This document shows positions 1 through 64,000 of a stretch of 64,000 nt of DNA, in pieces. Numbering within the stretch: position 1 is the stretch's first letter; each line of letters opens with the position of its first letter. The translations under genes were made by a program, and so were the position numbers. The stretch lies in contig JAJPHS010000152.1 in NCBI GenBank assembly GCA_021325175.1, positions 16,148 to 80,147 of the forward strand, written 5' to 3'. Under the pieces are notes generated by a model, which made no database searches, was not told where the DNA came from, and was given only the letters and a program-made list of their open reading frames with translations. Source of the DNA: Terriglobia bacterium. Lineage in GTDB: Bacteria > Acidobacteriota > Terriglobia > Bryobacterales > Bryobacteraceae.

Positions 1-456
1 CGGATCGAGCGTTACCGCGCGCTCGTACTCGCCGCGTCCCCAGGCCGCGATCGCTTCTTCGTTCGCGGTCGAAAAACCGCGCGCCGAAGGATCGATCCGC
101 TTTGCGACGGCATTCATCGCCTTCAGGACGTCGCCGCGCTCCGCCATCGCCTCGACGATCTTGTGCCGCGACGCGTCTTCGATTTCCACTTCGAAGCGCA
201 GTTGGCCCGCGCCGCCGGTATAGTATCCGTGAAGCAATCGCGTCGCGCCGCCCGCATAGGCCGCGCTTACTTCGGCGGCGCGAAACGCCTTGGTCGAGCC
301 CGCCTCGGCGATCTCCGCATCGACGATCGCCGGCGCGGCCGAGGCGATCCAATCGAGCGAATCATCGCCGGTTAAATTTTCAAACGGCAGGATGGCGATT
401 TTCTGCGCGATTCGCCGCGGCGATCCGGAGCACGCCGCCAGCGCGGCAACGATCAT
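1..456 (-). CDS. Lipoprotein-like/TPR-associated protein, partial (runs off window start)
   Basis: Minus-strand reading gives MIVAALAACSGSPRRIAQKIAILPFENLTGDDSLDWIA..., a lipobox-like LAAC plus the 'ILPFENLTGD' motif, open to base 1. Confidence 0.6.
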   Translation of the reverse strand, partial: MIVAALAACSGSPRRIAQKIAILPFENLTGDDSLDWIASAAPAIVDAEIAEAGSTKAFRAAEVSAAYAGGATRLLHGYYTGGAGQLRFEVEIEDASRHKIVEAMAERGDVLKAMNAVAKRIDPSARGFSTANEEAIAAWGRGEYERAVTLDP

Positions 457-473
457 CACCACCCAGGCGCGGA

Positions 474-1241
474 TCAGAGGACCTTTTGCTCCGTCGCCAG
501 GATCTGCTTGAACTCGACGTTATCCTGAAGCCTGGCGAACTCCGGATCGGTTTGAAATTTCTTGCGATCCTTGAAGCCTTCCTCCAGACATTTCCGCATG
601 TAAAGCAGCGCGTGCTCCACGTCGCCATCCTTGGCGTAGGTCTTGGCCATCAGATAGTGCAGATTCGCCCGATCCTCAACCGAACGCTCCTGAAGCGTCG
701 TGCCCACGGCATTGCGCCGCTCGAAGACCAGCGGGTCGAGCTTCAGCGCTTCCTGAAACATTACCGCCGCCTTCTTGTAATCCTTTCGCGCGAAATACGC
801 CGTGCCCAGATTGCTGATGAACGACGCGGTGTTCGGCATAATCCGGATGGCTTTTCTGTATTCGCCGATCGCCCGGCGGTAGGATTTGCGCGCGTAGTAG
901 ATGGTCCCCAGATTGTTGATCGCCTCGGCGTATCTCGGGTCCAGCTTGATTGCGCGCTCATATTGCCGCTTGGCCGCGTCCAGATCGAGCATCTGATGAT
1001 AGGCGATCCCGATCTTGTTGGCGAGCACCGGCGAATTTTTCGGGCCCTCCTGATAAGTTTCGATCGCCTCGCGGTACATTTTCCGCGCCATGAAAATGTC
1101 GCCGCGCGTTTCGGGTGAAAGCTCCTTCACCGGGTTAGCTGGGGCGGTCCGTTCCGGCGCGCGAAATCCGTTGGCGGTTTGCGCCGGCGGATTTTGAAAC
1201 CCTAAAGTCGTTACGAACATCAACGAGAGACCGAAAAACAT
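474..1241 (-). CDS. Tetratricopeptide repeat protein
   Basis: 255 aa with tandem TPR motifs (AINNLGTIYYARKSYRRAIGEYRKAIRI; SNLGTAYFARKDYKKAAVMFQEALKLDP). Confidence 0.85.
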   Translation of the reverse strand: MFFGLSLMFVTTLGFQNPPAQTANGFRAPERTAPANPVKELSPETRGDIFMARKMYREAIETYQEGPKNSPVLANKIGIAYHQMLDLDAAKRQYERAIKLDPRYAEAINNLGTIYYARKSYRRAIGEYRKAIRIMPNTASFISNLGTAYFARKDYKKAAVMFQEALKLDPLVFERRNAVGTTLQERSVEDRANLHYLMAKTYAKDGDVEHALLYMRKCLEEGFKDRKKFQTDPEFARLQDNVEFKQILATEQKVL

Positions 1242-1301
1242 AGGGGCCTCCTACCTTGAATACACTTTATCACTGCCTATCGGCAGATAGAAGGCGGGGG
1301 A

Positions 1302-2489
1302 TTAGCCGATTCCGTGCCGCTTTGCGGCTTTTTCCAGCGCGGCCACTCCGGGTAGTTCGATCCCGGCCAAGAATTCCAGCGACGCTCCGCCGCCCGTCGA
1401 GATGTGCGAAATTTTATCGGCCACGCCCGCCGATCGAATCGCTTTTTCGGAATCCCCGCCGCCGACCACGCTGACGGCGCCCGATTCCGCCACAGCCTTC
1501 GCCAACGCGATCGTGCCTTTATCGAAGGGCGGCACTTCGAAGACGCCCATCGGGCCGTTCCAGATAATCGTTTTGGCGCCGAGAATCACGTTTTCATAAA
1601 GATTGATCGTGTTGGGTCCGATATCCAGGCCCATGTAGCCGTCGGAGATCTGCTCCACCACTTCCGTCTCCACTCCCGGCTTCAGCTCAGCGGCCTCCAC
1701 GTGGTCCACCGGCAGCTCCAGCTTCGGACCGGCCTGCTGCATCAATTCACGCGCCAGCTCCAGCTTGTCTTCTTCGACCAGCGACTTTCCGGTCGATTCC
1801 CCGCGCGCCCGCAGGAAGGTATAGGCCATCGCGCCGCCGATCAACAGCCGGTCCACGAACTTCATCAGATTTTGGATAATCTGAATTTTGTCGGAAACCT
1901 TCGCTCCGCCCAAAATGGCGATGCAGGGTCGCCGCGGATTTTCGGTCGCCTTGGTCAAATACTCCAATTCCTTTTCCATTAACAGTCCCGCGGCCGCCTG
2001 TTTCACGTAGGCGATCATCCCCACCGTCGAAGCGTGCGCCCGATGCGCCGATCCGAAGGCGTCGTTGACGTAGACGTCACACAGTTCGGCGAGCCGCCGC
2101 GAAAATTCCGGATCATTTTTCTCTTCTTCCGGGTGAAAGCGAAGATTTTCGAGCAATAATACCTCGCCGGGCTTTGGCAGCAGTTTTTCGACCTCCGGTC
2201 CGATGCAATCCGGAGCCATGGCGACCGGTTTCTTCAATAATTCGCTTAACCGCGCGGCGGCGGGCGCAAGGCTCATTTCCGGGTTCGGCTTACCCTTGGG
2301 GCGGCCCAAATGGCTCGCCAGGATCAAAGCCGCGCCATGGTCGAGAGCATAATTTATGCTTGGAAGCGAAGCTTTAATGCGTTCATCGCTGGTAATCACT
2401 TTGCCGCCATTCGCCAGCGGCACGTTAAAATCGACGCGCATAAACACGCGTTTTCCACGAAGTTCTAAATCCTGAATGGAAAGGGCCAT
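1302..2489 (-). CDS. pgk: Phosphoglycerate kinase
   Basis: [25 protein letters not shown]..., [31 protein letters not shown]; start set at the internal ATG 2489 rather than 2573. Confidence 0.95.
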
Positions 2490-2606
2490 TTTCGTCCTTG
2501 TTAACGCTTCAGTTTTATTGAATTGAGCTATCCTCTGCTGCGCCGTTCTGCACGCCAGCACTTTTCGCACCATCCTACCTTACCCGAAGCGAGGCTGGAA
2601 CCGCCC

Positions 2607-4190
2607 TTATTTCGGCGAGATGTTCACGATGCGATCGGTTCCCGCTTCGGCGTGCAACATCAAATGCAAGTTGTTCCTGGCGGCATCGTGCCACCACGCG
2701 CCGGGGCGCAACTGGTCGCGTCTCGACACTCGTTCGTAGGCGCCGGATTCCTCCGATACCGCGCGCGGCTCGGCGACGTGATGTAAGATCCATTCGTAGG
2801 TGCGCTCCCGCTGGGACTCGATTTCGACGCGCAGGAAATCGCCCGCCGGCGCGGCATGAAACTGCGAATTTTCCTCCAATTCCGGCTCCCAGAGAAAAAA
2901 TTCCGCGCCAAGCGACGGAAAATAATGCAATTCCATTTTATTTTCCGCCGCGAACGGCACAATCCAGCCATTTCGGATGAACGCCGGAACCCGGCCGGCC
3001 GGCGCATCCACCTCGATCGTTTGCCGGCCCGGATACACAATATTTGTTCGCAAATCGGTCCAGTTTCCGCGCGGCAATTCGATCCTTCGCCGCGCGCCTG
3101 GCCCGAGTACGGGCGCGAGCAGCACCTCATCGCCGAGCATGAATACGCCGGTTTGCCGGTCCGAATCGGGGTCGCGCGGAAACTGCATCGGCAGCGGGCG
3201 GATGAGCGGATAACCGCGATCGTAAGCCTCGCGGAGATAAGTGATCAGGTACGGCGTCCAGGCCCGGCGCTCCGCCGCGTGGATGCCTCCCTCGCCGGCG
3301 CTTCGAAAAACGATCGGCAGCAGCGTGCTGAGATCGGCCGCGCGCCGCCGCACCGGCGCCGGCGCGTCATCCAACATCGATAAATCAAGCGCGGGATAAG
3401 CGACGCCGGAGAGACTCCAATTGAGAATCGTTCGCACCAGGTCCGCCAGATCGCGCCAGGAGCGAACCGGCGTGGCGGGAAGTTTTTGCGCTGCTTGCGG
3501 CAGCCGGTCCGGCGGAAGAAGATCGAGCGACTCGGCTTTCACTTCGCTTTTCGGAAACAGCGATGCGTACTGCTCGAGAATTTCCTTCGGCGTCGGGCCG
3601 TAATAAAAGATATAGTCCATCGAATCGGCTCCTGTCGCTTCAATGGCGCCGCGGCCGAAGTCGAAGACGCAGCTTGCGGGCGAGCGCACGAGGATTCCGT
3701 AACCGGCGCTCGTAAAAAAATATCCATGCTGCCGCTCGATGCGCTGGCCGCGGATGTTCAGTGACGGTCCCGCGCCCATCAATCCGTAAACGCGCTCGTT
3801 TTGCGCCAGCGCGATCCGCAACTCGGCTCCGGCCGCGGATCGTACGAGCATGACGGACGTCACCGGAGTCTCGCCCGAATGAATCCGCAGCGCGAGATCG
3901 TTCCGGTCCAGATCCACGGTCAGGTATTTCGTCCTCATCGTGAGGGTCGAGCCGGCGTCTTCGAGTTCCGGCGCGATGTTTTCATGCGCCAGAGCCGCCA
4001 GCCGGGGCGTTGCGTCGGACCAATTACGCGAAAAATGAAATGCCACGGGACTGAGCCATTCAAGCTCCGCCGCGCCGTCATCGAGGCGCATGCTCAATTT
4101 GCCGGCGGTCCAATCGCGCGAGACAATGCCGGCCGAAGCGGCGGAGGCGAACAGCAGCAAGACACACCAGCGGCGCATTTTAAATCGCAA
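2607..4190 (-). CDS. GH31-like glycosidase-related protein lacking most of the catalytic barrel
   Basis: N-terminal NERVYGLMGAG and FYYGPTPKEILEQYASL, C-terminal YPLIRPLPMQFPRDPDSDRQTGVFMLGDEVLLAPVLGPG resemble GH31; middle is shortened. Confidence 0.65.
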   Translation of the reverse strand: MRFKMRRWCVLLLFASAASAGIVSRDWTAGKLSMRLDDGAAELEWLSPVAFHFSRNWSDATPRLAALAHENIAPELEDAGSTLTMRTKYLTVDLDRNDLALRIHSGETPVTSVMLVRSAAGAELRIALAQNERVYGLMGAGPSLNIRGQRIERQHGYFFTSAGYGILVRSPASCVFDFGRGAIEATGADSMDYIFYYGPTPKEILEQYASLFPKSEVKAESLDLLPPDRLPQAAQKLPATPVRSWRDLADLVRTILNWSLSGVAYPALDLSMLDDAPAPVRRRAADLSTLLPIVFRSAGEGGIHAAERRAWTPYLITYLREAYDRGYPLIRPLPMQFPRDPDSDRQTGVFMLGDEVLLAPVLGPGARRRIELPRGNWTDLRTNIVYPGRQTIEVDAPAGRVPAFIRNGWIVPFAAENKMELHYFPSLGAEFFLWEPELEENSQFHAAPAGDFLRVEIESQRERTYEWILHHVAEPRAVSEESGAYERVSRRDQLRPGAWWHDAARNNLHLMLHAEAGTDRIVNISPK

Positions 4191-5349
4191 GAAGCTTACG
4201 TTGAATTTCGCCGGTTACGCGCGCGCTGTTGTCATCCACAAACAGGTCCACTTCCGAACGAATCCCGAACTCCGGCAAATAGATTCCGGGTTCGATGGAG
4301 AAACAGGTCCAGGGGATGATTTTTCGTTCGTCGTGCGTTTCGTAGTTGTCGATGTTCGCTCCGGTGCCGTGAACATCCTCGCCGATCGAATGCCCGGTGC
4401 GATGGAAAAAATAATCGCCAAAGCCTTTCGCGCGAATATGCGCCCGCGCCGCGTCGTCCACCTCAAATCCGCGCAGATCTTTCCTTGCGGCGACAGCGTC
4501 CTGAACCCGCTGGATGGCGCAATCGCGCGCCTCGGCCACCACTTGAAAAACATTTTGCATCCGCTCCGGCGGAACCTCGCCGCAGTAGCCGGTCCAGGTG
4601 ATGTCGTAATAAACACTGCCCGGCCGGTCAAGCTTTCCCCAAATATCGATCAGCACCAGATCTCCGCGCTTGATCTCCGAGCAGTTCTCCCGCGCCGGAT
4701 CGTAATGCGGATTGGAGGCGTTCCCGTTCACCGCGACGTCGGGACCGTGATCGATAAATATTCCCTCCTCTTTATATCTCGCCAGAATGAATTGCTTGAT
4801 GTCCCACTCCGTAATGGTCGAGCCGGCCCGCTGCGCCGCGCCGATTTTCTCGAACGCCTCGCGCCGGACGCGATCGATCCGGCGGCCCGCTTCCAGGTGC
4901 GATTCCAGTTGCGCCGCCGTCCACTTCGCTTCGAATCGCTGCACCAGATTGGCGGAGCTGACGATCTCCACGCCGAGCGAGCGCACCAGCTCGACCGTGC
5001 CGGCATCCACCATCGCCACGTAGGGAATGGCGCAGCCCGGCGAATACTGCATCGCGATTCGCTTCGCGGCGCCGAGAATCGCACCCAGGCGGCGCACCAT
5101 TTCGCCCCACTCGGCGTACTCGGTTTGCTTGCCCGGCAATGCATCCAGCGTGTGCGCTTCGATCTTGTGAACCAGCCGACGCGGCTCGCCTTGCGCGGGG
5201 ATGAAGTAATACCATCGCCGCGAAACCATCGAGCCCGGCGTGAACCGCAGCACTCGATAGGCGAGCGGGTCGCGGCGGTGATGATCGAAGAACAGCCAGC
5301 CGTCGAGATTTTCCTCCCGAATTGCCGCTTGAATATCCTCAAGATTCAT
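4180..5349 (-). CDS. M24 family metallopeptidase (Xaa-Pro aminopeptidase-like)
   Basis: HYDPARENCSEIKRGDLVLIDIWGKLD, FFHRTGHSIGEDVHGTG, FSIEPGIYLPEFGIRSEVDLFV. Confidence 0.88.
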   Translation of the reverse strand: MNLEDIQAAIREENLDGWLFFDHHRRDPLAYRVLRFTPGSMVSRRWYYFIPAQGEPRRLVHKIEAHTLDALPGKQTEYAEWGEMVRRLGAILGAAKRIAMQYSPGCAIPYVAMVDAGTVELVRSLGVEIVSSANLVQRFEAKWTAAQLESHLEAGRRIDRVRREAFEKIGAAQRAGSTITEWDIKQFILARYKEEGIFIDHGPDVAVNGNASNPHYDPARENCSEIKRGDLVLIDIWGKLDRPGSVYYDITWTGYCGEVPPERMQNVFQVVAEARDCAIQRVQDAVAARKDLRGFEVDDAARAHIRAKGFGDYFFHRTGHSIGEDVHGTGANIDNYETHDERKIIPWTCFSIEPGIYLPEFGIRSEVDLFVDDNSARVTGEIQRKLLAI

Positions 5350-6770
5350 CGAAGTTCCCCTGATTCGAAAAACGGCTTCCATGTCTTCTCCGGCGGATGC
5401 GGAGTAAGCAAGCTCACGATCACCAGACTTGCCACGGACCCGATCAGCGCCGGATAAACCGCGTCCACTTGGTTCTTCCAGCCGTGCTCCTGCGCGAGAT
5501 TCCAGGCGACTGTAATCACGGTTCCAAGGAGAATCGACACCACCGCTCCGGCCGTCGTGGTGCGCTTCCAAAAAAAAACGGCAAGCACCACGGGAGTCAC
5601 CGCGGCTCCGTATACGGTGTATGCATAAAGCGACGCATTCAGAATCGATTCAAATTGCGTCGCCTGAAGCAGCGCGAAAATTCCCAGCGCCACCACCAGC
5701 ACGCGCGATACGATCAGCGTCTGTTTTTCCGTCGCATGGCGATTGATAAAGCGGCCGTAGACGTCGTGAATCAGATTCGTGGCCGGCGAAAACAGGTAAT
5801 TATTCGCGGTCGAGATCACTTTGGCGAAAATTCCGCCCAATAAAATCGCGCCGATCCAGGTCGGCAGGCCTCGCCGCGCCACCAGGGCGATAATTTCGCG
5901 GGGTTTATCGGTCGGAAACCTGGCGCTGCCTATAATCGCAAGCATCATCAGCAACGTTTCGAGCAGCACCGTGCCGGCAATCCACCCGAACACGGCGTAG
6001 CGCGCGTCTTTTTCCGATCGCGCCGAAAAGAATTTCTGATACATGCCCTGATTGCCGACCAGCAGCAGCGTCGTCGGAAGCATGTAGCCGAGGGCGCGCC
6101 GAAGGCCGACGTCGCCCAGTACGGTAAAATGACTCGCCGGCAGCGCGGCGCGAACCTGCGGCCACCCGCCCTCGCGCAATAACAGCGGTACGGAAATGAC
6201 GACGATCAGCGTTACCAGCGCGCCGATCACCAGATCCAAATATGCAACCGACGCCATCCCCGCGGCGGCTGTAAATAAAATGACGAAAACGGCGATGATG
6301 TACATCCCCACGGCGCGATCGAGCTGCGGAAAAATCAGGTGCAGCACATCGCCGCCACCCTTGAATTGATAGCTGGTGATGACGGTATAGGAAATGACAA
6401 TGGCGATGGTCGCCATCACGCGCGCGCTTGCGTTATAGCGCACTTCGAGCAGATCGGGAACCGTAAACTGCGCGAAGCGCCGCGCGCGTCCGGCAATGGC
6501 GGCGATGAGAATCAGCCCGACCCATCCGCCCGCGGGCTGCCATAAGGCCACGAATCCGTGCTCGTATCCGTTCTCCGCGCCGGCAAAAAGGCTGCCCGCG
6601 CCGATCCAGGAGCTGAGCAGGGTGAACACCAGCACGGCCCAGGGAAGCTTTCGCCCGGCGACAAGAAAATCGTCACGGGTCCGTACCGAAGTCATTCGCG
6701 CCAAAGTCACGCCGATGAGCACGGCGAGCACCAGGCCCAGCACCAGCGCGTAAATAAGATCGGGAGTCAT
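5346..6770 (-). CDS. Sodium:solute symporter family (SSS) transporter
   Basis: Multi-TM protein; TRDDFLVAGRKLPWAVLVFTLLSSWIGAGSLFAGAENGYEHG; internal ATG 6770 preferred. Confidence 0.85.
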   Translation of the reverse strand: MTPDLIYALVLGLVLAVLIGVTLARMTSVRTRDDFLVAGRKLPWAVLVFTLLSSWIGAGSLFAGAENGYEHGFVALWQPAGGWVGLILIAAIAGRARRFAQFTVPDLLEVRYNASARVMATIAIVISYTVITSYQFKGGGDVLHLIFPQLDRAVGMYIIAVFVILFTAAAGMASVAYLDLVIGALVTLIVVISVPLLLREGGWPQVRAALPASHFTVLGDVGLRRALGYMLPTTLLLVGNQGMYQKFFSARSEKDARYAVFGWIAGTVLLETLLMMLAIIGSARFPTDKPREIIALVARRGLPTWIGAILLGGIFAKVISTANNYLFSPATNLIHDVYGRFINRHATEKQTLIVSRVLVVALGIFALLQATQFESILNASLYAYTVYGAAVTPVVLAVFFWKRTTTAGAVVSILLGTVITVAWNLAQEHGWKNQVDAVYPALIGSVASLVIVSLLTPHPPEKTWKPFFESGELR

Positions 6771-7963
6771 GCGGAAATGCGGCGCCACTCCACTGTCGTT
6801 CGGAAATTCGCCAGCCCCGCTACATCGCGCGCGTCCACGACGGAAAACGAGATGATGTCATCGACCCAGTCCTGGCTGTATCCTTCGCGATACTGCGTGG
6901 CAACGGTCAGTGTATAGTCTTGGCGGGTCAAAAGGCAATCGAAAGTGAAATCGATCTCAAAAAGTTCGCCGGCGGCGAGGCGGCCGAGATCGATGCCTTC
7001 GATGCGGGTGTTGGTTCCGAACACGTCAATCCCCAGACGGTTTCGGATCAGCAGGCCGACCACGGGATCATCAAGATCGCGCTCGGCCCGGGCGCGGACG
7101 CGAACCGTGACCGGCTCGCCCGGATGCAGCGCCGCAATTGGTGCGCCATCCGCGCCGATCAGTTCCGCGCTCAGAATGCGGCTTGCTCCGTCGCCGTGGC
7201 GAAAGGTTCCGCTGGCCGTTTCTTCGCGCGGCGCCTGCTCGCGATCGAGCACCATGCCGACGTATCGATTCACGACATCGCTGGGCGGCCCGCAGGCGGC
7301 AACGCGCCCGCCGATCATCAGGGCCGCGCGGTCCGATAATCGCTTGACCAAGCCAAGGTCGTGGGAAACAAACAGGACCGTGACGTTGTTTTGTTTGAGC
7401 TCCTCGAATTTTTTGATGCAGCGGTTGGCGAAAATCGCGTCGCCCACGGCGAGCGCTTCATCAACAATAAGGATTTCCGGCTGGACGTGGATCGCCGTCG
7501 AAAATGCGAGCCGCACATACATCCCGGTGGAATATTCCTTCACCGGGCGATCGAGAAACGCGCCGATTTCCGCGAATTTTTCGATCGCTGGAAACACGCG
7601 TTCCATTTCGCGGCGCGACATCCCGAGAATTTCGCCGTTCAAAAAAACGTTCTCGCGTCCGGTGAACTCCGGATTGAAGCCGGCGCCCAGTTCGAGCAGC
7701 GCCGCGATGCGCCCATGACGGATCACACGCCCGCGAGTCGGCTCCAGAATCCCGCTGACGATTTGCAGCAGCGTGCTTTTGCCGCTTCCGTTCGGTCCGA
7801 TGAGGCCGAAAACCTCGCCGCGCTCAACGGTCAGATTCACGTCGCGCAGCGCCCAAAATTCCGCGGGAGAAGAATGTTTCGAGAACGGAAAAATTTCCAG
7901 CAGACGGTCCAGCGGCCGCCGGTACAAACGATAAAGCTTGGAAACGTTCTGGACCTGAAGCAA
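6767..7963 (-). CDS. Wzt-like polysaccharide ABC transporter ATP-binding protein with C-terminal extension
   Basis: Walker A GPNGSGKST, YSTGMYVRLAFSTAIHVQPEILIVDEALAVGD, C-terminal Wzt-type beta domain. Confidence 0.85.
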   Translation of the reverse strand: MLQVQNVSKLYRLYRRPLDRLLEIFPFSKHSSPAEFWALRDVNLTVERGEVFGLIGPNGSGKSTLLQIVSGILEPTRGRVIRHGRIAALLELGAGFNPEFTGRENVFLNGEILGMSRREMERVFPAIEKFAEIGAFLDRPVKEYSTGMYVRLAFSTAIHVQPEILIVDEALAVGDAIFANRCIKKFEELKQNNVTVLFVSHDLGLVKRLSDRAALMIGGRVAACGPPSDVVNRYVGMVLDREQAPREETASGTFRHGDGASRILSAELIGADGAPIAALHPGEPVTVRVRARAERDLDDPVVGLLIRNRLGIDVFGTNTRIEGIDLGRLAAGELFEIDFTFDCLLTRQDYTLTVATQYREGYSQDWVDDIISFSVVDARDVAGLANFRTTVEWRRISA

Positions 7964-7975
7964 CCCTTCAGTTTA

Positions 7976-10756
7976 TCAAGGGCCCATTCGCAGACTACGC
8001 CGGAAGGGAGCCGCAAGCGGCGTCGCGTAGCCGACCAGACAGTATTGATCGAGTGCGAAGAGCACAACGCTTTCAAATCCCTTGCCCAACGCGCTCCGCG
8101 CTTCCTTGAGCCACGGCGTCGTCGGATCGTTGACGCCCACCAGGTGTGAGCTCTGCGCCGACGGAAAACTTATGCTGGATGGAAAAGTGATCGACGATTC
8201 CGCCAAATCGAGATTCCGGCTGAAAGTAAAGCCAAAATTTTCCGTCTTCAGAACCGCGAGCGCGGACGGCGTCCAGGCGGATTGCGGAAAGTTGATCGCC
8301 TGGTTGAATGAGGTTTGGTTTGTGTCCCTCGGATAAAGCACCTCGAACCGGCAGTTCGGCTGCGCTGCCCGCGCATATGAGGCAAGCGTGTTCGTAAAAT
8401 TCCCGATGAGCGATGAAAGGAACGCGGCCACCTCCGGATAGCTCGCCGGATCGACTGTATTCGTCGTGATCACCGGCATGGAAAATCCGTACTGCGCCAA
8501 AAACTGCGCTTGCGTCCAGGCATCGTAGAACGGCATTCCTGAAAAGTTTGTTCCGGCTCCGTCGTTTGGGAAATACCACCACTGTACTTCGCCGAATTGC
8601 AAAAACGGCTGCAATCCAGCCGATGCCTGAAGGTCCGCCATCAGCGCGTAAGCCTGCTGCCAAAAGGCCAAGCTGGCGGAAGAAAAATTGGTTTGCAGCG
8701 AAGGCGTCGGCAAAAGAATCGGATCGCCGGCCGGACCGCGCTGCGCAATCCCCGCCGCCGCGGACGGATCGCCGTTGCCCAGCTCCATGCTGAACGCCGC
8801 CGTCGCTTCAATTCCGTAACTTTGAAGCGCCGCGAAAAAACTTGCGTGCCAGTCTCGCGCCGCCCGGTTCACAACCGGCGAAGCATCTAGATCGGTATAC
8901 CAGTTTCCGTCGATTCCGCCGGCCAAAGCCGCCCCGGACGCGGTCACGCTGAAATTGCTGCTGGTGGTGGACGCCGAAATTCCGATCGAGTTGCCCGCAG
9001 CCCCCATGGCGCGCGATTGTATCGTCAGAACGTTTCCCGCGGCGCTGGCCCAAACCGCCGTATAACCGCGGTTCAGTTCAATCGCGAATGCCGTGGCCAT
9101 CATTTCGGCGGTCATTCCCATGTGGACCAGTTTGGTCAGCGTTAGCGTTGATCCGGATTGCACCAAATCCAGCGTTACCGTGGAACTGAACTCGGGCGTT
9201 CCGGAAAACGTCACGGTCGCCGTGGCGTAAGCCGTCCCCTGGCGAATGATTTCGTAAAACCACAGCGCGCCGCAATAGTGATTCTGCCGGCCCTTAAAGC
9301 CGAGCGAATCGATCATCCAGGCGGTGCGCTCCGGCGCCAGCGCAAGCGAATGCTCGGTGTCCCAGTCCGTCGCCAAGGTGATCGCAGACTGAGCCGGAAA
9401 CACCGGGAGCGCCGTCGTGGGCACGGCCAGTTCGATGAAGTCGAAATAGAAATCGGCCGCAGCCGGTCCGCTGTGCGTGAGGGTCACCTGATGCGATCCC
9501 GCGCCGTAGGATCCCACCGGGTATCGGAACAATACATCCTCCCCGGCGATCAGCAGATTCGCCACGCCCGCTGTGGAGCCATCCACTGTGATCGCGACCT
9601 GCGCGCCATTTCCCGTATAACGCAGCCCCAAGTATAGTGTGTGGCTCTGAACGGCATCATAAGTACACGAAACCGAATTCCCCGGCGTTGACGTATAACT
9701 GATCGTTCCGCCCGAATAATTTCCCGCCGATCTGCTCCACCCGCCCGCGGGAGAGTAGATGACGGCGGGATCATCATCTTCGATCCGTAGACTCCCCGGA
9801 CCAGCCACGGAGTAATTCCGATTCGAACCAGTTACCGTCCAGTTGGAAACAACGACGGCAAATTCGCTGCGCTGGTAAGCGCCGGATTGCAAAGCCGCCG
9901 CATACGTCCAGCGCAGTTTTCGGATGCTTTGGGTTGGAATGGCTACCGGGTTCCCGCTCAAATCCGGAGACGTATAACCCTGAAGCGAACTGAAATCGAG
10001 CGTCACCCGCCATTGCGTGGGCGACGTTCCATTCGCGAATGTTTTCCACGGCGCATCCCAGGTCTCGGCTCCGGTCGAAAACGTATACATGCCGAAGATG
10101 TTTCCATTCGCGCCCGCCGTGCTCGTTGCGATCGGCTGCCCTGAAGTGTAATAAACGCGAATCGTATTCCCATTCGCCGCCGCCTTCAGAAGCGCCGAGA
10201 ATGAATTGATGCTCGCCGCCAGATTGGTAATGATCGTGGCGAGCGTGTCGCCGCCGAAAACCTGGTAAGTATACTGCTCCTGGAAAAACGCGAGCCCGAC
10301 AGAATCGCCCGCCGCGGCGGTGCCCGATAACGTGAAATCGGCGTAAGCGCACTGATAACTGCCCGCCACCGGTGTCGCATGGGAGAGCAGTGGCACCCGG
10401 TAGATCGTCTCCGTTCCGCCGTCCGGTGTCGCCCATACCCGGAGTGACGGCCAGTCCACCGTCGCGTACAAGGTCGAGTCTATGGGAATGCAGTTGCTGC
10501 GCGTCTCATCATAAGTCAGAACTAACTGGCTCAAATCGCCATCGGGCAGATTTCGAAACGCCGGATGTTCGTGCGTGTTATCGCGATTCCACTCGATCAC
10601 CGCCCAGTCGGCCTGCTGGCGCCAGGAACCCGACAGCGTAAATCCGCTGCTGGATGTGCTGCTCAGTGCCGCCACCGCCGATCCGCCGCCCGAAGGTTCG
10701 AAAAAGTAGCATTGCAGGTCCTGATTCGGCGTTAACTTCTGAAGAATGTCCGGCAT
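7976..10756 (-). CDS. Large phage-type tail tip/fibre protein, TIM-barrel-like C-terminus
   Basis: 926 aa, Gly/Ser/Thr-rich beta modules then an aromatic-rich barrel-like region (MELGNGDPSAAAGIAQRGPAGDP...GEVQWWYFPNDG); last gene of the tail cluster. Confidence 0.55.
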   Translation of the reverse strand: MPDILQKLTPNQDLQCYFFEPSGGGSAVAALSSTSSSGFTLSGSWRQQADWAVIEWNRDNTHEHPAFRNLPDGDLSQLVLTYDETRSNCIPIDSTLYATVDWPSLRVWATPDGGTETIYRVPLLSHATPVAGSYQCAYADFTLSGTAAAGDSVGLAFFQEQYTYQVFGGDTLATIITNLAASINSFSALLKAAANGNTIRVYYTSGQPIATSTAGANGNIFGMYTFSTGAETWDAPWKTFANGTSPTQWRVTLDFSSLQGYTSPDLSGNPVAIPTQSIRKLRWTYAAALQSGAYQRSEFAVVVSNWTVTGSNRNYSVAGPGSLRIEDDDPAVIYSPAGGWSRSAGNYSGGTISYTSTPGNSVSCTYDAVQSHTLYLGLRYTGNGAQVAITVDGSTAGVANLLIAGEDVLFRYPVGSYGAGSHQVTLTHSGPAAADFYFDFIELAVPTTALPVFPAQSAITLATDWDTEHSLALAPERTAWMIDSLGFKGRQNHYCGALWFYEIIRQGTAYATATVTFSGTPEFSSTVTLDLVQSGSTLTLTKLVHMGMTAEMMATAFAIELNRGYTAVWASAAGNVLTIQSRAMGAAGNSIGISASTTSSNFSVTASGAALAGGIDGNWYTDLDASPVVNRAARDWHASFFAALQSYGIEATAAFSMELGNGDPSAAAGIAQRGPAGDPILLPTPSLQTNFSSASLAFWQQAYALMADLQASAGLQPFLQFGEVQWWYFPNDGAGTNFSGMPFYDAWTQAQFLAQYGFSMPVITTNTVDPASYPEVAAFLSSLIGNFTNTLASYARAAQPNCRFEVLYPRDTNQTSFNQAINFPQSAWTPSALAVLKTENFGFTFSRNLDLAESSITFPSSISFPSAQSSHLVGVNDPTTPWLKEARSALGKGFESVVLFALDQYCLVGYATPLAAPFRRSLRMGP

Positions 10757-10762
10757 GGGCTG

Positions 10763-13700
10763 CTATAAACGGATAATTACCGTCAGGTCCCGCCCCGGTG
10801 TGCCGGAAGCTCCCGGCACCGATAGAATGTCCAGGAAAACCTGAGCGCCTCCGCTCAGCGGCGGTAGCCCGAATCCATTCACGGAATTCGATATCGTTGC
10901 GCCATCCGGGATCGTCAAGGCGCAATAAATTGCGCTGCCCTGGCGGAGTTGAAGCTGCACTGCTCCGCCGCTCGGCGCCTGGCCAAGCACCGCGAAGATG
11001 TCGCGCGCGGCAAGCGAGCTCTCCACGACGAGCGGTGGCGCCGCCCCAGCCTGAATCGCAAGATATCCGTCCACCTGGATCGAAAGTTGCCCGCCGGCAA
11101 GCGTTCGCAATCCTTGGTCGGCCGTCCCGCCGAAAGACACCCCCGTCGACGGACTATTCCCGTGAACGTTGGTCACATAGAATTCAGCCGCGCCGATGCG
11201 TACGTCCGGCAAAAAGATCGATGCGCTATAACTTCCGCTTGCGGGACTCCCGAAAAAATCACCGACGAATGGCACGATCGTGACATCTCTTTGCAGAGGA
11301 TACGCCAGCGCGCCCGCCGGATGCGCCGCGGCCGTGCTTCCGTGCGATCCCCGGCTGATCTGATATTGCGTGCCCCCGCCTTCAACCGCGATCACCTCGA
11401 CGATCTCGCCCTCGATTTGAATCAAATCATCAATCCCCGACGGACCCGCGGCATTCAGAGTTATCGTCGTGTCCGTCGCAGAGATCCCCGCCGCAAGGCT
11501 AAAGCCGGTCGGGCTGCTCAGCTCGTTCCAATAAAACAGGGTCAACGTTCCCGCCGAAATGGTGTGCGTATTTGTCAGATCGGTAAATCCGATTCCAACC
11601 AGATCCACCGTTCCCTGCGCCGCCAAACTCAACCCAAAGGCAGGACCCGGCGGAATGTCCGCGTCCACCCCGCCGCCCGCCGCGCCGCCGATCTGCCACC
11701 GCGTCACCGGGTTCAGCTCCGGAGAGCTCTCCTGATTTAGCGCGTTCGCCGATCGCCCCGCAATCTCTACCGTCGCTCCGTGCTGATTCGGCGCCTGAAT
11801 CAGCGCCGGACTCGTCGCGCTGAATCCGCCGAAATTCCACGTCGAATTGGCGACCACGAAGTAGCTGGTCGCGTCGGGTGCGATGGTCCAGGCCGGTGAA
11901 ACCGTGATCGTCGTCGGCGTGTTTGCGATCACTGCGCGCTCCTGCGTCGCGCCGGTTCCGCGAGTGATTCTTACCACTGCTCCGGCGAATTCGTTTGCCG
12001 CCATCCCCAGGCCGTTGTTGCCGATCGTTGTCGGTGAATAGATTTGCGCCGGCGCTTCCGGTTGAAGCTCCAGCCTCCAGTAGAAATTCGCATGATCGTA
12101 ATTTCCATCCGGCGGACCTTGCAGTCGCGGCGCGCCGCCGGTATCGGTGTACGTCGCGCCCACGGCGACATTCGAAGCAATGAGCAACAATTCCTGTGGA
12201 TTCAATCCACGATAGACATTAAATCCCGTGGTTCCCGAAGAAAAACTGAGAGAGGAAAGCGTAACCGTGTTCGTATTTGACCCGGATGGGATCGTCGCCG
12301 GCACTACAAAAGACAGCGCGCTCTCACCGCCGCTTCCGTCCAGCGCGCTGATCGCGTAGTAATACGTTTGTCCTCCCGCGAGCGTGCCGCCCGTCGGGCT
12401 TACCGCTGCATTCAAACTCAGCAGCGGAATCGAGACCCCCGTTGCCGCTGGTTTCGCCGGCGGATCGAAAGCGACGCTGAGTGAAATCGTGAACGTCCCA
12501 TCGCTTGCCTCGCTCGATGTCTCCGTAATCCCGAACTGATCAATTCCGTTCGCATCGATCACGCTCCCGACAAGCGGACGGGGCAGCCCGACTCCACCGC
12601 CCGGCTGGCGTCCCACTCCCGTCGTGCCCGCATTCCCCGTCGTGTACCACTCGTCGTCGTGCCACTGCGCCGTGACTTTCAGCGTTTGAAAATTCTGCCC
12701 CGGCATCAAACGCACCACTCGAAACGGCTGCCGCTCTAATCCTTCCTTGACGTAGGTGACGGTAATAATGTCCCCCGGCGCCAGCCCGATTCCTTTCACA
12801 GTCGTCTCAAAATCAATGTATTGGTAGCCGTGGATGCTCTTATTAAGCTGAAGCGTGAGGGCGCGCGTCGCCTGATCGAAATTCGGCAAACCCAACGCCA
12901 GATAAGTCGCGGTCACCTGCCGGTTCGTCCGTAGCGCATCGTCGACATCCACCACCGACACGCTGTCCTGCTGATATTGATTGAACTCGTCTTGAAATTC
13001 CACGCTCAGCCGGTTCGCCGTCGCCGCAGTACTCTGCGACCACAACCGGATCGAAGGATCTCCGTTCGCCTTCCGGGCCAATCCCGAAAACGTCGCCGAC
13101 CCGTCGCTGAATTCATACGCCGGCCAGCCGCCGTTCAACGGCTCCGTGCTGTTGCTTCCTTCTGGCAGTGCGGGCTGTTGCAGCGCAAGGCTGTTTTCGA
13201 CCCTCAGCGTCAGCAGCCCGCCGTTGTCATACGTCAATATCAGCGACGACCCGTTTCGAATTCCGATCGCCACCTCCGCCGCGCTTCTTGGCTGGGTCAG
13301 CACCAGGTTGCACTGAAACCGCGGAGTCGCCACCGTGTTGCCGTTCATGTCCGTTGTTTCGATTGGCTGCGCGCAATAGTCAGCCGCCGTAGCGAAACTC
13401 TCCAGATCGATTTCGCTCGTCAGCCATCCGCTCCGCCGCAGCACGTCCAGCAACACCCACGCCGGATTGTTTGTGAAAGACGTTCCAAGCGAATGTCCGG
13501 ACGCATCAAACTGCTCCAGATGCAGGCCATTCAGCAATACTCGAATTTGCGGCAGTGACGTTCCGTCGCTGATCGCGTTCGGGACCACCACGCTCATCAT
13601 CGCCATGCTTCCGTAAGGATCGCCAAGCGGATTGCCGTTCGAATCCGTAAAATTCGGATCGAACGCGCCATTGCGCGTCCCGCTTGTGACGATGTTGAAC

Positions 13701-14689
13701 CATCCCGTCGCCGTCATATTGACGCCGCTTTGTCCCTGCGGAATATTGATCCCGTTCACCAGCACCGTAATCGCGCTGTCGATCGGCCCCATCCCCAGCA
13801 GCACTTCCATGCGCGTCAGATTCCCGTCATTTCGCGCGAACACGATCGGCGGTTCATACCACGCCGTCCCGTAAACCAGCGGAACGTAATTGTTATAAAT
13901 CGTCAGGTTGTCCTGAACAGCGGAAAGTTGTTTCCCGCTTTCCCCGAAGCTGCGCACCAGAATCTGCGGCGGAACAAACTCGATTCCGCCGAACCGCGCC
14001 GTGGCATTCGCATTCGCGTCGCTCGAAAACATTCCGCGCGCAATACAGGACGCTCGCGAATAATCGCAGGACGTATAAGGAACGCCGCCATTCAAATTCC
14101 CCACGCCGCCGCTCAAATCCGCGGAGTATCCGCACTTGTAAAGCGTTGAATAGGAGCCCTTCGCGCCGCCATCCAGCGCTTCCTGCCGCTGTGCCGCGTT
14201 CGCCGGAAAAATCCACGGGCATAATCGCTGGATCTGCGTCTCCGGCAAGATAATGCGTTGCAGGCTCAGGCGATTATTGAACGAAACTCGAAAGCTCGTC
14301 TCGGTGATTTCCTCCGGCGGATTCGCAACGCCCTGAAACATCACTCTGGACTCCGAAGCCGCCGCGCCTCCTGCAAGATCGTAAAACAGGAAAGTAATCG
14401 TGACCTGCGCGCCCTTAAATCCCACCTCGCGCTCGATTTGTGAATAATGCGAATCCGCGTTCGCCAGCGTAACGCTGATCAGCGCGGTCCCGTCCAGCCC
14501 GTCATTCGATGACGCCCGCAGGTCATACAAGTTGTGCTTGATCAATCGGGCGCTGTACGCGTTGCCGTTCACCGTAACCGCGTGCGTCGCCCATCGCTCC
14601 ACCGCGCCCGAGCTCAGCGTGCAATCGAACAAAAACAGCGGTGTCGGAGGAGCTTCCGTCTCCTTCAAAACATCGATCGTCATGGGCAT
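10763..14689 (-). CDS. Tail tip / baseplate hub protein with gpL-like N-terminal region and FN3/Ig-like domain
   Basis: 1308 aa in hub position; N-terminal region plus four-Cys segment (LCPW..KCGYS..TSCDYS..SCIARG), hub-like middle, GFNVYRGL beta-domain. Confidence 0.65.
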   Translation of the reverse strand: MPMTIDVLKETEAPPTPLFLFDCTLSSGAVERWATHAVTVNGNAYSARLIKHNLYDLRASSNDGLDGTALISVTLANADSHYSQIEREVGFKGAQVTITFLFYDLAGGAAASESRVMFQGVANPPEEITETSFRVSFNNRLSLQRIILPETQIQRLCPWIFPANAAQRQEALDGGAKGSYSTLYKCGYSADLSGGVGNLNGGVPYTSCDYSRASCIARGMFSSDANANATARFGGIEFVPPQILVRSFGESGKQLSAVQDNLTIYNNYVPLVYGTAWYEPPIVFARNDGNLTRMEVLLGMGPIDSAITVLVNGINIPQGQSGVNMTATGWFNIVTSGTRNGAFDPNFTDSNGNPLGDPYGSMAMMSVVVPNAISDGTSLPQIRVLLNGLHLEQFDASGHSLGTSFTNNPAWVLLDVLRRSGWLTSEIDLESFATAADYCAQPIETTDMNGNTVATPRFQCNLVLTQPRSAAEVAIGIRNGSSLILTYDNGGLLTLRVENSLALQQPALPEGSNSTEPLNGGWPAYEFSDGSATFSGLARKANGDPSIRLWSQSTAATANRLSVEFQDEFNQYQQDSVSVVDVDDALRTNRQVTATYLALGLPNFDQATRALTLQLNKSIHGYQYIDFETTVKGIGLAPGDIITVTYVKEGLERQPFRVVRLMPGQNFQTLKVTAQWHDDEWYTTGNAGTTGVGRQPGGGVGLPRPLVGSVIDANGIDQFGITETSSEASDGTFTISLSVAFDPPAKPAATGVSIPLLSLNAAVSPTGGTLAGGQTYYYAISALDGSGGESALSFVVPATIPSGSNTNTVTLSSLSFSSGTTGFNVYRGLNPQELLLIASNVAVGATYTDTGGAPRLQGPPDGNYDHANFYWRLELQPEAPAQIYSPTTIGNNGLGMAANEFAGAVVRITRGTGATQERAVIANTPTTITVSPAWTIAPDATSYFVVANSTWNFGGFSATSPALIQAPNQHGATVEIAGRSANALNQESSPELNPVTRWQIGGAAGGGVDADIPPGPAFGLSLAAQGTVDLVGIGFTDLTNTHTISAGTLTLFYWNELSSPTGFSLAAGISATDTTITLNAAGPSGIDDLIQIEGEIVEVIAVEGGGTQYQISRGSHGSTAAAHPAGALAYPLQRDVTIVPFVGDFFGSPASGSYSASIFLPDVRIGAAEFYVTNVHGNSPSTGVSFGGTADQGLRTLAGGQLSIQVDGYLAIQAGAAPPLVVESSLAARDIFAVLGQAPSGGAVQLQLRQGSAIYCALTIPDGATISNSVNGFGLPPLSGGAQVFLDILSVPGASGTPGRDLTVIIRL

Positions 14690-14692
14690 CCG

Positions 14693-15487
14693 TCAACCCT
14701 CCGTATCCACGATCTGGATCACCGCATCGTAAACATCGATCCCTTGCGCCGTCACGCTGAAGTTGTCGCTGCCAAATCGCGTCTTGGAGTAAACTCCCCC
14801 CTTCGCGTTCGTTTGCTTGTAATCGGAAGGCGCCAGTTGCGCCTCTACCTGCATCCCGAACACGTCCACCGTCGCCCCCGAATCGAGCTGCGCTCCAAAA
14901 GTCACCTGCGAAGTGCTCTGCCCGAGGTTGCCCGCCAGCACAATCCGCGACCACGCTCCGCTCAGCGCGAACGTTTTCGCCAGATTCGCCCCCGTCGTAA
15001 AAGCCGTCAGCGTCACATTCGATGTTCCCGCCGCCCGCGCCCAGGCGCTAATGCAATACTCGAAAGTTCCCGGAACGCTCAACACCTGCGCCACCGAAGC
15101 CGCCGCCTCTCCCGTATTCGTGATGCGCGTCGCGCGTGTCGTACCCAGCGGATCCGCAACCCCGGACGTCAACTGGATCAGAGGCCCGTTCGTCCAGGCG
15201 CCCGCACCCAAATTCTCGCTCTGCGCCAGCAGATTCCCCGTCGGATCCAGGAACGTGAACGTCTGCCACATTCCCGACGTCGCCTGATATAGCGCTTCGA
15301 TCGCGTTCCACTCCGCGGCCGTCATACCCGTTGCGTGCAGTTCCCATGCCTTCGCCGCGCCATCCGGATCGCCAAAAATCCACACGCTTCCATCCGCCAT
15401 TACGTTCATCGCCGTCCGCTGAACGGATGTCTTCTTCACCGGATACAACGCCGAAGCGCCCGTCACGAGTTGTGGAAAAACAAGCAT
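14693..15487 (-). CDS. Phage minor/distal tail protein with carbohydrate-binding-like insert
   Basis: 264 aa; FPQLVTGASALYP start shared with the neighbouring gene product; jelly-roll-like middle (ATRITNTGEAAASVAQVLSVPGTFEYCISAWARA). Confidence 0.55.
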   Translation of the reverse strand: MLVFPQLVTGASALYPVKKTSVQRTAMNVMADGSVWIFGDPDGAAKAWELHATGMTAAEWNAIEALYQATSGMWQTFTFLDPTGNLLAQSENLGAGAWTNGPLIQLTSGVADPLGTTRATRITNTGEAAASVAQVLSVPGTFEYCISAWARAAGTSNVTLTAFTTGANLAKTFALSGAWSRIVLAGNLGQSTSQVTFGAQLDSGATVDVFGMQVEAQLAPSDYKQTNAKGGVYSKTRFGSDNFSVTAQGIDVYDAVIQIVDTEG

Positions 15488-15846
15488 CAGCTTCGGTTCT
15501 CCCGAATCACCAACTGCATCCTCCCGTCCTGCGGACCCGCAAACTCCACCTCCAGCCGGTCGTTCGCGAAACTACAGCTCGGATAGACCGTTCCATCGAA
15601 TGGATCGGTGAACGAAAACATCCCCGCGCGGCCGCCCTGTTCTTCAAAAAACGACTCCACCGCCGCCAGCTCCGATTCATCGAGCCGTTCGTAATGGATC
15701 GTCCAACTCCTCAGCGGCGCTCCATACCCCGCAAACCGTTGCTCGCTCCCATCCAGGAAACGAATCACCTGCGTCGGCAAATTTCGCCGCCGATCCGCTG
15801 GATACTGCGCAACCACCCCGGTTTTTAATTGCGGAAACGAAGCCAC
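15487..15846 (-). CDS. Phage distal tail-like protein (DUF2460-like)
   Basis: MASFPQLKTGVVAQYPADRRRNLPTQVIRFLDGSEQRFAGYGAPLRSWTIHYERL. Confidence 0.55.
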   Translation of the reverse strand: MASFPQLKTGVVAQYPADRRRNLPTQVIRFLDGSEQRFAGYGAPLRSWTIHYERLDESELAAVESFFEEQGGRAGMFSFTDPFDGTVYPSCSFANDRLEVEFAGPQDGRMQLVIRENRS

Positions 15847-15847
15847 G

Positions 15848-16429
15848 CTACACCGCCCGGACGACGTCGTTTAATGTCGTCGATGTCAGCATCGCCTGTC
15901 TCACCGCCTGCGCGATATCGTCGCTGTGATCCAGAAAGGATTGGCTGTCCAGAGCCTGAACCTGCACCGTGATCTGCGTCGATTGCGCCGGCACGGGATT
16001 CGGCAACCCTCCCGAGCCTTCATTCACCGCGAACACCCCCGCCTGGCTCGAACCGATCCCCAAAGTCGCGTTCACCGTCGCCGGAGCTATATAAGGAACC
16101 AGCGGCGCAGTCTCACTCGAGCCTCCGCCGCCAAACAAGCTCATCAAGCCCGAAATCAGCGGGCTCAGCCCCAATCCGAATCCCAGAACGCTCTCCAGCG
16201 TGCTTCCGACTGACTTCGCGTTCGACCCGCCCTGCCCTTTTTCGCTCGTATTCTGCGCAACCGCTTCCGTGTTCTGCTCCATCGTTTCGATCTGCGTCTG
16301 ATTGATCGTTTGCAGTTGCTGCAATTGCTGCGTGATCGTCGTCAACTGATCCGACAACACGCTGCTCTGGGCCGAAGCCGCCCCGCCCAGCACTGCCGTC
16401 ACCGCATTAAGTGGATTTGTGTTCGCCAT
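15848..16429 (-). CDS. Very short tail tape measure-like protein
   Basis: 193 aa between the chaperone pair and distal tail genes; helical Gln-rich N-half, hydrophobic segment, C-terminal QVQALDSQSFLDHSDDIAQAVRQAML typical of tape measure C-termini. Confidence 0.55.
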   Translation of the reverse strand: MANTNPLNAVTAVLGGAASAQSSVLSDQLTTITQQLQQLQTINQTQIETMEQNTEAVAQNTSEKGQGGSNAKSVGSTLESVLGFGLGLSPLISGLMSLFGGGGSSETAPLVPYIAPATVNATLGIGSSQAGVFAVNEGSGGLPNPVPAQSTQITVQVQALDSQSFLDHSDDIAQAVRQAMLTSTTLNDVVRAV

Positions 16430-16745
16430 TTGCTCCCCTCCGCCATTCTCTTTCGAGCATCAAAAACGCATCCGCTTGCCGTGCGTCCAACTCTTCCAAT
16501 CGCCTGTCGCCCGCGAACTTCCAGGCGAAAAATCGTTCCAGCCACTCCAGGCTCTGCGGCGTAATCAGCGATTTCGGGCATTCCTCCGCCGATGCCCGCC
16601 CGCGCGCCCAAACCAGTTTCCGCGCGCCGCGCAGCTCCGCCGGCAGCCACCCGCAGCGCCTCCGGATCTCCAGACCCTGTCTCCGGCATTCGTCGCATCT
16701 CCACGCGGCCTGGCTTGAGCTTTGAAAATGGAATGCGACAATCAG
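16407..16745 (-). CDS. Tail assembly chaperone, -1 frame extension (T-like), reached by frameshift
   Basis: Open -1 frame LIVAFHFQSSSQAAWRCDECRRQG... entered at slippery AAAAAAC 16751-16745; ends 16407. Confidence 0.65.
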   Translation of the reverse strand: MIVAFHFQSSSQAAWRCDECRRQGLEIRRRCGWLPAELRGARKLVWARGRASAEECPKSLITPQSLEWLERFFAWKFAGDRRLEELDARQADAFLMLEREWRRGANGEHKST

Positions 16746-16751
16746 TTTTTT
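16692..16751 (-). promoter_or_regulatory. Programmed -1 ribosomal frameshift signal
   Basis: Minus strand AGA AAA AAC TGA (X_XXY_YYZ = A_AAA_AAC in zero frame), 5-nt spacer TGATT, then GTCGCAT(16739-16733)/ATGCGAC(16698-16692) stem. Confidence 0.75.
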
Positions 16752-17122
16752 CTTTCTTCTTCCGTCAACCCGCATTCCGCTTTGATGCGAGCCAGAATCT
16801 CCATCGCCAATTCCACAGGCCCGGCTTCGATCAACGCCTGCGGCGTTGCCGGAGTCCCATCGATCTCAAGCCCCTCCACTCCGATCAGTCCCCATTCGAG
16901 ATACGCCCGCTCGATCTCCGCCGCCATCACCACGCCCTCGATCTTTTCTCGAACCTCGCTCCCCGCGTCGAGATACTCCGCCTTCCGCCCGATCTCGCGA
17001 ATCCTCCGCGCCAACTCCATCCGTCTGCCGAACGATACCCGCGCAATCTCAAATCGAACCCCCGGCGCCGTTGCGGATTCGCACCAGATCGAACTCGCGT
17101 ACTGGTTAGCCGAACGCGACAT
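16742..17122 (-). CDS. Tail assembly chaperone (G-like)
   Basis: 126 aa between tail tube and tape measure; ends ...EEERKN* at the slippery site. Confidence 0.65.
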   Translation of the reverse strand: MSRSANQYASSIWCESATAPGVRFEIARVSFGRRMELARRIREIGRKAEYLDAGSEVREKIEGVVMAAEIERAYLEWGLIGVEGLEIDGTPATPQALIEAGPVELAMEILARIKAECGLTEEERKN

Positions 17123-18278
17123 AAAGTTCGTCTCCCGGCGTGCCCTGCGCCCTGCTGTTCTGAAATTTCCATTGGAGGCGCGTCTCGCTGTCGTCGTATT
17201 GCGGAACCGCCGGCACCATCGCCGGCATGTACGCCCCGAACAACTGGTTCGTCTGCTGCCCCAACTGCAACATCACCGCGATCGGCGACCGCTGCCGCGC
17301 CGCCTGATACAGCGCCGCCGTCTGCGCGTCCGCCATCTCGAAAATTTCGAAGTTAAACGTAATCTTCCTCACCCCCGCCGCGATGCATTGCGCGTAATTA
17401 CTGCCGAATTCCTTCACCCGTAAATCCACGTCGTTGTCCAGCGTCAATTCTCCCGCGGTCAGCGTGAAAAACTGGTTTGGCGGCGTGCCCATCCACACTT
17501 CCCCCAGGTGACCCGGAACAATCGTGTAATCGAATCCCGCCATCGCCGGCTCCGCCGGAAACGACGCCAGCCCTCCCTGTCCACTCACGAAGCTCGCGCT
17601 ATCCAGCAGATCCCGCGACGGTCCCGCAAACGCAAACTCCTGATAATCCCCATTGATCTTGATCTCCATCCGATCCATGGCCGACCCTTCCACGATCCTC
17701 TGTACCGCGTTCGCCGGATCCCAGTAATCGAAAATGCTCACGCCGCTCAGCGATTCGCCCAACGGAAACGTGATCGTCGTCCCGAACATCGATCCCGCCA
17801 CCGGCGGATTCGTGAAAGGCGCGTTCAGGAAAATCGTCTGCGCATCCTGAATCGCCGCGACGAATCTCATCTCGCCCGAAAAAGTCACCCCTTGCCCGGC
17901 CGCCAGCCCATGCGGCGCCGTAAATTGAATCTCCGTCTGATTCGTCACCGACGCGACCGTCCCGCCGTTATAAAAAACCGGCGTCCCTCCCATCGCGCCC
18001 TGAAACAGCGGACCCTGCGGCGGCTGCGCCGTCTGATTCGACCACTCCGTCATCAACGTGCTCAGTTGAAACGTCGTAATCTCGCGAATCGTGTTCGGCA
18101 GACCCACAAATGTGCGGCTCCCGGTTTTATCCTTCCGCCCCGTTGTCTCCGGAACCTGTTTCGCCGCCAGTTTTACCAGCGGAATCCGGTTCTGGCTCGT
18201 AATCGCCGGCACGGCGCCGTAATTTGCCTCCAGCGCCACATAAACCCGTTCATTATTCGAAGAAATATAACAAGACAT
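17106..18278 (-). CDS. Phage tail tube protein
   Basis: 390 aa; position between terminator-like gene and chaperones; SNNERVYVALEANYGAVPAIT...LTLDNDVDLRVKEFGSNYAQCIAAGVRKITFNFEIF. Confidence 0.65.
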   Translation of the reverse strand: MSCYISSNNERVYVALEANYGAVPAITSQNRIPLVKLAAKQVPETTGRKDKTGSRTFVGLPNTIREITTFQLSTLMTEWSNQTAQPPQGPLFQGAMGGTPVFYNGGTVASVTNQTEIQFTAPHGLAAGQGVTFSGEMRFVAAIQDAQTIFLNAPFTNPPVAGSMFGTTITFPLGESLSGVSIFDYWDPANAVQRIVEGSAMDRMEIKINGDYQEFAFAGPSRDLLDSASFVSGQGGLASFPAEPAMAGFDYTIVPGHLGEVWMGTPPNQFFTLTAGELTLDNDVDLRVKEFGSNYAQCIAAGVRKITFNFEIFEMADAQTAALYQAARQRSPIAVMLQLGQQTNQLFGAYMPAMVPAVPQYDDSETRLQWKFQNSRAQGTPGDELYVAFG

Positions 18279-18305
18279 TGATTCCAGTCCTCTGATTCCT
18301 GGCCG

Positions 18306-18803
18306 CTAGCTCGATAAATCCACTTCAAATGTCACCCGCGCCACCTGCATCAGATTCTTACCGCCCTGCTGCACCGGTTCGAATGCCACCTCGTATCCGC
18401 CGGCGTAAAACATCCCCTGTCCCCAGCTCCCCCGGTTCGAATCGAGCACCTGCGTCACCGCATCGACGTACAGCCGCGTCTGATCCTCCAACCCCTCCAT
18501 CCGGTCCTGCGACACCCGAACCTCGGCCACCGTCTGTATCTTCCCGGAAAATTTCCGGAATTTTTCCGTCAACGAATTCCGCACCCGGTTCGAATACACA
18601 TGGACCACCGGATATTTCACCGCCGCCGCCCGTTCCGCGATCGCCGCCGGCACGTTCTGGCTGATAATCTGCCCCGGCGGAATCGCCGCAAGCGCAATTC
18701 CCGAATCCGCCGCCAGCTTGGAAACCGCCGGCGCGATCCCGTTTTCCGAATCCGACAAAAATGTGGCAAATTGTTTCGCCGCGATGCTCGCCGTCTGCGC
18801 CAT
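18306..18803 (-). CDS. Tail terminator/completion-like protein
   Basis: 165 aa, position between connector and tail tube; VVHVYSNRVRNSLTEKFRKFSGKIQTVAEVRVSQDRMEGLEDQTRLYVDAV. Confidence 0.45.
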   Translation of the reverse strand: MAQTASIAAKQFATFLSDSENGIAPAVSKLAADSGIALAAIPPGQIISQNVPAAIAERAAAVKYPVVHVYSNRVRNSLTEKFRKFSGKIQTVAEVRVSQDRMEGLEDQTRLYVDAVTQVLDSNRGSWGQGMFYAGGYEVAFEPVQQGGKNLMQVARVTFEVDLSS

Positions 18804-18804
18804 C

Positions 18805-19578
18805 CTATCCTCGCCTCAGTGTCGGACCGCCGATTACGTAAACGTCCGGCTTCTGGCCGTCTCCCGGCGCTCGTCCCGCGAATAGTCCCGTTGCCGGCAT
18901 CACGAAGCTCTGCCCCGCCGGCACAGGTGACGCGGTTTGCAGCGCCAGGCTCGTCGAGCTCAACCCAACGTACACATTGAACCCCGTCGCCACCGCCGGC
19001 GGATTCACCCCCGCGACCACCAGCGTCATCCCCGCCCCGGTTTCAAACGTCGTCACCGGACTCGGCGCGCCCTCTTCCCCATTCGCCGCAACCCATGTAA
19101 TCGCGATGTAGTAAATCGCCGTCGCCGCGCCTGCCGCCGCCGTCATGCTCAGCGCCGGCACCCCCGCTTCCGGAATCGGCGTATTCACCAGTCCAATCCC
19201 GAAGATCGCCGTCTGCGACCGCGCGTCCGCCGATAATTTCCGATACTCCTGCCACTTCGGCAAATATCGATCGTTAAGCTGGTTGTTGAACGCATCCCGA
19301 TACACCATCGCCAGCGTGTGCAGCGCGTGCCACCGCTTCATTTGCGGCGAAACCACCACGTCCGCGACTCCGATCTGCCGCCGCACCATCGACTGCGGAT
19401 CATAACCGCGCGTATGATCCAGCAAAATATCCAGCACGTCCTCGGAAATTTCCTCCGTCGCCAGCGAGAGCTTCACTCCAAGGTCGATCGCCTCCGTCGC
19501 CGCCACGTTCAGAATCGCTGATTCGTACGCCGTTAAATCCTCCGGCGTGTTCGGACTCCCATCTGTTAACAGAGCCAT
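18805..19578 (-). CDS. Head-tail connector-like protein with C-terminal Ig/FN3-like domain
   Basis: 257 aa; N-terminal helical adaptor-like region, C-terminal IAITWVAANGEEGAPSP...ATGFNVYVGLS. Confidence 0.45.
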   Translation of the reverse strand: MALLTDGSPNTPEDLTAYESAILNVAATEAIDLGVKLSLATEEISEDVLDILLDHTRGYDPQSMVRRQIGVADVVVSPQMKRWHALHTLAMVYRDAFNNQLNDRYLPKWQEYRKLSADARSQTAIFGIGLVNTPIPEAGVPALSMTAAAGAATAIYYIAITWVAANGEEGAPSPVTTFETGAGMTLVVAGVNPPAVATGFNVYVGLSSTSLALQTASPVPAGQSFVMPATGLFAGRAPGDGQKPDVYVIGGPTLRRG

Positions 19579-19842
19579 CTATCGCCTCTTCGTCCGCCAA
19601 CCCGCGTCATGAGCCGCCTTCCACTTCCGCTCCGCTTCCGCGCGAAACTCCGCCGCCGCTTTCTCGCTTGCCAGCTCCGCTTTCTCTTCGAGGATCATTC
19701 GCGCCGCCACCGCCCGCGGAACTTCCGTGCGCACTCCCGCCCGTCCCCCATCAGGAGTCGCCAGACTCGTGATCACCACCGATTCCTCGCGAATGTCCGC
19801 CTCAATTTGTCGAAGTTTTTGATAATAAGCCCGCAAATCCAT
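19579..19842 (-). CDS. Small virion-cluster protein of unknown function
   Basis: MDLRAYYQKLRQIEADIREESVVITSLATPDGGRAGVRTEVPRAVAARMILEEKAELAS; internal ATG 19842 preferred over 19911, which lies within the terminator hairpin. Confidence 0.5.
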   Translation of the reverse strand: MDLRAYYQKLRQIEADIREESVVITSLATPDGGRAGVRTEVPRAVAARMILEEKAELASEKAAAEFRAEAERKWKAAHDAGWRTKRR

Positions 19843-19874
19843 CCTGACTCCTGACTGTCTTCGCCTCGCCCGGC

Positions 19875-19931
19875 AAAAAAATGGGGCAGGCCTCGCCACA
19901 GCGGATCTCAACCGCCTGCCGCGCCTGCCCC
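19875..19931 (-). terminator. Intrinsic terminator directly after major capsid gene
   Basis: Minus strand GGGGCAGGC(19931-19923)...GCCTGCCCC(19891-19883) followed by ATTTTTTT (T run 19881-19875). Confidence 0.8.
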
Positions 19932-19941
19932 AGCTCCGAAC

Positions 19942-20853
19942 CTAGCTCAACACCTGCACCGCGAAATTATTCCGCAGCGCGCCCACTCCGTACAGCACGT
20001 CCACCGTGAACTGCTGCGCCAGCGTGTTCGGCTGATAGCTCATGGTCACGCGCATGCCGAAATTGCCCAGCTCCGCGTACTCCGCGATCGCTCCCGTTCC
20101 CGGCAGCGGTTGCGGCAGCTTGCGCACCACCAGTCCGATCGCGTCTCGCGCGAACGCCAGATTGTGCGTCGTGATCGGCGAGCTCCCCGTCGTCGGCACA
20201 AACTGCGAGCGGAAAATGTAAAAATCCTTCATCTTCCCCACCGATCCGTCGATCATCGCCCGCAGCCCCGCCTCGCCCACGGTATTAAACTCGCTGAACC
20301 GCGGGATCTGCCGCAGCTCCGAGTACGTGCTCGGGCTCACCACCAGATACTTCGCCGAACTCGACGGAACCTTCGCCGAAAATAACGCCGTCTCCGCCGC
20401 GTCCACCACCGATTCCGTGATCGCCGTGCCCCCCGTGCCTACCGCCGTATTCGCCGTGAACATCGGATACAGGCTCAGAATGTCGCTCTCGATGCTCTCC
20501 GCGATCGCCACCACCGCCGGCTGCATGTACAGCTTCAGCAGGTCCGGAACCGCCAGCACCTTCGCTACGTCCGGAATCTGGAACGACGCCTCGACGTGAT
20601 TCGTCAGCACGATCTGCGCGTTTCCCGGAGGCGGATTCTGCAACTGCACCGCCGCCCCGTCCACAATGTTGTTCGCCACCAGCGTCGGCGGAATCGGCAC
20701 ATTCACCGTGTCCCCGGCCCGCGCCAGCGTCGCCTCGTAGTCGCGATTTACCAGGTTCCCCATCACCAGGTTCCCCATCAACGCCGGTAACGCATCCGCC
20801 GCCACCAGCTTGACAATCGCTGTCGCGACATTTGTCGAAGTAATTGCTCCCAT
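19942..20853 (-). CDS. Major capsid protein
   Basis: 303 aa; MGAITSTNVATAIVKLVAADALPALMGNLVMGNLVNRDYEATLARAGDTVNVPIPPT..., P22-like coat style; right position and size. Confidence 0.75.
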   Translation of the reverse strand: MGAITSTNVATAIVKLVAADALPALMGNLVMGNLVNRDYEATLARAGDTVNVPIPPTLVANNIVDGAAVQLQNPPPGNAQIVLTNHVEASFQIPDVAKVLAVPDLLKLYMQPAVVAIAESIESDILSLYPMFTANTAVGTGGTAITESVVDAAETALFSAKVPSSSAKYLVVSPSTYSELRQIPRFSEFNTVGEAGLRAMIDGSVGKMKDFYIFRSQFVPTTGSSPITTHNLAFARDAIGLVVRKLPQPLPGTGAIAEYAELGNFGMRVTMSYQPNTLAQQFTVDVLYGVGALRNNFAVQVLS

Positions 20854-20892
20854 GTTTTCTCCTCTTTCTCCTTATTCCTGATCGAGAGAGCG

Positions 20893-21411
20893 TCATGCGC
20901 CGCGCAGCGTCTGCGCCGCCACGCGAGCCACTTCCTGCCTCACCCTATCCAGTTCCTCCGCGCTCATTCCCGGCCGGATTCTCGATAAATCCACGCCATT
21001 CGCCTCCGGACCTTTCTGAGCCGCCCTTGCTCCCGAACCTCCCGCCAGCCGCGCCGGCAGCAGCTCCGGATTCTCATCCACGAATTGCGCCAGGTAATCC
21101 CGCAACTCGCTTCCGCCCTGCGCCATCAATCGCCCGTCTTCGCCGCGGTATACGTCATCCTTCACCGCCCGATACGCCAGGTCGATCTTCGTCACCCCCA
21201 GCCTCTGTAATTCCGCTCGAATCGCCGCGCTCCGCTCCGCCGCCTCCGCCGCCTCTCGCGCCCGCTGATTCTCCGCGATCAGCTCATTCACCTTCTTTTC
21301 GAGCGTCTCCCGTTCCGCAAATCCCATCTCCTGCATCACCGCCCGCACCACCTCCCGAATTTCCTGGCCACCGGCCACGGGCGACAGGCCCCTGTTTTCC
21401 TCACCACCCAT
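20893..21411 (-). CDS. Capsid scaffold-like coiled-coil protein
   Basis: Charged helical protein between portal and MCP (ETLEKKVNELIAENQRAREAAEAAERSAAIRAELQRLGV); start MGGEENRG near 21411. Confidence 0.55.
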   Translation of the reverse strand: MGGEENRGLSPVAGGQEIREVVRAVMQEMGFAERETLEKKVNELIAENQRAREAAEAAERSAAIRAELQRLGVTKIDLAYRAVKDDVYRGEDGRLMAQGGSELRDYLAQFVDENPELLPARLAGGSGARAAQKGPEANGVDLSRIRPGMSAEELDRVRQEVARVAAQTLRGA

Positions 21412-22789
21412 GCTCAATCTCCTCCACAATCCGATCCTTCACCTCCTGCCGCGCGTCGCTGACTAATTTCATCGCCAATTTCTTGAAAATCTCTTTTTTT
21501 AACGTCGGCGATTCCACCCCTAGCGCCAATACCTGCTGCGCCTGCAATAATTCCGTCGAAAAATCCGCAATATCGAAGTCGTCCAGCCCCGCCACGCCGA
21601 TCTCGATCCCGTCTTCGCGCGCCGCCGCGATCGCCTTCAGCACCCGCCGGATTTGCTCCTTCACCGCGTCCCCGTACGCCCGCAGCACCTCCTGCGTAAT
21701 CGAAAAATCAAGCTGCTTGCTGATCCCGGATTGCACCGCCGCCTTGTCCAGCGACCCTCCCGCTTGCGGCAGATAGCAAACCCGATAGATCTCCTCCTGC
21801 AAGCTCGTCAGATTCTCCGCCGCGATCTGATAAACCTTGCCCTCCGGCTCCGTCCAGCCAAACTTGTCTCCCGGAGCAAGCTGGATGTAGTAACTCTCGC
21901 CCACCATCTGGCTCCACTCGCGCTCCGAATACACCACCGGCATCGCGAAAAGCCCCATCGTCAGCGCCCAGCCGAGCGCGTTCGATTTATTGAAATGCTC
22001 CAGTTGCAGCAGCCCCGCCCGGTTCAGCAGCCACAACCCCTCGGAAATCCGCAGCGGAATCAGCGGCACCCGCCCCAGCTTCGCCAGCCCGTGCGCCCCC
22101 GAATCGATCAGCTTGATCGCCCCTTCGCCGTCGTCTCTTTGATAAATCCGGAAGCTTCGCTTGTCGTAGTACGCCCATCGCGTCTCCGTCCGCCAATCCG
22201 CATCCTCCACCCGGTCTTTCTTCAGCGCCTTGGTCCGGATCACCACCCACTCGAAATTCCCGCGCTCGTCCAGGCTCCAGTTGATAACGTCTTCGGCCGC
22301 GTAATCCACCAGATATGCCCGCGACGCCCCGCTCGCGTCCTCTTCCGCCCGGCTTCCCGCGCGAATCTGGGTCCGCGGAAAATCCACCAGCACGAAGCTC
22401 ACGCCCGAAATCAACGCCTCGATGAACTGCCGCCGCCAAAAATCAGTCAGCGAGCTCCCCTTGCGGTCCACATCGCTCACCAGCTCCGAATAAAACGACT
22501 TCGCCGCCTCGTCCCGGCCCTCGAAAATCACCGCCGGCTGCTCGCGAAACAAAGTCGCCGCGTACCAATCCACAATCGAGCCGATGTAATTTTCGTAAAA
22601 AACCCGATTCAGCCGCTCCGCGTAAACGTCGGCCGGCTCCCTTTGCCTTCGCACCAGATAATTCTGCGCGTTCAGCTTTAATTGCTCCCCGCCCGCATAC
22701 AAATCCCGGTAAAGCCGCCAAATTGCTTTCCGCGTTAAATAATGTGGATGTTCCCGATCAATATCAAACAAGAAAGTCCTCCCACCCAA
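21401..22789 (-). CDS. Phage portal protein
   Basis: 462 aa; PHYLTRKAIWRLYRDLYAGGEQLK...NYIGSIVDWYAATLFREQP..., immediately downstream of terL. Confidence 0.75.
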   Translation of the reverse strand: MGGRTFLFDIDREHPHYLTRKAIWRLYRDLYAGGEQLKLNAQNYLVRRQREPADVYAERLNRVFYENYIGSIVDWYAATLFREQPAVIFEGRDEAAKSFYSELVSDVDRKGSSLTDFWRRQFIEALISGVSFVLVDFPRTQIRAGSRAEEDASGASRAYLVDYAAEDVINWSLDERGNFEWVVIRTKALKKDRVEDADWRTETRWAYYDKRSFRIYQRDDGEGAIKLIDSGAHGLAKLGRVPLIPLRISEGLWLLNRAGLLQLEHFNKSNALGWALTMGLFAMPVVYSEREWSQMVGESYYIQLAPGDKFGWTEPEGKVYQIAAENLTSLQEEIYRVCYLPQAGGSLDKAAVQSGISKQLDFSITQEVLRAYGDAVKEQIRRVLKAIAAAREDGIEIGVAGLDDFDIADFSTELLQAQQVLALGVESPTLKKEIFKKLAMKLVSDARQEVKDRIVEEIEHGW

Positions 22790-22811
22790 TCCCTGCCCAC
22801 TGCCCCCAAGG

Positions 22812-24110
22812 CTACAAAAGCCTCTCGCCCCGCTCCCCCACGCTATCGGCCGATCTCCTGCCTTCCTGCCAAATCAGGTATCCCAGCGCATCCGATAAGT
22901 GCGTCCGTCGCGGATCCCGGTCCTTGTCGATCACCATGCTGTTCTCCTTGTATGTCACCTGCTCCAGATCCTTGATCAACTCCGTGCACTTCGCGTCCAC
23001 CCGCAGCATCCGCCGCCCCTCGGCCGATTCCAGCTTGGCGTTCATCAACGCCACGCGTTCTCTCACCGGCGGATTCGATTTCGGCACTTTGAACTGCACT
23101 TGCCCGTACTCGCCGCTCCCGAAATACTCTTTCAAAATCCTCAAATCCGTCGTCCCCGACGTTTGCAGCCGCGCTCCTGTCGCATCCGCGTACACCACCA
23201 GCCCACGCCCATGCGACGGAAACCGCCTCGCAAACTCCTCGCAAGCCTCCAGAGTCGACGCTCGCGACAGCACGATCTCGTCGAGCACCACCACTTCCTC
23301 CCCGCACGCCTGCGCCACCACCGAGCACATCGGATTCACGTTGAAATCCAAAGCCCACAACAGCGGCAGCGCTTCATTCAGCGGAGCCTCGATCACGTTC
23401 TCTTTCCGGCTGAACGCGTGATAAACACGCCCGGCGTGCAGGTCCAGATATTCGCCCAGCGCCTCCTGCTGATAAAATTTTGCGTCATAACTGCTTTTCA
23501 GCCGTTCGTAATAATCTGGAATTCGTTCTAATAAAAAGCGATTTTCAAACGGTTTTGCCTGAACCGTCTCGTATCCCTCAATCGGATTCGCGATAAATCG
23601 CTCATAAACCCAGTCGTATCCCTTGGGCGTCCACACCGCAAACCCGCACAGCCGCTTCGCCTTCGGATCGCGCAGCCGCCCCTCCAGCCGAAGCCACGCC
23701 TCTTCCTGCGTATATGTCAGCTCATCCAGCCCGAACCACGCCAGATTGCTTCCCCGGAGCCGCTCAAACTCCTCCACCGGCCGGAGCAAAATCCGCGATC
23801 GCGTCTCGCGCAGCAGCAGATAGTTATCCGCGCGATTCAGCTCATGCGGAATCTTGTTCTTTTCGAGAATCTCGATCAGCGCCGCCAGCGTCGCATCCCG
23901 CAGCATCGGATACGTCGGCGCACCGATCAAACCCGTCCGCCCGGTGTTTAAATACGCCAGCTTGATCGCCTCATGACACAGCGCCTGGCTTTTTCCCGAC
24001 CCGATCGGCCCCGAAAATCCCTTGAATCGCGCCCGCGATTCGTGAAATTTCTGCTGCGACGGCAGCGCCTGATACCCTATTTCTCGGATTCTGTCGCTGG
24101 TTCGACCCAT
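22812..24110 (-). CDS. Terminase large subunit
   Basis: Walker A GPIGSGKS, Walker B-like AWFGLDEL, nuclease acidic motifs WALDFNVNP, VVYADATGAR, THLSDALGYLIW; intact. Confidence 0.85.
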   Translation of the reverse strand: MGRTSDRIREIGYQALPSQQKFHESRARFKGFSGPIGSGKSQALCHEAIKLAYLNTGRTGLIGAPTYPMLRDATLAALIEILEKNKIPHELNRADNYLLLRETRSRILLRPVEEFERLRGSNLAWFGLDELTYTQEEAWLRLEGRLRDPKAKRLCGFAVWTPKGYDWVYERFIANPIEGYETVQAKPFENRFLLERIPDYYERLKSSYDAKFYQQEALGEYLDLHAGRVYHAFSRKENVIEAPLNEALPLLWALDFNVNPMCSVVAQACGEEVVVLDEIVLSRASTLEACEEFARRFPSHGRGLVVYADATGARLQTSGTTDLRILKEYFGSGEYGQVQFKVPKSNPPVRERVALMNAKLESAEGRRMLRVDAKCTELIKDLEQVTYKENSMVIDKDRDPRRTHLSDALGYLIWQEGRRSADSVGERGERLL

Positions 24111-24388
24111 GTAACCTTAATGTCCCGAGGCTCCTCGTCCATCAGCTCTTTTTCAAGCTGCACCAGCCGGATGTAATCCCCCAAAGTCGCCTTCACCTCA
24201 TCGCTTTTCAGCTTCGCCTCGACCTTTTTTAGAATCTTCTTCACCGCCGCCGCCTTCGACCGCGGCCGCCTCTTCGGACCCGCCTCCGCATTCATGCCGG
24301 AGCTCGCTATTTTCGGAACAGCTTTTTTAGGCGCAGCCTTCTTGCCCTTCGCCGCCACCCTCCGCCGCGTTCTGACTCGTTCACTCAC
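24077..24388 (-). CDS. Terminase small subunit candidate with Lys/Arg-rich N-terminus
   Basis: 103 aa, overlaps terL start; basic RRRVAAKGKKAAPKKAVPK..KRRPRSKAAAVKKILKKVEAKLKSDE then LGDYIRLVQLEKELMDEEPRDIKVTWVEP. Confidence 0.5.
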   Translation of the reverse strand: MSERVRTRRRVAAKGKKAAPKKAVPKIASSGMNAEAGPKRRPRSKAAAVKKILKKVEAKLKSDEVKATLGDYIRLVQLEKELMDEEPRDIKVTWVEPATESEK

Positions 24389-24486
24389 GGCCCGAGCTTA
24401 AATTCCCCACCCATCAACTCATCCCTACGGAATCTCGAACGCCAACAAAACGAACAAAATTGTCTTCGTAAACCGCCCGGTGACCG

Positions 24487-24511
24487 CCCCCGAACCCCGG
24501 CCCCCGACCCC
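24487..24511 (-). promoter_or_regulatory. G-quadruplex motif (minus strand)
   Basis: Minus strand GGGGTCGGGGGCCGGGGTTCGGGGG: four G runs of at least 4, loops of 2-3 nt. Confidence 0.55.
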
Positions 24512-24549
24512 TGAAAATCCCCAATGCGCTATCCTCGGTTTCAGAGCCG

Positions 24550-25383
24550 ATGCTTGCGCGCAACGCAATCCGGACGCTCGCAGCCGTCGTGGCTATCGCC
24601 GGAGTCGCTTTCGCCTTTCAACGCCCGTTCCATCAATATCCCGGCGTCGAATATTTCCAATTCGAGCTCCCGCCCGATTATCAGCAGCCCGCCGAATTCG
24701 CCTTCGCCCGCCTCATGTTCCCCCCCGGCCCCCTCGACGGCTACTACCCGCGCTTTCAAGGCGACTGGCGCAAAGGTCTTTCGCTCTGGACTCAGGATTA
24801 TCCCCGCGCCGACCGCCATTTCTCGCAAGCCCTGCGCCGCCTCACTCGCGTAACCGTGCGCAGCGTCGAGCAGCCCATCGAGCTCGAAGACGACTCCGAA
24901 GTTTTCAACTGGCCCTGGTTGTACGCCGTCCAAGTCGGCGAATGGGGATTGAACGAGGACGAAGGCCGCATCCTGCGCGAATATCTTCTGCGCGGCGGAT
25001 TCTTCATGGCCGACGATTTTCACGGCGCCGCCGAATGGGGCGAATTTCAAAAGCGAATCCAGTTCGCTTTCCCCGATCGTCCCATCGTCGATATCCCCGA
25101 TAACGACCCGATCTTTCACACCGTCTACGATCTCTCCGATCGTTTTCAGGTCCCCGGCCAGGCCCATCTCCGCCTCGGTTACAAAGCCAACGGACCCGAC
25201 AGCATCGGCGCGCACTGGCGCGGCATTTACGACGACAAGGGCCGCATCATGGTCGCGATTTCCTACAACTCCGATCTCGGCGACGCCTGGGAATACGCCG
25301 ACGATCCCTATTACCCCGAAAAATTCTCCGGCCTCGCCATTCGCGTCGGAGTAAACTACGTGATTTACGCCCTCACCCACTAA
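24550..25383 (+). CDS. DUF4159-like protein
   Basis: Signal peptide-like N-term; EFAFARLMFPPG, NWPWLYAVQVGEWGLNEDEGRILREYLLRGGFFMADDFHG. Confidence 0.8.
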   Translation: MLARNAIRTLAAVVAIAGVAFAFQRPFHQYPGVEYFQFELPPDYQQPAEFAFARLMFPPGPLDGYYPRFQGDWRKGLSLWTQDYPRADRHFSQALRRLTRVTVRSVEQPIELEDDSEVFNWPWLYAVQVGEWGLNEDEGRILREYLLRGGFFMADDFHGAAEWGEFQKRIQFAFPDRPIVDIPDNDPIFHTVYDLSDRFQVPGQAHLRLGYKANGPDSIGAHWRGIYDDKGRIMVAISYNSDLGDAWEYADDPYYPEKFSGLAIRVGVNYVIYALTH

Positions 25384-25384
25384 C

Positions 25385-25795
25385 ATGCGGATCAACGGAG
25401 TCGCCGAAACCGCAATCGACGTCGAAAACGTAGCCCGCTCCGCCGATTTCTACCAGCGCCTCTTCGGCCTCCGCAAACTCCAGGGCGACGATCATTTCTG
25501 CGTCCTCGAAGTCCCCGGCAACGCCGTTTTTCTCATTTTTCAAAGGGACTCGCGCCACAAACCCGCACCCACTCCCGGCGGCCTGATTCCCCCGCACGGA
25601 TCCACCGGCGAAATTCATTTCGCCTTCAAAATCTCCCGCGATGCTCTCGATTCCTGCGCCGCCGAACTTAACTCCCAAGGCATCCCCATCGAAAGCCGCG
25701 TCGATTGGCCGCGCGGCGGCGTCAGCCTCTACTTCCGCGATCCCGATCACCATTTGGTCGAACTCCTCACTCCCGGCTGCTGGCCCAATTACTGA
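25385..25795 (+). CDS. VOC (glyoxalase/bleomycin resistance) family protein
   Basis: ETAIDVENVARSADFYQRLFGLRKL... YFRDPDHHLVELLTPG. Confidence 0.88.
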   Translation: MRINGVAETAIDVENVARSADFYQRLFGLRKLQGDDHFCVLEVPGNAVFLIFQRDSRHKPAPTPGGLIPPHGSTGEIHFAFKISRDALDSCAAELNSQGIPIESRVDWPRGGVSLYFRDPDHHLVELLTPGCWPNY

Positions 25796-25827
25796 TGGCC
25801 GCCGGCTTCGCATTAAACTGAAAAGCA

Positions 25828-27192
25828 ATGAAATTCCTTCTGATTTTCACCACCCTGACCCTCCTCCAAGCGCAGCCCAATCTCGAAAAATCCCTGGATG
25901 ACGCGATCTCGACAGCCCTCAAGAAAACCGGCGCTCCCAGCGTCTCCGTCGCCGTCGTCGAAAACGGACGCCTCGTCTACGCCAAAGCCTTCGGCCTCGC
26001 CGATCTCGCCGCAAATCGCCCTGCCGACCCCCATACGCGCTACGCCGTCGGCTCCATCTCCAAGGAATTTACCGCCGCCGCTCTGCTTCTCCTCCAGCAG
26101 CAAGGCAGGCTTTCCCTCGACGATCACGTCTCAAAATATTTCCCCGATCTCACCCGAGCCAACGAAATCACCATCCGCCAGCTTCTTTCGCACACCTCCG
26201 GCTACGAAGACTACGCCCCGCAGGATTACCTGATTCCCGAATGGACCGAGCCCACCACCCCGCTCGCCATCCTCGATCGCTGGGCCAAAAAGCCGCTCAA
26301 TTTCGACCCCGGAACAAAATGGCAATACAGCAATACGAACTACGTTCTCGCCGGCGCGATTTTTGAAAAAGTCTCCGGCCAGGGCCTCGTGGATTTTCTT
26401 CGAAAAAATATCTTCGAGCCGCTCGGAATGCAATCCGCCTCGGACTGGCCCCCCGCGCAAACCACCGACGCGACGGCCTATACGCGCTATGCCTTGGGTC
26501 CGCCGCGTCCCGCCAGGCGCGAAGGACCCGGCTGGTATTTCGCCGCCGGCGAGCTTGCCATGACCCCCTCCGATCTCGCCAAATGGGACCTCGCGTTCCT
26601 TCAAAAGAAAATTCTTTCGCCCGCTTCCTACGAGCAATTCACCCGTGAAGTGAAGCTCGCCAATGGCGACTCCACTCATTACGCCCTCGGGCTCCAGCTT
26701 GGCGAAATCGCCCGTATGCCCACCATCGAGCACGGCGGCGAAGTTTCCGGCTTTTTGTCCTCAAATCGCATCTTTCCGACGCGAAATGGCGCAATTATCG
26801 TTCTTTCAAACCAGGATATCGTCAATCTCGTCGGACCGCTCGCCAATCGCCTTGCGCGAATCGCCTTCGTCACCGAACCCGCCGCGCCGCCGCCGTCCGC
26901 GACAGCCCAAGTCGAACAAATCCTCACGGCTCTTCAAAACGGCAAAATCAATCGGAGCTTATTCACCGCCAACGCCAATAGCTATTTCACCGAAACCGCG
27001 CTCCAGGATTGCAAAAATTCCCTAACCCCTCTCGGAAAACTTGAATCGATCGAGCCGGTTTCGGAAAATTTGAGAGGCGGGATGATCCATCGCTCCTATC
27101 GCGCCGTCTTCGCGAAAAAAACTCTGCTTCTTAACATCTACGTCCTTGAGGACGGCAAATACGAGCAATTCCTGGTCGAAGATCAGTTGTGA
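25828..27192 (+). CDS. Serine hydrolase, class C beta-lactamase-like
   Basis: YAVGSISKEFTA (SxxK), YSNTNYVLAGAIFEKVSG (YxN), DDAISTALKKTGAPSVSVAVVENG. Confidence 0.88.
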   Translation: MKFLLIFTTLTLLQAQPNLEKSLDDAISTALKKTGAPSVSVAVVENGRLVYAKAFGLADLAANRPADPHTRYAVGSISKEFTAAALLLLQQQGRLSLDDHVSKYFPDLTRANEITIRQLLSHTSGYEDYAPQDYLIPEWTEPTTPLAILDRWAKKPLNFDPGTKWQYSNTNYVLAGAIFEKVSGQGLVDFLRKNIFEPLGMQSASDWPPAQTTDATAYTRYALGPPRPARREGPGWYFAAGELAMTPSDLAKWDLAFLQKKILSPASYEQFTREVKLANGDSTHYALGLQLGEIARMPTIEHGGEVSGFLSSNRIFPTRNGAIIVLSNQDIVNLVGPLANRLARIAFVTEPAAPPPSATAQVEQILTALQNGKINRSLFTANANSYFTETALQDCKNSLTPLGKLESIEPVSENLRGGMIHRSYRAVFAKKTLLLNIYVLEDGKYEQFLVEDQL

Positions 27193-27629
27193 GCGCACGC
27201 CCGGCGCAGCTCCGGCAGCGTCAGCGCGCAAATTGCGAAATTGGCCGACGCGGCGGCGATGCAGTACGGGCACCACGCTTTTTCGCGCCGCAGATACCAC
27301 AGCGAGACGCCGCTTTCCATCGCCCCCTTCGCCGCCGCGACAATGGCGATCCACCGCGGCCGCTCCTCTCCGCCGAACGCCGCGATCGGAAGATTCGTCG
27401 CGAAGCTGGCGGCCGATAAGACTCCATCCGGCACGCCCCAGGCAAACGCCTCCGGCGAAAGCGTCACCTTTCCCGCGCCGGGCAGCCGCTTCAGGATGCC
27501 GGTTTGAAGCAGCGCGACCGCTCCCATAGCCGCCATTCCCACCAGCGACGCGCCGATGATCCCGCGCCGGCACCGCATCTCAATTCGCCTGGAACTGCGA
27601 AGCTCGTCTCGCAATCGGACCGGTGTCAT
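27183..27629 (-). CDS. Vitamin K epoxide reductase-like membrane protein
   Basis: Hydrophobic helices with redox motif SLWYLRREKAWCPYCIAAASANFAI. Confidence 0.55.
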   Translation of the reverse strand: MTPVRLRDELRSSRRIEMRCRRGIIGASLVGMAAMGAVALLQTGILKRLPGAGKVTLSPEAFAWGVPDGVLSAASFATNLPIAAFGGEERPRWIAIVAAAKGAMESGVSLWYLRREKAWCPYCIAAASANFAICALTLPELRRACAHN

Positions 27630-27700
27630 ACCGGTTAGACTCCGCCTCGCAAGCGCCGTATCCGTAGTGCTGGCCTGCTCAAAGGGTATACTATCTCTCG

Positions 27701-28714
27701 ATGAAACGTCTCGCGATGTTGCTCCTCTCTCTTGCTCTGCTCGTTTTCGCCGACGGACCGTACAAGGTCATCAAAGTCGCCAAAGCCGGCGGCGCCGGCG
27801 GATTCGATTACGTCTATGCCGATTCGGCCGGCCGCAAGCTCTACATCCCGCGCACCGGACCTTCGCCGCGCATCACCGTTTTCAATCTCGATACGCTGGA
27901 GAGCGCCGGCGAAATCCCCAACGCCAGCGCCCACGGCGTCGCCGTCTCCGATAAATCGAATCACGGATTCGCCACCAGCAAACCCGTCGTGATGTGGGAC
28001 GCCAAGACGCTGCGCACCATCAAAACCATTGACGTCGAAGGCAATCCCGACGGCATCATGCACGACCCCTTTAACGATCGGGTCTACGTCTTCAGCCACC
28101 GCGCTCCCAACGCCACCGTCATCGATGCCGCCGATGGAACCGTCAAGGGTACGATCGACCTCGGCGGCGCGCCGGAACAGGCGGTCAGCGATGGCAAGGG
28201 GAAAATCTACGTCGATATCGAGGACAAAGGCAACATCGCCGTGGTCGATGCGAAATCGATGAGCGTCGTCACGCACTACGACCTTCAAGGCAAAGGCGGC
28301 GTCTGCGCCGGTCTCGCCATGGACGTGAAAAACGAGCTTCTGTTCGCCTCCTGCCGCAATCCGCAGACGATGGTCATTCTGAGCGCGCGCGACGGAAAAA
28401 TTCTCAACGCGCTTCCCATCGGCCAGGGCACCGACGGCGCGGTTTTCAATCCGAAAACGAAGGAAGCGTTCAGCTCGCAAGGCGACGGCACGCTTACCAT
28501 CATTAAAGAAAACAGTCCCACCAGTTTCGCCATCGAGCAGACGCTTGAAACCATGAAGACCGCGAAAACGCTCACGCTTGACAGCAAAACCGGCCATCTT
28601 CTCTTAATCGCCGCGGAATTCGGCCCGCCGGCGCCTCCCGCGCAGCCCGGCGGCCGGGCCGGACGTGGCCAGATGGTTCCCGATTCGTTCTCGATCATCG
28701 TTGTGGGAAAATGA
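27701..28714 (+). CDS. YncE-family beta-propeller protein
   Basis: Repeated YVTN-like blades (PDGIMHDPFNDRVYVFSHRAPNATVIDAADGTVKGTIDLGGAPEQAVSDGKGKIYVD). Confidence 0.8.
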   Translation: MKRLAMLLLSLALLVFADGPYKVIKVAKAGGAGGFDYVYADSAGRKLYIPRTGPSPRITVFNLDTLESAGEIPNASAHGVAVSDKSNHGFATSKPVVMWDAKTLRTIKTIDVEGNPDGIMHDPFNDRVYVFSHRAPNATVIDAADGTVKGTIDLGGAPEQAVSDGKGKIYVDIEDKGNIAVVDAKSMSVVTHYDLQGKGGVCAGLAMDVKNELLFASCRNPQTMVILSARDGKILNALPIGQGTDGAVFNPKTKEAFSSQGDGTLTIIKENSPTSFAIEQTLETMKTAKTLTLDSKTGHLLLIAAEFGPPAPPAQPGGRAGRGQMVPDSFSIIVVGK

Positions 28715-28721
28715 TGAGTTG

Positions 28722-29036
28722 ATGGCGCGCGGAATTTTTCTGTCGCTCGCATTCCTGATCTCCGCGATGCTCGCCATGGGCGCTTATCAATGCGCCACGG
28801 CCTGCGTGGATGACGTCTGCACCCCGCCCTGCCACGCGCATTCTCATGCCCCTCTGTGCGCGCATCAGGCGCAGCGCGCGGTACTTGTAAAATCGCCGCA
28901 ACCGGTCCCGCAGCCCGCGGCCCTGTCCGGGATTTCGGAAATCGAAGTCCCGGCGCAATCGGTCGCCCACATCCCTCTCGTTTTTAAATTTACTTTGCGC
29001 GCGATCCTCCTCACCTCGCCCGTCCTCCGGATCTAG
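28722..29036 (+). CDS. Small exported Cys/His-rich protein
   Basis: MARGIFLSLAFLISAMLAMGAYQCATACVDDVCTPPCHAHSHAPLCAH... Confidence 0.55.
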   Translation: MARGIFLSLAFLISAMLAMGAYQCATACVDDVCTPPCHAHSHAPLCAHQAQRAVLVKSPQPVPQPAALSGISEIEVPAQSVAHIPLVFKFTLRAILLTSPVLRI

Positions 29037-29114
29037 CAGACTTTCGCTCTGTTCGACCGCGCGGGATGAATCCCGCCCACCAATTACTTCCTCGCGACGA
29101 AAAGGACACAATTC

Positions 29115-30320
29115 GTGCGTATTTTGAGCTTTTCTATTCTTGCGTGCGCTCTCGTTCACGCCCAAAACGGCGGCATGAACATGGTCGATATGAATCCGTC
29201 GTCCATGTACCTGGCCAATCTCGCCAGCGGGACTTCGGTCAATCCCGACGCGTGGGCCATGCCGATGCGGATGGCTCCGCTGGGCAGGTGGAATACGATG
29301 CTGATGGGCAACGGCTTTCTGGTCGATACGCAGCAAACCGGACCGCGCGGCCACGACAAGCTTTATTCCACCAACTGGATGATGGCCGCCGCCGAACATC
29401 GCCTTGGCTCGGGCGGCGCGTTTCAAGCCGTGCTCATGCTGAGCCTGGAGCCCGCCACGATCACAAATCGCAGCTACCCGCTTTTGTTTCAAACAGGAGA
29501 GACCGCCTATGGCAAACCGCTCATCGACGCGCAGCATCCACACAACTTCATCATGGCCCTGGGATTTCATTACACCAACGAAATCGCCGAGCACACTTTC
29601 CTCGATCTTTACTTTGCCCCCGTGGGCGATCCGGCTCTCGGCCCCGTTGCCTTTCCCCACCGCGCCTCCGCCCTGGAGATCCCGCAAGCGCCCCTCGCGC
29701 ATCACCTTCAGGACTCGACGCACATCTCCGACGAAGTCCTCACCGCCGGCATCCAGCGCAAGAAAGTCAAGCTTGAAGCCAGCGGCTTCCACGGCGCCGA
29801 GCCGGGCGAAAACCGCTGGATCATTCAAACCGGCGGGATCGATTCCTGGTCCGCCCGCGTCTGGTATTTCCCGTCGGCAAATTGGGCCGCGCAGGTTTCC
29901 GCCGGCCGTCTCCATCATCCCGAAGCGCTCGAACCCGGCGATCAGTTCCGTTCGAGCGCTTCTCTGGCATACACCAAAGGCCGCTGGTCCTCGAGCCTGA
30001 TCTGGGGGCGCGCGCACCTCACCGACACTCACGCGAATCTCAATTCGTATCTCGCAGAAACCGTGGCGCCCATTGCGCGGAAGAATTTCGTGACCGGCCG
30101 GGTCGAACTCGCCGACAAGGAATTGTCGGTTCCCGGCGTCTATCGCATCCGGGCCTACACCGCCGGCTACACACGCGATATCGATCTGGCGCGTAGTTTC
30201 GAAACCGGCGTCGGCGCAAACATTTCTTTTTATTCCATCCCGGAGTCTCTTAAACCGGTTTATAGCGATCATCCCGCCGGCGTCAATCTGTATTTGCGAG
30301 TCCGTCTTCGTTCGAATTGA
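29115..30320 (+). CDS. Outer-membrane-type protein, Met/His-rich N-terminus
   Basis: Signal peptide then NGGMNMVDMNPSSMYLANLASGTSVNPDAWAMPMRM; alternating beta pattern to C-terminus. Confidence 0.6.
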   Translation: MRILSFSILACALVHAQNGGMNMVDMNPSSMYLANLASGTSVNPDAWAMPMRMAPLGRWNTMLMGNGFLVDTQQTGPRGHDKLYSTNWMMAAAEHRLGSGGAFQAVLMLSLEPATITNRSYPLLFQTGETAYGKPLIDAQHPHNFIMALGFHYTNEIAEHTFLDLYFAPVGDPALGPVAFPHRASALEIPQAPLAHHLQDSTHISDEVLTAGIQRKKVKLEASGFHGAEPGENRWIIQTGGIDSWSARVWYFPSANWAAQVSAGRLHHPEALEPGDQFRSSASLAYTKGRWSSSLIWGRAHLTDTHANLNSYLAETVAPIARKNFVTGRVELADKELSVPGVYRIRAYTAGYTRDIDLARSFETGVGANISFYSIPESLKPVYSDHPAGVNLYLRVRLRSN

Positions 30321-30379
30321 CCGGCCGGCGCATGTCCCTACTCCGCCCAGCCTCGCCCGATTTGTGAAATCATACCCAC

Positions 30380-31591
30380 ATGACTCGACGCCTTCCGCTG
30401 CTTTTTTCCGCCGCGCTGCTCGCCGCGGGCCAGCAAATCGTCCAATTCAAGGACCACGTCATCGAGGAGAATGAACCCGGCGGATACGCCGTCATCGTCG
30501 CCGATATCAATCACGATGGTAAACCCGACGTGATCGGCGTCAGCCAGCAGGTCCACAAACTGATTTGGTATGAAAATCCCTCCTGGACGCCGCACACCAT
30601 CGTGGACGATGTTGCGGGCATCGTGAATCTCGCGGCTTACGACATCGACGGCGACGGCGTCCCCGAAATCGCCATAGAATCGGGATTTGCCATGCAGCAG
30701 GCGAAAAGTCCGGGCCTGGTGTGGCTGCTGGCGCATCAAGGCGACCCGCGCGAGCCGTGGAAGATGATCAAAATCGATCAATACCCGACCGCGCATCACA
30801 TTGCCTGGGCCGATATCGACGGCAGCGGTCACAAGGCGCTGATCATGTCGCCGCTGGTCGGCCCAACCAATGCCGCGCCGAAGTACGAAGGGAAGACGCC
30901 GCTGTTCTGGTATCGCGTCCCGAAAGACTGGTCCGGCCCATGGAAACGCGAAACGATCGACGACGAGATCAGCGGAATCGCGCATCGCGTCCGCATCGTT
31001 CAATGGGACACGAAGGGCAAGAAGGAACAGGTGCTGCTCACCAGCTTTGAAGGCGCGGCGCTTTACACCGCCGAGGGCAAGGGCGACAACATCAAATGGC
31101 GGAAGAAGCTGATCGTCTCCGGCCACGATTCAGAGCCAGCGCCGCGCCTGGGCGCGAGCGATTTGAAGATCGCGCATCTCGGCAAGAAGCGTTTCCTTGC
31201 CGCCGTCGAGCCGTGGCATGGAAACGAAGTTGTCGTCTACACCGATAACGGCAAGGGCGGATGGAATCGCAAGGTGATCTATAACCAACTCACCGAAGGA
31301 CACGAAATTTGCGTCGGCGATTTCAACGGCGACGGCCGCGACGAGATTGTCGCCGGAGATCGCGCGCGCGGCAAAATCGCCAGCGCGCATCTGTTCTATT
31401 CGAGCGATGAAACGGGGGCGGATTGGCGGCATGAAGAGCTGGATCATTTGCAAATGTCGGCTTCCGGCTGTCAGGTGGCGGACCTCAACGGCGACGGCCG
31501 CCCGGATATCGTGATGATCGGCGGCGCCACGCACAATATCAAGTGGTATGAAAACCTCGGCCCCGCGAAAACGTCCGGTTCCAGCCGTTAG
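30380..31591 (+). CDS. FG-GAP/VCBS repeat protein
   Basis: Repeated DINHDGKPDVIGV, DIDGDGVPEIAIE, DFNGDGRDEIVAGD, DLNGDGRPDIVMIG. Confidence 0.85.
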   Translation: MTRRLPLLFSAALLAAGQQIVQFKDHVIEENEPGGYAVIVADINHDGKPDVIGVSQQVHKLIWYENPSWTPHTIVDDVAGIVNLAAYDIDGDGVPEIAIESGFAMQQAKSPGLVWLLAHQGDPREPWKMIKIDQYPTAHHIAWADIDGSGHKALIMSPLVGPTNAAPKYEGKTPLFWYRVPKDWSGPWKRETIDDEISGIAHRVRIVQWDTKGKKEQVLLTSFEGAALYTAEGKGDNIKWRKKLIVSGHDSEPAPRLGASDLKIAHLGKKRFLAAVEPWHGNEVVVYTDNGKGGWNRKVIYNQLTEGHEICVGDFNGDGRDEIVAGDRARGKIASAHLFYSSDETGADWRHEELDHLQMSASGCQVADLNGDGRPDIVMIGGATHNIKWYENLGPAKTSGSSR

Positions 31592-31660
31592 CTTTTGCCT
31601 ACATCGATCTGAAACACGGACCTGCCCGGTGACTCTATCCTAATGGAGGTATCCACCGGA

Positions 31661-32200
31661 ATGCTGCGTGAACTACTGGTAGAGGAACTGCGCGATCTTT
31701 ATCATGCCGAAGGACAGCTAGTCAAAGCGCTGCCCAAAATGGCGAAAGCCGCCAAATCCCCCAAGCTCAAGGAAGCGATCCAGCGCCACCTGACCGAGAC
31801 CGAGGGGCACGTCGAGCGTTTGCAAAAGGCGTTCGAGCTGCTCGGCGAAAAACAGAAAGCCAAGCCCTGCAAGGGAATGATGGGCATCGTGGAAGAAGGC
31901 CGGGAGGTGATCGAGGAAGGCAAGCGCCGCGATGAGATCGATGCCGATCTGGCGCTGATCGGCGCGGCCCAGCGCGTCGAGCATTATGAGATCGCCGCCT
32001 ATGGTACGGCTCGCGCGATGGCGGAGCGGCTGGGCGAGGATCGCCTGGTGCGCCTGCTCAGCCAGACGCTTCAGGAAGAAGAGAACGCGGATCAAAAGCT
32101 CACCAAGATCGCCGAGCCGATGCTCCGCGAATCGGAAACGGGCGGGGAAGAAGAGGAAGACGAAGAGATGGAAATGGAGGAGGAAGAAGAAGAAGTTTAG
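31661..32200 (+). CDS. DUF892 / YciE-YciF ferritin-like protein with acidic tail
   Basis: MLRELLVEELRDLYHAEGQLVKALPKMAKAAKSPKLKEAIQRHLTETEGHVERL; ATG 31661 has GGAGG upstream; C-term EEEEDEEMEMEEEEEEV. Confidence 0.85.
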   Translation: MLRELLVEELRDLYHAEGQLVKALPKMAKAAKSPKLKEAIQRHLTETEGHVERLQKAFELLGEKQKAKPCKGMMGIVEEGREVIEEGKRRDEIDADLALIGAAQRVEHYEIAAYGTARAMAERLGEDRLVRLLSQTLQEEENADQKLTKIAEPMLRESETGGEEEEDEEMEMEEEEEEV

Positions 32201-32220
32201 CTTTTTTTGAAAGCGCCGAA

Positions 32221-32256
32221 AGCCCCCGGCGCCAGGGCGGGGGCTTCGCTATTTTT
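32221..32256 (+). terminator. Probable rho-independent terminator
   Basis: AGCCCCC(32221-32227)/GGGGGCT(32239-32245), then TCGCTATTTTT. Confidence 0.55.
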
Positions 32257-32308
32257 GGAAGCGGATCGCGCAACGAATCCCGGCATGATGCCGGGCGGGC
32301 CTGGAACC

Positions 32309-33256
32309 TCAGACCGCGCGCACTTCCACCTGTTTATAAACCGCTTTCACCTGCTCGATGGTAGGAAACGTCATGCCCGGCAGCCTGGCTTTCGCGGTGC
32401 CGGCCGCGACGCCCCAGCGCAGCGATTCGGAGAACGATTTTTTCTTCCACATGCTCCAGGTGAACGCGGCCGCCATGGCATCGCCGGCGCCGATGGGGCA
32501 GAGCGCGTCGATGTGCGGCGGGGTCGCTTCGAACACGCCTTCGCGGCTTGAGCCGACGGCGCCGCGGCTGCCCAGCGATAAGATCACCGATTCCGGACCC
32601 ATCTTCTGAATCCGGCCGACCGCCTCCAGGATCTGGCTGCGGGTAACGAGCGCGCGGCCCAGCAGCCGCTCGCCTTCGTGCTGATTCGGAGTGATGACGG
32701 TGGGCCGCGCCTCCAGGGAATGCAGCAGCGCGTCGCCTTCGGTGTCCACCAGCGTCTTTACCCCGCGCTTTTTCGCGAGCTGGATAATCTCGCAATAAAA
32801 TTCGGTGGAGACTCCGGGAGGAATGCTGCCGCAGATCATAAGCCAGGTGGATTTGGACAGCCGCGCCTCGACGCGCGCGCGAAGCTCGGCGAGCTCCGCC
32901 ACCGCGATCGGCTGGCCCACTTCATTCAGCTTGATGGTCAGGCCCTGCTTATCGGAAATAGTGAAATTGGTGCGGCTTTCGCTTCGCACGCGCACCACTT
33001 CAAACGGGAAGCCGACGCCGGCGAGCATTCTTTCGATCCGCTCCCCCGCCGCGCCGCCGGCCGCCAGCAGCGCCAGCGTCTTGCCGCCGAGCCGGTGCAC
33101 CACCAGCGAGGCGTTGATGCCGCGTCCGCCGGCCGCTTCGGTGCGGTCCAGAATGTAGGCGCGATCTTCGAACACCAGCCGGTCGACGCTCACCGTGCGA
33201 TCGATCGCCGGATTAATGGTTAACGTGAGAATCAATTTTAAAAGTTGAGCGCGCAC
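32309..33256 (-). CDS. PfkB-family sugar kinase (1-phosphofructokinase-like)
   Basis: LTLTINPAIDRTVSVDRL, GGRGINASLVVHRLGG, ALCPIGAGDAMAAAFTWSM. Confidence 0.85.
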   Translation of the reverse strand: MRAQLLKLILTLTINPAIDRTVSVDRLVFEDRAYILDRTEAAGGRGINASLVVHRLGGKTLALLAAGGAAGERIERMLAGVGFPFEVVRVRSESRTNFTISDKQGLTIKLNEVGQPIAVAELAELRARVEARLSKSTWLMICGSIPPGVSTEFYCEIIQLAKKRGVKTLVDTEGDALLHSLEARPTVITPNQHEGERLLGRALVTRSQILEAVGRIQKMGPESVILSLGSRGAVGSSREGVFEATPPHIDALCPIGAGDAMAAAFTWSMWKKKSFSESLRWGVAAGTAKARLPGMTFPTIEQVKAVYKQVEVRAV

Positions 33257-33290
33257 CGCACATCGATTTGCGCGCTGATACCATAGTAAC

Positions 33291-34217
33291 CTGAGCCGCT
33301 CGCGCCATCCGCTGTTTCCCGCTTATTTCGCTCTGGTTTGCGTCTGCATCCTGTGGGGCACGACGTATCTGGGCATCCGCATGGCGCTCGAAACTTTTTC
33401 GCCGGCGGAGCTGGTGTGCTTCCGTTATCTGATTTCCGGATCGCTGCTGCTGGGGATCGCGAAAGCGACGGGTGCGCACCTGCCGCGCGGACGCGAGCTG
33501 TGGATGACGGCGGCCTGCGGGCTGATTGTGCTCGGCATCGGCAACGGCGCTCTGGCTTTCTCCGAGGATTGGATCCCCAGCGGGCTTGCAGCGCTGTTTG
33601 CCGCCACATCGCCGTTTTGGCTGGTGGGAATCGAAGCGCTGGCGCCGCGGGGCGAGCAGATGCATTGGCCGGCCGTGCGCGGGATGCTGGTGGGCGCGGC
33701 GGGGATCGCATTTCTCGTCGCTCCCGAAATCGGAAACGTCTCAGCCAATCGAGCCGTTCTCGGCGCGTTCCTGCTGCTCCAGTTCGGATGCGCGTCGTGG
33801 GCGGCCGGCTCCATCGCGCAGCGGAAAATTCCGGCGCGCGCCCATCCCTTCGTCAGCGGAGCGGTGCAGCAGCTTGCCACGGGAATCGTCTATGCCGTTC
33901 CCGTTATTTTTCATCCGCAGCCGATCCGCTGGAGCGCGCGCGGCATCGGCGCGGTGATTTACCTGATGATTTTCGGCAGCATCGTCGGCTATAGCGCCTA
34001 CATTTACGCGATGGACCGCTTGCCGGTGGCCATCGCCTCCATTTATACCTACGTGAATCCGATGATCGCCGTTGTGCTCGGCTGGCTGGTTTATCGCGAG
34101 CCGTTCGGCGTGCATGAAGCGATCGCGATGGCGATGATTTTCGCCGGCATCGCGCTGGTCAAGCGAGCCGCATCCGGGCACAAAGCCGTGAGGGTCGCGG
34201 CCGCGAATGAGGGATAG
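33291..34217 (+). CDS. EamA/DMT-family transporter; start uncertain (CTG candidate at 33291)
   Basis: 10-TM style; in-frame LSRSRHPLFPAYFALVCVCILWGTTYLGIRMALE upstream of the first ATG (33381). Confidence 0.75.
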   Translation: MSRSRHPLFPAYFALVCVCILWGTTYLGIRMALETFSPAELVCFRYLISGSLLLGIAKATGAHLPRGRELWMTAACGLIVLGIGNGALAFSEDWIPSGLAALFAATSPFWLVGIEALAPRGEQMHWPAVRGMLVGAAGIAFLVAPEIGNVSANRAVLGAFLLLQFGCASWAAGSIAQRKIPARAHPFVSGAVQQLATGIVYAVPVIFHPQPIRWSARGIGAVIYLMIFGSIVGYSAYIYAMDRLPVAIASIYTYVNPMIAVVLGWLVYREPFGVHEAIAMAMIFAGIALVKRAASGHKAVRVAAANEG

Positions 34218-34229
34218 AGCGTGAATCGC

Positions 34230-34850
34230 TCAGTTGCGCCGGTCTAGGAGCTTGGCGCCGATCGCGCCGCCGAAGGCGGGCAAAACGGTGAACAGCAAAA
34301 AAAACAGCGGCATCGCCGCCAGTACGTTCAGCGGGTTGCGAATCGCCGTCAGAAGCTGGTTTAAGTCCGCCTCCGGCCGTCCATGTTGCCGCCATTGATC
34401 GCGCACCGTTTCCACCGCCGCGGAATTGGACAGAGCCATCACCAGAATCGCCATCATGATGGCGACGATCACAAAATTGAAGACGCCGCAGATCCAGCCG
34501 AGGTGGGCTCCGTTCATCGGGGTGAGACGCTGGCCGGTCCGGCGACGGTAGACGAAGACGGCCCAGAAGCCGCCCGCGATCAACCACAGCGGTCCCAGGG
34601 CGGCGGCCACCTGGCCGGTGAGCGCGGAAAGAACGATGGATAAAATTCCCGCGACCAATGCGATTCGAACCGCCAGGGCGTTATGGAATCCAATCGCCCG
34701 CGCCGGTTGCACCGGCAGCGGCGGCGGCTCCGGCGCGGCGCGGATCGGCTCGGGCTCCTCCGGAAGAATGTCCCGCTGCGGCTTGCCGCACTTATGACAG
34801 AAAAGCGCGTCCTCCACCAGGACCGCGCCGCAAGTACAGTGTTCTCCCAC
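34230..34850 (-). CDS. Zinc-ribbon membrane protein
   Basis: N-terminal CTCGAVLVEDALFCHKCGKPQ followed by four hydrophobic helices. Confidence 0.7.
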   Translation of the reverse strand: MGEHCTCGAVLVEDALFCHKCGKPQRDILPEEPEPIRAAPEPPPLPVQPARAIGFHNALAVRIALVAGILSIVLSALTGQVAAALGPLWLIAGGFWAVFVYRRRTGQRLTPMNGAHLGWICGVFNFVIVAIMMAILVMALSNSAAVETVRDQWRQHGRPEADLNQLLTAIRNPLNVLAAMPLFFLLFTVLPAFGGAIGAKLLDRRN

Positions 34851-34854
34851 GCTT

Positions 34855-36165
34855 TCAGTCTCGCACGGCGCCGATATTCCGCGCGGCGCGCGAGGCGAAG
34901 TAGGCGCACCAGCCGACCGCCGCCGCCAGGGCGACCGCCGTCAATTCGCGCCACGTCGAGCTGGAAAGCATCCACAAAATGACGGCGCATCCGGCCGCTG
35001 GAATCAAAACTCCGCCGCGCAGATGAAACTTGGCGCGATCGCCCGCGCGCCGCAGCGCGATCACGGCCGCGCAGGTGGCCAGATACCCGAGCATGCGCGT
35101 GATGACGCTGAGCGTGACCAGATAAACGAAGGATCCGGAAAGCGTCAGCACCAGCATCAGCGCGGTGGTCACGGCCACTGCGGAAGCCGGCGTCCGGAAT
35201 CGCGGATGAACGAAAGCCAGAGCCGCGGGCAGCTCGCGCCGCTCCGCCATCGCGTAGATGAGCCGCGATCCGGAAAGGATCAGCACATTCAAGTTTCCGG
35301 CCAGCGAAAAAATAATGCCGAGAGTGATAATCAGGGCTCCCTGCGCGCCGAAAAATCGCGCGGCGGCGTCGGCCAGCGGACGCCCGGAGGATGCCAGGCC
35401 GGGCAGCGTTCCGATCGAGACGATTTGAATCCCCATGTACAGCGCGACGATGATCGCCATGCCGGCGATCAGCGCGAAGGGCAGATCGCGCTCCGGATTG
35501 CGCGATTCCCCGGCCGGGATCACCGCCATTTCAAATCCCGTGAAGGCGTAGCTGACCAGCAGCACGGATTGCGCGAAGGAGTGATAGGCGGGCGCGGGTC
35601 CGGTGAAGCGATGCCAGTCGACGAAAAAAATTCCCGCGGCGGCGAACAGCAGCAGCGGGATCAGCTTCAGCGCCGCGAAGGCATTGCCGGTGTCGGCGGC
35701 AACGCGAACGCCGCGAATATTGATGGCGGTGAGCGCCGCCACCAGAATGGTCACCAGCGCGGCGCGCGGCCATCCGGCGGCCAGCGGCGGAAAGAAGAAA
35801 GCGAGATATTCCGGCAACAGCGTGCAATTGGCGGAAAAAGCCGTGAGCCGCGCCAGCCACACGAACCATCCGATGCTGAATCCGGCGAGCGGGCCGAAGG
35901 CTTCGCGCGCGAATAAATATGGCCCACCGGTTTCGGAAAAGCGGCTGGACGCCTCGGTGAAGCTGAGCACGATGAACGACACGCACAGCGCGCAAACGGC
36001 GAACGATGCCAGGCTGTAGGCGCCGGCGAGCGCGAAAGTTTTCGACGGCAGGCCGAAAATTCCCGCGCCGATCACGCCGTTGATCACCACCGCGGTCAGG
36101 TCCGCGCGCCGCATCGAGCGGAGCAGGCCCTTCGACCCGTCGCTGAACTGAACCGCGCGCGCCAA
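34855..36165 (-). CDS. APC-family amino acid permease
   Basis: VVINGVIGAGIFGLPSKTFALAGAYSLASFAVCAL... multi-TM. Confidence 0.85.
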   Translation of the reverse strand: MARAVQFSDGSKGLLRSMRRADLTAVVINGVIGAGIFGLPSKTFALAGAYSLASFAVCALCVSFIVLSFTEASSRFSETGGPYLFAREAFGPLAGFSIGWFVWLARLTAFSANCTLLPEYLAFFFPPLAAGWPRAALVTILVAALTAINIRGVRVAADTGNAFAALKLIPLLLFAAAGIFFVDWHRFTGPAPAYHSFAQSVLLVSYAFTGFEMAVIPAGESRNPERDLPFALIAGMAIIVALYMGIQIVSIGTLPGLASSGRPLADAAARFFGAQGALIITLGIIFSLAGNLNVLILSGSRLIYAMAERRELPAALAFVHPRFRTPASAVAVTTALMLVLTLSGSFVYLVTLSVITRMLGYLATCAAVIALRRAGDRAKFHLRGGVLIPAAGCAVILWMLSSSTWRELTAVALAAAVGWCAYFASRAARNIGAVRD

Positions 36166-36196
36166 GATGAATTATGCTACCAGTTCGGGATCGAAA

Positions 36197-37672
36197 ATGA
36201 AAAAAATTTCTCGCCGCGATATTCTTCAAGCCTCGGCCATCGCCGCGCTCGCGCGAGGGCAACTGCGCGCGGTTCCGGCGCCGCGTTTCGAACCCGTGCA
36301 GCCGGAGCTGTTCGCCGCCGCCGGCGCGCAGCCGAACTGCTGGGCCGATTTCGACAACGACGGCGATCTCGATCTGTTCGCCGGTTTCAAGGATGGCCTG
36401 CCGAACCGGCTTTATCGCAACGATCGCGGCCATTTCGTCGAATGCGGCGCCGATCTGAAAATCAACGATCTCACCGATACGCGCGCCGCCGCCTGGGGCG
36501 ACTTCAACTCTGACGGCCGGCTCGATCTCTACGTCGGATTCACGCGAAAATCCGGCGCGGCGAACAAGCTGTACCACAACGATCGCGGAAAATTCACCGA
36601 TATCGCGGGCGACGTGGGCGTCGCGGTGAAAGGGGAAACGCGGCAGGTTTCCTGGATCGATTTCGACAACGATGGGCGCGTCGATCTTTTTGTCGCGTTC
36701 CGCGACGCGCCGAACATGCTGTTTCGCAATGAAGGGAATCGCTTCGTCAACGTGGCGAAGGACCTGGGCGTGGACGATCCGCGAAAAACCGTCGGCGCCG
36801 TTTGGTTCGATTACAACCAGGACGGCCGGCTGGATGTGTTCACGGCCAATCAGGACGGCACGACGAACGGTTTTTATCGCAACGACGGCGGCCGTTTCGT
36901 CGATGTCGCGCGCGAGCTGGGAATGGACGCCTCCGGGCGTCCCGCGAATTTCGGAAGCAACGGTCCGAGCGTCGCGGATTACGATAACGACGGCCGCCTG
37001 GATCTTTTCGTGGCGGGATACGGCGCGAATTTTTTGTTTCATAACGACGGCGGCGGGAAATTTTCGAGCGTCGCCGAAGCGCTCGGGGTCGCCGGCGGCG
37101 AGCGCGCGACGCCCTCCAATTGGGGCGATTACGATAACGACGGCCGCGTCGATCTCTACGTTTCTTCCTACATCGACAAGCCGGTGAACGAAAAAGATTA
37201 TCTCTATCACAACGACGGCGGCCGGTTCAGCGCCGCGCCCACGCCCGCGCACGGAGCGACGCACGGCATCCAGTGGGCCGATTTCGACGGCGACGGCGCG
37301 CTCGATCTGGCGATCGCGAACAATAATCCGAACGGGACGCATTATCTTTATCGCAACCTGCTGCCGCCGGAAGCGGCGCGCCGCTCGATTCAGGTAATGG
37401 TTGTGGATCGCCGCGGCCACCCAACGAAGGCCGGCTCGGAGGTGCGAATCTACGCGCCGGGCACGCGAACCGTCTGGGGCGGGCGCATTGTCGATACCGG
37501 CAGCGGATACTGTTCGCAGAGCGTCGCGCCGGTGCACTTCGGTTTGCCCGCGGAAAGCCGCGTGGACGTCGAGGTGACGTCGTTTACTTCATCCGGCCGC
37601 CAGCTCACGCGAGTGGCGAACGTAGATCCGAATCGCCTGCCGCGGCGCGTTCTCACCGTCAAGGCGCCGTAA
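36197..37672 (+). CDS. Tat-exported FG-GAP/CRTAC1-like protein with ASPIC/UnbV-type C-terminus
   Basis: MKKISRRDILQASA twin-arginine start; at least seven D-x-[DN]-x-DG Ca-binding-like repeats. Confidence 0.8.
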   Translation: MKKISRRDILQASAIAALARGQLRAVPAPRFEPVQPELFAAAGAQPNCWADFDNDGDLDLFAGFKDGLPNRLYRNDRGHFVECGADLKINDLTDTRAAAWGDFNSDGRLDLYVGFTRKSGAANKLYHNDRGKFTDIAGDVGVAVKGETRQVSWIDFDNDGRVDLFVAFRDAPNMLFRNEGNRFVNVAKDLGVDDPRKTVGAVWFDYNQDGRLDVFTANQDGTTNGFYRNDGGRFVDVARELGMDASGRPANFGSNGPSVADYDNDGRLDLFVAGYGANFLFHNDGGGKFSSVAEALGVAGGERATPSNWGDYDNDGRVDLYVSSYIDKPVNEKDYLYHNDGGRFSAAPTPAHGATHGIQWADFDGDGALDLAIANNNPNGTHYLYRNLLPPEAARRSIQVMVVDRRGHPTKAGSEVRIYAPGTRTVWGGRIVDTGSGYCSQSVAPVHFGLPAESRVDVEVTSFTSSGRQLTRVANVDPNRLPRRVLTVKAP

Positions 37673-37705
37673 TCGGCAAGACAAGCGCGCCCTCTACAAT
37701 CGGAA

Positions 37706-38779
37706 GTGATGATCGAGCCGCGGGTTGCGCTGCCCTCCGAAACCGATTCGATACCGGATGCCCCGGCGGTGTTTCTTCTGTGGGCCGGCGACGGCGCGCC
37801 GTATCTGGCGCGGACCGCGCTGCTGCGCCGGCGATTGCGGCGGCTCCTTTCGGATCGCGATCGCGTCTCGCGCGTGCTCAATCTGCGCGGCGTGGTGGAG
37901 CGCGTCGAATACTGGCCCGCCGGCTCGCAGCTCGCCTCCACCCTGATTCATCTGGAGCTCGCGCGGCGTTATTTTCCCGAGGATTGGCCGCGCATCACCC
38001 GCCTTCGCCCGCCGGCGCTGCTGCGCCTTACTCTCGACAATCCTTTTCCGCGATTGATGATCACCACCAAGATGGGCCGCGGTCTTTATTTCGGTCCGTT
38101 TCCAAGCCGCGCGGCGGCGGAGCGCTATGAAGCCGGCGTGCTCGATCTGTTTCAGATGCGGCGCTGCGAGGAAAATCTTGCGCCGTCGCCCGATCATCCC
38201 GGCTGCATCTACGGCGAGATGAATCGCTGCCTGCGGCCCTGCCAGCAGGCGGTTTCCCTCGACGAGTATCGCGGCGAGACGGCGCGCGTCGAACAATTTT
38301 TGCGGACGCGCGGCGCCTCCCTGGCCGAATCCGCCGAGACGGCGCGCGATCGAGCCAGTTTCGAAATGAATTTCGAGGAGGCCGAGCGCCTGCACCAGCG
38401 CACCCTGCGGATTCGCGAAGTGCGCGATCTGGCGGGCAGCCTGGCGGGAGTCGTGGATCTGCTGAGCGGCGTCGCGGTCACTCCGTCGGCTGAGGCGAGC
38501 GCGGTGGAGTTGTGGTTCCTGATTAGCGGCAGCTTCGCCGAGCCGGTGCGCTTCGATTTATCGGAAACCGCCGGCGCCGGGCAATCGATGGATCAGCGTT
38601 TGCGGGAACTGGCGGGAGGCATCCGCGGCAGCGGCGCTCCGAACCTCGAACATCTGGCGGTTTTGCTGCGCTGGCACGGATCAAGCTGGCGCGACGGCGA
38701 ATGGATCGGCTTCGACTCCATCGAAAAAATTCCTTATCGCAGAATCGTGAACGCGATCGGCCGCGTCGCGCGCCGCTAA
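37706..38779 (+). CDS. UvrC-like protein truncated after the UVR-type region
   Basis: GRGLYFGPFPSRAAAERYEAGVLDLFQMRRCEENLAPSPDHPGCIYGEMNRCLRPCQQAVSLDEYRGE plus FEMNFEEAERLHQRTLRIREV. Confidence 0.7.
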   Translation: MMIEPRVALPSETDSIPDAPAVFLLWAGDGAPYLARTALLRRRLRRLLSDRDRVSRVLNLRGVVERVEYWPAGSQLASTLIHLELARRYFPEDWPRITRLRPPALLRLTLDNPFPRLMITTKMGRGLYFGPFPSRAAAERYEAGVLDLFQMRRCEENLAPSPDHPGCIYGEMNRCLRPCQQAVSLDEYRGETARVEQFLRTRGASLAESAETARDRASFEMNFEEAERLHQRTLRIREVRDLAGSLAGVVDLLSGVAVTPSAEASAVELWFLISGSFAEPVRFDLSETAGAGQSMDQRLRELAGGIRGSGAPNLEHLAVLLRWHGSSWRDGEWIGFDSIEKIPYRRIVNAIGRVARR

Positions 38780-38785
38780 AGATCG

Positions 38786-39460
38786 TCAGCGGCGCAAGAT
38801 CAGGGGAGCGGCGACAAACATCACGACGAGCGCGACCAGGCCCGCCAGCAGCGGAATGCCCGCCCAAAACAGAAACGCGTTGTCGAGCAGCCCGTAAAAG
38901 CCGAGCGCGGCCGCGATCGCCTCACACGTGCCGATGAAGCGCATCGCCTTGCTTTTCTCCCGCAGGAACAGGGCCGCGAAAATGGCGGCCGCGGCGAACG
39001 CCAGCGACCATTTCGCCAGGCTGGGATGGCGAATCGAATCGATCATCGCCTGCGTGGTCTGGCGCAGCGGCATTTTGAGGATCCGCAAAATCGCCAGATT
39101 CTCGAACACGTCGCAGATCGCCGCCGCGACGCCGCAGGCCGCCCCCGCCGCCGCCAGCCTCGATCCGAACAAGCGCCCGAGCGCGATATACAGGCCCGCG
39201 TACACCGCGATGAATCCGAAATCGAGATACTGCTTGATGCGCATCGCCTCGCGATCGGGGCTGGGCGCTTCGCCCAGGATCGCATCCACCTCGCCGATGT
39301 TCCTTGCGACCTGGAGCGCCAGGCCGGAATCCGGAATGCCGCGCGGAGGGATCGACGCGTTTGAAAATTGCGGCGCGCCGTTTAGGATCGCGATCATGAC
39401 GATCGCGGCGGCGGCCAGCCACCCGACCGCTCGCGTTCTAGCCGAGCGCACGGGCCGCAT
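38786..39460 (-). CDS. Multi-TM membrane protein, unknown function
   Basis: 224 aa, about 6 hydrophobic segments. Confidence 0.6.
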
Positions 39461-40408
39461 CTTTGGCGAAATAGGTCAGGATGAAATCCGCGCCGGCGCG
39501 GCGAATGGAGATGAGCGACTCCATCATCGCGCGCTCCAGGTCCAGCCAGCCGTTGCGCGCCGCCGCGACGATCATGCTGAATTCCCCGGAGACCTGATAT
39601 GCGCCGATCGGGACGGGGAACCGCTCGCGCGCCATCCGGATGATGTCGAGATACGGCAGCGCGGGCTTCACCATCAGCATGTCCGCGCCTTCCTCCAGAT
39701 CGAGCTCCATTTCATGCAGCGCCTCGCGCGCGTTCGCCGGGTCCATTTGATAAGAGCGGCGGTCGCCGAACGCCGGCGCCGATTCCGCGGCTTCGCGAAA
39801 CGGACCGTAAAAGACGGACGCGTACTTGGCGGCGTAGGAAAGAATCGGCGTTTTCGAAAATCCGTGGGCGTCGAGCGAATGGCGGATCGCCGCCACGCGG
39901 CCGTCCATCATGTCGGAGGGCGCAACCATATCGGCGCCCGCACGCGCGTGCGATAACGCTGCTTCGGCGAGCCAGGCGAGCGTCGCGTCATTATCGACGT
40001 CGTTTCCGGCGATTTTTCCGCAGTGGCCGTGGCTGGTGTATTCGCAGTTGCACACGTCGGTGATGAGGAGCAGTTCGGGGACCGCCGCTTTCACGGCTCG
40101 CACCGCCCGCTGCGTGATCCCGTTTTCGGCGTAAGCTTCCGAGGCGAGTTCGTCCTTATGCTCGGGGATGCCGAACAGGATGACGCCGCCCAGTCCCAAA
40201 GAGCGCGCCTGCTCGCATTCCTTCACCAGTTGATCGATCGAAAGCTGGAAATTTCCCGGCATGGAGGAGATTTCCTTGCGCACTCCCTCGCCCGGGCACA
40301 CGAAAAGCGGAAGAATGAATTGTTGCGCTTCCAGCCGGGTTTCGCGGACCAGCCGCCGCATCGCCTCGGAAACGCGCAGGCGGCGCAGGCGCTGAATTGG
40401 GAATGCCA
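39438..40408 (-). CDS. hemB: Porphobilinogen synthase (delta-aminolevulinic acid dehydratase)
   Basis: [68 protein letters not shown]. Confidence 0.95.
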
Positions 40409-40456
40409 TCGCTTCATTGTAACGGCTGCGATATGCGGCGTTCCGCCGGCGGCCGG

Positions 40457-41086
40457 TTAATCCACCAGCCCTTGCTGGATTGCGTATCGCGTGAGCTCGG
40501 CGTTGCTGCGCATGTTCATTTTTTCGAGCACGCGCGAGCGATAGGTGCTGATGGTCTTGACGCTCAGCCCAATTTCGGCGGCGATCTGCGAAACCGTCTT
40601 GCCGGAAGCGATTTTGCACATCACCTGAAACTCGCGGTCCGAGAGCAGTTCGTGGGGAGGTCGCTGGCCGTCCTCCAGCTTATTGGCCAGGGTCTCGGCC
40701 AAGGTAGTGCTCACGTATTTCCGCCCACTCAGTACTTTGCGGATGGCGCTCACCACCTCGGCCGGGGAGGCAATTTTGCTGAGATAGCCGCTGGCGCCGG
40801 CCTTGATGGCTCGTACGGCAAATTGTTCCTCGGCGTGCATGCTCAAAACCAGGACGGGTAAGTGCGGCTTGGATTTCCGAATTTCACGTAATACATCCAT
40901 GCCCCCGCGGCCCGGCATGCACAGATCGAGCACCACGATATCCCAGCAATCCTTCTCGATCTGGGCAAGGACCTGGTCTGAATCGGCCGCCTCACCCGCG
41001 AACTCGAGATCGGGCTCGGCATCGAGCAACTGTCTTAGCCCACTGCGCAGAAGAGGGTGATCATCTGCGATAAGAATGCGTGCCAT
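40457..41086 (-). CDS. NarL/FixJ-family response regulator
   Basis: [21 protein letters not shown] receiver, [43 protein letters not shown] LuxR HTH. Confidence 0.92.
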
Positions 41087-41289
41087 CGATAAAGCAGTCA
41101 CTTCACTGACCTTGGATTGGGACCAACCCCATCTTACCCATCTCCGCGGATAAAATTGCCGCATTCATTCGGGGTAACCGTAAATTTTCGTTACGAAAGC
41201 TGGCCAACGTTGGTCCGCCACGTGCTTATGTAACCGGCGTGCGGTTCGGTAATAGCTCAGAATCAGCGGGATACGGGGCGGAACGGAAA

Positions 41290-41778
41290 ATGTTTCCGAC
41301 GACCTTTCTGAAGATTCTACCGGCGGCCCTGGTATTGACTTTCATCGGCGGCTGCCATACCTCAACCGTTGCGGTTGAGGCGAGCACCGCCCGGATTCCC
41401 GTGGTTGCTCCCGCGGGCACCGTTCTTCGGGTCCGGCTCGGCGAAACGCTGGATTGCAGCCGGAGCCGTCCCGGGGACCGGTTCACCGGTACTTTGGAAT
41501 CGCCGGTAATGGCGGGAACCATGGAAGTTTTGCCGAAGGGTACAGTCGTAGAAGGACACGTGCTGAGCGCGCGTGAGTCGGACGAGGGTGGGGAAGCGTG
41601 GTTGGCGGTAACGCTGGATTCCTGCGAGCGCGACGGGCGTCGCGTTCCGTTGGAGACCAGCCCGCTGGCGCGCATCGCCCATCCTGACCAGAGCAGGAAC
41701 GTAAAGAGTGTAGCGCGGATCTCGCTGCCGGCCGAATCGATTTTAGGATTCACGTTGAAGAGCATGCTTGCCGCGTAG
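41290..41778 (+). CDS. Lipoprotein of unknown function
   Basis: MFPTTFLKILPAALVLTFIGGCHTS lipobox; conserved beta-rich body. Confidence 0.7.
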   Translation: MFPTTFLKILPAALVLTFIGGCHTSTVAVEASTARIPVVAPAGTVLRVRLGETLDCSRSRPGDRFTGTLESPVMAGTMEVLPKGTVVEGHVLSARESDEGGEAWLAVTLDSCERDGRRVPLETSPLARIAHPDQSRNVKSVARISLPAESILGFTLKSMLAA

Positions 41779-41807
41779 GCTAAACCAGGAATGAAAGGGG
41801 AAAAGCA

Positions 41808-42590
41808 ATGAAGAACTTCGTGATTATGTCAGCCGCGGTGGCTTTAAGTCTTCTGGGCACCGGTTGCGCGACGCACAAGTATGTAGCTAAAACCGTTGCG
41901 CCGATTAAACAGGAAGCCGATGAGGCTCAGGCCAAGAACGCGGAACAGGACAAAACGATTTCCACGCAGGGCACTGAGATTCAGGAGCTGGACCGTGATC
42001 TGTCGCGCACCAAGGAACAGTTGAAGGACACCGATAACAAGGCGACGCAAGCCGCCGAAGCGGCTCGGGCGGCGGATCAGAAGGCCGCTGGAGCGCAGTC
42101 GGCCGCCGACAACGCGCAGCAGGCCGCTAACGGCGCCAAGACGTTCGCCGAGCAGGGCCTTGATCGGTTGGGCAAGACCATCGATGGGATGAACAAGTAC
42201 CAGATGGCGAAGTCGGAAACAGTGCTGTTCAAGGTGAATAGCGACAAGCTGACCGATGAAGGCAAGCAGCAGCTTGACGATCTGGCCAAGCAGGCGCAGG
42301 GTCTGGATCGCTTTGTCATCGAGATCCAGGGATTCACGGACAAAACCGGGTCGCCCTCCTACAACGACATGTTGAGCGAGCGGCGCGCCGAAAGCGTTGC
42401 GCGATACTTGACGACACAGTACAAGATCCCGGTTCGCAACATCACGATGCTGGGTGAAGGCTATGCCATGCCGGTCGCCGATGATAAAACCCGGGAGGGA
42501 CGCAAGCAGAACCGGCGCGTGGAAGTGAAGCTATGGGTGCCGGAGACGGAATCGGCGAGGAACGTTCCGTCGGGTCCGGGCGAGCGGTAA
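41808..42590 (+). CDS. OmpA-family lipoprotein
   Basis: Lipobox LLGTGCATHK, long coiled coil, IEIQGFTDKTGSPSYNDMLSERRAESVARYL peptidoglycan-binding motif. Confidence 0.9.
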   Translation: MKNFVIMSAAVALSLLGTGCATHKYVAKTVAPIKQEADEAQAKNAEQDKTISTQGTEIQELDRDLSRTKEQLKDTDNKATQAAEAARAADQKAAGAQSAADNAQQAANGAKTFAEQGLDRLGKTIDGMNKYQMAKSETVLFKVNSDKLTDEGKQQLDDLAKQAQGLDRFVIEIQGFTDKTGSPSYNDMLSERRAESVARYLTTQYKIPVRNITMLGEGYAMPVADDKTREGRKQNRRVEVKLWVPETESARNVPSGPGER

Positions 42591-42606
42591 GGTTTATCAC
42601 GAGATA

Positions 42607-42632
42607 GCCGCCGGCCCCTCCGACCCGGCGGC
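42607..42632. repeat. 8-bp GC-rich hairpin between convergent genes
   Basis: GCCGCCGG(42607-42614)/CCGGCGGC(42625-42632), 10-nt loop. Confidence 0.6.
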
Positions 42633-42634
42633 TT

Positions 42635-42737
42635 CAGGGCAGGAAACGCGAGGAGATCCGAAGGCGGGGAGATCTGCACGCCCCGCAGGCTGACTTCGGT
42701 CACCCGGACTCCTCGGTTCCTGCCCTGCTTTGTTTTT
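42635..42737 (+). ncRNA. Long nested hairpin followed by U-rich tract (candidate structured RNA or bidirectional terminator)
   Basis: CAGGGCAGGAA/TTCCTGCCCTG (11 bp), CGAGGAG/CTCCTCG (7), CCGAAG/CTTCGG (6), GCGGGG/CCCCGC (6), then CTTTGTTTTT. Confidence 0.5.
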
Positions 42738-42747
42738 GGCCGCAGAA

Positions 42748-44046
42748 TTATACGATCAGGATCACACGTACATCCATCACATTGGTGCCCGTCGGGCCGG
42801 TCTTGATCAGGCCGCCCGCGCGCTCGAAGAAGCGATACGAGTCGTTGTGGCGAAGATATTCGCGCGGATCCAGACCCATGGCGCTCGCGCAGCTCAGCGT
42901 ATCTTGACTTGCGATCGCTCCCGCCGCATCGGTCGGACCGTCGATGCCGTCGGTGCCCGCGCTCAGGATCGTGAATGGACGGAATCGTTCGAGCGCGATC
43001 GCGGCCGCCAGCACAAATTCCTGATTCCGTCCGCCCAGGCCCGCGCCGCGCAGCGTGACCGTCGTTTCGCCTCCCGACAAAATGCACGCCGGCGGGCGAA
43101 GCGGGCGGCTGCGGGTCAGAATTTCTTTCACGATTGCCGCGTGCGTCCTCGCGACATCGGCCGTTTCGCCTTCAACAAACGTCGACAGCACCATGGTGCG
43201 ATAGCCCAACTGGCGCGCCTTCACTGCCGCGGCGTCGATCGCCAGGCGGTTGCTTCCGGCGATCAGGTTGTGCACGTTCCTGATTTCCGCCGCGCGCGGC
43301 GTTTCCGGAATTTCCCCGCGCGCTCCGAGCGCGATGCGCGCGGCAATTGATTTGGGCGGCGCGACTCCGTATTTTTCGAAAATGCGCGCCGCATCGGCGA
43401 AGCTCGAGGTGTCGCCCACCGTGGGGCCGGAGCCGATCACGTCGAGATCGTCGCCCACGACATCGGAAAGGATCAGCGAAATCACGCGCCCCGGCGCGGC
43501 CATCCGCGCGAGCTGGCCGCCCTTGAGCGTTTCCAGATGTTTCCGGATCGTGTTCAATTCATGAATGGTGGCGCCGCAGGCGAGAAGCTGCGTGGTCGCG
43601 CGGCGCATGTCGTCAAGCGTCACCGGATGGGCGGGGGATGGCAGCAGCGCGGACGCGCCGCCGGAGATGACGCAGATCAGCAGATCGCGCGAGGTTGCCG
43701 AGCGCGCGATCTGCTCGATGCGGCGCGCGCCGGACAGCCCGCGTTCGTCCGGAACGGGATGGCCGGACGAATTCAGCGTCACGCGCCGCGCGCCAAGCGA
43801 AGCGCCTTCCGGGACGTTGACGAATCCGCCGCAGATATTTTTTCCGAGGACGCGCTCCACCGCGCGGGCCATCGCCGCGCCGGCTTTCCCGGCTCCGATT
43901 ACATGGACGCGATCGAACCGCTTCAGGGAATAGCGCCGGCCGCCGGCGATCAGCGTATCGGCTTCGCGCCGCAGATGGCGATAAACCGCTTCCTCCGGAT
44001 CGGCCGCGCGCAAGGCGGCGCGAAAGATCGCCAGCGCGTCCTTCAT
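42748..44046 (-). CDS. Glycerate 2-kinase (DUF4147/MOFRL family)
   Basis: VIGAGKAGAAMARAVERVLG, SGGASALLPSPAHPVTLDD, CILSGGETTVTLRGAGLGGRNQEFVL. Confidence 0.88.
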   Translation of the reverse strand: MKDALAIFRAALRAADPEEAVYRHLRREADTLIAGGRRYSLKRFDRVHVIGAGKAGAAMARAVERVLGKNICGGFVNVPEGASLGARRVTLNSSGHPVPDERGLSGARRIEQIARSATSRDLLICVISGGASALLPSPAHPVTLDDMRRATTQLLACGATIHELNTIRKHLETLKGGQLARMAAPGRVISLILSDVVGDDLDVIGSGPTVGDTSSFADAARIFEKYGVAPPKSIAARIALGARGEIPETPRAAEIRNVHNLIAGSNRLAIDAAAVKARQLGYRTMVLSTFVEGETADVARTHAAIVKEILTRSRPLRPPACILSGGETTVTLRGAGLGGRNQEFVLAAAIALERFRPFTILSAGTDGIDGPTDAAGAIASQDTLSCASAMGLDPREYLRHNDSYRFFERAGGLIKTGPTGTNVMDVRVILIV

Positions 44047-44573
44047 TTAAATAAAGGCAGGGCCAGCACGGACTTCACGGCGGCGGCGGGATCATCGTCC
44101 ACCACCTCCACGCGATAATCCGCGCGAGCGTAGGCTGCCCGGCGCTTTTCGAACAGTTTTTCGAGCATTTCCGCATCACGCGCCAGCGGGCGCTGCGTCT
44201 GGCCGTTGATCCGCTGCCGGATGCGATCCAGCGGGCAATCGAGCCATACGGTGACGCCGTTATTGGTTACCAGTTCGAAATTTTCCTCGGACAAGAACGC
44301 TCCGCCGCCGAGCGCGACCACCTGCGGCCGCCCCATCTGCGCCTGATGCACGCGCTCGCGCAGCGCATCCGATTCGATTTCGCGAAACGCCGCTTCGCCG
44401 CGCTGATCGAAAAGTTCGGCGATGCTGGTTTTTTCGCGCCGTTCGATTTCCTCGTCCAGATCGACAAATTTCCAGCCGAGCTCGCCGGCCAGAATGCGGC
44501 CGACGGTCGATTTGCCGCAGCCCATGAATCCGACAAGGTAAAGGGCGGGCGTCCGCTTGAGCTTGAGGATCAT
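44043..44573 (-). CDS. aroK: Shikimate kinase
   Basis: LVGFMGCGKSTVGRILAGELGWKFVDLDEEIE, GEAAFREIES, VALGGGAF. Confidence 0.92.
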   Translation of the reverse strand: MILKLKRTPALYLVGFMGCGKSTVGRILAGELGWKFVDLDEEIERREKTSIAELFDQRGEAAFREIESDALRERVHQAQMGRPQVVALGGGAFLSEENFELVTNNGVTVWLDCPLDRIRQRINGQTQRPLARDAEMLEKLFEKRRAAYARADYRVEVVDDDPAAAVKSVLALPLFK

Positions 44574-44614
44574 TGAAAGCGCAAAAACAGGTGCGCGAAA
44601 GCCATAATAGTAGC

Positions 44615-45241
44615 ATGCAGCAGGGACTTTTGCCGCTTTTTCCGCTCCAGATGGTTCTGCTGCCCGGCGCGGAGCTTCCGCTGCACATTTTCGAGGATCG
44701 CTACAAGGAAATGATCGGCGAGGTGCTGCGCGAGCGCCTGGAGTTCGGCGTCGTGCTGGCCAATGAAAAAGGGATCGTGAACACCGGCTGCACCGCCACC
44801 ATCGACAAAGTTCTGCGCGAGTACCCGGACGGCCGCATGGACATTTTGACGCGCGGCCACCGCAGGTTTGAGATCATGCTGCTCAACGACGAGCGCCCGT
44901 ACCTGCGCGGCGCCGTCGAATTTTTCGATGACGAGGAGTCGCGCCCGGCGCCCGAGGATTTGCAGCGCCGCGCCATCGACAGCTACAACCAGCTACAGGC
45001 GCTGAGCTCCAGCCGTCCGCTCGAAAAAGAGGAAGCGGCGAACCCGCGGCTGAGCTTCAAGCTGGCCGCGCCAGTCACGGACCTGACCTTCCGCCAGATT
45101 CTGCTGGCCACGCGCAGCGAAACCGAGCGCCTCAAGCAAATCGCCGAATTTCTCCCCGGTTTCCTCATCAAGCAGAAGCGCATCCAGCACGTGAAGGATG
45201 TAGCGCCGCGAAACGGCCACGGGCGCGGCTTTCACGAATGA
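44615..45241 (+). CDS. LON substrate-binding domain protein
   Basis: MQQGLLPLFPLQMVLLPGAELPLHIFEDRYKEMIGEVL. Confidence 0.88.
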   Translation: MQQGLLPLFPLQMVLLPGAELPLHIFEDRYKEMIGEVLRERLEFGVVLANEKGIVNTGCTATIDKVLREYPDGRMDILTRGHRRFEIMLLNDERPYLRGAVEFFDDEESRPAPEDLQRRAIDSYNQLQALSSSRPLEKEEAANPRLSFKLAAPVTDLTFRQILLATRSETERLKQIAEFLPGFLIKQKRIQHVKDVAPRNGHGRGFHE

Positions 45242-45921
45242 TCGCCCTGATTTTCGACGCCGACGACACGCTTTGGGAAAATAATATCTATTTCGAAAAA
45301 GCGTTTGACCAGTTCTGCGATTTTCTGAATCATTCGCGGCTCACCGCAACCCAGGTCCGCGAAGTTTTAAACGAAATTGAGAGCGTGAACGCGAAAATTC
45401 ACGGATACGGCTCCCGCAACTTCGGGCGAAATTTGCAGCAGGCGTATCGGCATCTGGCAGAGCGGGAAATTCGCCCGGACGATCTGCTCCATGTGATGTC
45501 GCTTGCCGAACGGATTCTCGAACAGCCCGTCGAGTTGATCGAAGGAGTGGAGGAAACGCTGGCGGAGCTGGCATCGCGCCACACCCTGACCCTGTTCACC
45601 AAGGGCCACCCCGAGGAGCAGCGGCTGAAGATCGATCGCTCCGGGCTCGCGCGCTACTTCGCCCATACCGAGATCGTGAAGGAAAAAGACGTCTTCGCGT
45701 ACCGGCGGCTGGCCGAGGAGCGCTTTTTCGATCCGCCGGCCACGTGGATGATCGGAAATTCGCCGAAATCGGACATTAACCCTGCGCTGGAGGCGGGATT
45801 AAACGCGGTGCTGATCCCGCATCCGCATACCTGGATGCTCGAAAACCAGGATCTGCGCGGCGCCTCCGGCGGGCGGTTCATCCAAATCCGGCGCTTCACC
45901 GAACTTCGCCGCTATTTCTGA
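45238..45921 (+). CDS. HAD-family hydrolase
   Basis: MIALIFDADDTLWENNIYFEKAF, TLFTKGHPEEQ, MIGNSPKSDINPALEAG. Confidence 0.88.
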   Translation: MIALIFDADDTLWENNIYFEKAFDQFCDFLNHSRLTATQVREVLNEIESVNAKIHGYGSRNFGRNLQQAYRHLAEREIRPDDLLHVMSLAERILEQPVELIEGVEETLAELASRHTLTLFTKGHPEEQRLKIDRSGLARYFAHTEIVKEKDVFAYRRLAEERFFDPPATWMIGNSPKSDINPALEAGLNAVLIPHPHTWMLENQDLRGASGGRFIQIRRFTELRRYF

Positions 45922-46062
45922 AAAACAACGGTATTTCTTAAGTCGCCGGATAGTGTATTCCCCTCACGCCCTGCTCAGCGATCTATCGTAGCGAGTCGGG
46001 ACCATTTTCCTATTGCGCCTCTTCCCCTCCGATCTTAGTGTTGGTAAAGAGGTACCAGGACT

Positions 46063-46686
46063 ATGAGACTCTTATCGCTTACCCCCCTTGTTCTCATCGC
46101 CAGTTCCCTGGTGAGCGTCCCCGGATTGGCCTCCGACGGCAATCATGCGCCGGAGATGAACGCGATCTCGGCCCGAACGGCGAAACCTGGAGACACGCTG
46201 ATTATCTCCGGCGTCAGCCTTAGCGAAAACCGCATCGACGAGGTTTACCTCACCGATCACAAGTTCGACATGAAGATGAAGGTGCTCGAGCAAAAAGACA
46301 GCTATATCAAGGTCCGCGTCCCGCCCTTCGCCAAGCCGGGACGGATGCAGATCCTGTGCCTGACCAAGGGCGATAATCCAACTTTGCTTGAGCAACCGCT
46401 GTATGTCCTGATCAAGGACCCATCGGACACGACGGTCGACAACGCGGAGCCCACAGTTGAAACGATCGAGATGAAGCTGGAGGATCTGCCGCAGCCCGGC
46501 GCGCCGATCAGCATCCCGATTCAGGCGGCGCCGCAACAGCAGGCCCAAGTCCAAGCCGCGACGCCGGAGGCGAAAGCGGACGTCAAGCCCGAGCCGGGCA
46601 AAAAAGTCGAGCCGGCGACGCAGGTCAGTCAGGTGAAAAAATCCAGCGAACCAGCGAAATCGCCCGAACAAGACAAGCATCGTTGA
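46063..46686 (+). CDS. Exported IPT/TIG-like domain protein with low-complexity tail
   Basis: Signal peptide; MNAISARTAKPGDTLIISGVSLSENRIDEVYLTD; Q/K/P/E-rich C-term. Confidence 0.6.
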   Translation: MRLLSLTPLVLIASSLVSVPGLASDGNHAPEMNAISARTAKPGDTLIISGVSLSENRIDEVYLTDHKFDMKMKVLEQKDSYIKVRVPPFAKPGRMQILCLTKGDNPTLLEQPLYVLIKDPSDTTVDNAEPTVETIEMKLEDLPQPGAPISIPIQAAPQQQAQVQAATPEAKADVKPEPGKKVEPATQVSQVKKSSEPAKSPEQDKHR

Positions 46687-46747
46687 TCGTCGAACGTTTC
46701 GGCTTTGCAGACTAGCGCCATGGCAGCGCATTTGCTCCGGCAAACGC

Positions 46748-47050
46748 ATGGCGAAGTCAACCAACGGTGGAATCGAGCCGATCACACCCGTCAATCCCCG
46801 AAAGAAAAAAGGAGCCACTCCTGTCTCGGCCGGCCAATCCGGTGACACTCAGGGCCTGCCGGATGAAGCCGATGTCGGGCCGGAGAGCGTGGAGGAACTG
46901 GCCGAAGAAGGCCAGTCCTTTGAAGCCGAAGTGATTAACGGAATTGAGAATGCTCCCGATCCCGATGTGGCCGAAGTCCACACCAGGGAGGTTCCCGAGG
47001 ACGATGTTCCCGCCGAATACCTCGATGAGGAGCGCCCGCGAGATACCTGA
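46748..47050 (+). CDS. Hypothetical acidic protein
   Basis: 100 aa, acidic, no recognisable domain. Confidence 0.45.
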   Translation: MAKSTNGGIEPITPVNPRKKKGATPVSAGQSGDTQGLPDEADVGPESVEELAEEGQSFEAEVINGIENAPDPDVAEVHTREVPEDDVPAEYLDEERPRDT

Positions 47051-47101
47051 AACGCATCGCCGTCTTTGCCCGACCGGCGAAACGGCGAATTTCGCGTTTC
47101 A

Positions 47102-47734
47102 ATGGGAGATGTGATCCCCTCGTTTCCGGTTTACCTCTTCGACGTCGACGGCACGCTGATGGATTCGGCCTGCGATATCTGCGGGGCCGTTCGCTCGGTC
47201 CTCAAGGACCGCGGGCGCGAGGATGTGGAGGATGCTTTCCTCCGGCGCTACATTGGCAGGCACCTGTTCGATCTTTTTCTCGACCTCGGCTATCCGCGCG
47301 AGGCGATGGAGCCGATGTTGGCCGCCTATCGCGAGGTCTATCGCGAAAGGAAGCATGGCGCGACGTCCGTGATCGCGGGCGTGCCGGAGATGTTGAGCCG
47401 TCTGGGCGGGCGCAAGTCCACCGCGACCACAAAGGGCACGCAGAGCACCCGCGCCATGCTGGAGCAGTTCGGCCTGGCGCGGCATTTCGATCATGTCCAG
47501 GGCACTGATGGCTTCCCGGCGAAACCGGAGCCGGATGTGCTGATGAAATCGCTGGAGGTGTTCGGCGCCGCGCCGGAGGAGTGCCTGCTGGTGGGCGATG
47601 CGCCGGCGGATATGGAAGCAGGGCGGCGCGCCGGCGTCAAGATCTGCGCGGTCCGATACGGCTATGGCGATCCCGCGGAGCTGGCGAAATTCAACCCGGA
47701 TTATTGGATCGACGATCCGCGGGAGCTGCTCTAG
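47102..47734 (+). CDS. HAD-family hydrolase, phosphoglycolate phosphatase-like
   Basis: VYLFDVDGTLMDSACDICGAVR, STATTKGTQSTRAMLEQFGL, LLVGDAPADMEAGRRAGV. Confidence 0.88.
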   Translation: MGDVIPSFPVYLFDVDGTLMDSACDICGAVRSVLKDRGREDVEDAFLRRYIGRHLFDLFLDLGYPREAMEPMLAAYREVYRERKHGATSVIAGVPEMLSRLGGRKSTATTKGTQSTRAMLEQFGLARHFDHVQGTDGFPAKPEPDVLMKSLEVFGAAPEECLLVGDAPADMEAGRRAGVKICAVRYGYGDPAELAKFNPDYWIDDPRELL

Positions 47735-47770
47735 CGCAATTTTTGGGAGTTGCCGCGAAAATGGCGCATA

Positions 47771-48235
47771 ATGGAGGTATCCGAAGTTCCGCGTTCCCGT
47801 ACGCGCAGCGAAGAGATGCCCGCCAGAGTTGAGATCGCCGCATTGTGCGGCTTATCCGCCGCTCTGATCGCGCTGGCGGTTTACCTTGCCACCCGCCTCA
47901 GATCGGATCCGGAAAAGCGCGAGAAGAAGCGCCGCCTGAACGTGAACCGCACCGGCCGCCTGGGCGATGCGACCATCACCGAAGCCTCCGGCGACGCGAT
48001 TTACTACAGCTACTCGGTGCGCGGCGTGCAGTATGAGGCGTCGCAGGACATCGGTGCTCTGCGCGAGCGCCTTCCGGCCGAACCCGCCCGTTTGATCGGC
48101 TCGATCGCCAGCATCAAGTACGCGCCCAACAATCCGGCGAATTCGATTTTGCTGTGCGAAGACTGGATCGGCTTGCGCCTGGAGCGGCCCCGCCACGTTT
48201 CAATGGACGTTGATTCCGTAGGGCATCAACCGTAG
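47771..48235 (+). CDS. DUF3592-like membrane protein
   Basis: One N-terminal TM, GRLGDATITEASGDAIYYSYSVRGVQYEASQDI. Confidence 0.5.
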   Translation: MEVSEVPRSRTRSEEMPARVEIAALCGLSAALIALAVYLATRLRSDPEKREKKRRLNVNRTGRLGDATITEASGDAIYYSYSVRGVQYEASQDIGALRERLPAEPARLIGSIASIKYAPNNPANSILLCEDWIGLRLERPRHVSMDVDSVGHQP

Positions 48236-49927
48236 CACTCCGCCATGCAGCAAGGCGTGGATTGGCAAGCCGGGCGCGAGCGTGTTCAAGTGCTTCTCGA
48301 TCGCCGCGTCAATCGCCGCCGTGTCATCGGACCGGCTGAGCAGCAGATCGAGCCAGGTGCGCCGCGGGGGATACGTCACCAATGAGATTTTCTGCGATGC
48401 CGGAATCTTCAGCCGCTGCTTGATGAGGTCCACCGCGCGGTCGATGCCCCCAAGATCGCTGATCAATCCGTTTTGCCGCGCCTGCGCCCCCACCCAAACG
48501 CGTCCCTGCGCCAGCGGTTCCACCTGATTGTAAGGACGCTTCAACGCCTCGGCCACGCGCTCGACGAAGCCGCGATAGAAAACCTCCAGCTCCGCGCGCA
48601 GTTTCTGCCGTTCCACGTCGTTTAACGGACGGGTGGTGGTGTCGATATCGGCGAACTGGCCGCGCTTGATGGTCGTGCTGGTGATGCCGATTTTCTCGTA
48701 CAAGCCCTTGAGATCGGGCTTGCCGAAGAAAACGCCGATCGAGCCGGTGAGCGTGTTGGGATAGGCAATAATCGGGTCGCCGGTCATGGCGATGAAATAT
48801 CCGCCCGACGCCGCCAGATCCGACATGGAGATCACCATCGGCTTTTTCGCGGCGAGATCTTTCGCGGCGTGAAGGATATCGTCGGAAGCGATGCCGTCGC
48901 CCCCCGGCGAGTCGATGCGGAAGATCACGCCTTTAATCGAGGAATCGTTCGCCACCCGCCGGAGCAGGCGCACCATGCTAAACGCCGTGATTCCGTCGCC
49001 GCTGTCTTGCTCATTTGGACCGCCGCGCGTGATGTCGCCCTGGCCGACGATATAGGCGATCTTGGTCGAGCCTTCCATGCCCGCCACCTGCGCGTGAAGA
49101 TAATCCTGATCGCCCACCCGCTGGATTCCGGTCCTGATCTGATCCTTGAGTTTGCCGTACATTTGATCCTCGTAGATCAACTCGTCAATCAGGCCGTTGG
49201 CGACAGCTTCCTTGCCGACGAACGGTCCGTTGTCCATCGCGGCGCGGATCTGGTCCGGAGTACGCTTGCGCGATTCCGCCATGACGCTCACCAGATTACC
49301 GTAGTACTGATCGAGGATCGCGTTCATCACCTCCATCGTTTCCGGCGTGGGAGTGGTGCGGGTGAACTCATCCGGCGCGTCCTTGTATTTGCCGATGTGC
49401 TCGAACTCCATATCAACGCCGAGCTTATCGAGCGTTCCTTTAAAGAACATCAGCTCGACTGCCAGTCCCTTCAAATCGAGCTCGTCTTCCGGCGCCATGT
49501 AGATGCGGTCGGCCGCCGTTGAAACGTAATATTCGCGCGAGCCGGCCCCATGCAGATAGGCGTAGACTGGTTTGCCGGATTTTTTGAACGCGACAATATC
49601 GTCGTGCAGCTCCTCCAGCTTGGCCCAGCCGATTCCGAGATTGCGCGGCTCCAAAACCAGCGCCTTAATCCGCGAATCGACCGCGGCCTTGCGTAGCATC
49701 TGCCAGACTTCGAGCATGGTGGGCGGCTGGCGTTGGGAAAGCAGTGGAATCGGCAGCTCCACCGGAGGCTGTTCCGGCAGATCGCCGTCGAGATGAAGGA
49801 CCAGGGCCGCGTTATCGGGAATGCTCACCTTGCGCTCGCCCGCGTGCACGGCGCCGTAGGCGAGAAGGCCAGCGGCAATCAGGACGAACAACAGTCCGAT
49901 GAGGAATCCGAGAAGGAAATTTTTCAT
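48200..49927 (-). CDS. sppA: Signal peptide peptidase SppA, long form
   Basis: FRIDSPGGDGIASDDI, VISMSDLAASGGYFIAMTGDPIIAYPNTLTGSIGVFFGKPDLKGLYEKIGI. Confidence 0.92.
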   Translation of the reverse strand: MKNFLLGFLIGLLFVLIAAGLLAYGAVHAGERKVSIPDNAALVLHLDGDLPEQPPVELPIPLLSQRQPPTMLEVWQMLRKAAVDSRIKALVLEPRNLGIGWAKLEELHDDIVAFKKSGKPVYAYLHGAGSREYYVSTAADRIYMAPEDELDLKGLAVELMFFKGTLDKLGVDMEFEHIGKYKDAPDEFTRTTPTPETMEVMNAILDQYYGNLVSVMAESRKRTPDQIRAAMDNGPFVGKEAVANGLIDELIYEDQMYGKLKDQIRTGIQRVGDQDYLHAQVAGMEGSTKIAYIVGQGDITRGGPNEQDSGDGITAFSMVRLLRRVANDSSIKGVIFRIDSPGGDGIASDDILHAAKDLAAKKPMVISMSDLAASGGYFIAMTGDPIIAYPNTLTGSIGVFFGKPDLKGLYEKIGITSTTIKRGQFADIDTTTRPLNDVERQKLRAELEVFYRGFVERVAEALKRPYNQVEPLAQGRVWVGAQARQNGLISDLGGIDRAVDLIKQRLKIPASQKISLVTYPPRRTWLDLLLSRSDDTAAIDAAIEKHLNTLAPGLPIHALLHGGVLRLMPYGINVH

Positions 49928-49969
49928 GAGTGATACTCCACCAGGCGCATCGCGTTGATGCCGCCCAAA

Positions 49970-50680
49970 CTACCGTCCCCACTCCGTCAACTGCTGCAAA
50001 ATCTGCTGGGCCGCGCGCTGGCCCGCGCTTTTCTTCGACAGCCCCTGCGCCTGGCTGATCCATTCCTTACCCAGGCGAACCTCGACGGTGAACGTTTTAG
50101 AATGCTCCGGACCATCCTCGCCGATAATGATGTAGCGCGGCGGCGGAAGCTTTAATGCCTGGGCCATTTCCTGAAGCGCGCTCTTGTAATCGGTCACGGC
50201 GGCGTCTTCACCATTCTCATCGGAATGCAGCGCTCCGACCACGCGGTTTTCGATAAACTGGCGCGCGGCCTCGAGGCCGGCATCGAGATAAAGCGCAGCG
50301 ATCAGCGCTTCAGCGGCATCGGCGAGCAGAGCTTTTTTTTCGCGGCCGCCGCTCATCTCTTCGCCGCGCCCGAGAATCAGGAAATCGCCGAGGGAAAGCT
50401 CCTGCGCCACTTCATGCAGCCGCGCGGCGCTCACCAGGTGCGCCTTTAGTTTGGACAGCCGCCCTTCCGGATACGAAGGATAACGGCGGACCAGGCTTTC
50501 ACTGACCACGAAGCCGAGAATAGCGTCGCCCAAAAACTCCAACTGCTCATTGTCCGTGGCGGGCTGGCCGGCGGTCTTTTCGTAAACCCTGGATTTGTGG
50601 GTGAGCGCGCGTTCCAGCAGCTGCCGGTCGCCAAACGTATGGCCGAGCTCTTTTTCTAGCTTTTCCAGCTCCGGTGTCAT
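49970..50680 (-). CDS. rnc: Ribonuclease III
   Basis: NEQLEFLGDAILGFVVSESL signature, C-terminal dsRBD DYKSALQEMAQALKLPPPRYIIIGEDGPEHSKTFTVEV. Confidence 0.95.
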   Translation of the reverse strand: MTPELEKLEKELGHTFGDRQLLERALTHKSRVYEKTAGQPATDNEQLEFLGDAILGFVVSESLVRRYPSYPEGRLSKLKAHLVSAARLHEVAQELSLGDFLILGRGEEMSGGREKKALLADAAEALIAALYLDAGLEAARQFIENRVVGALHSDENGEDAAVTDYKSALQEMAQALKLPPPRYIIIGEDGPEHSKTFTVEVRLGKEWISQAQGLSKKSAGQRAAQQILQQLTEWGR

Positions 50681-50721
50681 ACGTCTCCAGTGTATTCCAC
50701 GGGTTAGACGTTTCGAAGCGG

Positions 50722-51369
50722 CTACTCGGACACCTCGGCTGCCCCGGCCGCGAAAATTAACGTCGCGCGCGAGGCGACCGCGCCGCCCGCCGCCATCGCC
50801 GGCTGGAATCGCCAGCCGGCGAGGAACCGGGTGACGTCGCGGGCCGATTTTTCATCGCTCGATTCGCTCACCGTGATGTTTCTGGGCACGCCTTCCGTGT
50901 CCACATCGAAAGAAACCTTGACCATGCTGGGCTCGGGCGATTTATCGGGCTCGGGATAAGGCGCGCTCACGATTACCGGCTCGCTCGCACCGTCCGGTGC
51001 TTCAAACGTTGCTCGGGTAAGGTGCCAGTCTTCGCGGCGGATCAGCAGACGGAAATTGACTTTGACGCGCGTCATCGTCTGAACCGGCCGCTCGCCTTCA
51101 ATCGCCGGAGCAAACTGCCAGTGTTTTACGGCGTCGACGGCTTTTTCGTCGAGTCCCAGTCCGATCGGCTGTGTAACGTGAACGTCGCGCAAGCTGCCGT
51201 CCTCGGCGACCACCAGCGACACCAGCGCCGATCCTTCCAGACGCGCCAGACGAGCTTCATCCGTGTATTCGGGAGCGATTCTTTCCAAAATGCGCGGCTG
51301 ATCATGCTCGGCGAGCGCCGGCAGTGCCAGCAGTATGACAAGAAAGCAACTGCGCATGCCTGTCTTCAT
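50722..51369 (-). CDS. Exported protein with two TonB C-terminal-like domains
   Basis: PEYTDEARLARLEGSALVSLVVAEDGSLRDVHV and MVKVSFDVDTEGVPRNITVSESSD...FLAGWRFQPAM. Confidence 0.75.
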   Translation of the reverse strand: MKTGMRSCFLVILLALPALAEHDQPRILERIAPEYTDEARLARLEGSALVSLVVAEDGSLRDVHVTQPIGLGLDEKAVDAVKHWQFAPAIEGERPVQTMTRVKVNFRLLIRREDWHLTRATFEAPDGASEPVIVSAPYPEPDKSPEPSMVKVSFDVDTEGVPRNITVSESSDEKSARDVTRFLAGWRFQPAMAAGGAVASRATLIFAAGAAEVSE

Positions 51370-51465
51370 TGTAGCAATGGCACGGCCATTCCACTTGAGA
51401 GCGGCCTGATACCTCCCATCGGCGGGCCGGTCGAAGAAGATTAAGGGTTAACGGCGGAATGCGAG

Positions 51466-52089
51466 TTGCATTACCACTTTCCCGGCAGTCGAGATTCGCC
51501 AAGGAGGGTGGCTCGATTGGGATCCGCGTCCTTCGAACTTGCGCTGGCATACGCGCCTCAGCCGCGCCGGCAATGGCTGAAGGTGTGCGCGGCGATGCTG
51601 GCTGGAGCCCTTGGCTCAACCTGCGCGGTTCTTTTTTTCTATCAGATATTTAGCCGTCAGGATCCGTTGGCGCTTTCCATGCGCGAACAAAGCGGGCAGT
51701 TGCGGATCGGATGGAGCCGGCTGGCGGCCGAAGGCGCGACGCTCGAGATTCTGGACGGCCAGCGCCGGACCACGCTGGTAGTGTCCAAGCCGCTTTCCGA
51801 CGTTACCTATGCCATCACCAGCTCCGATGTGCAGGTCCGGTTGACGTCGGCGCGGACCAAAGGCGGGACCGAGATCGCGCGCTATGTCTTCCAGGAACCG
51901 CCGATCGCCAAACTGACTGCCGAATTCGCCGCCCTGCTCACCCAGGCGCGAGCGCTCGATCGCGCTCTTTCGCGCCAGGAACGCATCCTTTCGGATCTCG
52001 AAGCGGAAGCGCGGATCCTTAACGTGAAAAGCACTCGGCGGGTAAAGACGGTAAAACGTGCTCCCGTGGTCACGCGCTGGTGGCGGTAA
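51466..52089 (+). CDS. Membrane-anchored hypothetical protein
   Basis: One TM (AAMLAGALGSTCAVLFFYQIF), beta-rich middle, C-terminal coiled coil; start uncertain. Confidence 0.5.
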   Translation: MHYHFPGSRDSPRRVARLGSASFELALAYAPQPRRQWLKVCAAMLAGALGSTCAVLFFYQIFSRQDPLALSMREQSGQLRIGWSRLAAEGATLEILDGQRRTTLVVSKPLSDVTYAITSSDVQVRLTSARTKGGTEIARYVFQEPPIAKLTAEFAALLTQARALDRALSRQERILSDLEAEARILNVKSTRRVKTVKRAPVVTRWWR

Positions 52090-52102
52090 CCGGCGTAACT
52101 GC

Positions 52103-52435
52103 TCAAGTCAGGAACGACTTTCCGCAGCTACAGTGACGTTTCGCATTAGGATTGCGAAAAACGAAGGCATTTTCCATCAGCGATTCGGTATAGTCGAGCG
52201 TGAGACCTTTCAGATACTGGTAACTTTTGGGATCGACGAACACCTGTACCCCATTGTATTCAAAAATGTTATCGTTCGGTTTGGGTTTCGGTTCCAGCTT
52301 AAATTTGTAACTCAGCCCGGAGCATCCGCCGCCGACCACTCCCAGTCGCAATCCACCCTCGCACTGGTTTTTTTGGAGCAGCGCCCGAATGCGCTCCGCC
52401 GCTTTTGGAGTGACGTCAATCATTTCCGATTCCAT
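52103..52435 (-). CDS. A-type Fe-S carrier (IscA/SufA/ErpA family)
   Basis: MIDVTPKAAERIRALL...GLRLGVVGGGCSGLSYKF... HCSCGKSF. Confidence 0.92.
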   Translation of the reverse strand: MESEMIDVTPKAAERIRALLQKNQCEGGLRLGVVGGGCSGLSYKFKLEPKPKPNDNIFEYNGVQVFVDPKSYQYLKGLTLDYTESLMENAFVFRNPNAKRHCSCGKSFLT

Positions 52436-52655
52436 TATCGCCAATGGCGCAAACCGGACACCCGGCCAGCGCTTCCCGGCATTGCCGCTCCTCTTCCTCG
52501 TTTTCCGGCTGCTTGAACACGTAAGCGTGCCCGCTGTCATCCATTTTGAAGTTATTGGGCGCCGCGGCGATGCAAAAATCCGAGGCGATGCAGCTTTCGT
52601 CCACATAATACTTGCCGGGGACGTTCTGAGGCCATTTTGCAGTTTTTTCCGCCAT
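52416..52655 (-). CDS. Ferredoxin-like protein
   Basis: MAEKTAKWPQNVPGKYYVDESCIASDFCIAAAPNNF...CREALAGCPVCAIGDNG. Confidence 0.8.
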   Translation of the reverse strand: MAEKTAKWPQNVPGKYYVDESCIASDFCIAAAPNNFKMDDSGHAYVFKQPENEEEERQCREALAGCPVCAIGDNGIGND

Positions 52656-52672
52656 TCGTGAAACCATCTTAG

Positions 52673-52700
52673 CGAATCTTGACTCAAAAGTACAGATTCG
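52673..52700. promoter_or_regulatory. 28-bp imperfect palindrome, candidate Rrf2-family operator
   Basis: CGAATCTtgACTcaaaAGTacAGATTCG between divergent genes. Confidence 0.55.
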
Positions 52701-52707
52701 ATAAAGT
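52679..52707 (+). promoter_or_regulatory. Predicted sigma70-like promoter for sufB operon
   Basis: TTGACT (52679-52684), 17-nt spacer, TAAAGT (52702-52707); sufB ATG at 52726. Confidence 0.5.
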
Positions 52708-52725
52708 GAAGAGTGCAAGGGACAA

Positions 52726-54174
52726 ATGAGTACTCAGACCAGCACGATTGAAGAACTCGCCTCGCGCGAGTACAAGTGGGGTTTTGTCACCGAGATCGAC
52801 GCCGAATCCGTGCCTCCAGGACTGAACGAGGACATCATCCGGCTGATCTCGGCGAAAAAGCAGGAACCCGAGTTCATGCTCGAATGGCGGCTGCGGGCGT
52901 ACCGGCATTGGCTGACCATGAAAGAGCCAACCTGGGCCAACGTTCATTATCCGCCCATCGATTATCAAAGCATTGTTTACTATTCCGCGCCGAAATCGAA
53001 GAAGGACCGGCCGAAAAGCCTGGATGAAGTGGATCCAGAACTGCTGAAGACCTACGATAAGCTGGGGATCCCGCTGCGCGAGCGCGAACTGCTGGCGGGG
53101 GTGGCCGTAGACGCAGTGTTCGACAGCGTTTCGGTGGCGACGACGTTTAAAGAGAAGCTCGGGGAGCTGGGAATTATTTTCTGTTCGTTCTCGGAAGCCG
53201 TTCGCGAGCATCCGGAGCTGGTGCGGAAATATCTCGGGTCGGTGGTGCCGTACACCGATAATTTCTTCGCGACGCTCAATTCGGCGTTGTTCAGCGACGG
53301 GTCCTTCTGCTATATCCCCAAGGGCGTGCGCTGCCCGATGGAATTATCGACGTATTTTCGCATCAATGCGCAAAATACGGGTCAATTTGAGCGAACTTTG
53401 ATCATTGCCGATGAAGGCGCCTACGTCAGTTATCTGGAAGGCTGCACGGCGCCGATGCGCGATTCGAATCAGCTTCACGCGGCGGTGGTGGAGCTGGTGG
53501 CGCTCGACAACGCGCAGATCAAGTATTCGACCGTCCAGAACTGGTATCCCGGCGACAAGGAAGGCAAGGGCGGGATTTATAACTTCGTGACCAAGCGCGG
53601 AAAATGCGCGGGCGTCAACTCGAAAATCTCCTGGACGCAGGTCGAGACCGGATCGGCGATCACCTGGAAATATCCGAGCTGTCTGCTGCTGGGGGAAAAT
53701 TCGGTGGGCGAATTTTATTCCGTCGCGCTGACCAATCATTATCAGCAGGCCGACACCGGAACGAAGATGATTCACATCGGCAGGAATACGCGAAGCACCA
53801 TCGTTTCCAAGGGAATTTCCGCCGGCCACGGCCAGAACACCTATCGCGGCATGGTGAAGATTCAGAAGAGCGCGGCGGGGGCGCGGAATTATTCGCAGTG
53901 CGATTCGCTGCTGCTCGGCGATAAATGCGGCGCGCACACGTTTCCGTATCTCGAAGTGAAGAATACCTCGTCGCAGGTGGAGCATGAAGCTTCGACGTCC
54001 AAAATCGGCGAGGACCAGATTTTTTACTGCCGCCAGCGCGGCATTTCAACCGAAGACGCGGTGGGCATGATCGTCAACGGATTTTGCAAGGAAGTCTTTC
54101 GCGAACTTCCGATGGAGTTCGCGGTGGAAGCGCAGAAATTGCTGGGAGTGAGCCTGGAAGGGAGCGTTGGATAA
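52726..54174 (+). CDS. sufB: Fe-S cluster assembly protein SufB
   Basis: [88 protein letters not shown]. Confidence 0.96.
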
Positions 54175-54933
54175 GTGCTGGAAATTCGGAATTTGCATGC
54201 GCGGGTGAAGTAAAAGGAGATCCTGAGAGGGATTGATCTGACGGTGCGGACCGGGGAGGTTCACGCCATCATGGGTCCCAACGGATCGGGCAAAAGCACG
54301 CTGGCGCAGGTTTTAGCCGGGCGCGATACCTACGTCGTAACCGATGGATCGGTCACCTTTGATGGAAAAAATCTGCTTGAAATGTCTCCCGAGGATCGGG
54401 CGCGGGATGGCGTGTTCATGGCGTTTCAGTATCCGGTGGAGATTCCCGGCGTCAGCAATCTTTATTTCCTCAAGGCCGCGCTGAATCAGATCCGCAAGAG
54501 CCGCGAGCTGCCGGAGCTGGACGCGATGGATTTTCTGAACGTCGTCAAGGAGCGCATGAAGCTGATGGAGATGGATCAGGCGCTGCTGAATCGTCCGGTG
54601 AACGCGGGATTTTCCGGCGGCGAGAAGAAGCGGAACGAGATTTTTCAGATGGCGGTGCTGGAGCCGAGGCTGGCGATCCTTGATGAAACCGATTCGGGTC
54701 TTGATATTGACGCGTTGAAAATTGTTTCCAGAGGCGTGAACGCGCTGCGGTCGCCCCAGCGGTCGATGATTCTGGTGACGCACTATCAGCGCCTGCTGAA
54801 TTACATCCAGCCGGATTTCGTGCACGTGCTTTCGGAAGGAAAAATCGTGCGCAGCGGGGGAAAGGAATTGGCGCTGGAGCTCGAGGAGCGCGGCTACGCG
54901 GGCCTGGAATGGGAGACGGCCGATGCCCGCTGA
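54175..54933 (+). pseudogene. sufC: sufC with in-frame TAA at codon 13 (54211-54213); ABC-type Fe-S assembly ATPase
   Basis: GTG start abuts sufB stop: [41 protein letters not shown]...; remainder intact. Confidence 0.8.
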
Positions 54934-56133
54934 AGCGGTTGCGCGCGAGCTGGCGCTGTATCTGGACGCGTTCGAGCGCACCGAGCACAGCGAAGCGCAG
55001 CGCGCGGCGTTCGAGCGATTCCTGGCGGCGGGATTTCCGGACGAGCACGACGAGGATTGGAAATTTACCAGCCTGAAGGCTCTGGCGCGCATGAATTTCG
55101 AGCCGGCCGATCCGGGCTATGCGGCCGATGCCGGCGAGTCCGGATTGCTGGCCGGTTTGCCAGGCAAGACCCCGCGGATGGTTTTCGTGAACGGCTTTTT
55201 CGCTCCTTTTTTATCGGCGGGAAGCGCGATGCTCGAAAATCTGCGCGACGTCCAGCCGCGCTACGCCGATTCCTCGAAGCCGTTTATTTTGTTGAACGCG
55301 GCCTTCGCCGACGGCGGAGCTTTGTTGCGCGTGCCGGCGCGCGCGGTGGTCGAGCAGCCGATCTATTTTATTTATCTTTCGATCCCCGGCGAGCGGGCCA
55401 CGTTCTCCACGCCGCGAAATCTGGTGGTGGTTGAGGAAGGCGCGCAGGCGTCCATTGTCGAGTGCTACCTGGGAACGGGAAGTTATTTCACCAACGCGCT
55501 CACCGAGATCAGCGCGGGCGACGGGGCCGTGGTGGAGCACTGCAAAATCCAGCGCGAATCGGAAGAGGCGTTTCACATTTCGACGGTGTGGATCGAGCAG
55601 GGGCGCGATTCGGTGGTGACGTCGCGAAATTTCGCGTTCGGCGGCGCGCTGGCGCGGACCGAAATCGTGGCGAGGCTCGATCAAGGCTCGGAATGCACGT
55701 TGAATGGTCTGTATCTGGCCGATGGCGCGCGCCACGTGGATACCCGCACGACGATCGATCACGCCAAGCCTCACGGCACCAGCCACGAGCTATACAAAGG
55801 CATTCTTGACGGCCGTTCGAGCGCGGTTTTCAACGGAAAAATCCTGGTCCGCCCCGACGCGCAGAAGACGGACGCCAAGCAGATCAACAAGAATCTGGTC
55901 TTATCCGAAGAGGCGACGATCAACACCAAGCCGCAGCTTGAAATTTTCGCCGACGATGTGCGCTGCACGCACGGCGCGACGGTGGGGCAGCTCGATGGCG
56001 AATCGATTTTTTATCTGCGCTCGCGCGGAATCGGCATCGAGGAGGCGCGGCGCATGCTGATCGAGGCGTTCGCGCGGGAAATTATCGACGGCGTGAAAGC
56101 GGCGGATCTGCGCGAGTATCTGGGGAGATTTTT

Positions 56134-56137
<4 letters not shown>
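54923..56137 (+). CDS. sufD: Fe-S cluster assembly protein SufD
   Basis: DARHVDTRTTIDHAKPHGTSHELYKGILDGRSSAVFNGKILVRPDAQKTDAKQINKNLVLSEEA-type motif. Confidence 0.94.
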
Positions 56138-57353
<1,216 letters not shown>

Positions 57354-57357
<4 letters not shown>

Positions 57358-57791
57358 TCGACGAGCTGTACCAGGAAATCATTCTCGATCATTCCAAGCG
57401 CCCGCGAAACACGGGCCGACTGGAAAACGCGACCGCCGCGGCGGAGGGATTCAATCCGCTGTGCGGCGATAGGCTGACGCTGGAGCTGAGGATCGAGGAT
57501 GACCGCATTGAGGAGGCCAAGTTCGCCGGCTCCGGCTGCGCGATCTCGACCGCTTCGGCGTCGCTGATGACGGAAGTCTTAAAGGGCCGGACGAAACAGG
57601 AAGCGGAAAAATTGTTCGAACGGTTTCATGAGCTGCTTACGAGCGATGCGGCGGATTCTTCCGGTCTGGGCAAGCTTGCGGTGTTTTCGGGGGTGCGGGA
57701 ATTTCCGGCGCGGGTGAAGTGCGCGACGCTCGCCTGGCACACGCTGAAAGCGGCGCTGGAAAATTCGCGGGAAAAGGTGTCGACCGAATGA
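57354..57791 (+). CDS. sufU: SufU-type Fe-S scaffold/transfer protein
   Basis: ELYQEIILDHSKRPRNTGRLENATAAAEGFNPLCGDRLTLELRI, KFAGSGCAISTASASLMTEVLKG; ORF 57225 trimmed to the GTG overlapping the sufS stop. Confidence 0.92.
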
Positions 57792-58132
57792 ACGCGCTCA
57801 AGAACAAGATCGTGGAGGCGCTGCGGACGGTTTACGATCCGGAAATTCCGGTGAATATCTACGATCTTGGCCTGATTTACGAATTGTCGGCGAACGAGGC
57901 GGGCGAGGCGCAGATCAAGATGACGCTGACGGCGCCGGGCTGTCCGGTGGCGGGCGTTCTGCCGGGTGAGGTGGAGGAAAAAATTCGCGCGATTCCGGGC
58001 GTCACGGCGGTGAAGCTGGAGCTGGTTTGGGATCCGCCCTGGAGCCGGGAGATGATGTCGGACGCGGCGAAACTCGCGCTCGGCTTCGATTTGGGGTTTG
58101 ACGTGGTGCCCGCGGTGAGATTGCAAAAATGA
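57788..58132 (+). CDS. SufT / MIP18 (DUF59) family protein
   Basis: ALRTVYDPEIPVNIYDLGLIYEL, LTAPGCPVAGVLPGEVEEKIRAIPGV. Confidence 0.92.
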   Translation: MNALKNKIVEALRTVYDPEIPVNIYDLGLIYELSANEAGEAQIKMTLTAPGCPVAGVLPGEVEEKIRAIPGVTAVKLELVWDPPWSREMMSDAAKLALGFDLGFDVVPAVRLQK

Positions 58133-58605
58133 AGTTGACCTCGCACGAAGAATACGGGGTCCGCTGCCTGCTGCAAATCGGCCGGCAGGGCGAAGGCGGA
58201 GCGCTGACGATTCCCGAAATCAGCGAGGCGGAGGGGATTTCGCCGGCCTATACCGCCAAACTGCTGCGCATTTTGCGGCAAGGCGGATTTATTTCGAGCG
58301 CGCGCGGCAAAGGCGGCGGCTATTCGCTGGCGCGGCCGGCCCGCGCGATCGTGATCGGCGAAGTGATGGCGGCGCTGGGCGGGCGGATGTTTGAAAAAGA
58401 CTTCTGCGAAAGTCATTCCGGCAGCGCGCATGTGTGCGCGCACACCACCGACTGCTCGATTCGCACGCTGTGGCGCAAGGTGCAGGGCGCGCTGGACGAC
58501 GTGCTCGGCAAGACCACGCTTCAGGATCTGCTGCGGACCGAACAACAGATGACAGGCTGGTTCGACCTGCGGCCTACGCGCCTGAACGCCGACGCTCCGC
58601 GCTAA
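58129..58605 (+). CDS. Rrf2-family transcriptional regulator
   Basis: MKLTSHEEYGVRCLLQIGRQ winged helix; Cys triad CESHSGSAHVCAHTTDC. Confidence 0.92.
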   Translation: MKLTSHEEYGVRCLLQIGRQGEGGALTIPEISEAEGISPAYTAKLLRILRQGGFISSARGKGGGYSLARPARAIVIGEVMAALGGRMFEKDFCESHSGSAHVCAHTTDCSIRTLWRKVQGALDDVLGKTTLQDLLRTEQQMTGWFDLRPTRLNADAPR

Positions 58606-58646
58606 GTGGCGGCGGGGTGCGATTCTGCGAGAATTGAACTTTACCC

Positions 58647-60059
58647 ATGAATTTCACGGAGCTTTATATCAATGGCCGGTGGCAGGCGCCGGCGGGTCGC
58701 AACAAAATCGACGTGCTTTCGGCTTCGACCGAGGAGGTTATCGGAACGGTTCCGGAAGGAACTCCCGAGGATGTGGATCGCGCGGTGGAAGCGGCGCGGC
58801 GCGCTTTTGATGGCTGGAGCCAGACCTCGCGCGAGGAGCGCGCGTCGTGGCTCGAAAAATTATCGGCGGCGCTGAAGGATCGCGCGGATCAACTGGCCCA
58901 AACGATCGCGATGGAGGTGGGCACGCCGATATCGATGGCTACGGCGGTGCAGGCCGGCCTGCCGATCAACGTTACGGCCAGCTACGCGCAGATCCTGCGG
59001 GACGCCAAGTTCGAGCATGAGATCGGCAATTCGCTGGTGGTTCGCGAGCCCGTGGGCGTTGCCGGGGCGATCACGCCGTGGAATTATCCGCTGCATCAGA
59101 TCATGGCGAAAGTCGCGGCGGCGCTCGCGGCCGGATGCACGGTGGTCCTGAAGCCGAGCGAAATCGCGCCGCTGAACGCGATGCTCCTTGCCGAAACGTG
59201 CATGGCGATCGGATTGCCGGCGGGCGTGCTGAACATCGTCACCGGATATGGTCCGGTTGTGGGCGAGGCGATCGCGCGGCATCCCGGCGTCGATATGGTG
59301 AGCTTCACCGGATCGGTGCGTGCGGGCAAGCGGGTTTCGACGCTGGCCGCGGAAACGATCAAGCGGGTGACGCTGGAGCTTGGCGGAAAATCGGCGTGCG
59401 TGATCTTAGACGACGCTCCGTTTGAGAAAGCGGTTGCAAGCGGTGCGCGCAACGCGATGTTCAATTCCGGGCAAACATGCTCGGCGTGGACGCGAATGCT
59501 GGTTCCGCGCGATCGGCAGCAGGAGGCGATCGATCTGGCGGCGAAGGCAATCGGCGGGCTGACGCTGGGCGATCCGCTCGACCCGGCGACCAAGCTGGGG
59601 CCGCTGGTTTCTCAAACCCAGCGCGAGCGCGTCGAAGGCTATATCGCCAAGGGGAAGAGCGAAGGCGCGCGTCTGGTAACAGGCGGCGGCCGTCCGGCGG
59701 CGTTTTCCAGGGGATACTACGTCGAGCCAACGATTTTTGCCGACGTCAAATCGCCGATGACCATCGCTCAGGAAGAGATTTTCGGGCCCGTTCTTTCGAT
59801 CCTGCCCTATGATTCCGAAGACGAAGCCGTGCGCATCGCCAACGATACGATTTATGGGCTCGCGGGCGGCGTCTGGTCCGGGGATGCGGAGCGCGCGATG
59901 CGCGTCGCGCGGCGGATACGCACCGGGCAGGTGGACGTGAACGGCGGAAAATTCAACGTGCTCGCTCCGTTCGGGGGATACAAGCAATCCGGTATCGGGC
60001 GCGAGCTGGGAATTTACGGTCTTGAGGAATATTTGCAGGTGAAGTCCATCGCACGATGA
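58647..60059 (+). CDS. Aldehyde dehydrogenase
   Basis: [57 protein letters not shown]. Confidence 0.93.
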
Positions 60060-60850
60060 GCGAATTTGCCGTTGTCGCGGGGCATCGGATCGAATTTCAG
60101 CGAATCGAAGTGAGCCGGGACGCGCCAGTGATCGTTTTTCTGCACGAAGGGCTGGGCTCGATCGCCCTGTGGCGCGATTTTCCGGAGCGTCTGGCGCGCG
60201 CCGCCGGTTATAACGCGCTGCTTTATTCGCGTTACGGCTACGGCAAATCCGATCCGCTGGCGGAGGCTCGCCGCCCCAGCTATCTTCATGAAGAAGCGCT
60301 GGCGGCGCTGCCGGAGCTGCTCGAAAAAACCGGCATCGAACGTCCGGTGCTGTTCGGGCACAGCGACGGCGCCTCGATCGCGCTGATTTTTGCATCGGCG
60401 CATCGGGCGCGGGCGGTGATCGCGCTTGCGCCGCACGTTTTTGTCGAGCAGATGGCGGTGGACGGCGTCGCGGAAATTCGCCGCGACTATGAGCAGGGCT
60501 CGCTGCGCGAGAAGCTGGCGCGCTATCACGATCATCCGGACTCGGCTTTCTATGGCTGGAACGATATTTGGCTCGCGCCGGAGTTTCGCTTGTGGTGCAT
60601 CGAGGAGGAACTCTCGCGCATCACAATTCCAGTTCTGGCGGTGCAAGGTTATGAGGACGAGTACGCGACGATGGAGCAGCTCGACCGGATGGAGCAGCGG
60701 ATTCGCCGGTTCCAGGCATTAAAACTGGACGATTGCCGCCACTCGCCGCACCGCGACCAGCCGGAGGCGGTGATCGGCGCGACCCGGCTGTTTCTCCAGG
60801 AAAATGATACGCCGAACGGCACAGAGACGGCGCTGCGGTGGGGCCATTAA
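60056..60850 (+). CDS. Alpha/beta hydrolase
   Basis: [22 protein letters not shown], nucleophile elbow [10 protein letters not shown]. Confidence 0.88.
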
Positions 60851-60878
60851 AATAAGTAGCATCAGGAGTTTGTAGCTA

Positions 60879-63800
60879 ATGTGGATCGTCCGAGTAGCGC
60901 TCAACCGCCCGTACACCTTCGTGGTGTTGGCTCTGCTCCTGCTCCTGATCAGCCCGCTGGTAATCCAGCGCACCGCCACCGATATATTTCCCGACGTCGA
61001 TATCCCGATCATCGCGGTGTTGTGGAATTACACCGGATTAAGCGCGGAGGAGATGACGGATCGCATCACCTCACAGTTCGAGCGATCGCTGACCACGACC
61101 GTCAACGATATGGAGCATATCGAATCCACCACGGTGGAAGGGCGCGCGATCGTAAAAATTTTTTTTCACCCGGGCGTGAAGATTCCGATGGCCGTGGCGC
61201 AGGTGAGCGCGCTGTCGCAATCGGCCGTGAGGCAGATGCCGCCGGGTACGTTTCCTCCGTTCCTTCTGGTCTATAACGCCTCCAGCGTTCCGATTCTGCA
61301 ACTGGGGCTGTCCGGAAAGGGCCTGAGCGAACAGCAGCTTTTCGATTTTGGCACGCAGCAGATCCGCACCGCGCTGGCGACGGTTAAAGGCGCGGCAATG
61401 CCGTGGCCCTACGGCGGCAAACAGCGGCAGGTGATGATCGATATTCGTCCGGACCTGCTCCAGGCCAAGGGGCTGTCGCCGGCCGACGTGGTGCAGGCCG
61501 TGTCCCAGCAGAACCTGATCCTGCCGGCGGGGACCTCGAAGATCGGCGAGTTCGAATACGACGTCGATCTGAACAGCAGCCCGCGGCGCGTCCAGGAGAT
61601 GAACGATCTGCCGATCAAGGTGGTGGGCAACACCACGATCTACGTTCGCGACGTGGCCCACGTACGCGATGGTTTCACGCCGCAGACCAATATTGTGCGC
61701 CGCGACGGGCAGCGCGGCGTGCTGCTGACCATCATGAAGGTCGGCCAGACGTCCACGCTCGATATCGTGCGCGATGTACGAGGGCTGCTGCCGAAGATCG
61801 CGGCGACGCTTCCGCCGGAGCTGAAGATCGATCCGATCGCCGATCAATCCGTTTTCGTGCGGGCGGCGGTGAGCGGCGTGGTACGCGAGGCGATTATCGC
61901 CGCCTGCCTCACGGCCGCGATGATCCTGCTGTTTCTGGGGAGCTGGCGCAGCACGCTGATCATCGCCATTTCGATTCCGCTTTCGATTCTGGCCTCGATC
62001 TGTGTGCTGAGCGCGCTGGGGGAAACGATCAACATTATGACCCTGGGCGGTCTGGCGCTGGCCGTGGGCATCCTGGTGGACGACGCCACGGTCACCATCG
62101 AAAACATTGACCGCAACCTGGATGAAGGCAAGGATCTGCGCACGGGAATCATGGACGGCGCGGCGCAGATCGCGGTGCCGGCGCTGGTTTCCACATTGTG
62201 CATCTGCATCGTTTTTCTGCCGATGTTTTTCCTGGCCGGCGTGGCGCGGTACTTGTTCGTGCCGCTGGCCGAAGCGGTGGTGTTTGCGATGCTCGCCTCT
62301 TACGTGCTTTCGCGGACGCTGGTGCCGACGCTGGCGATGTATTTGTTGAAAGCCGGCGGCCACCATCATGAACCGCCGCCGGCGTGGAATCTCGCGGCGC
62401 GCCTCCAGAGGGCGTTCGAGCGCGGGTTTGAATCGGTTCGCTCCAGTTACCGGAATGTTCTTGAAGGCTGCGTTCGAAGGCGCGCTTTGTTCGTGCCTGC
62501 TTTCCTGGCGGGATGCGGGGCCATCTTCCTGCTGATGCCCTGGCTGGGGCAGGATTTCTTCCCCATCGTCGATTCGGGGCGCTTCAACCTCCATTTCCGC
62601 GCCAAGACCGGGACCAGGATCGAAGAAACGGCGCGCATCGGCGATGAAGTGGAAAGCGAGATCCGGCGCATTATCCCGCAGGGCGAGATCGCCAGCATGA
62701 TTGATAATATCGGGCTGCCATACAGTTCGATCAACATGTCCTACAGCACGTCGGCGCCGATCGGCACCATGGACGCGGACGTTCTGGTGGAACTCAAAAA
62801 AGATCACCGGCCGACGGCGGACTACATGCGCGAGGTGCGCGAGCGCCTGCCCGAGCTGTTCCCCGGCGTGTCATTCTATTTCACTCCCGCCGATATCGTC
62901 AGCCAGATCCTGAATTTCGGCCTGCCGGCGCCGATCGACATTCAGGTATCCGGGCCGGATTCGGAGGCGTCGCGCAACTTCGCGACGATGCTGCTCGATG
63001 AGGTGAGGCGGATTCCGGGCACGGCGGATCTGCGGGTGCAACAGCCGGCCGATCAGCCGAAAATTCATATCACCGTCGATCGCACCAAGGCGGCCGAGAG
63101 CGGATTCACACAGCTCGATGTCGCCGACAGCGCGCTGGTCTCGTTGAGCGGCAGCTTTCAGACCACGCCGGAATTCTGGCTGGATCCGAGGACCGGGATC
63201 AGCTACAACGTCGTGACCCAATCGCCGCAGTACACGCTGACGTCGCTGAGCGATCTCCAAAACATTCCCATCTCGGCGTCGGCGAACCGGCGGCACGAGA
63301 TTCTGGGCGACGTGGCGACCACCAGCCGCGGCGCGGGGCCCGCGGTCGTGTCGCATTACGACATTCAGGATGTGATCGATATTTTTGGCGGTGTGCAGGA
63401 TCGCGACCTGGGCGCGGTGGCGCGCGACATCAACCGTGTCGTCGCGGAAAATCGCGGCAAGCTGCCGCGCGGCGCGCAAGTGAAGGTTCGCGGTCAAATC
63501 GAGACGATGCAGAACTCCTTCAGCGGTCTGCTCAACGGCCTGGCGCTGGCGATTGTGCTGGTTTACGCGCTGATCGTGGTGAATTTCCAGTCGTGGCTGG
63601 ATCCGTTCATCATTATTACCGCGCTGCCCGCCGCGCTGGCGGGAATCGTGTTGTGTCTGTTCGTCTGGCATACGACCATCAGTGTTCCCGCGCTGATGGG
63701 CGCGATCATGAGCGTCGGCGTGGCTACCGCGAACAGTATTCTGGTGGTCTCCTTCGCTAAGCAACGGCTGGCTGACGGTTTGAGTCCGAAAGAGGCTGCC

Positions 63801-64000
63801 ATCGAGGCGGGCTTCGTGCGCTTCCGGCCGGTGCTGATGACCGCGCTGGCGATGATTATCGGCATGGTGCCGATGGCGCTGGGCCTGGGCGAAGGCGGCG
63901 AGCAGAACGCGCCGCTGGGCCGCGCGGTGATCGGCGGCCTGATGTTCGCGACGGTGGCGACTTTATTCTTTGTTCCGGTGGTGTTCAGCGTCCTGCACCG
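60879..64000 (+). CDS. RND-family efflux transporter permease, partial (runs off window end)
   Basis: MWIVRVALNRPYTFVVLALLLLLISPLVIQRTATDIFPDVDIPIIAV..., LGGLALAVGILVDDATVTIENIDRNL; reading frame continues to end of window. Confidence 0.9.
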   Translation, partial: MWIVRVALNRPYTFVVLALLLLLISPLVIQRTATDIFPDVDIPIIAVLWNYTGLSAEEMTDRITSQFERSLTTTVNDMEHIESTTVEGRAIVKIFFHPGVKIPMAVAQVSALSQSAVRQMPPGTFPPFLLVYNASSVPILQLGLSGKGLSEQQLFDFGTQQIRTALATVKGAAMPWPYGGKQRQVMIDIRPDLLQAKGLSPADVVQAVSQQNLILPAGTSKIGEFEYDVDLNSSPRRVQEMNDLPIKVVGNTTIYVRDVAHVRDGFTPQTNIVRRDGQRGVLLTIMKVGQTSTLDIVRDVRGLLPKIAATLPPELKIDPIADQSVFVRAAVSGVVREAIIAACLTAAMILLFLGSWRSTLIIAISIPLSILASICVLSALGETINIMTLGGLALAVGILVDDATVTIENIDRNLDEGKDLRTGIMDGAAQIAVPALVSTLCICIVFLPMFFLAGVARYLFVPLAEAVVFAMLASYVLSRTLVPTLAMYLLKAGGHHHEPPPAWNLAARLQRAFERGFESVRSSYRNVLEGCVRRRALFVPAFLAGCGAIFLLMPWLGQDFFPIVDSGRFNLHFRAKTGTRIEETARIGDEVESEIRRIIPQGEIASMIDNIGLPYSSINMSYSTSAPIGTMDADVLVELKKDHRPTADYMREVRERLPELFPGVSFYFTPADIVSQILNFGLPAPIDIQVSGPDSEASRNFATMLLDEVRRIPGTADLRVQQPADQPKIHITVDRTKAAESGFTQLDVADSALVSLSGSFQTTPEFWLDPRTGISYNVVTQSPQYTLTSLSDLQNIPISASANRRHEILGDVATTSRGAGPAVVSHYDIQDVIDIFGGVQDRDLGAVARDINRVVAENRGKLPRGAQVKVRGQIETMQNSFSGLLNGLALAIVLVYALIVVNFQSWLDPFIIITALPAALAGIVLCLFVWHTTISVPALMGAIMSVGVATANSILVVSFAKQRLADGLSPKEAAIEAGFVRFRPVLMTALAMIIGMVPMALGLGEGGEQNAPLGRAVIGGLMFATVATLFFVPVVFSVLH

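Follow-up and report, generated by a model that had tools for sequence, protein, structure and literature searches.

A compact phage-derived particle cluster of the Bryobacteraceae as a candidate GTA-like viriform

Background

Between positions 7976 and 24388, the minus strand of the window (the whole 64,000-nucleotide stretch of DNA analysed here) carries an intact, 16.4-kb run of open reading frames (ORFs) with packaging, head, and tail genes, which we consider best read as a GTA-like viriform belonging to the Bryobacteraceae and probably domesticated independently of the known GTAs. There is very little doubt that the cluster represents a domesticated and vertically inherited particle. Gene transfer is its likely main role, even though the particle, packaged DNA, and transfer itself have never been seen. 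We also lean towards regarding it as an independent, family-wide GTA lineage that combines a P22-type head with a T5-type tail, has identifiable phage relatives within the same hosts, and includes a tail-tip enzyme that remained under selection after loss of the particle in some species. With the same reserve, this independently domesticated lineage would be the first GTA in the Acidobacteriota as far as the searched literature shows.

The same element was published in 2025 under the name of “group (i)” Bryobacterales proviruses and was called widespread; the term “gene transfer” is absent from the main text of that paper (PMC11924767). The IMG/VR record IMGVR_UViG_639633060_000001 (Ca. Solibacter usitatus Ellin6076, 16,365 bp) was confirmed to be our locus L395, with identical gene content and gene order. 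Paludibaculum fermentans P105, also in culture, is included in that published provirus group. Each scan of the IMG/VR viral contigs gave at least 590 confirmed matches; the contigs retrieved measure at most 20.7 kb, and in eight of the longer ones the sequence consists of the cluster and little besides.

Results

The sequence-only reading had described a single packed minus-strand run of intact structural ORFs with frameshifted tail chaperones, set between chromosomal genes and without phage lifecycle genes, and each of these points was upheld. Neighbouring ORFs within the run (7976–24388, minus strand) are spaced by −34 to +39 nt, and the flanks are a Wzt and a DUF4159 gene. The features are, in the order of transcription of the cluster:

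24550..25383, plus strand: DUF4159 gene, upstream chromosomal flank (PF13709, 3e-38)
24077..24388, minus strand: TerS-like (position and conserved motif; no profile or fold identification)
22812..24110, minus strand: TerL, T4-type terminase large subunit, 432 aa (PF17289, 3e-6; PF03237, 8e-6; phrog_2, 5e-36)
21401..22789, minus strand: portal, 462 aa (phrog_145, 9e-54)
20893..21429, minus strand: scaffold-like, 178 aa (PF06810, 0.001, weak and below cut-off; position)
19942..20853, minus strand: major capsid protein (MCP), P22 coat type, 303 aa (PF11651, 4e-18; phrog_283, 4e-46)
19579..19911, minus strand: small variable protein, 110 aa (conserved position)
18805..19578, minus strand: connector candidate, 257 aa (position only; modelled as a helical N-terminus and a beta domain)
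18306..18803, minus strand: head-tail joining or terminator candidate, 165 aa (position and near-constant length only)
17106..18278, minus strand: tail tube, T5/P74-26 type, 390 aa (AlphaFold pLDDT 84; Foldseek 8ed0, 9e-13, and 9iny, 1e-12)
16742..17122, minus strand: tail assembly chaperone, first frame (position and frameshift site)
16745..16751, minus strand: slippery heptamer A_AAA_AAC for −1 frameshifting, directly before the stop
16407..16775, minus strand: tail assembly chaperone, −1 frame extension (overlapping −1 frame, conserved)
15848..16429, minus strand: short tape measure, 193 aa (position only, between chaperones and Dit)
15487..15846, minus strand: distal tail protein (DUF2460), 119 aa (PF09343, 1e-11; profile match to 8gtc, 0.0025)
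14693..15487, minus strand: second distal tail protein, DUF2460-like with a spike-fibre domain, 264 aa (NF048003)
10763..14689, minus strand: tail hub, J-like/Phage-tail_3, 1308 aa (PF13550, 1e-7; phrog_31, 4e-22)
7976..10756, minus strand: large tail tip with a TIM barrel, 926 aa (PF23845, 4e-16; phrog_6040, 3e-24)
6767..7963, minus strand: Wzt ABC-transporter ATPase, downstream chromosomal flank (PF14524, 4e-32)

Among the packaging and head genes, the TerS-like product is observed to be reduced to a conserved core of about 60 aa (a helix and a TerL-binding-like tail; motif VKAxLGDYIRLVQLxKEL...EIxVxWVEP, kept across genera) that is missing the N-terminal DNA-binding domain, a statement made without a structure. 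The absence of this domain from TerS is a reported hallmark of the known GTAs. Of 61 relatives, 37 have a TerL homologue, in some cases one of phage type, and a search with PF03354 gave no match, TerL belonging to another terminase family. The MCP is 303 aa long in almost every copy. The connector candidate was modelled with a pLDDT of 91, and a PDB search with its fold returned no match.

In the tail, the AlphaFold model of the tube matches the tubes of P74-26 and T5 (E about 1e-12). Of 76 distinct cluster copies, 74 retain the slippery heptamer ahead of the stop, compared with 0.7% of random 90-nt windows. The tape measure is short throughout (171–219 aa in other copies of the cluster), the 264-aa protein matches NCBIfam NF048003 (GTA_spike_fiber) above cut-off (1.2e-14), and the tail tip is conserved across the whole family without switching from strain to strain.

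An integrase or att repeats just outside the cluster would have refuted the sequence-only reading; neither was found by a profile search for PF00589 across the 80-kb contig and a check for att-like direct repeats around the cluster. A tRNA was not found beside the cluster, and no replication or integration machinery is present in it or its flanks. Lysis genes were recognised neither in the cluster nor beside it, and no regulator gene was recognised at the locus, which alone was examined for one. A conserved upstream promoter motif was likewise not found, the sole clearly enriched k-mer falling within the TerS coding sequence. The reading as an active temperate prophage was rejected for the lack of an integrase on the contig, of att-like direct repeats, of a tRNA, and of a replication module.

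Patchy presence with strain-specific boundaries had been named as a further ground for refutation; instead, the distribution is family-wide and the boundaries are constant between copies. Of the order's 186 genomes, 147 carry the MCP gene, almost always as a single copy, and it is represented in 63 of 69 genera; about 20% of those genomes lack it, losses being fairly frequent. The cluster is nearly absent from the rest of the phylum sample and is also present outside the family (G044, G057, and G039). Complete copies are nearly invariant in gene order and size (about 16–16.7 kb). Every gene except the short TerS shows a dN/dS of 0.04–0.23 against the sister species, and the proposed dN/dS check came out in favour of constraint: the cluster genes are under purifying selection.

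The comparison of gene and species trees also agreed with descent within the host, with some conflicts. The cluster and rpoB trees have 21 of 42 splits in common (at most four for shuffled trees), and distances in the two correlate (r=0.68, p=0.0002). Eight rpoB-supported splits conflict with the cluster tree (e.g., G161), which may reflect occasional exchange between genera or an artefact of the marker. Synteny of the flanks held in part: wzt and an M24 gene are retained within the genus, and flanks recur across genera, with wzt downstream (the same neighbour in genera g1, g7, g29, and g61) and ilvB-ilvH-ilvC-cimA upstream, whereas the DUF4159 flank is kept only in the sister species G012. 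Losses occurred at the same chromosomal site and left at least four distinct internal-deletion scars; G013, G020, and G018 have lost the head genes and most of the tail genes, and their fused tail-tip ORF remains open (dN/dS about 0.11). Family-wide presence, fixed boundaries, recurring flanks, dN/dS, and congruence with rpoB together support the proposal of vertical inheritance rather than an active prophage. As possible recipient genes, ComEC and DprA proved uninformative, being universal in the 19 genomes tested and not specific.

Related phages or prophages occur in the same family (G132, L319–L320; G185, L312–L314; G138, L317), whose TerL, portal, MCP, tube, and tail genes are homologous to those of the cluster and identically arranged. 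These relatives carry SSB, polIII-beta, RusA, Gp157, primase/helicase, and lysozyme genes and, unlike in the cluster, replication genes adjoin the structural module in G132 and G185. The tape measure at the same position is 943 and 1144 aa long in G132 and G185, against 193 aa in the window, and TerS is full-length in G132 and G138 (196–203 aa, with a phrog_6299 N-terminus), against the core in the cluster. Portals of the relatives are just 33–35% identical to that of the window; for their MCPs, identity reaches 73%, and the MCP tree did not resolve phage and cluster copies as separate clades (AU p=0.34). A bias towards carbon-cheap amino acids, reported for RcGTA-like GTAs, was rejected as a signature here, as it did not differ consistently from the few phage homologues.

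Discussion

The likeness to RcGTA put forward by the sequence-only reading stands for the plan of the cluster and not for its descent. Both are vertically inherited, compact head-tail operons without replication or integration genes, with a TerS lacking the DNA-binding domain, a DUF2460 distal tail protein, and a spike-fibre domain. The hub has weak similarity to the RcGTA megatron, and the tape measure of RcGTA is also short. The cluster differs in its P22-type coat and scaffold-like gene, its two-domain T5/P74-26-type tube, and its phylum; unlike in RcGTA, no protease gene was found in it. NCBIfam models gave no match for the portal or MCP (the RcGTA sequences themselves were not aligned), and beside the PF09343 match of the distal tail protein, those to TIGR02217 and GTA_megatron lie far below cut-off. 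Membership in the RcGTA family (Rhodogtaviriformidae) is ruled out by the capsid and tube types. A parallel in history, drawn without sequence comparison, is offered by BaGTA (Bartonella) and BhGTA/VSH-1 (Brachyspira), which are independently domesticated and vertically maintained phages of other hosts with distinct progenitors (PMC9662315). Among the criteria for a GTA, the cluster meets those of caudoviricete-derived structural genes (TerL, portal, MCP, tube, Dit, and hub), of vertical transmission within the host genome (with few supported tree conflicts), and of lacking autonomous replication or integration machinery (cluster and flanks, with no tyrosine integrase on the contig); that of a TerS without DNA-binding domain is met at the level of sequence alone.

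PBSX of Bacillus is a chromosomal defective-phage particle operon with a bacteriocin role, and the main rival reading is a particle of this kind that packages host DNA and kills competitors without gene transfer. We regard it as unlikely, though it cannot be dismissed: the cluster is also a chromosomal phage-derived particle operon with a gene set of the same kind, TerL weakly matches the PBSX terminase model TIGR01547 (3e-9; 36.9 bits, below the cut-off of 105), and the tail tip and spike-fibre proteins could confer killing specificity. The lack of a recognised immunity or lysis gene in the cluster, the reduced TerS that fits reports on GTAs, and a tail tip that does not switch between strains speak against this reading, and none of them excludes killing. 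A particle kept for another role, such as delivery of a polysaccharide-degrading tail-tip enzyme with DNA packaging as a secondary matter, might account for the open tail-tip ORF of the three species that lost the head; we give it hardly any weight, because the genes for TerL, portal, and MCP rank with the best conserved in most species, which places packaging under strong selection.

That the cluster belongs to ordinary prophages, repeatedly acquired and still excising and spreading, is very improbable. Their publication as proviruses, the many IMG/VR matches, and the few supported tree conflicts would agree with it, but integrase, att, and replication genes are lacking, eight of the longer viral contigs retrieved contain little beyond the cluster, and flanks common to several genera, tree congruence, and in-place deletion scars point the other way. 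As little credible as a secondary role for packaging is a functionless prophage decaying since the family ancestor: internal deletions in several lineages would agree with it, but almost all genes are intact in dozens of genera, and the low dN/dS and the retained frameshift site indicate constraint.

Under the preferred reading of a GTA-like viriform, an ancestral phage of the host family would have shed its integration, replication, and lysis modules and retained one structural operon, with the tape measure shortened about fivefold and the N-terminal, DNA-recognition domain of TerS lost. The host is inferred to turn the operon on in some cells and so produce particles. TerL and the minimal TerS may then fill P22-type heads with host DNA irrespective of its sequence, using headful packaging, and the short T5-type tail with its polysaccharide-binding tip would hand this DNA to kin, a lysis function presumably being supplied from elsewhere.

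Conclusions

Few GTA lineages are known, and the route from phage to GTA is an open question. Here, one host family offers a tamed element in dozens of genera together with several natural deletions, and its related phages allow a before-and-after comparison of the cut tape measure, the lost TerS domain, and the lost life-cycle genes. Since a cultured carrier has been reported (Ca. Solibacter usitatus Ellin6076), the reading can be tested experimentally. If the particle is functional, the “viral” contigs matched in IMG/VR would represent genes inherited with the host genome, not viruses, and the cluster would provide a route of gene exchange in abundant, hard-to-culture soil bacteria.

Gene content and identity

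The window (positions 16148-80147 of contig C71, genome G000) carries an uninterrupted series of tailed-phage genes in the following order:

7976-24388, minus strand: small terminase subunit (TerS)-like protein, large terminase subunit (TerL), portal, scaffold-like protein, P22-type major capsid protein (MCP), small protein, connector, 165-aa joining protein, tail tube, two chaperone frames, short tape measure, two distal tail proteins, hub and large tail tip

The names TerS, connector, 165-aa protein and tape measure rest on position alone, and the tail tube is assigned by predicted fold, through similarity of its AlphaFold model (pLDDT 84) to the P74-26 and T5 tubes (E ~1e-12). The chaperone frames are linked by A_AAA_AAC immediately 5' of the first stop. 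Of 76 distinct copies, 74 retain this motif; one of the exceptions is a run of N. The second distal tail protein (14693-15487), with a weakly DUF2460-like N-terminus and a gene transfer agent (GTA) spike-fibre domain (NCBIfam NF048003), is likely a sugar-binding adhesin. The flanking genes encode, on the first side, Wzt, a sodium symporter, an M24 peptidase, GH31 and phosphoglycerate kinase; those on the second side encode DUF4159, glyoxalase and a beta-lactamase-family protein.

Membership in the Rhodobacter-type (RcGTA) family was rejected on the basis of differing capsid and tube types; the cluster nevertheless has a DUF2460 distal tail protein and the GTA spike-fibre domain in common with that family, and its hub shows a faint similarity to megatron, far below the model cut-off.

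Distribution and losses

Named relatives are MAGs of the Bryobacterales and Bryobacteraceae, including Candidatus Sulfopaludibacter and Candidatus Solibacter. Within the order, counting only genomes at least 90% complete, the capsid gene occurs in 147 of 186 genomes and 63 of 69 genera, almost always as a single copy. In a 396-genome sample of the phylum, the sole carriers were two members of the window's genus, apart from five distant matches. Complete copies have identical gene order, mostly span 16.0–16.8 kb and almost all encode a capsid protein of 303 aa. In the single-contig genome G154 (genus g58; L326), the tail tip is encoded on the opposite strand, adjoining the hub, and is strongly diverged (27–33% identical), suggesting that it was inverted or replaced. 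Three genomes outside the family also contain the cluster: G044 (L055-L056), where a 3.5-kb insertion follows the tape measure, G057 (L057-L058) and G039 (L073). As G044 groups as sister to G057 in the cluster tree and in the rpoB tree alike, their copies could go back either to an ancient presence or to a transfer long ago.

Where the capsid gene is missing, both ends of the cluster are often still present at the same site. In G013 (L069) and G020 (L067), TerL residues 1–57 form an in-frame fusion with the tail tip, and the G018 contig (L329) begins within this fusion and contains the matching tail-tip part; in G128 TerL 1–42 is joined to the tail tip, in G001 and G014 TerL 1–235 to the last 50 tail-tip residues, and in G005 the MCP to the tail tip. 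Rather than excisions, these represent a minimum of four separate deletions inside the cluster. The fused ORF of G013, G020 and G018 (~870 aa) remains open with dN/dS ~0.11 at pS 0.44–0.55, suggesting an independent use for the tail-tip protein.

Inheritance and selection

When the window is compared with its sister species G012, all genes have dN/dS values of 0.04–0.23 except the short TerS (0.50). A tree of nine concatenated cluster proteins from 45 genomes has 21 of 42 splits in common with rpoB; after label shuffling the average was 0.25 and the number never exceeded 4. Patristic distances are correlated (r=0.68, p=0.0002). The evolutionary rate of the cluster is about twice that of rpoB. 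Eight well-supported rpoB splits conflict with the cluster tree (e.g., at G161), which likely reflects some between-genus transfer or a marker artefact.

The wzt gene lies no more than 100 nt downstream of the cluster in genera g1, g7, g29 and g61, and a related ABC-transporter ATPase takes its place in G112, G137 and G157. The ilvB-ilvH-ilvC-cimA genes (ilv genes named by sequence, without family search) are found upstream in divergent orientation in g8, g35, g48 and g50; in G026 (g5) they are downstream. In G137, the cluster sits between the ilv operon and the ABC-transporter gene, which by inference suggests an old common site.

Related phages and probable function

Three genomes additionally carry a divergent second version of the structural module:

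L312-L314 (G185): divergent phage/prophage loci
L317 (G138): divergent phage/prophage locus
L319-L320 (G132): divergent phage/prophage loci

Those of G132 and G185 adjoin genes for SSB, DNA polymerase III beta, RusA, Gp157, primase, helicase or lysozyme. At the tape-measure position, G132 has a gene of 943 aa and G185 one of 1144 aa, versus 171–219 aa in the cluster. The TerS proteins of G138 (203 aa) and G132 (196 aa) are 40% identical over their full length and match phrog_6299 N-terminally; in cluster TerS, conservation is limited to ~60 residues and the N-terminus is variable, often lysine/arginine-rich, or almost absent (67 aa in G008). A TerS lacking its N-terminal domain is reported as characteristic of known GTAs. 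In our reading, the shortening of both the tape measure and TerS is a sign of domestication. Compared with the window, the MCPs of these phages are 59–72% identical and the portals only 33–35%, so the capsid genes are either very slowly evolving or exchanged.

The sequence-only reading had proposed a domesticated, vertically inherited particle, and we consider a particle of this kind, maintained by selection, to be well supported and very probably correct. Its operation as a gene transfer agent is the best explanation and fairly likely, but by analogy only, with host-DNA packaging, transfer, regulation and lysis all inferred; the main rival is that it acts as a killing particle like PBSX, the defective phage of Bacillus.

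Published record and viral databases

The 'group (i)' proviruses of Bryobacterales (PMC11924767) include IMGVR_UViG_639633060_000001 of Candidatus Solibacter usitatus. This entry (16,365 bp; L395) matches the cluster in both gene content and gene order. No GTA proposal for Acidobacteriota was found in open-access papers, subscription papers being outside the scope. Each scan of IMG/VR returned at least 591–594 confirmed relatives; among the matches listed, none of the contigs retrieved exceeds 20.7 kb, and those of greater length that were inspected carry the cluster and little else within the retrieved stretch. The uncultivated 'viral' contigs L161-L240 and L332-L466 (4–20 kb, full-length ones ~16 kb) represent the host-inherited cluster. 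Its listing as viral contigs has probably inflated counts of acidobacterial viruses.
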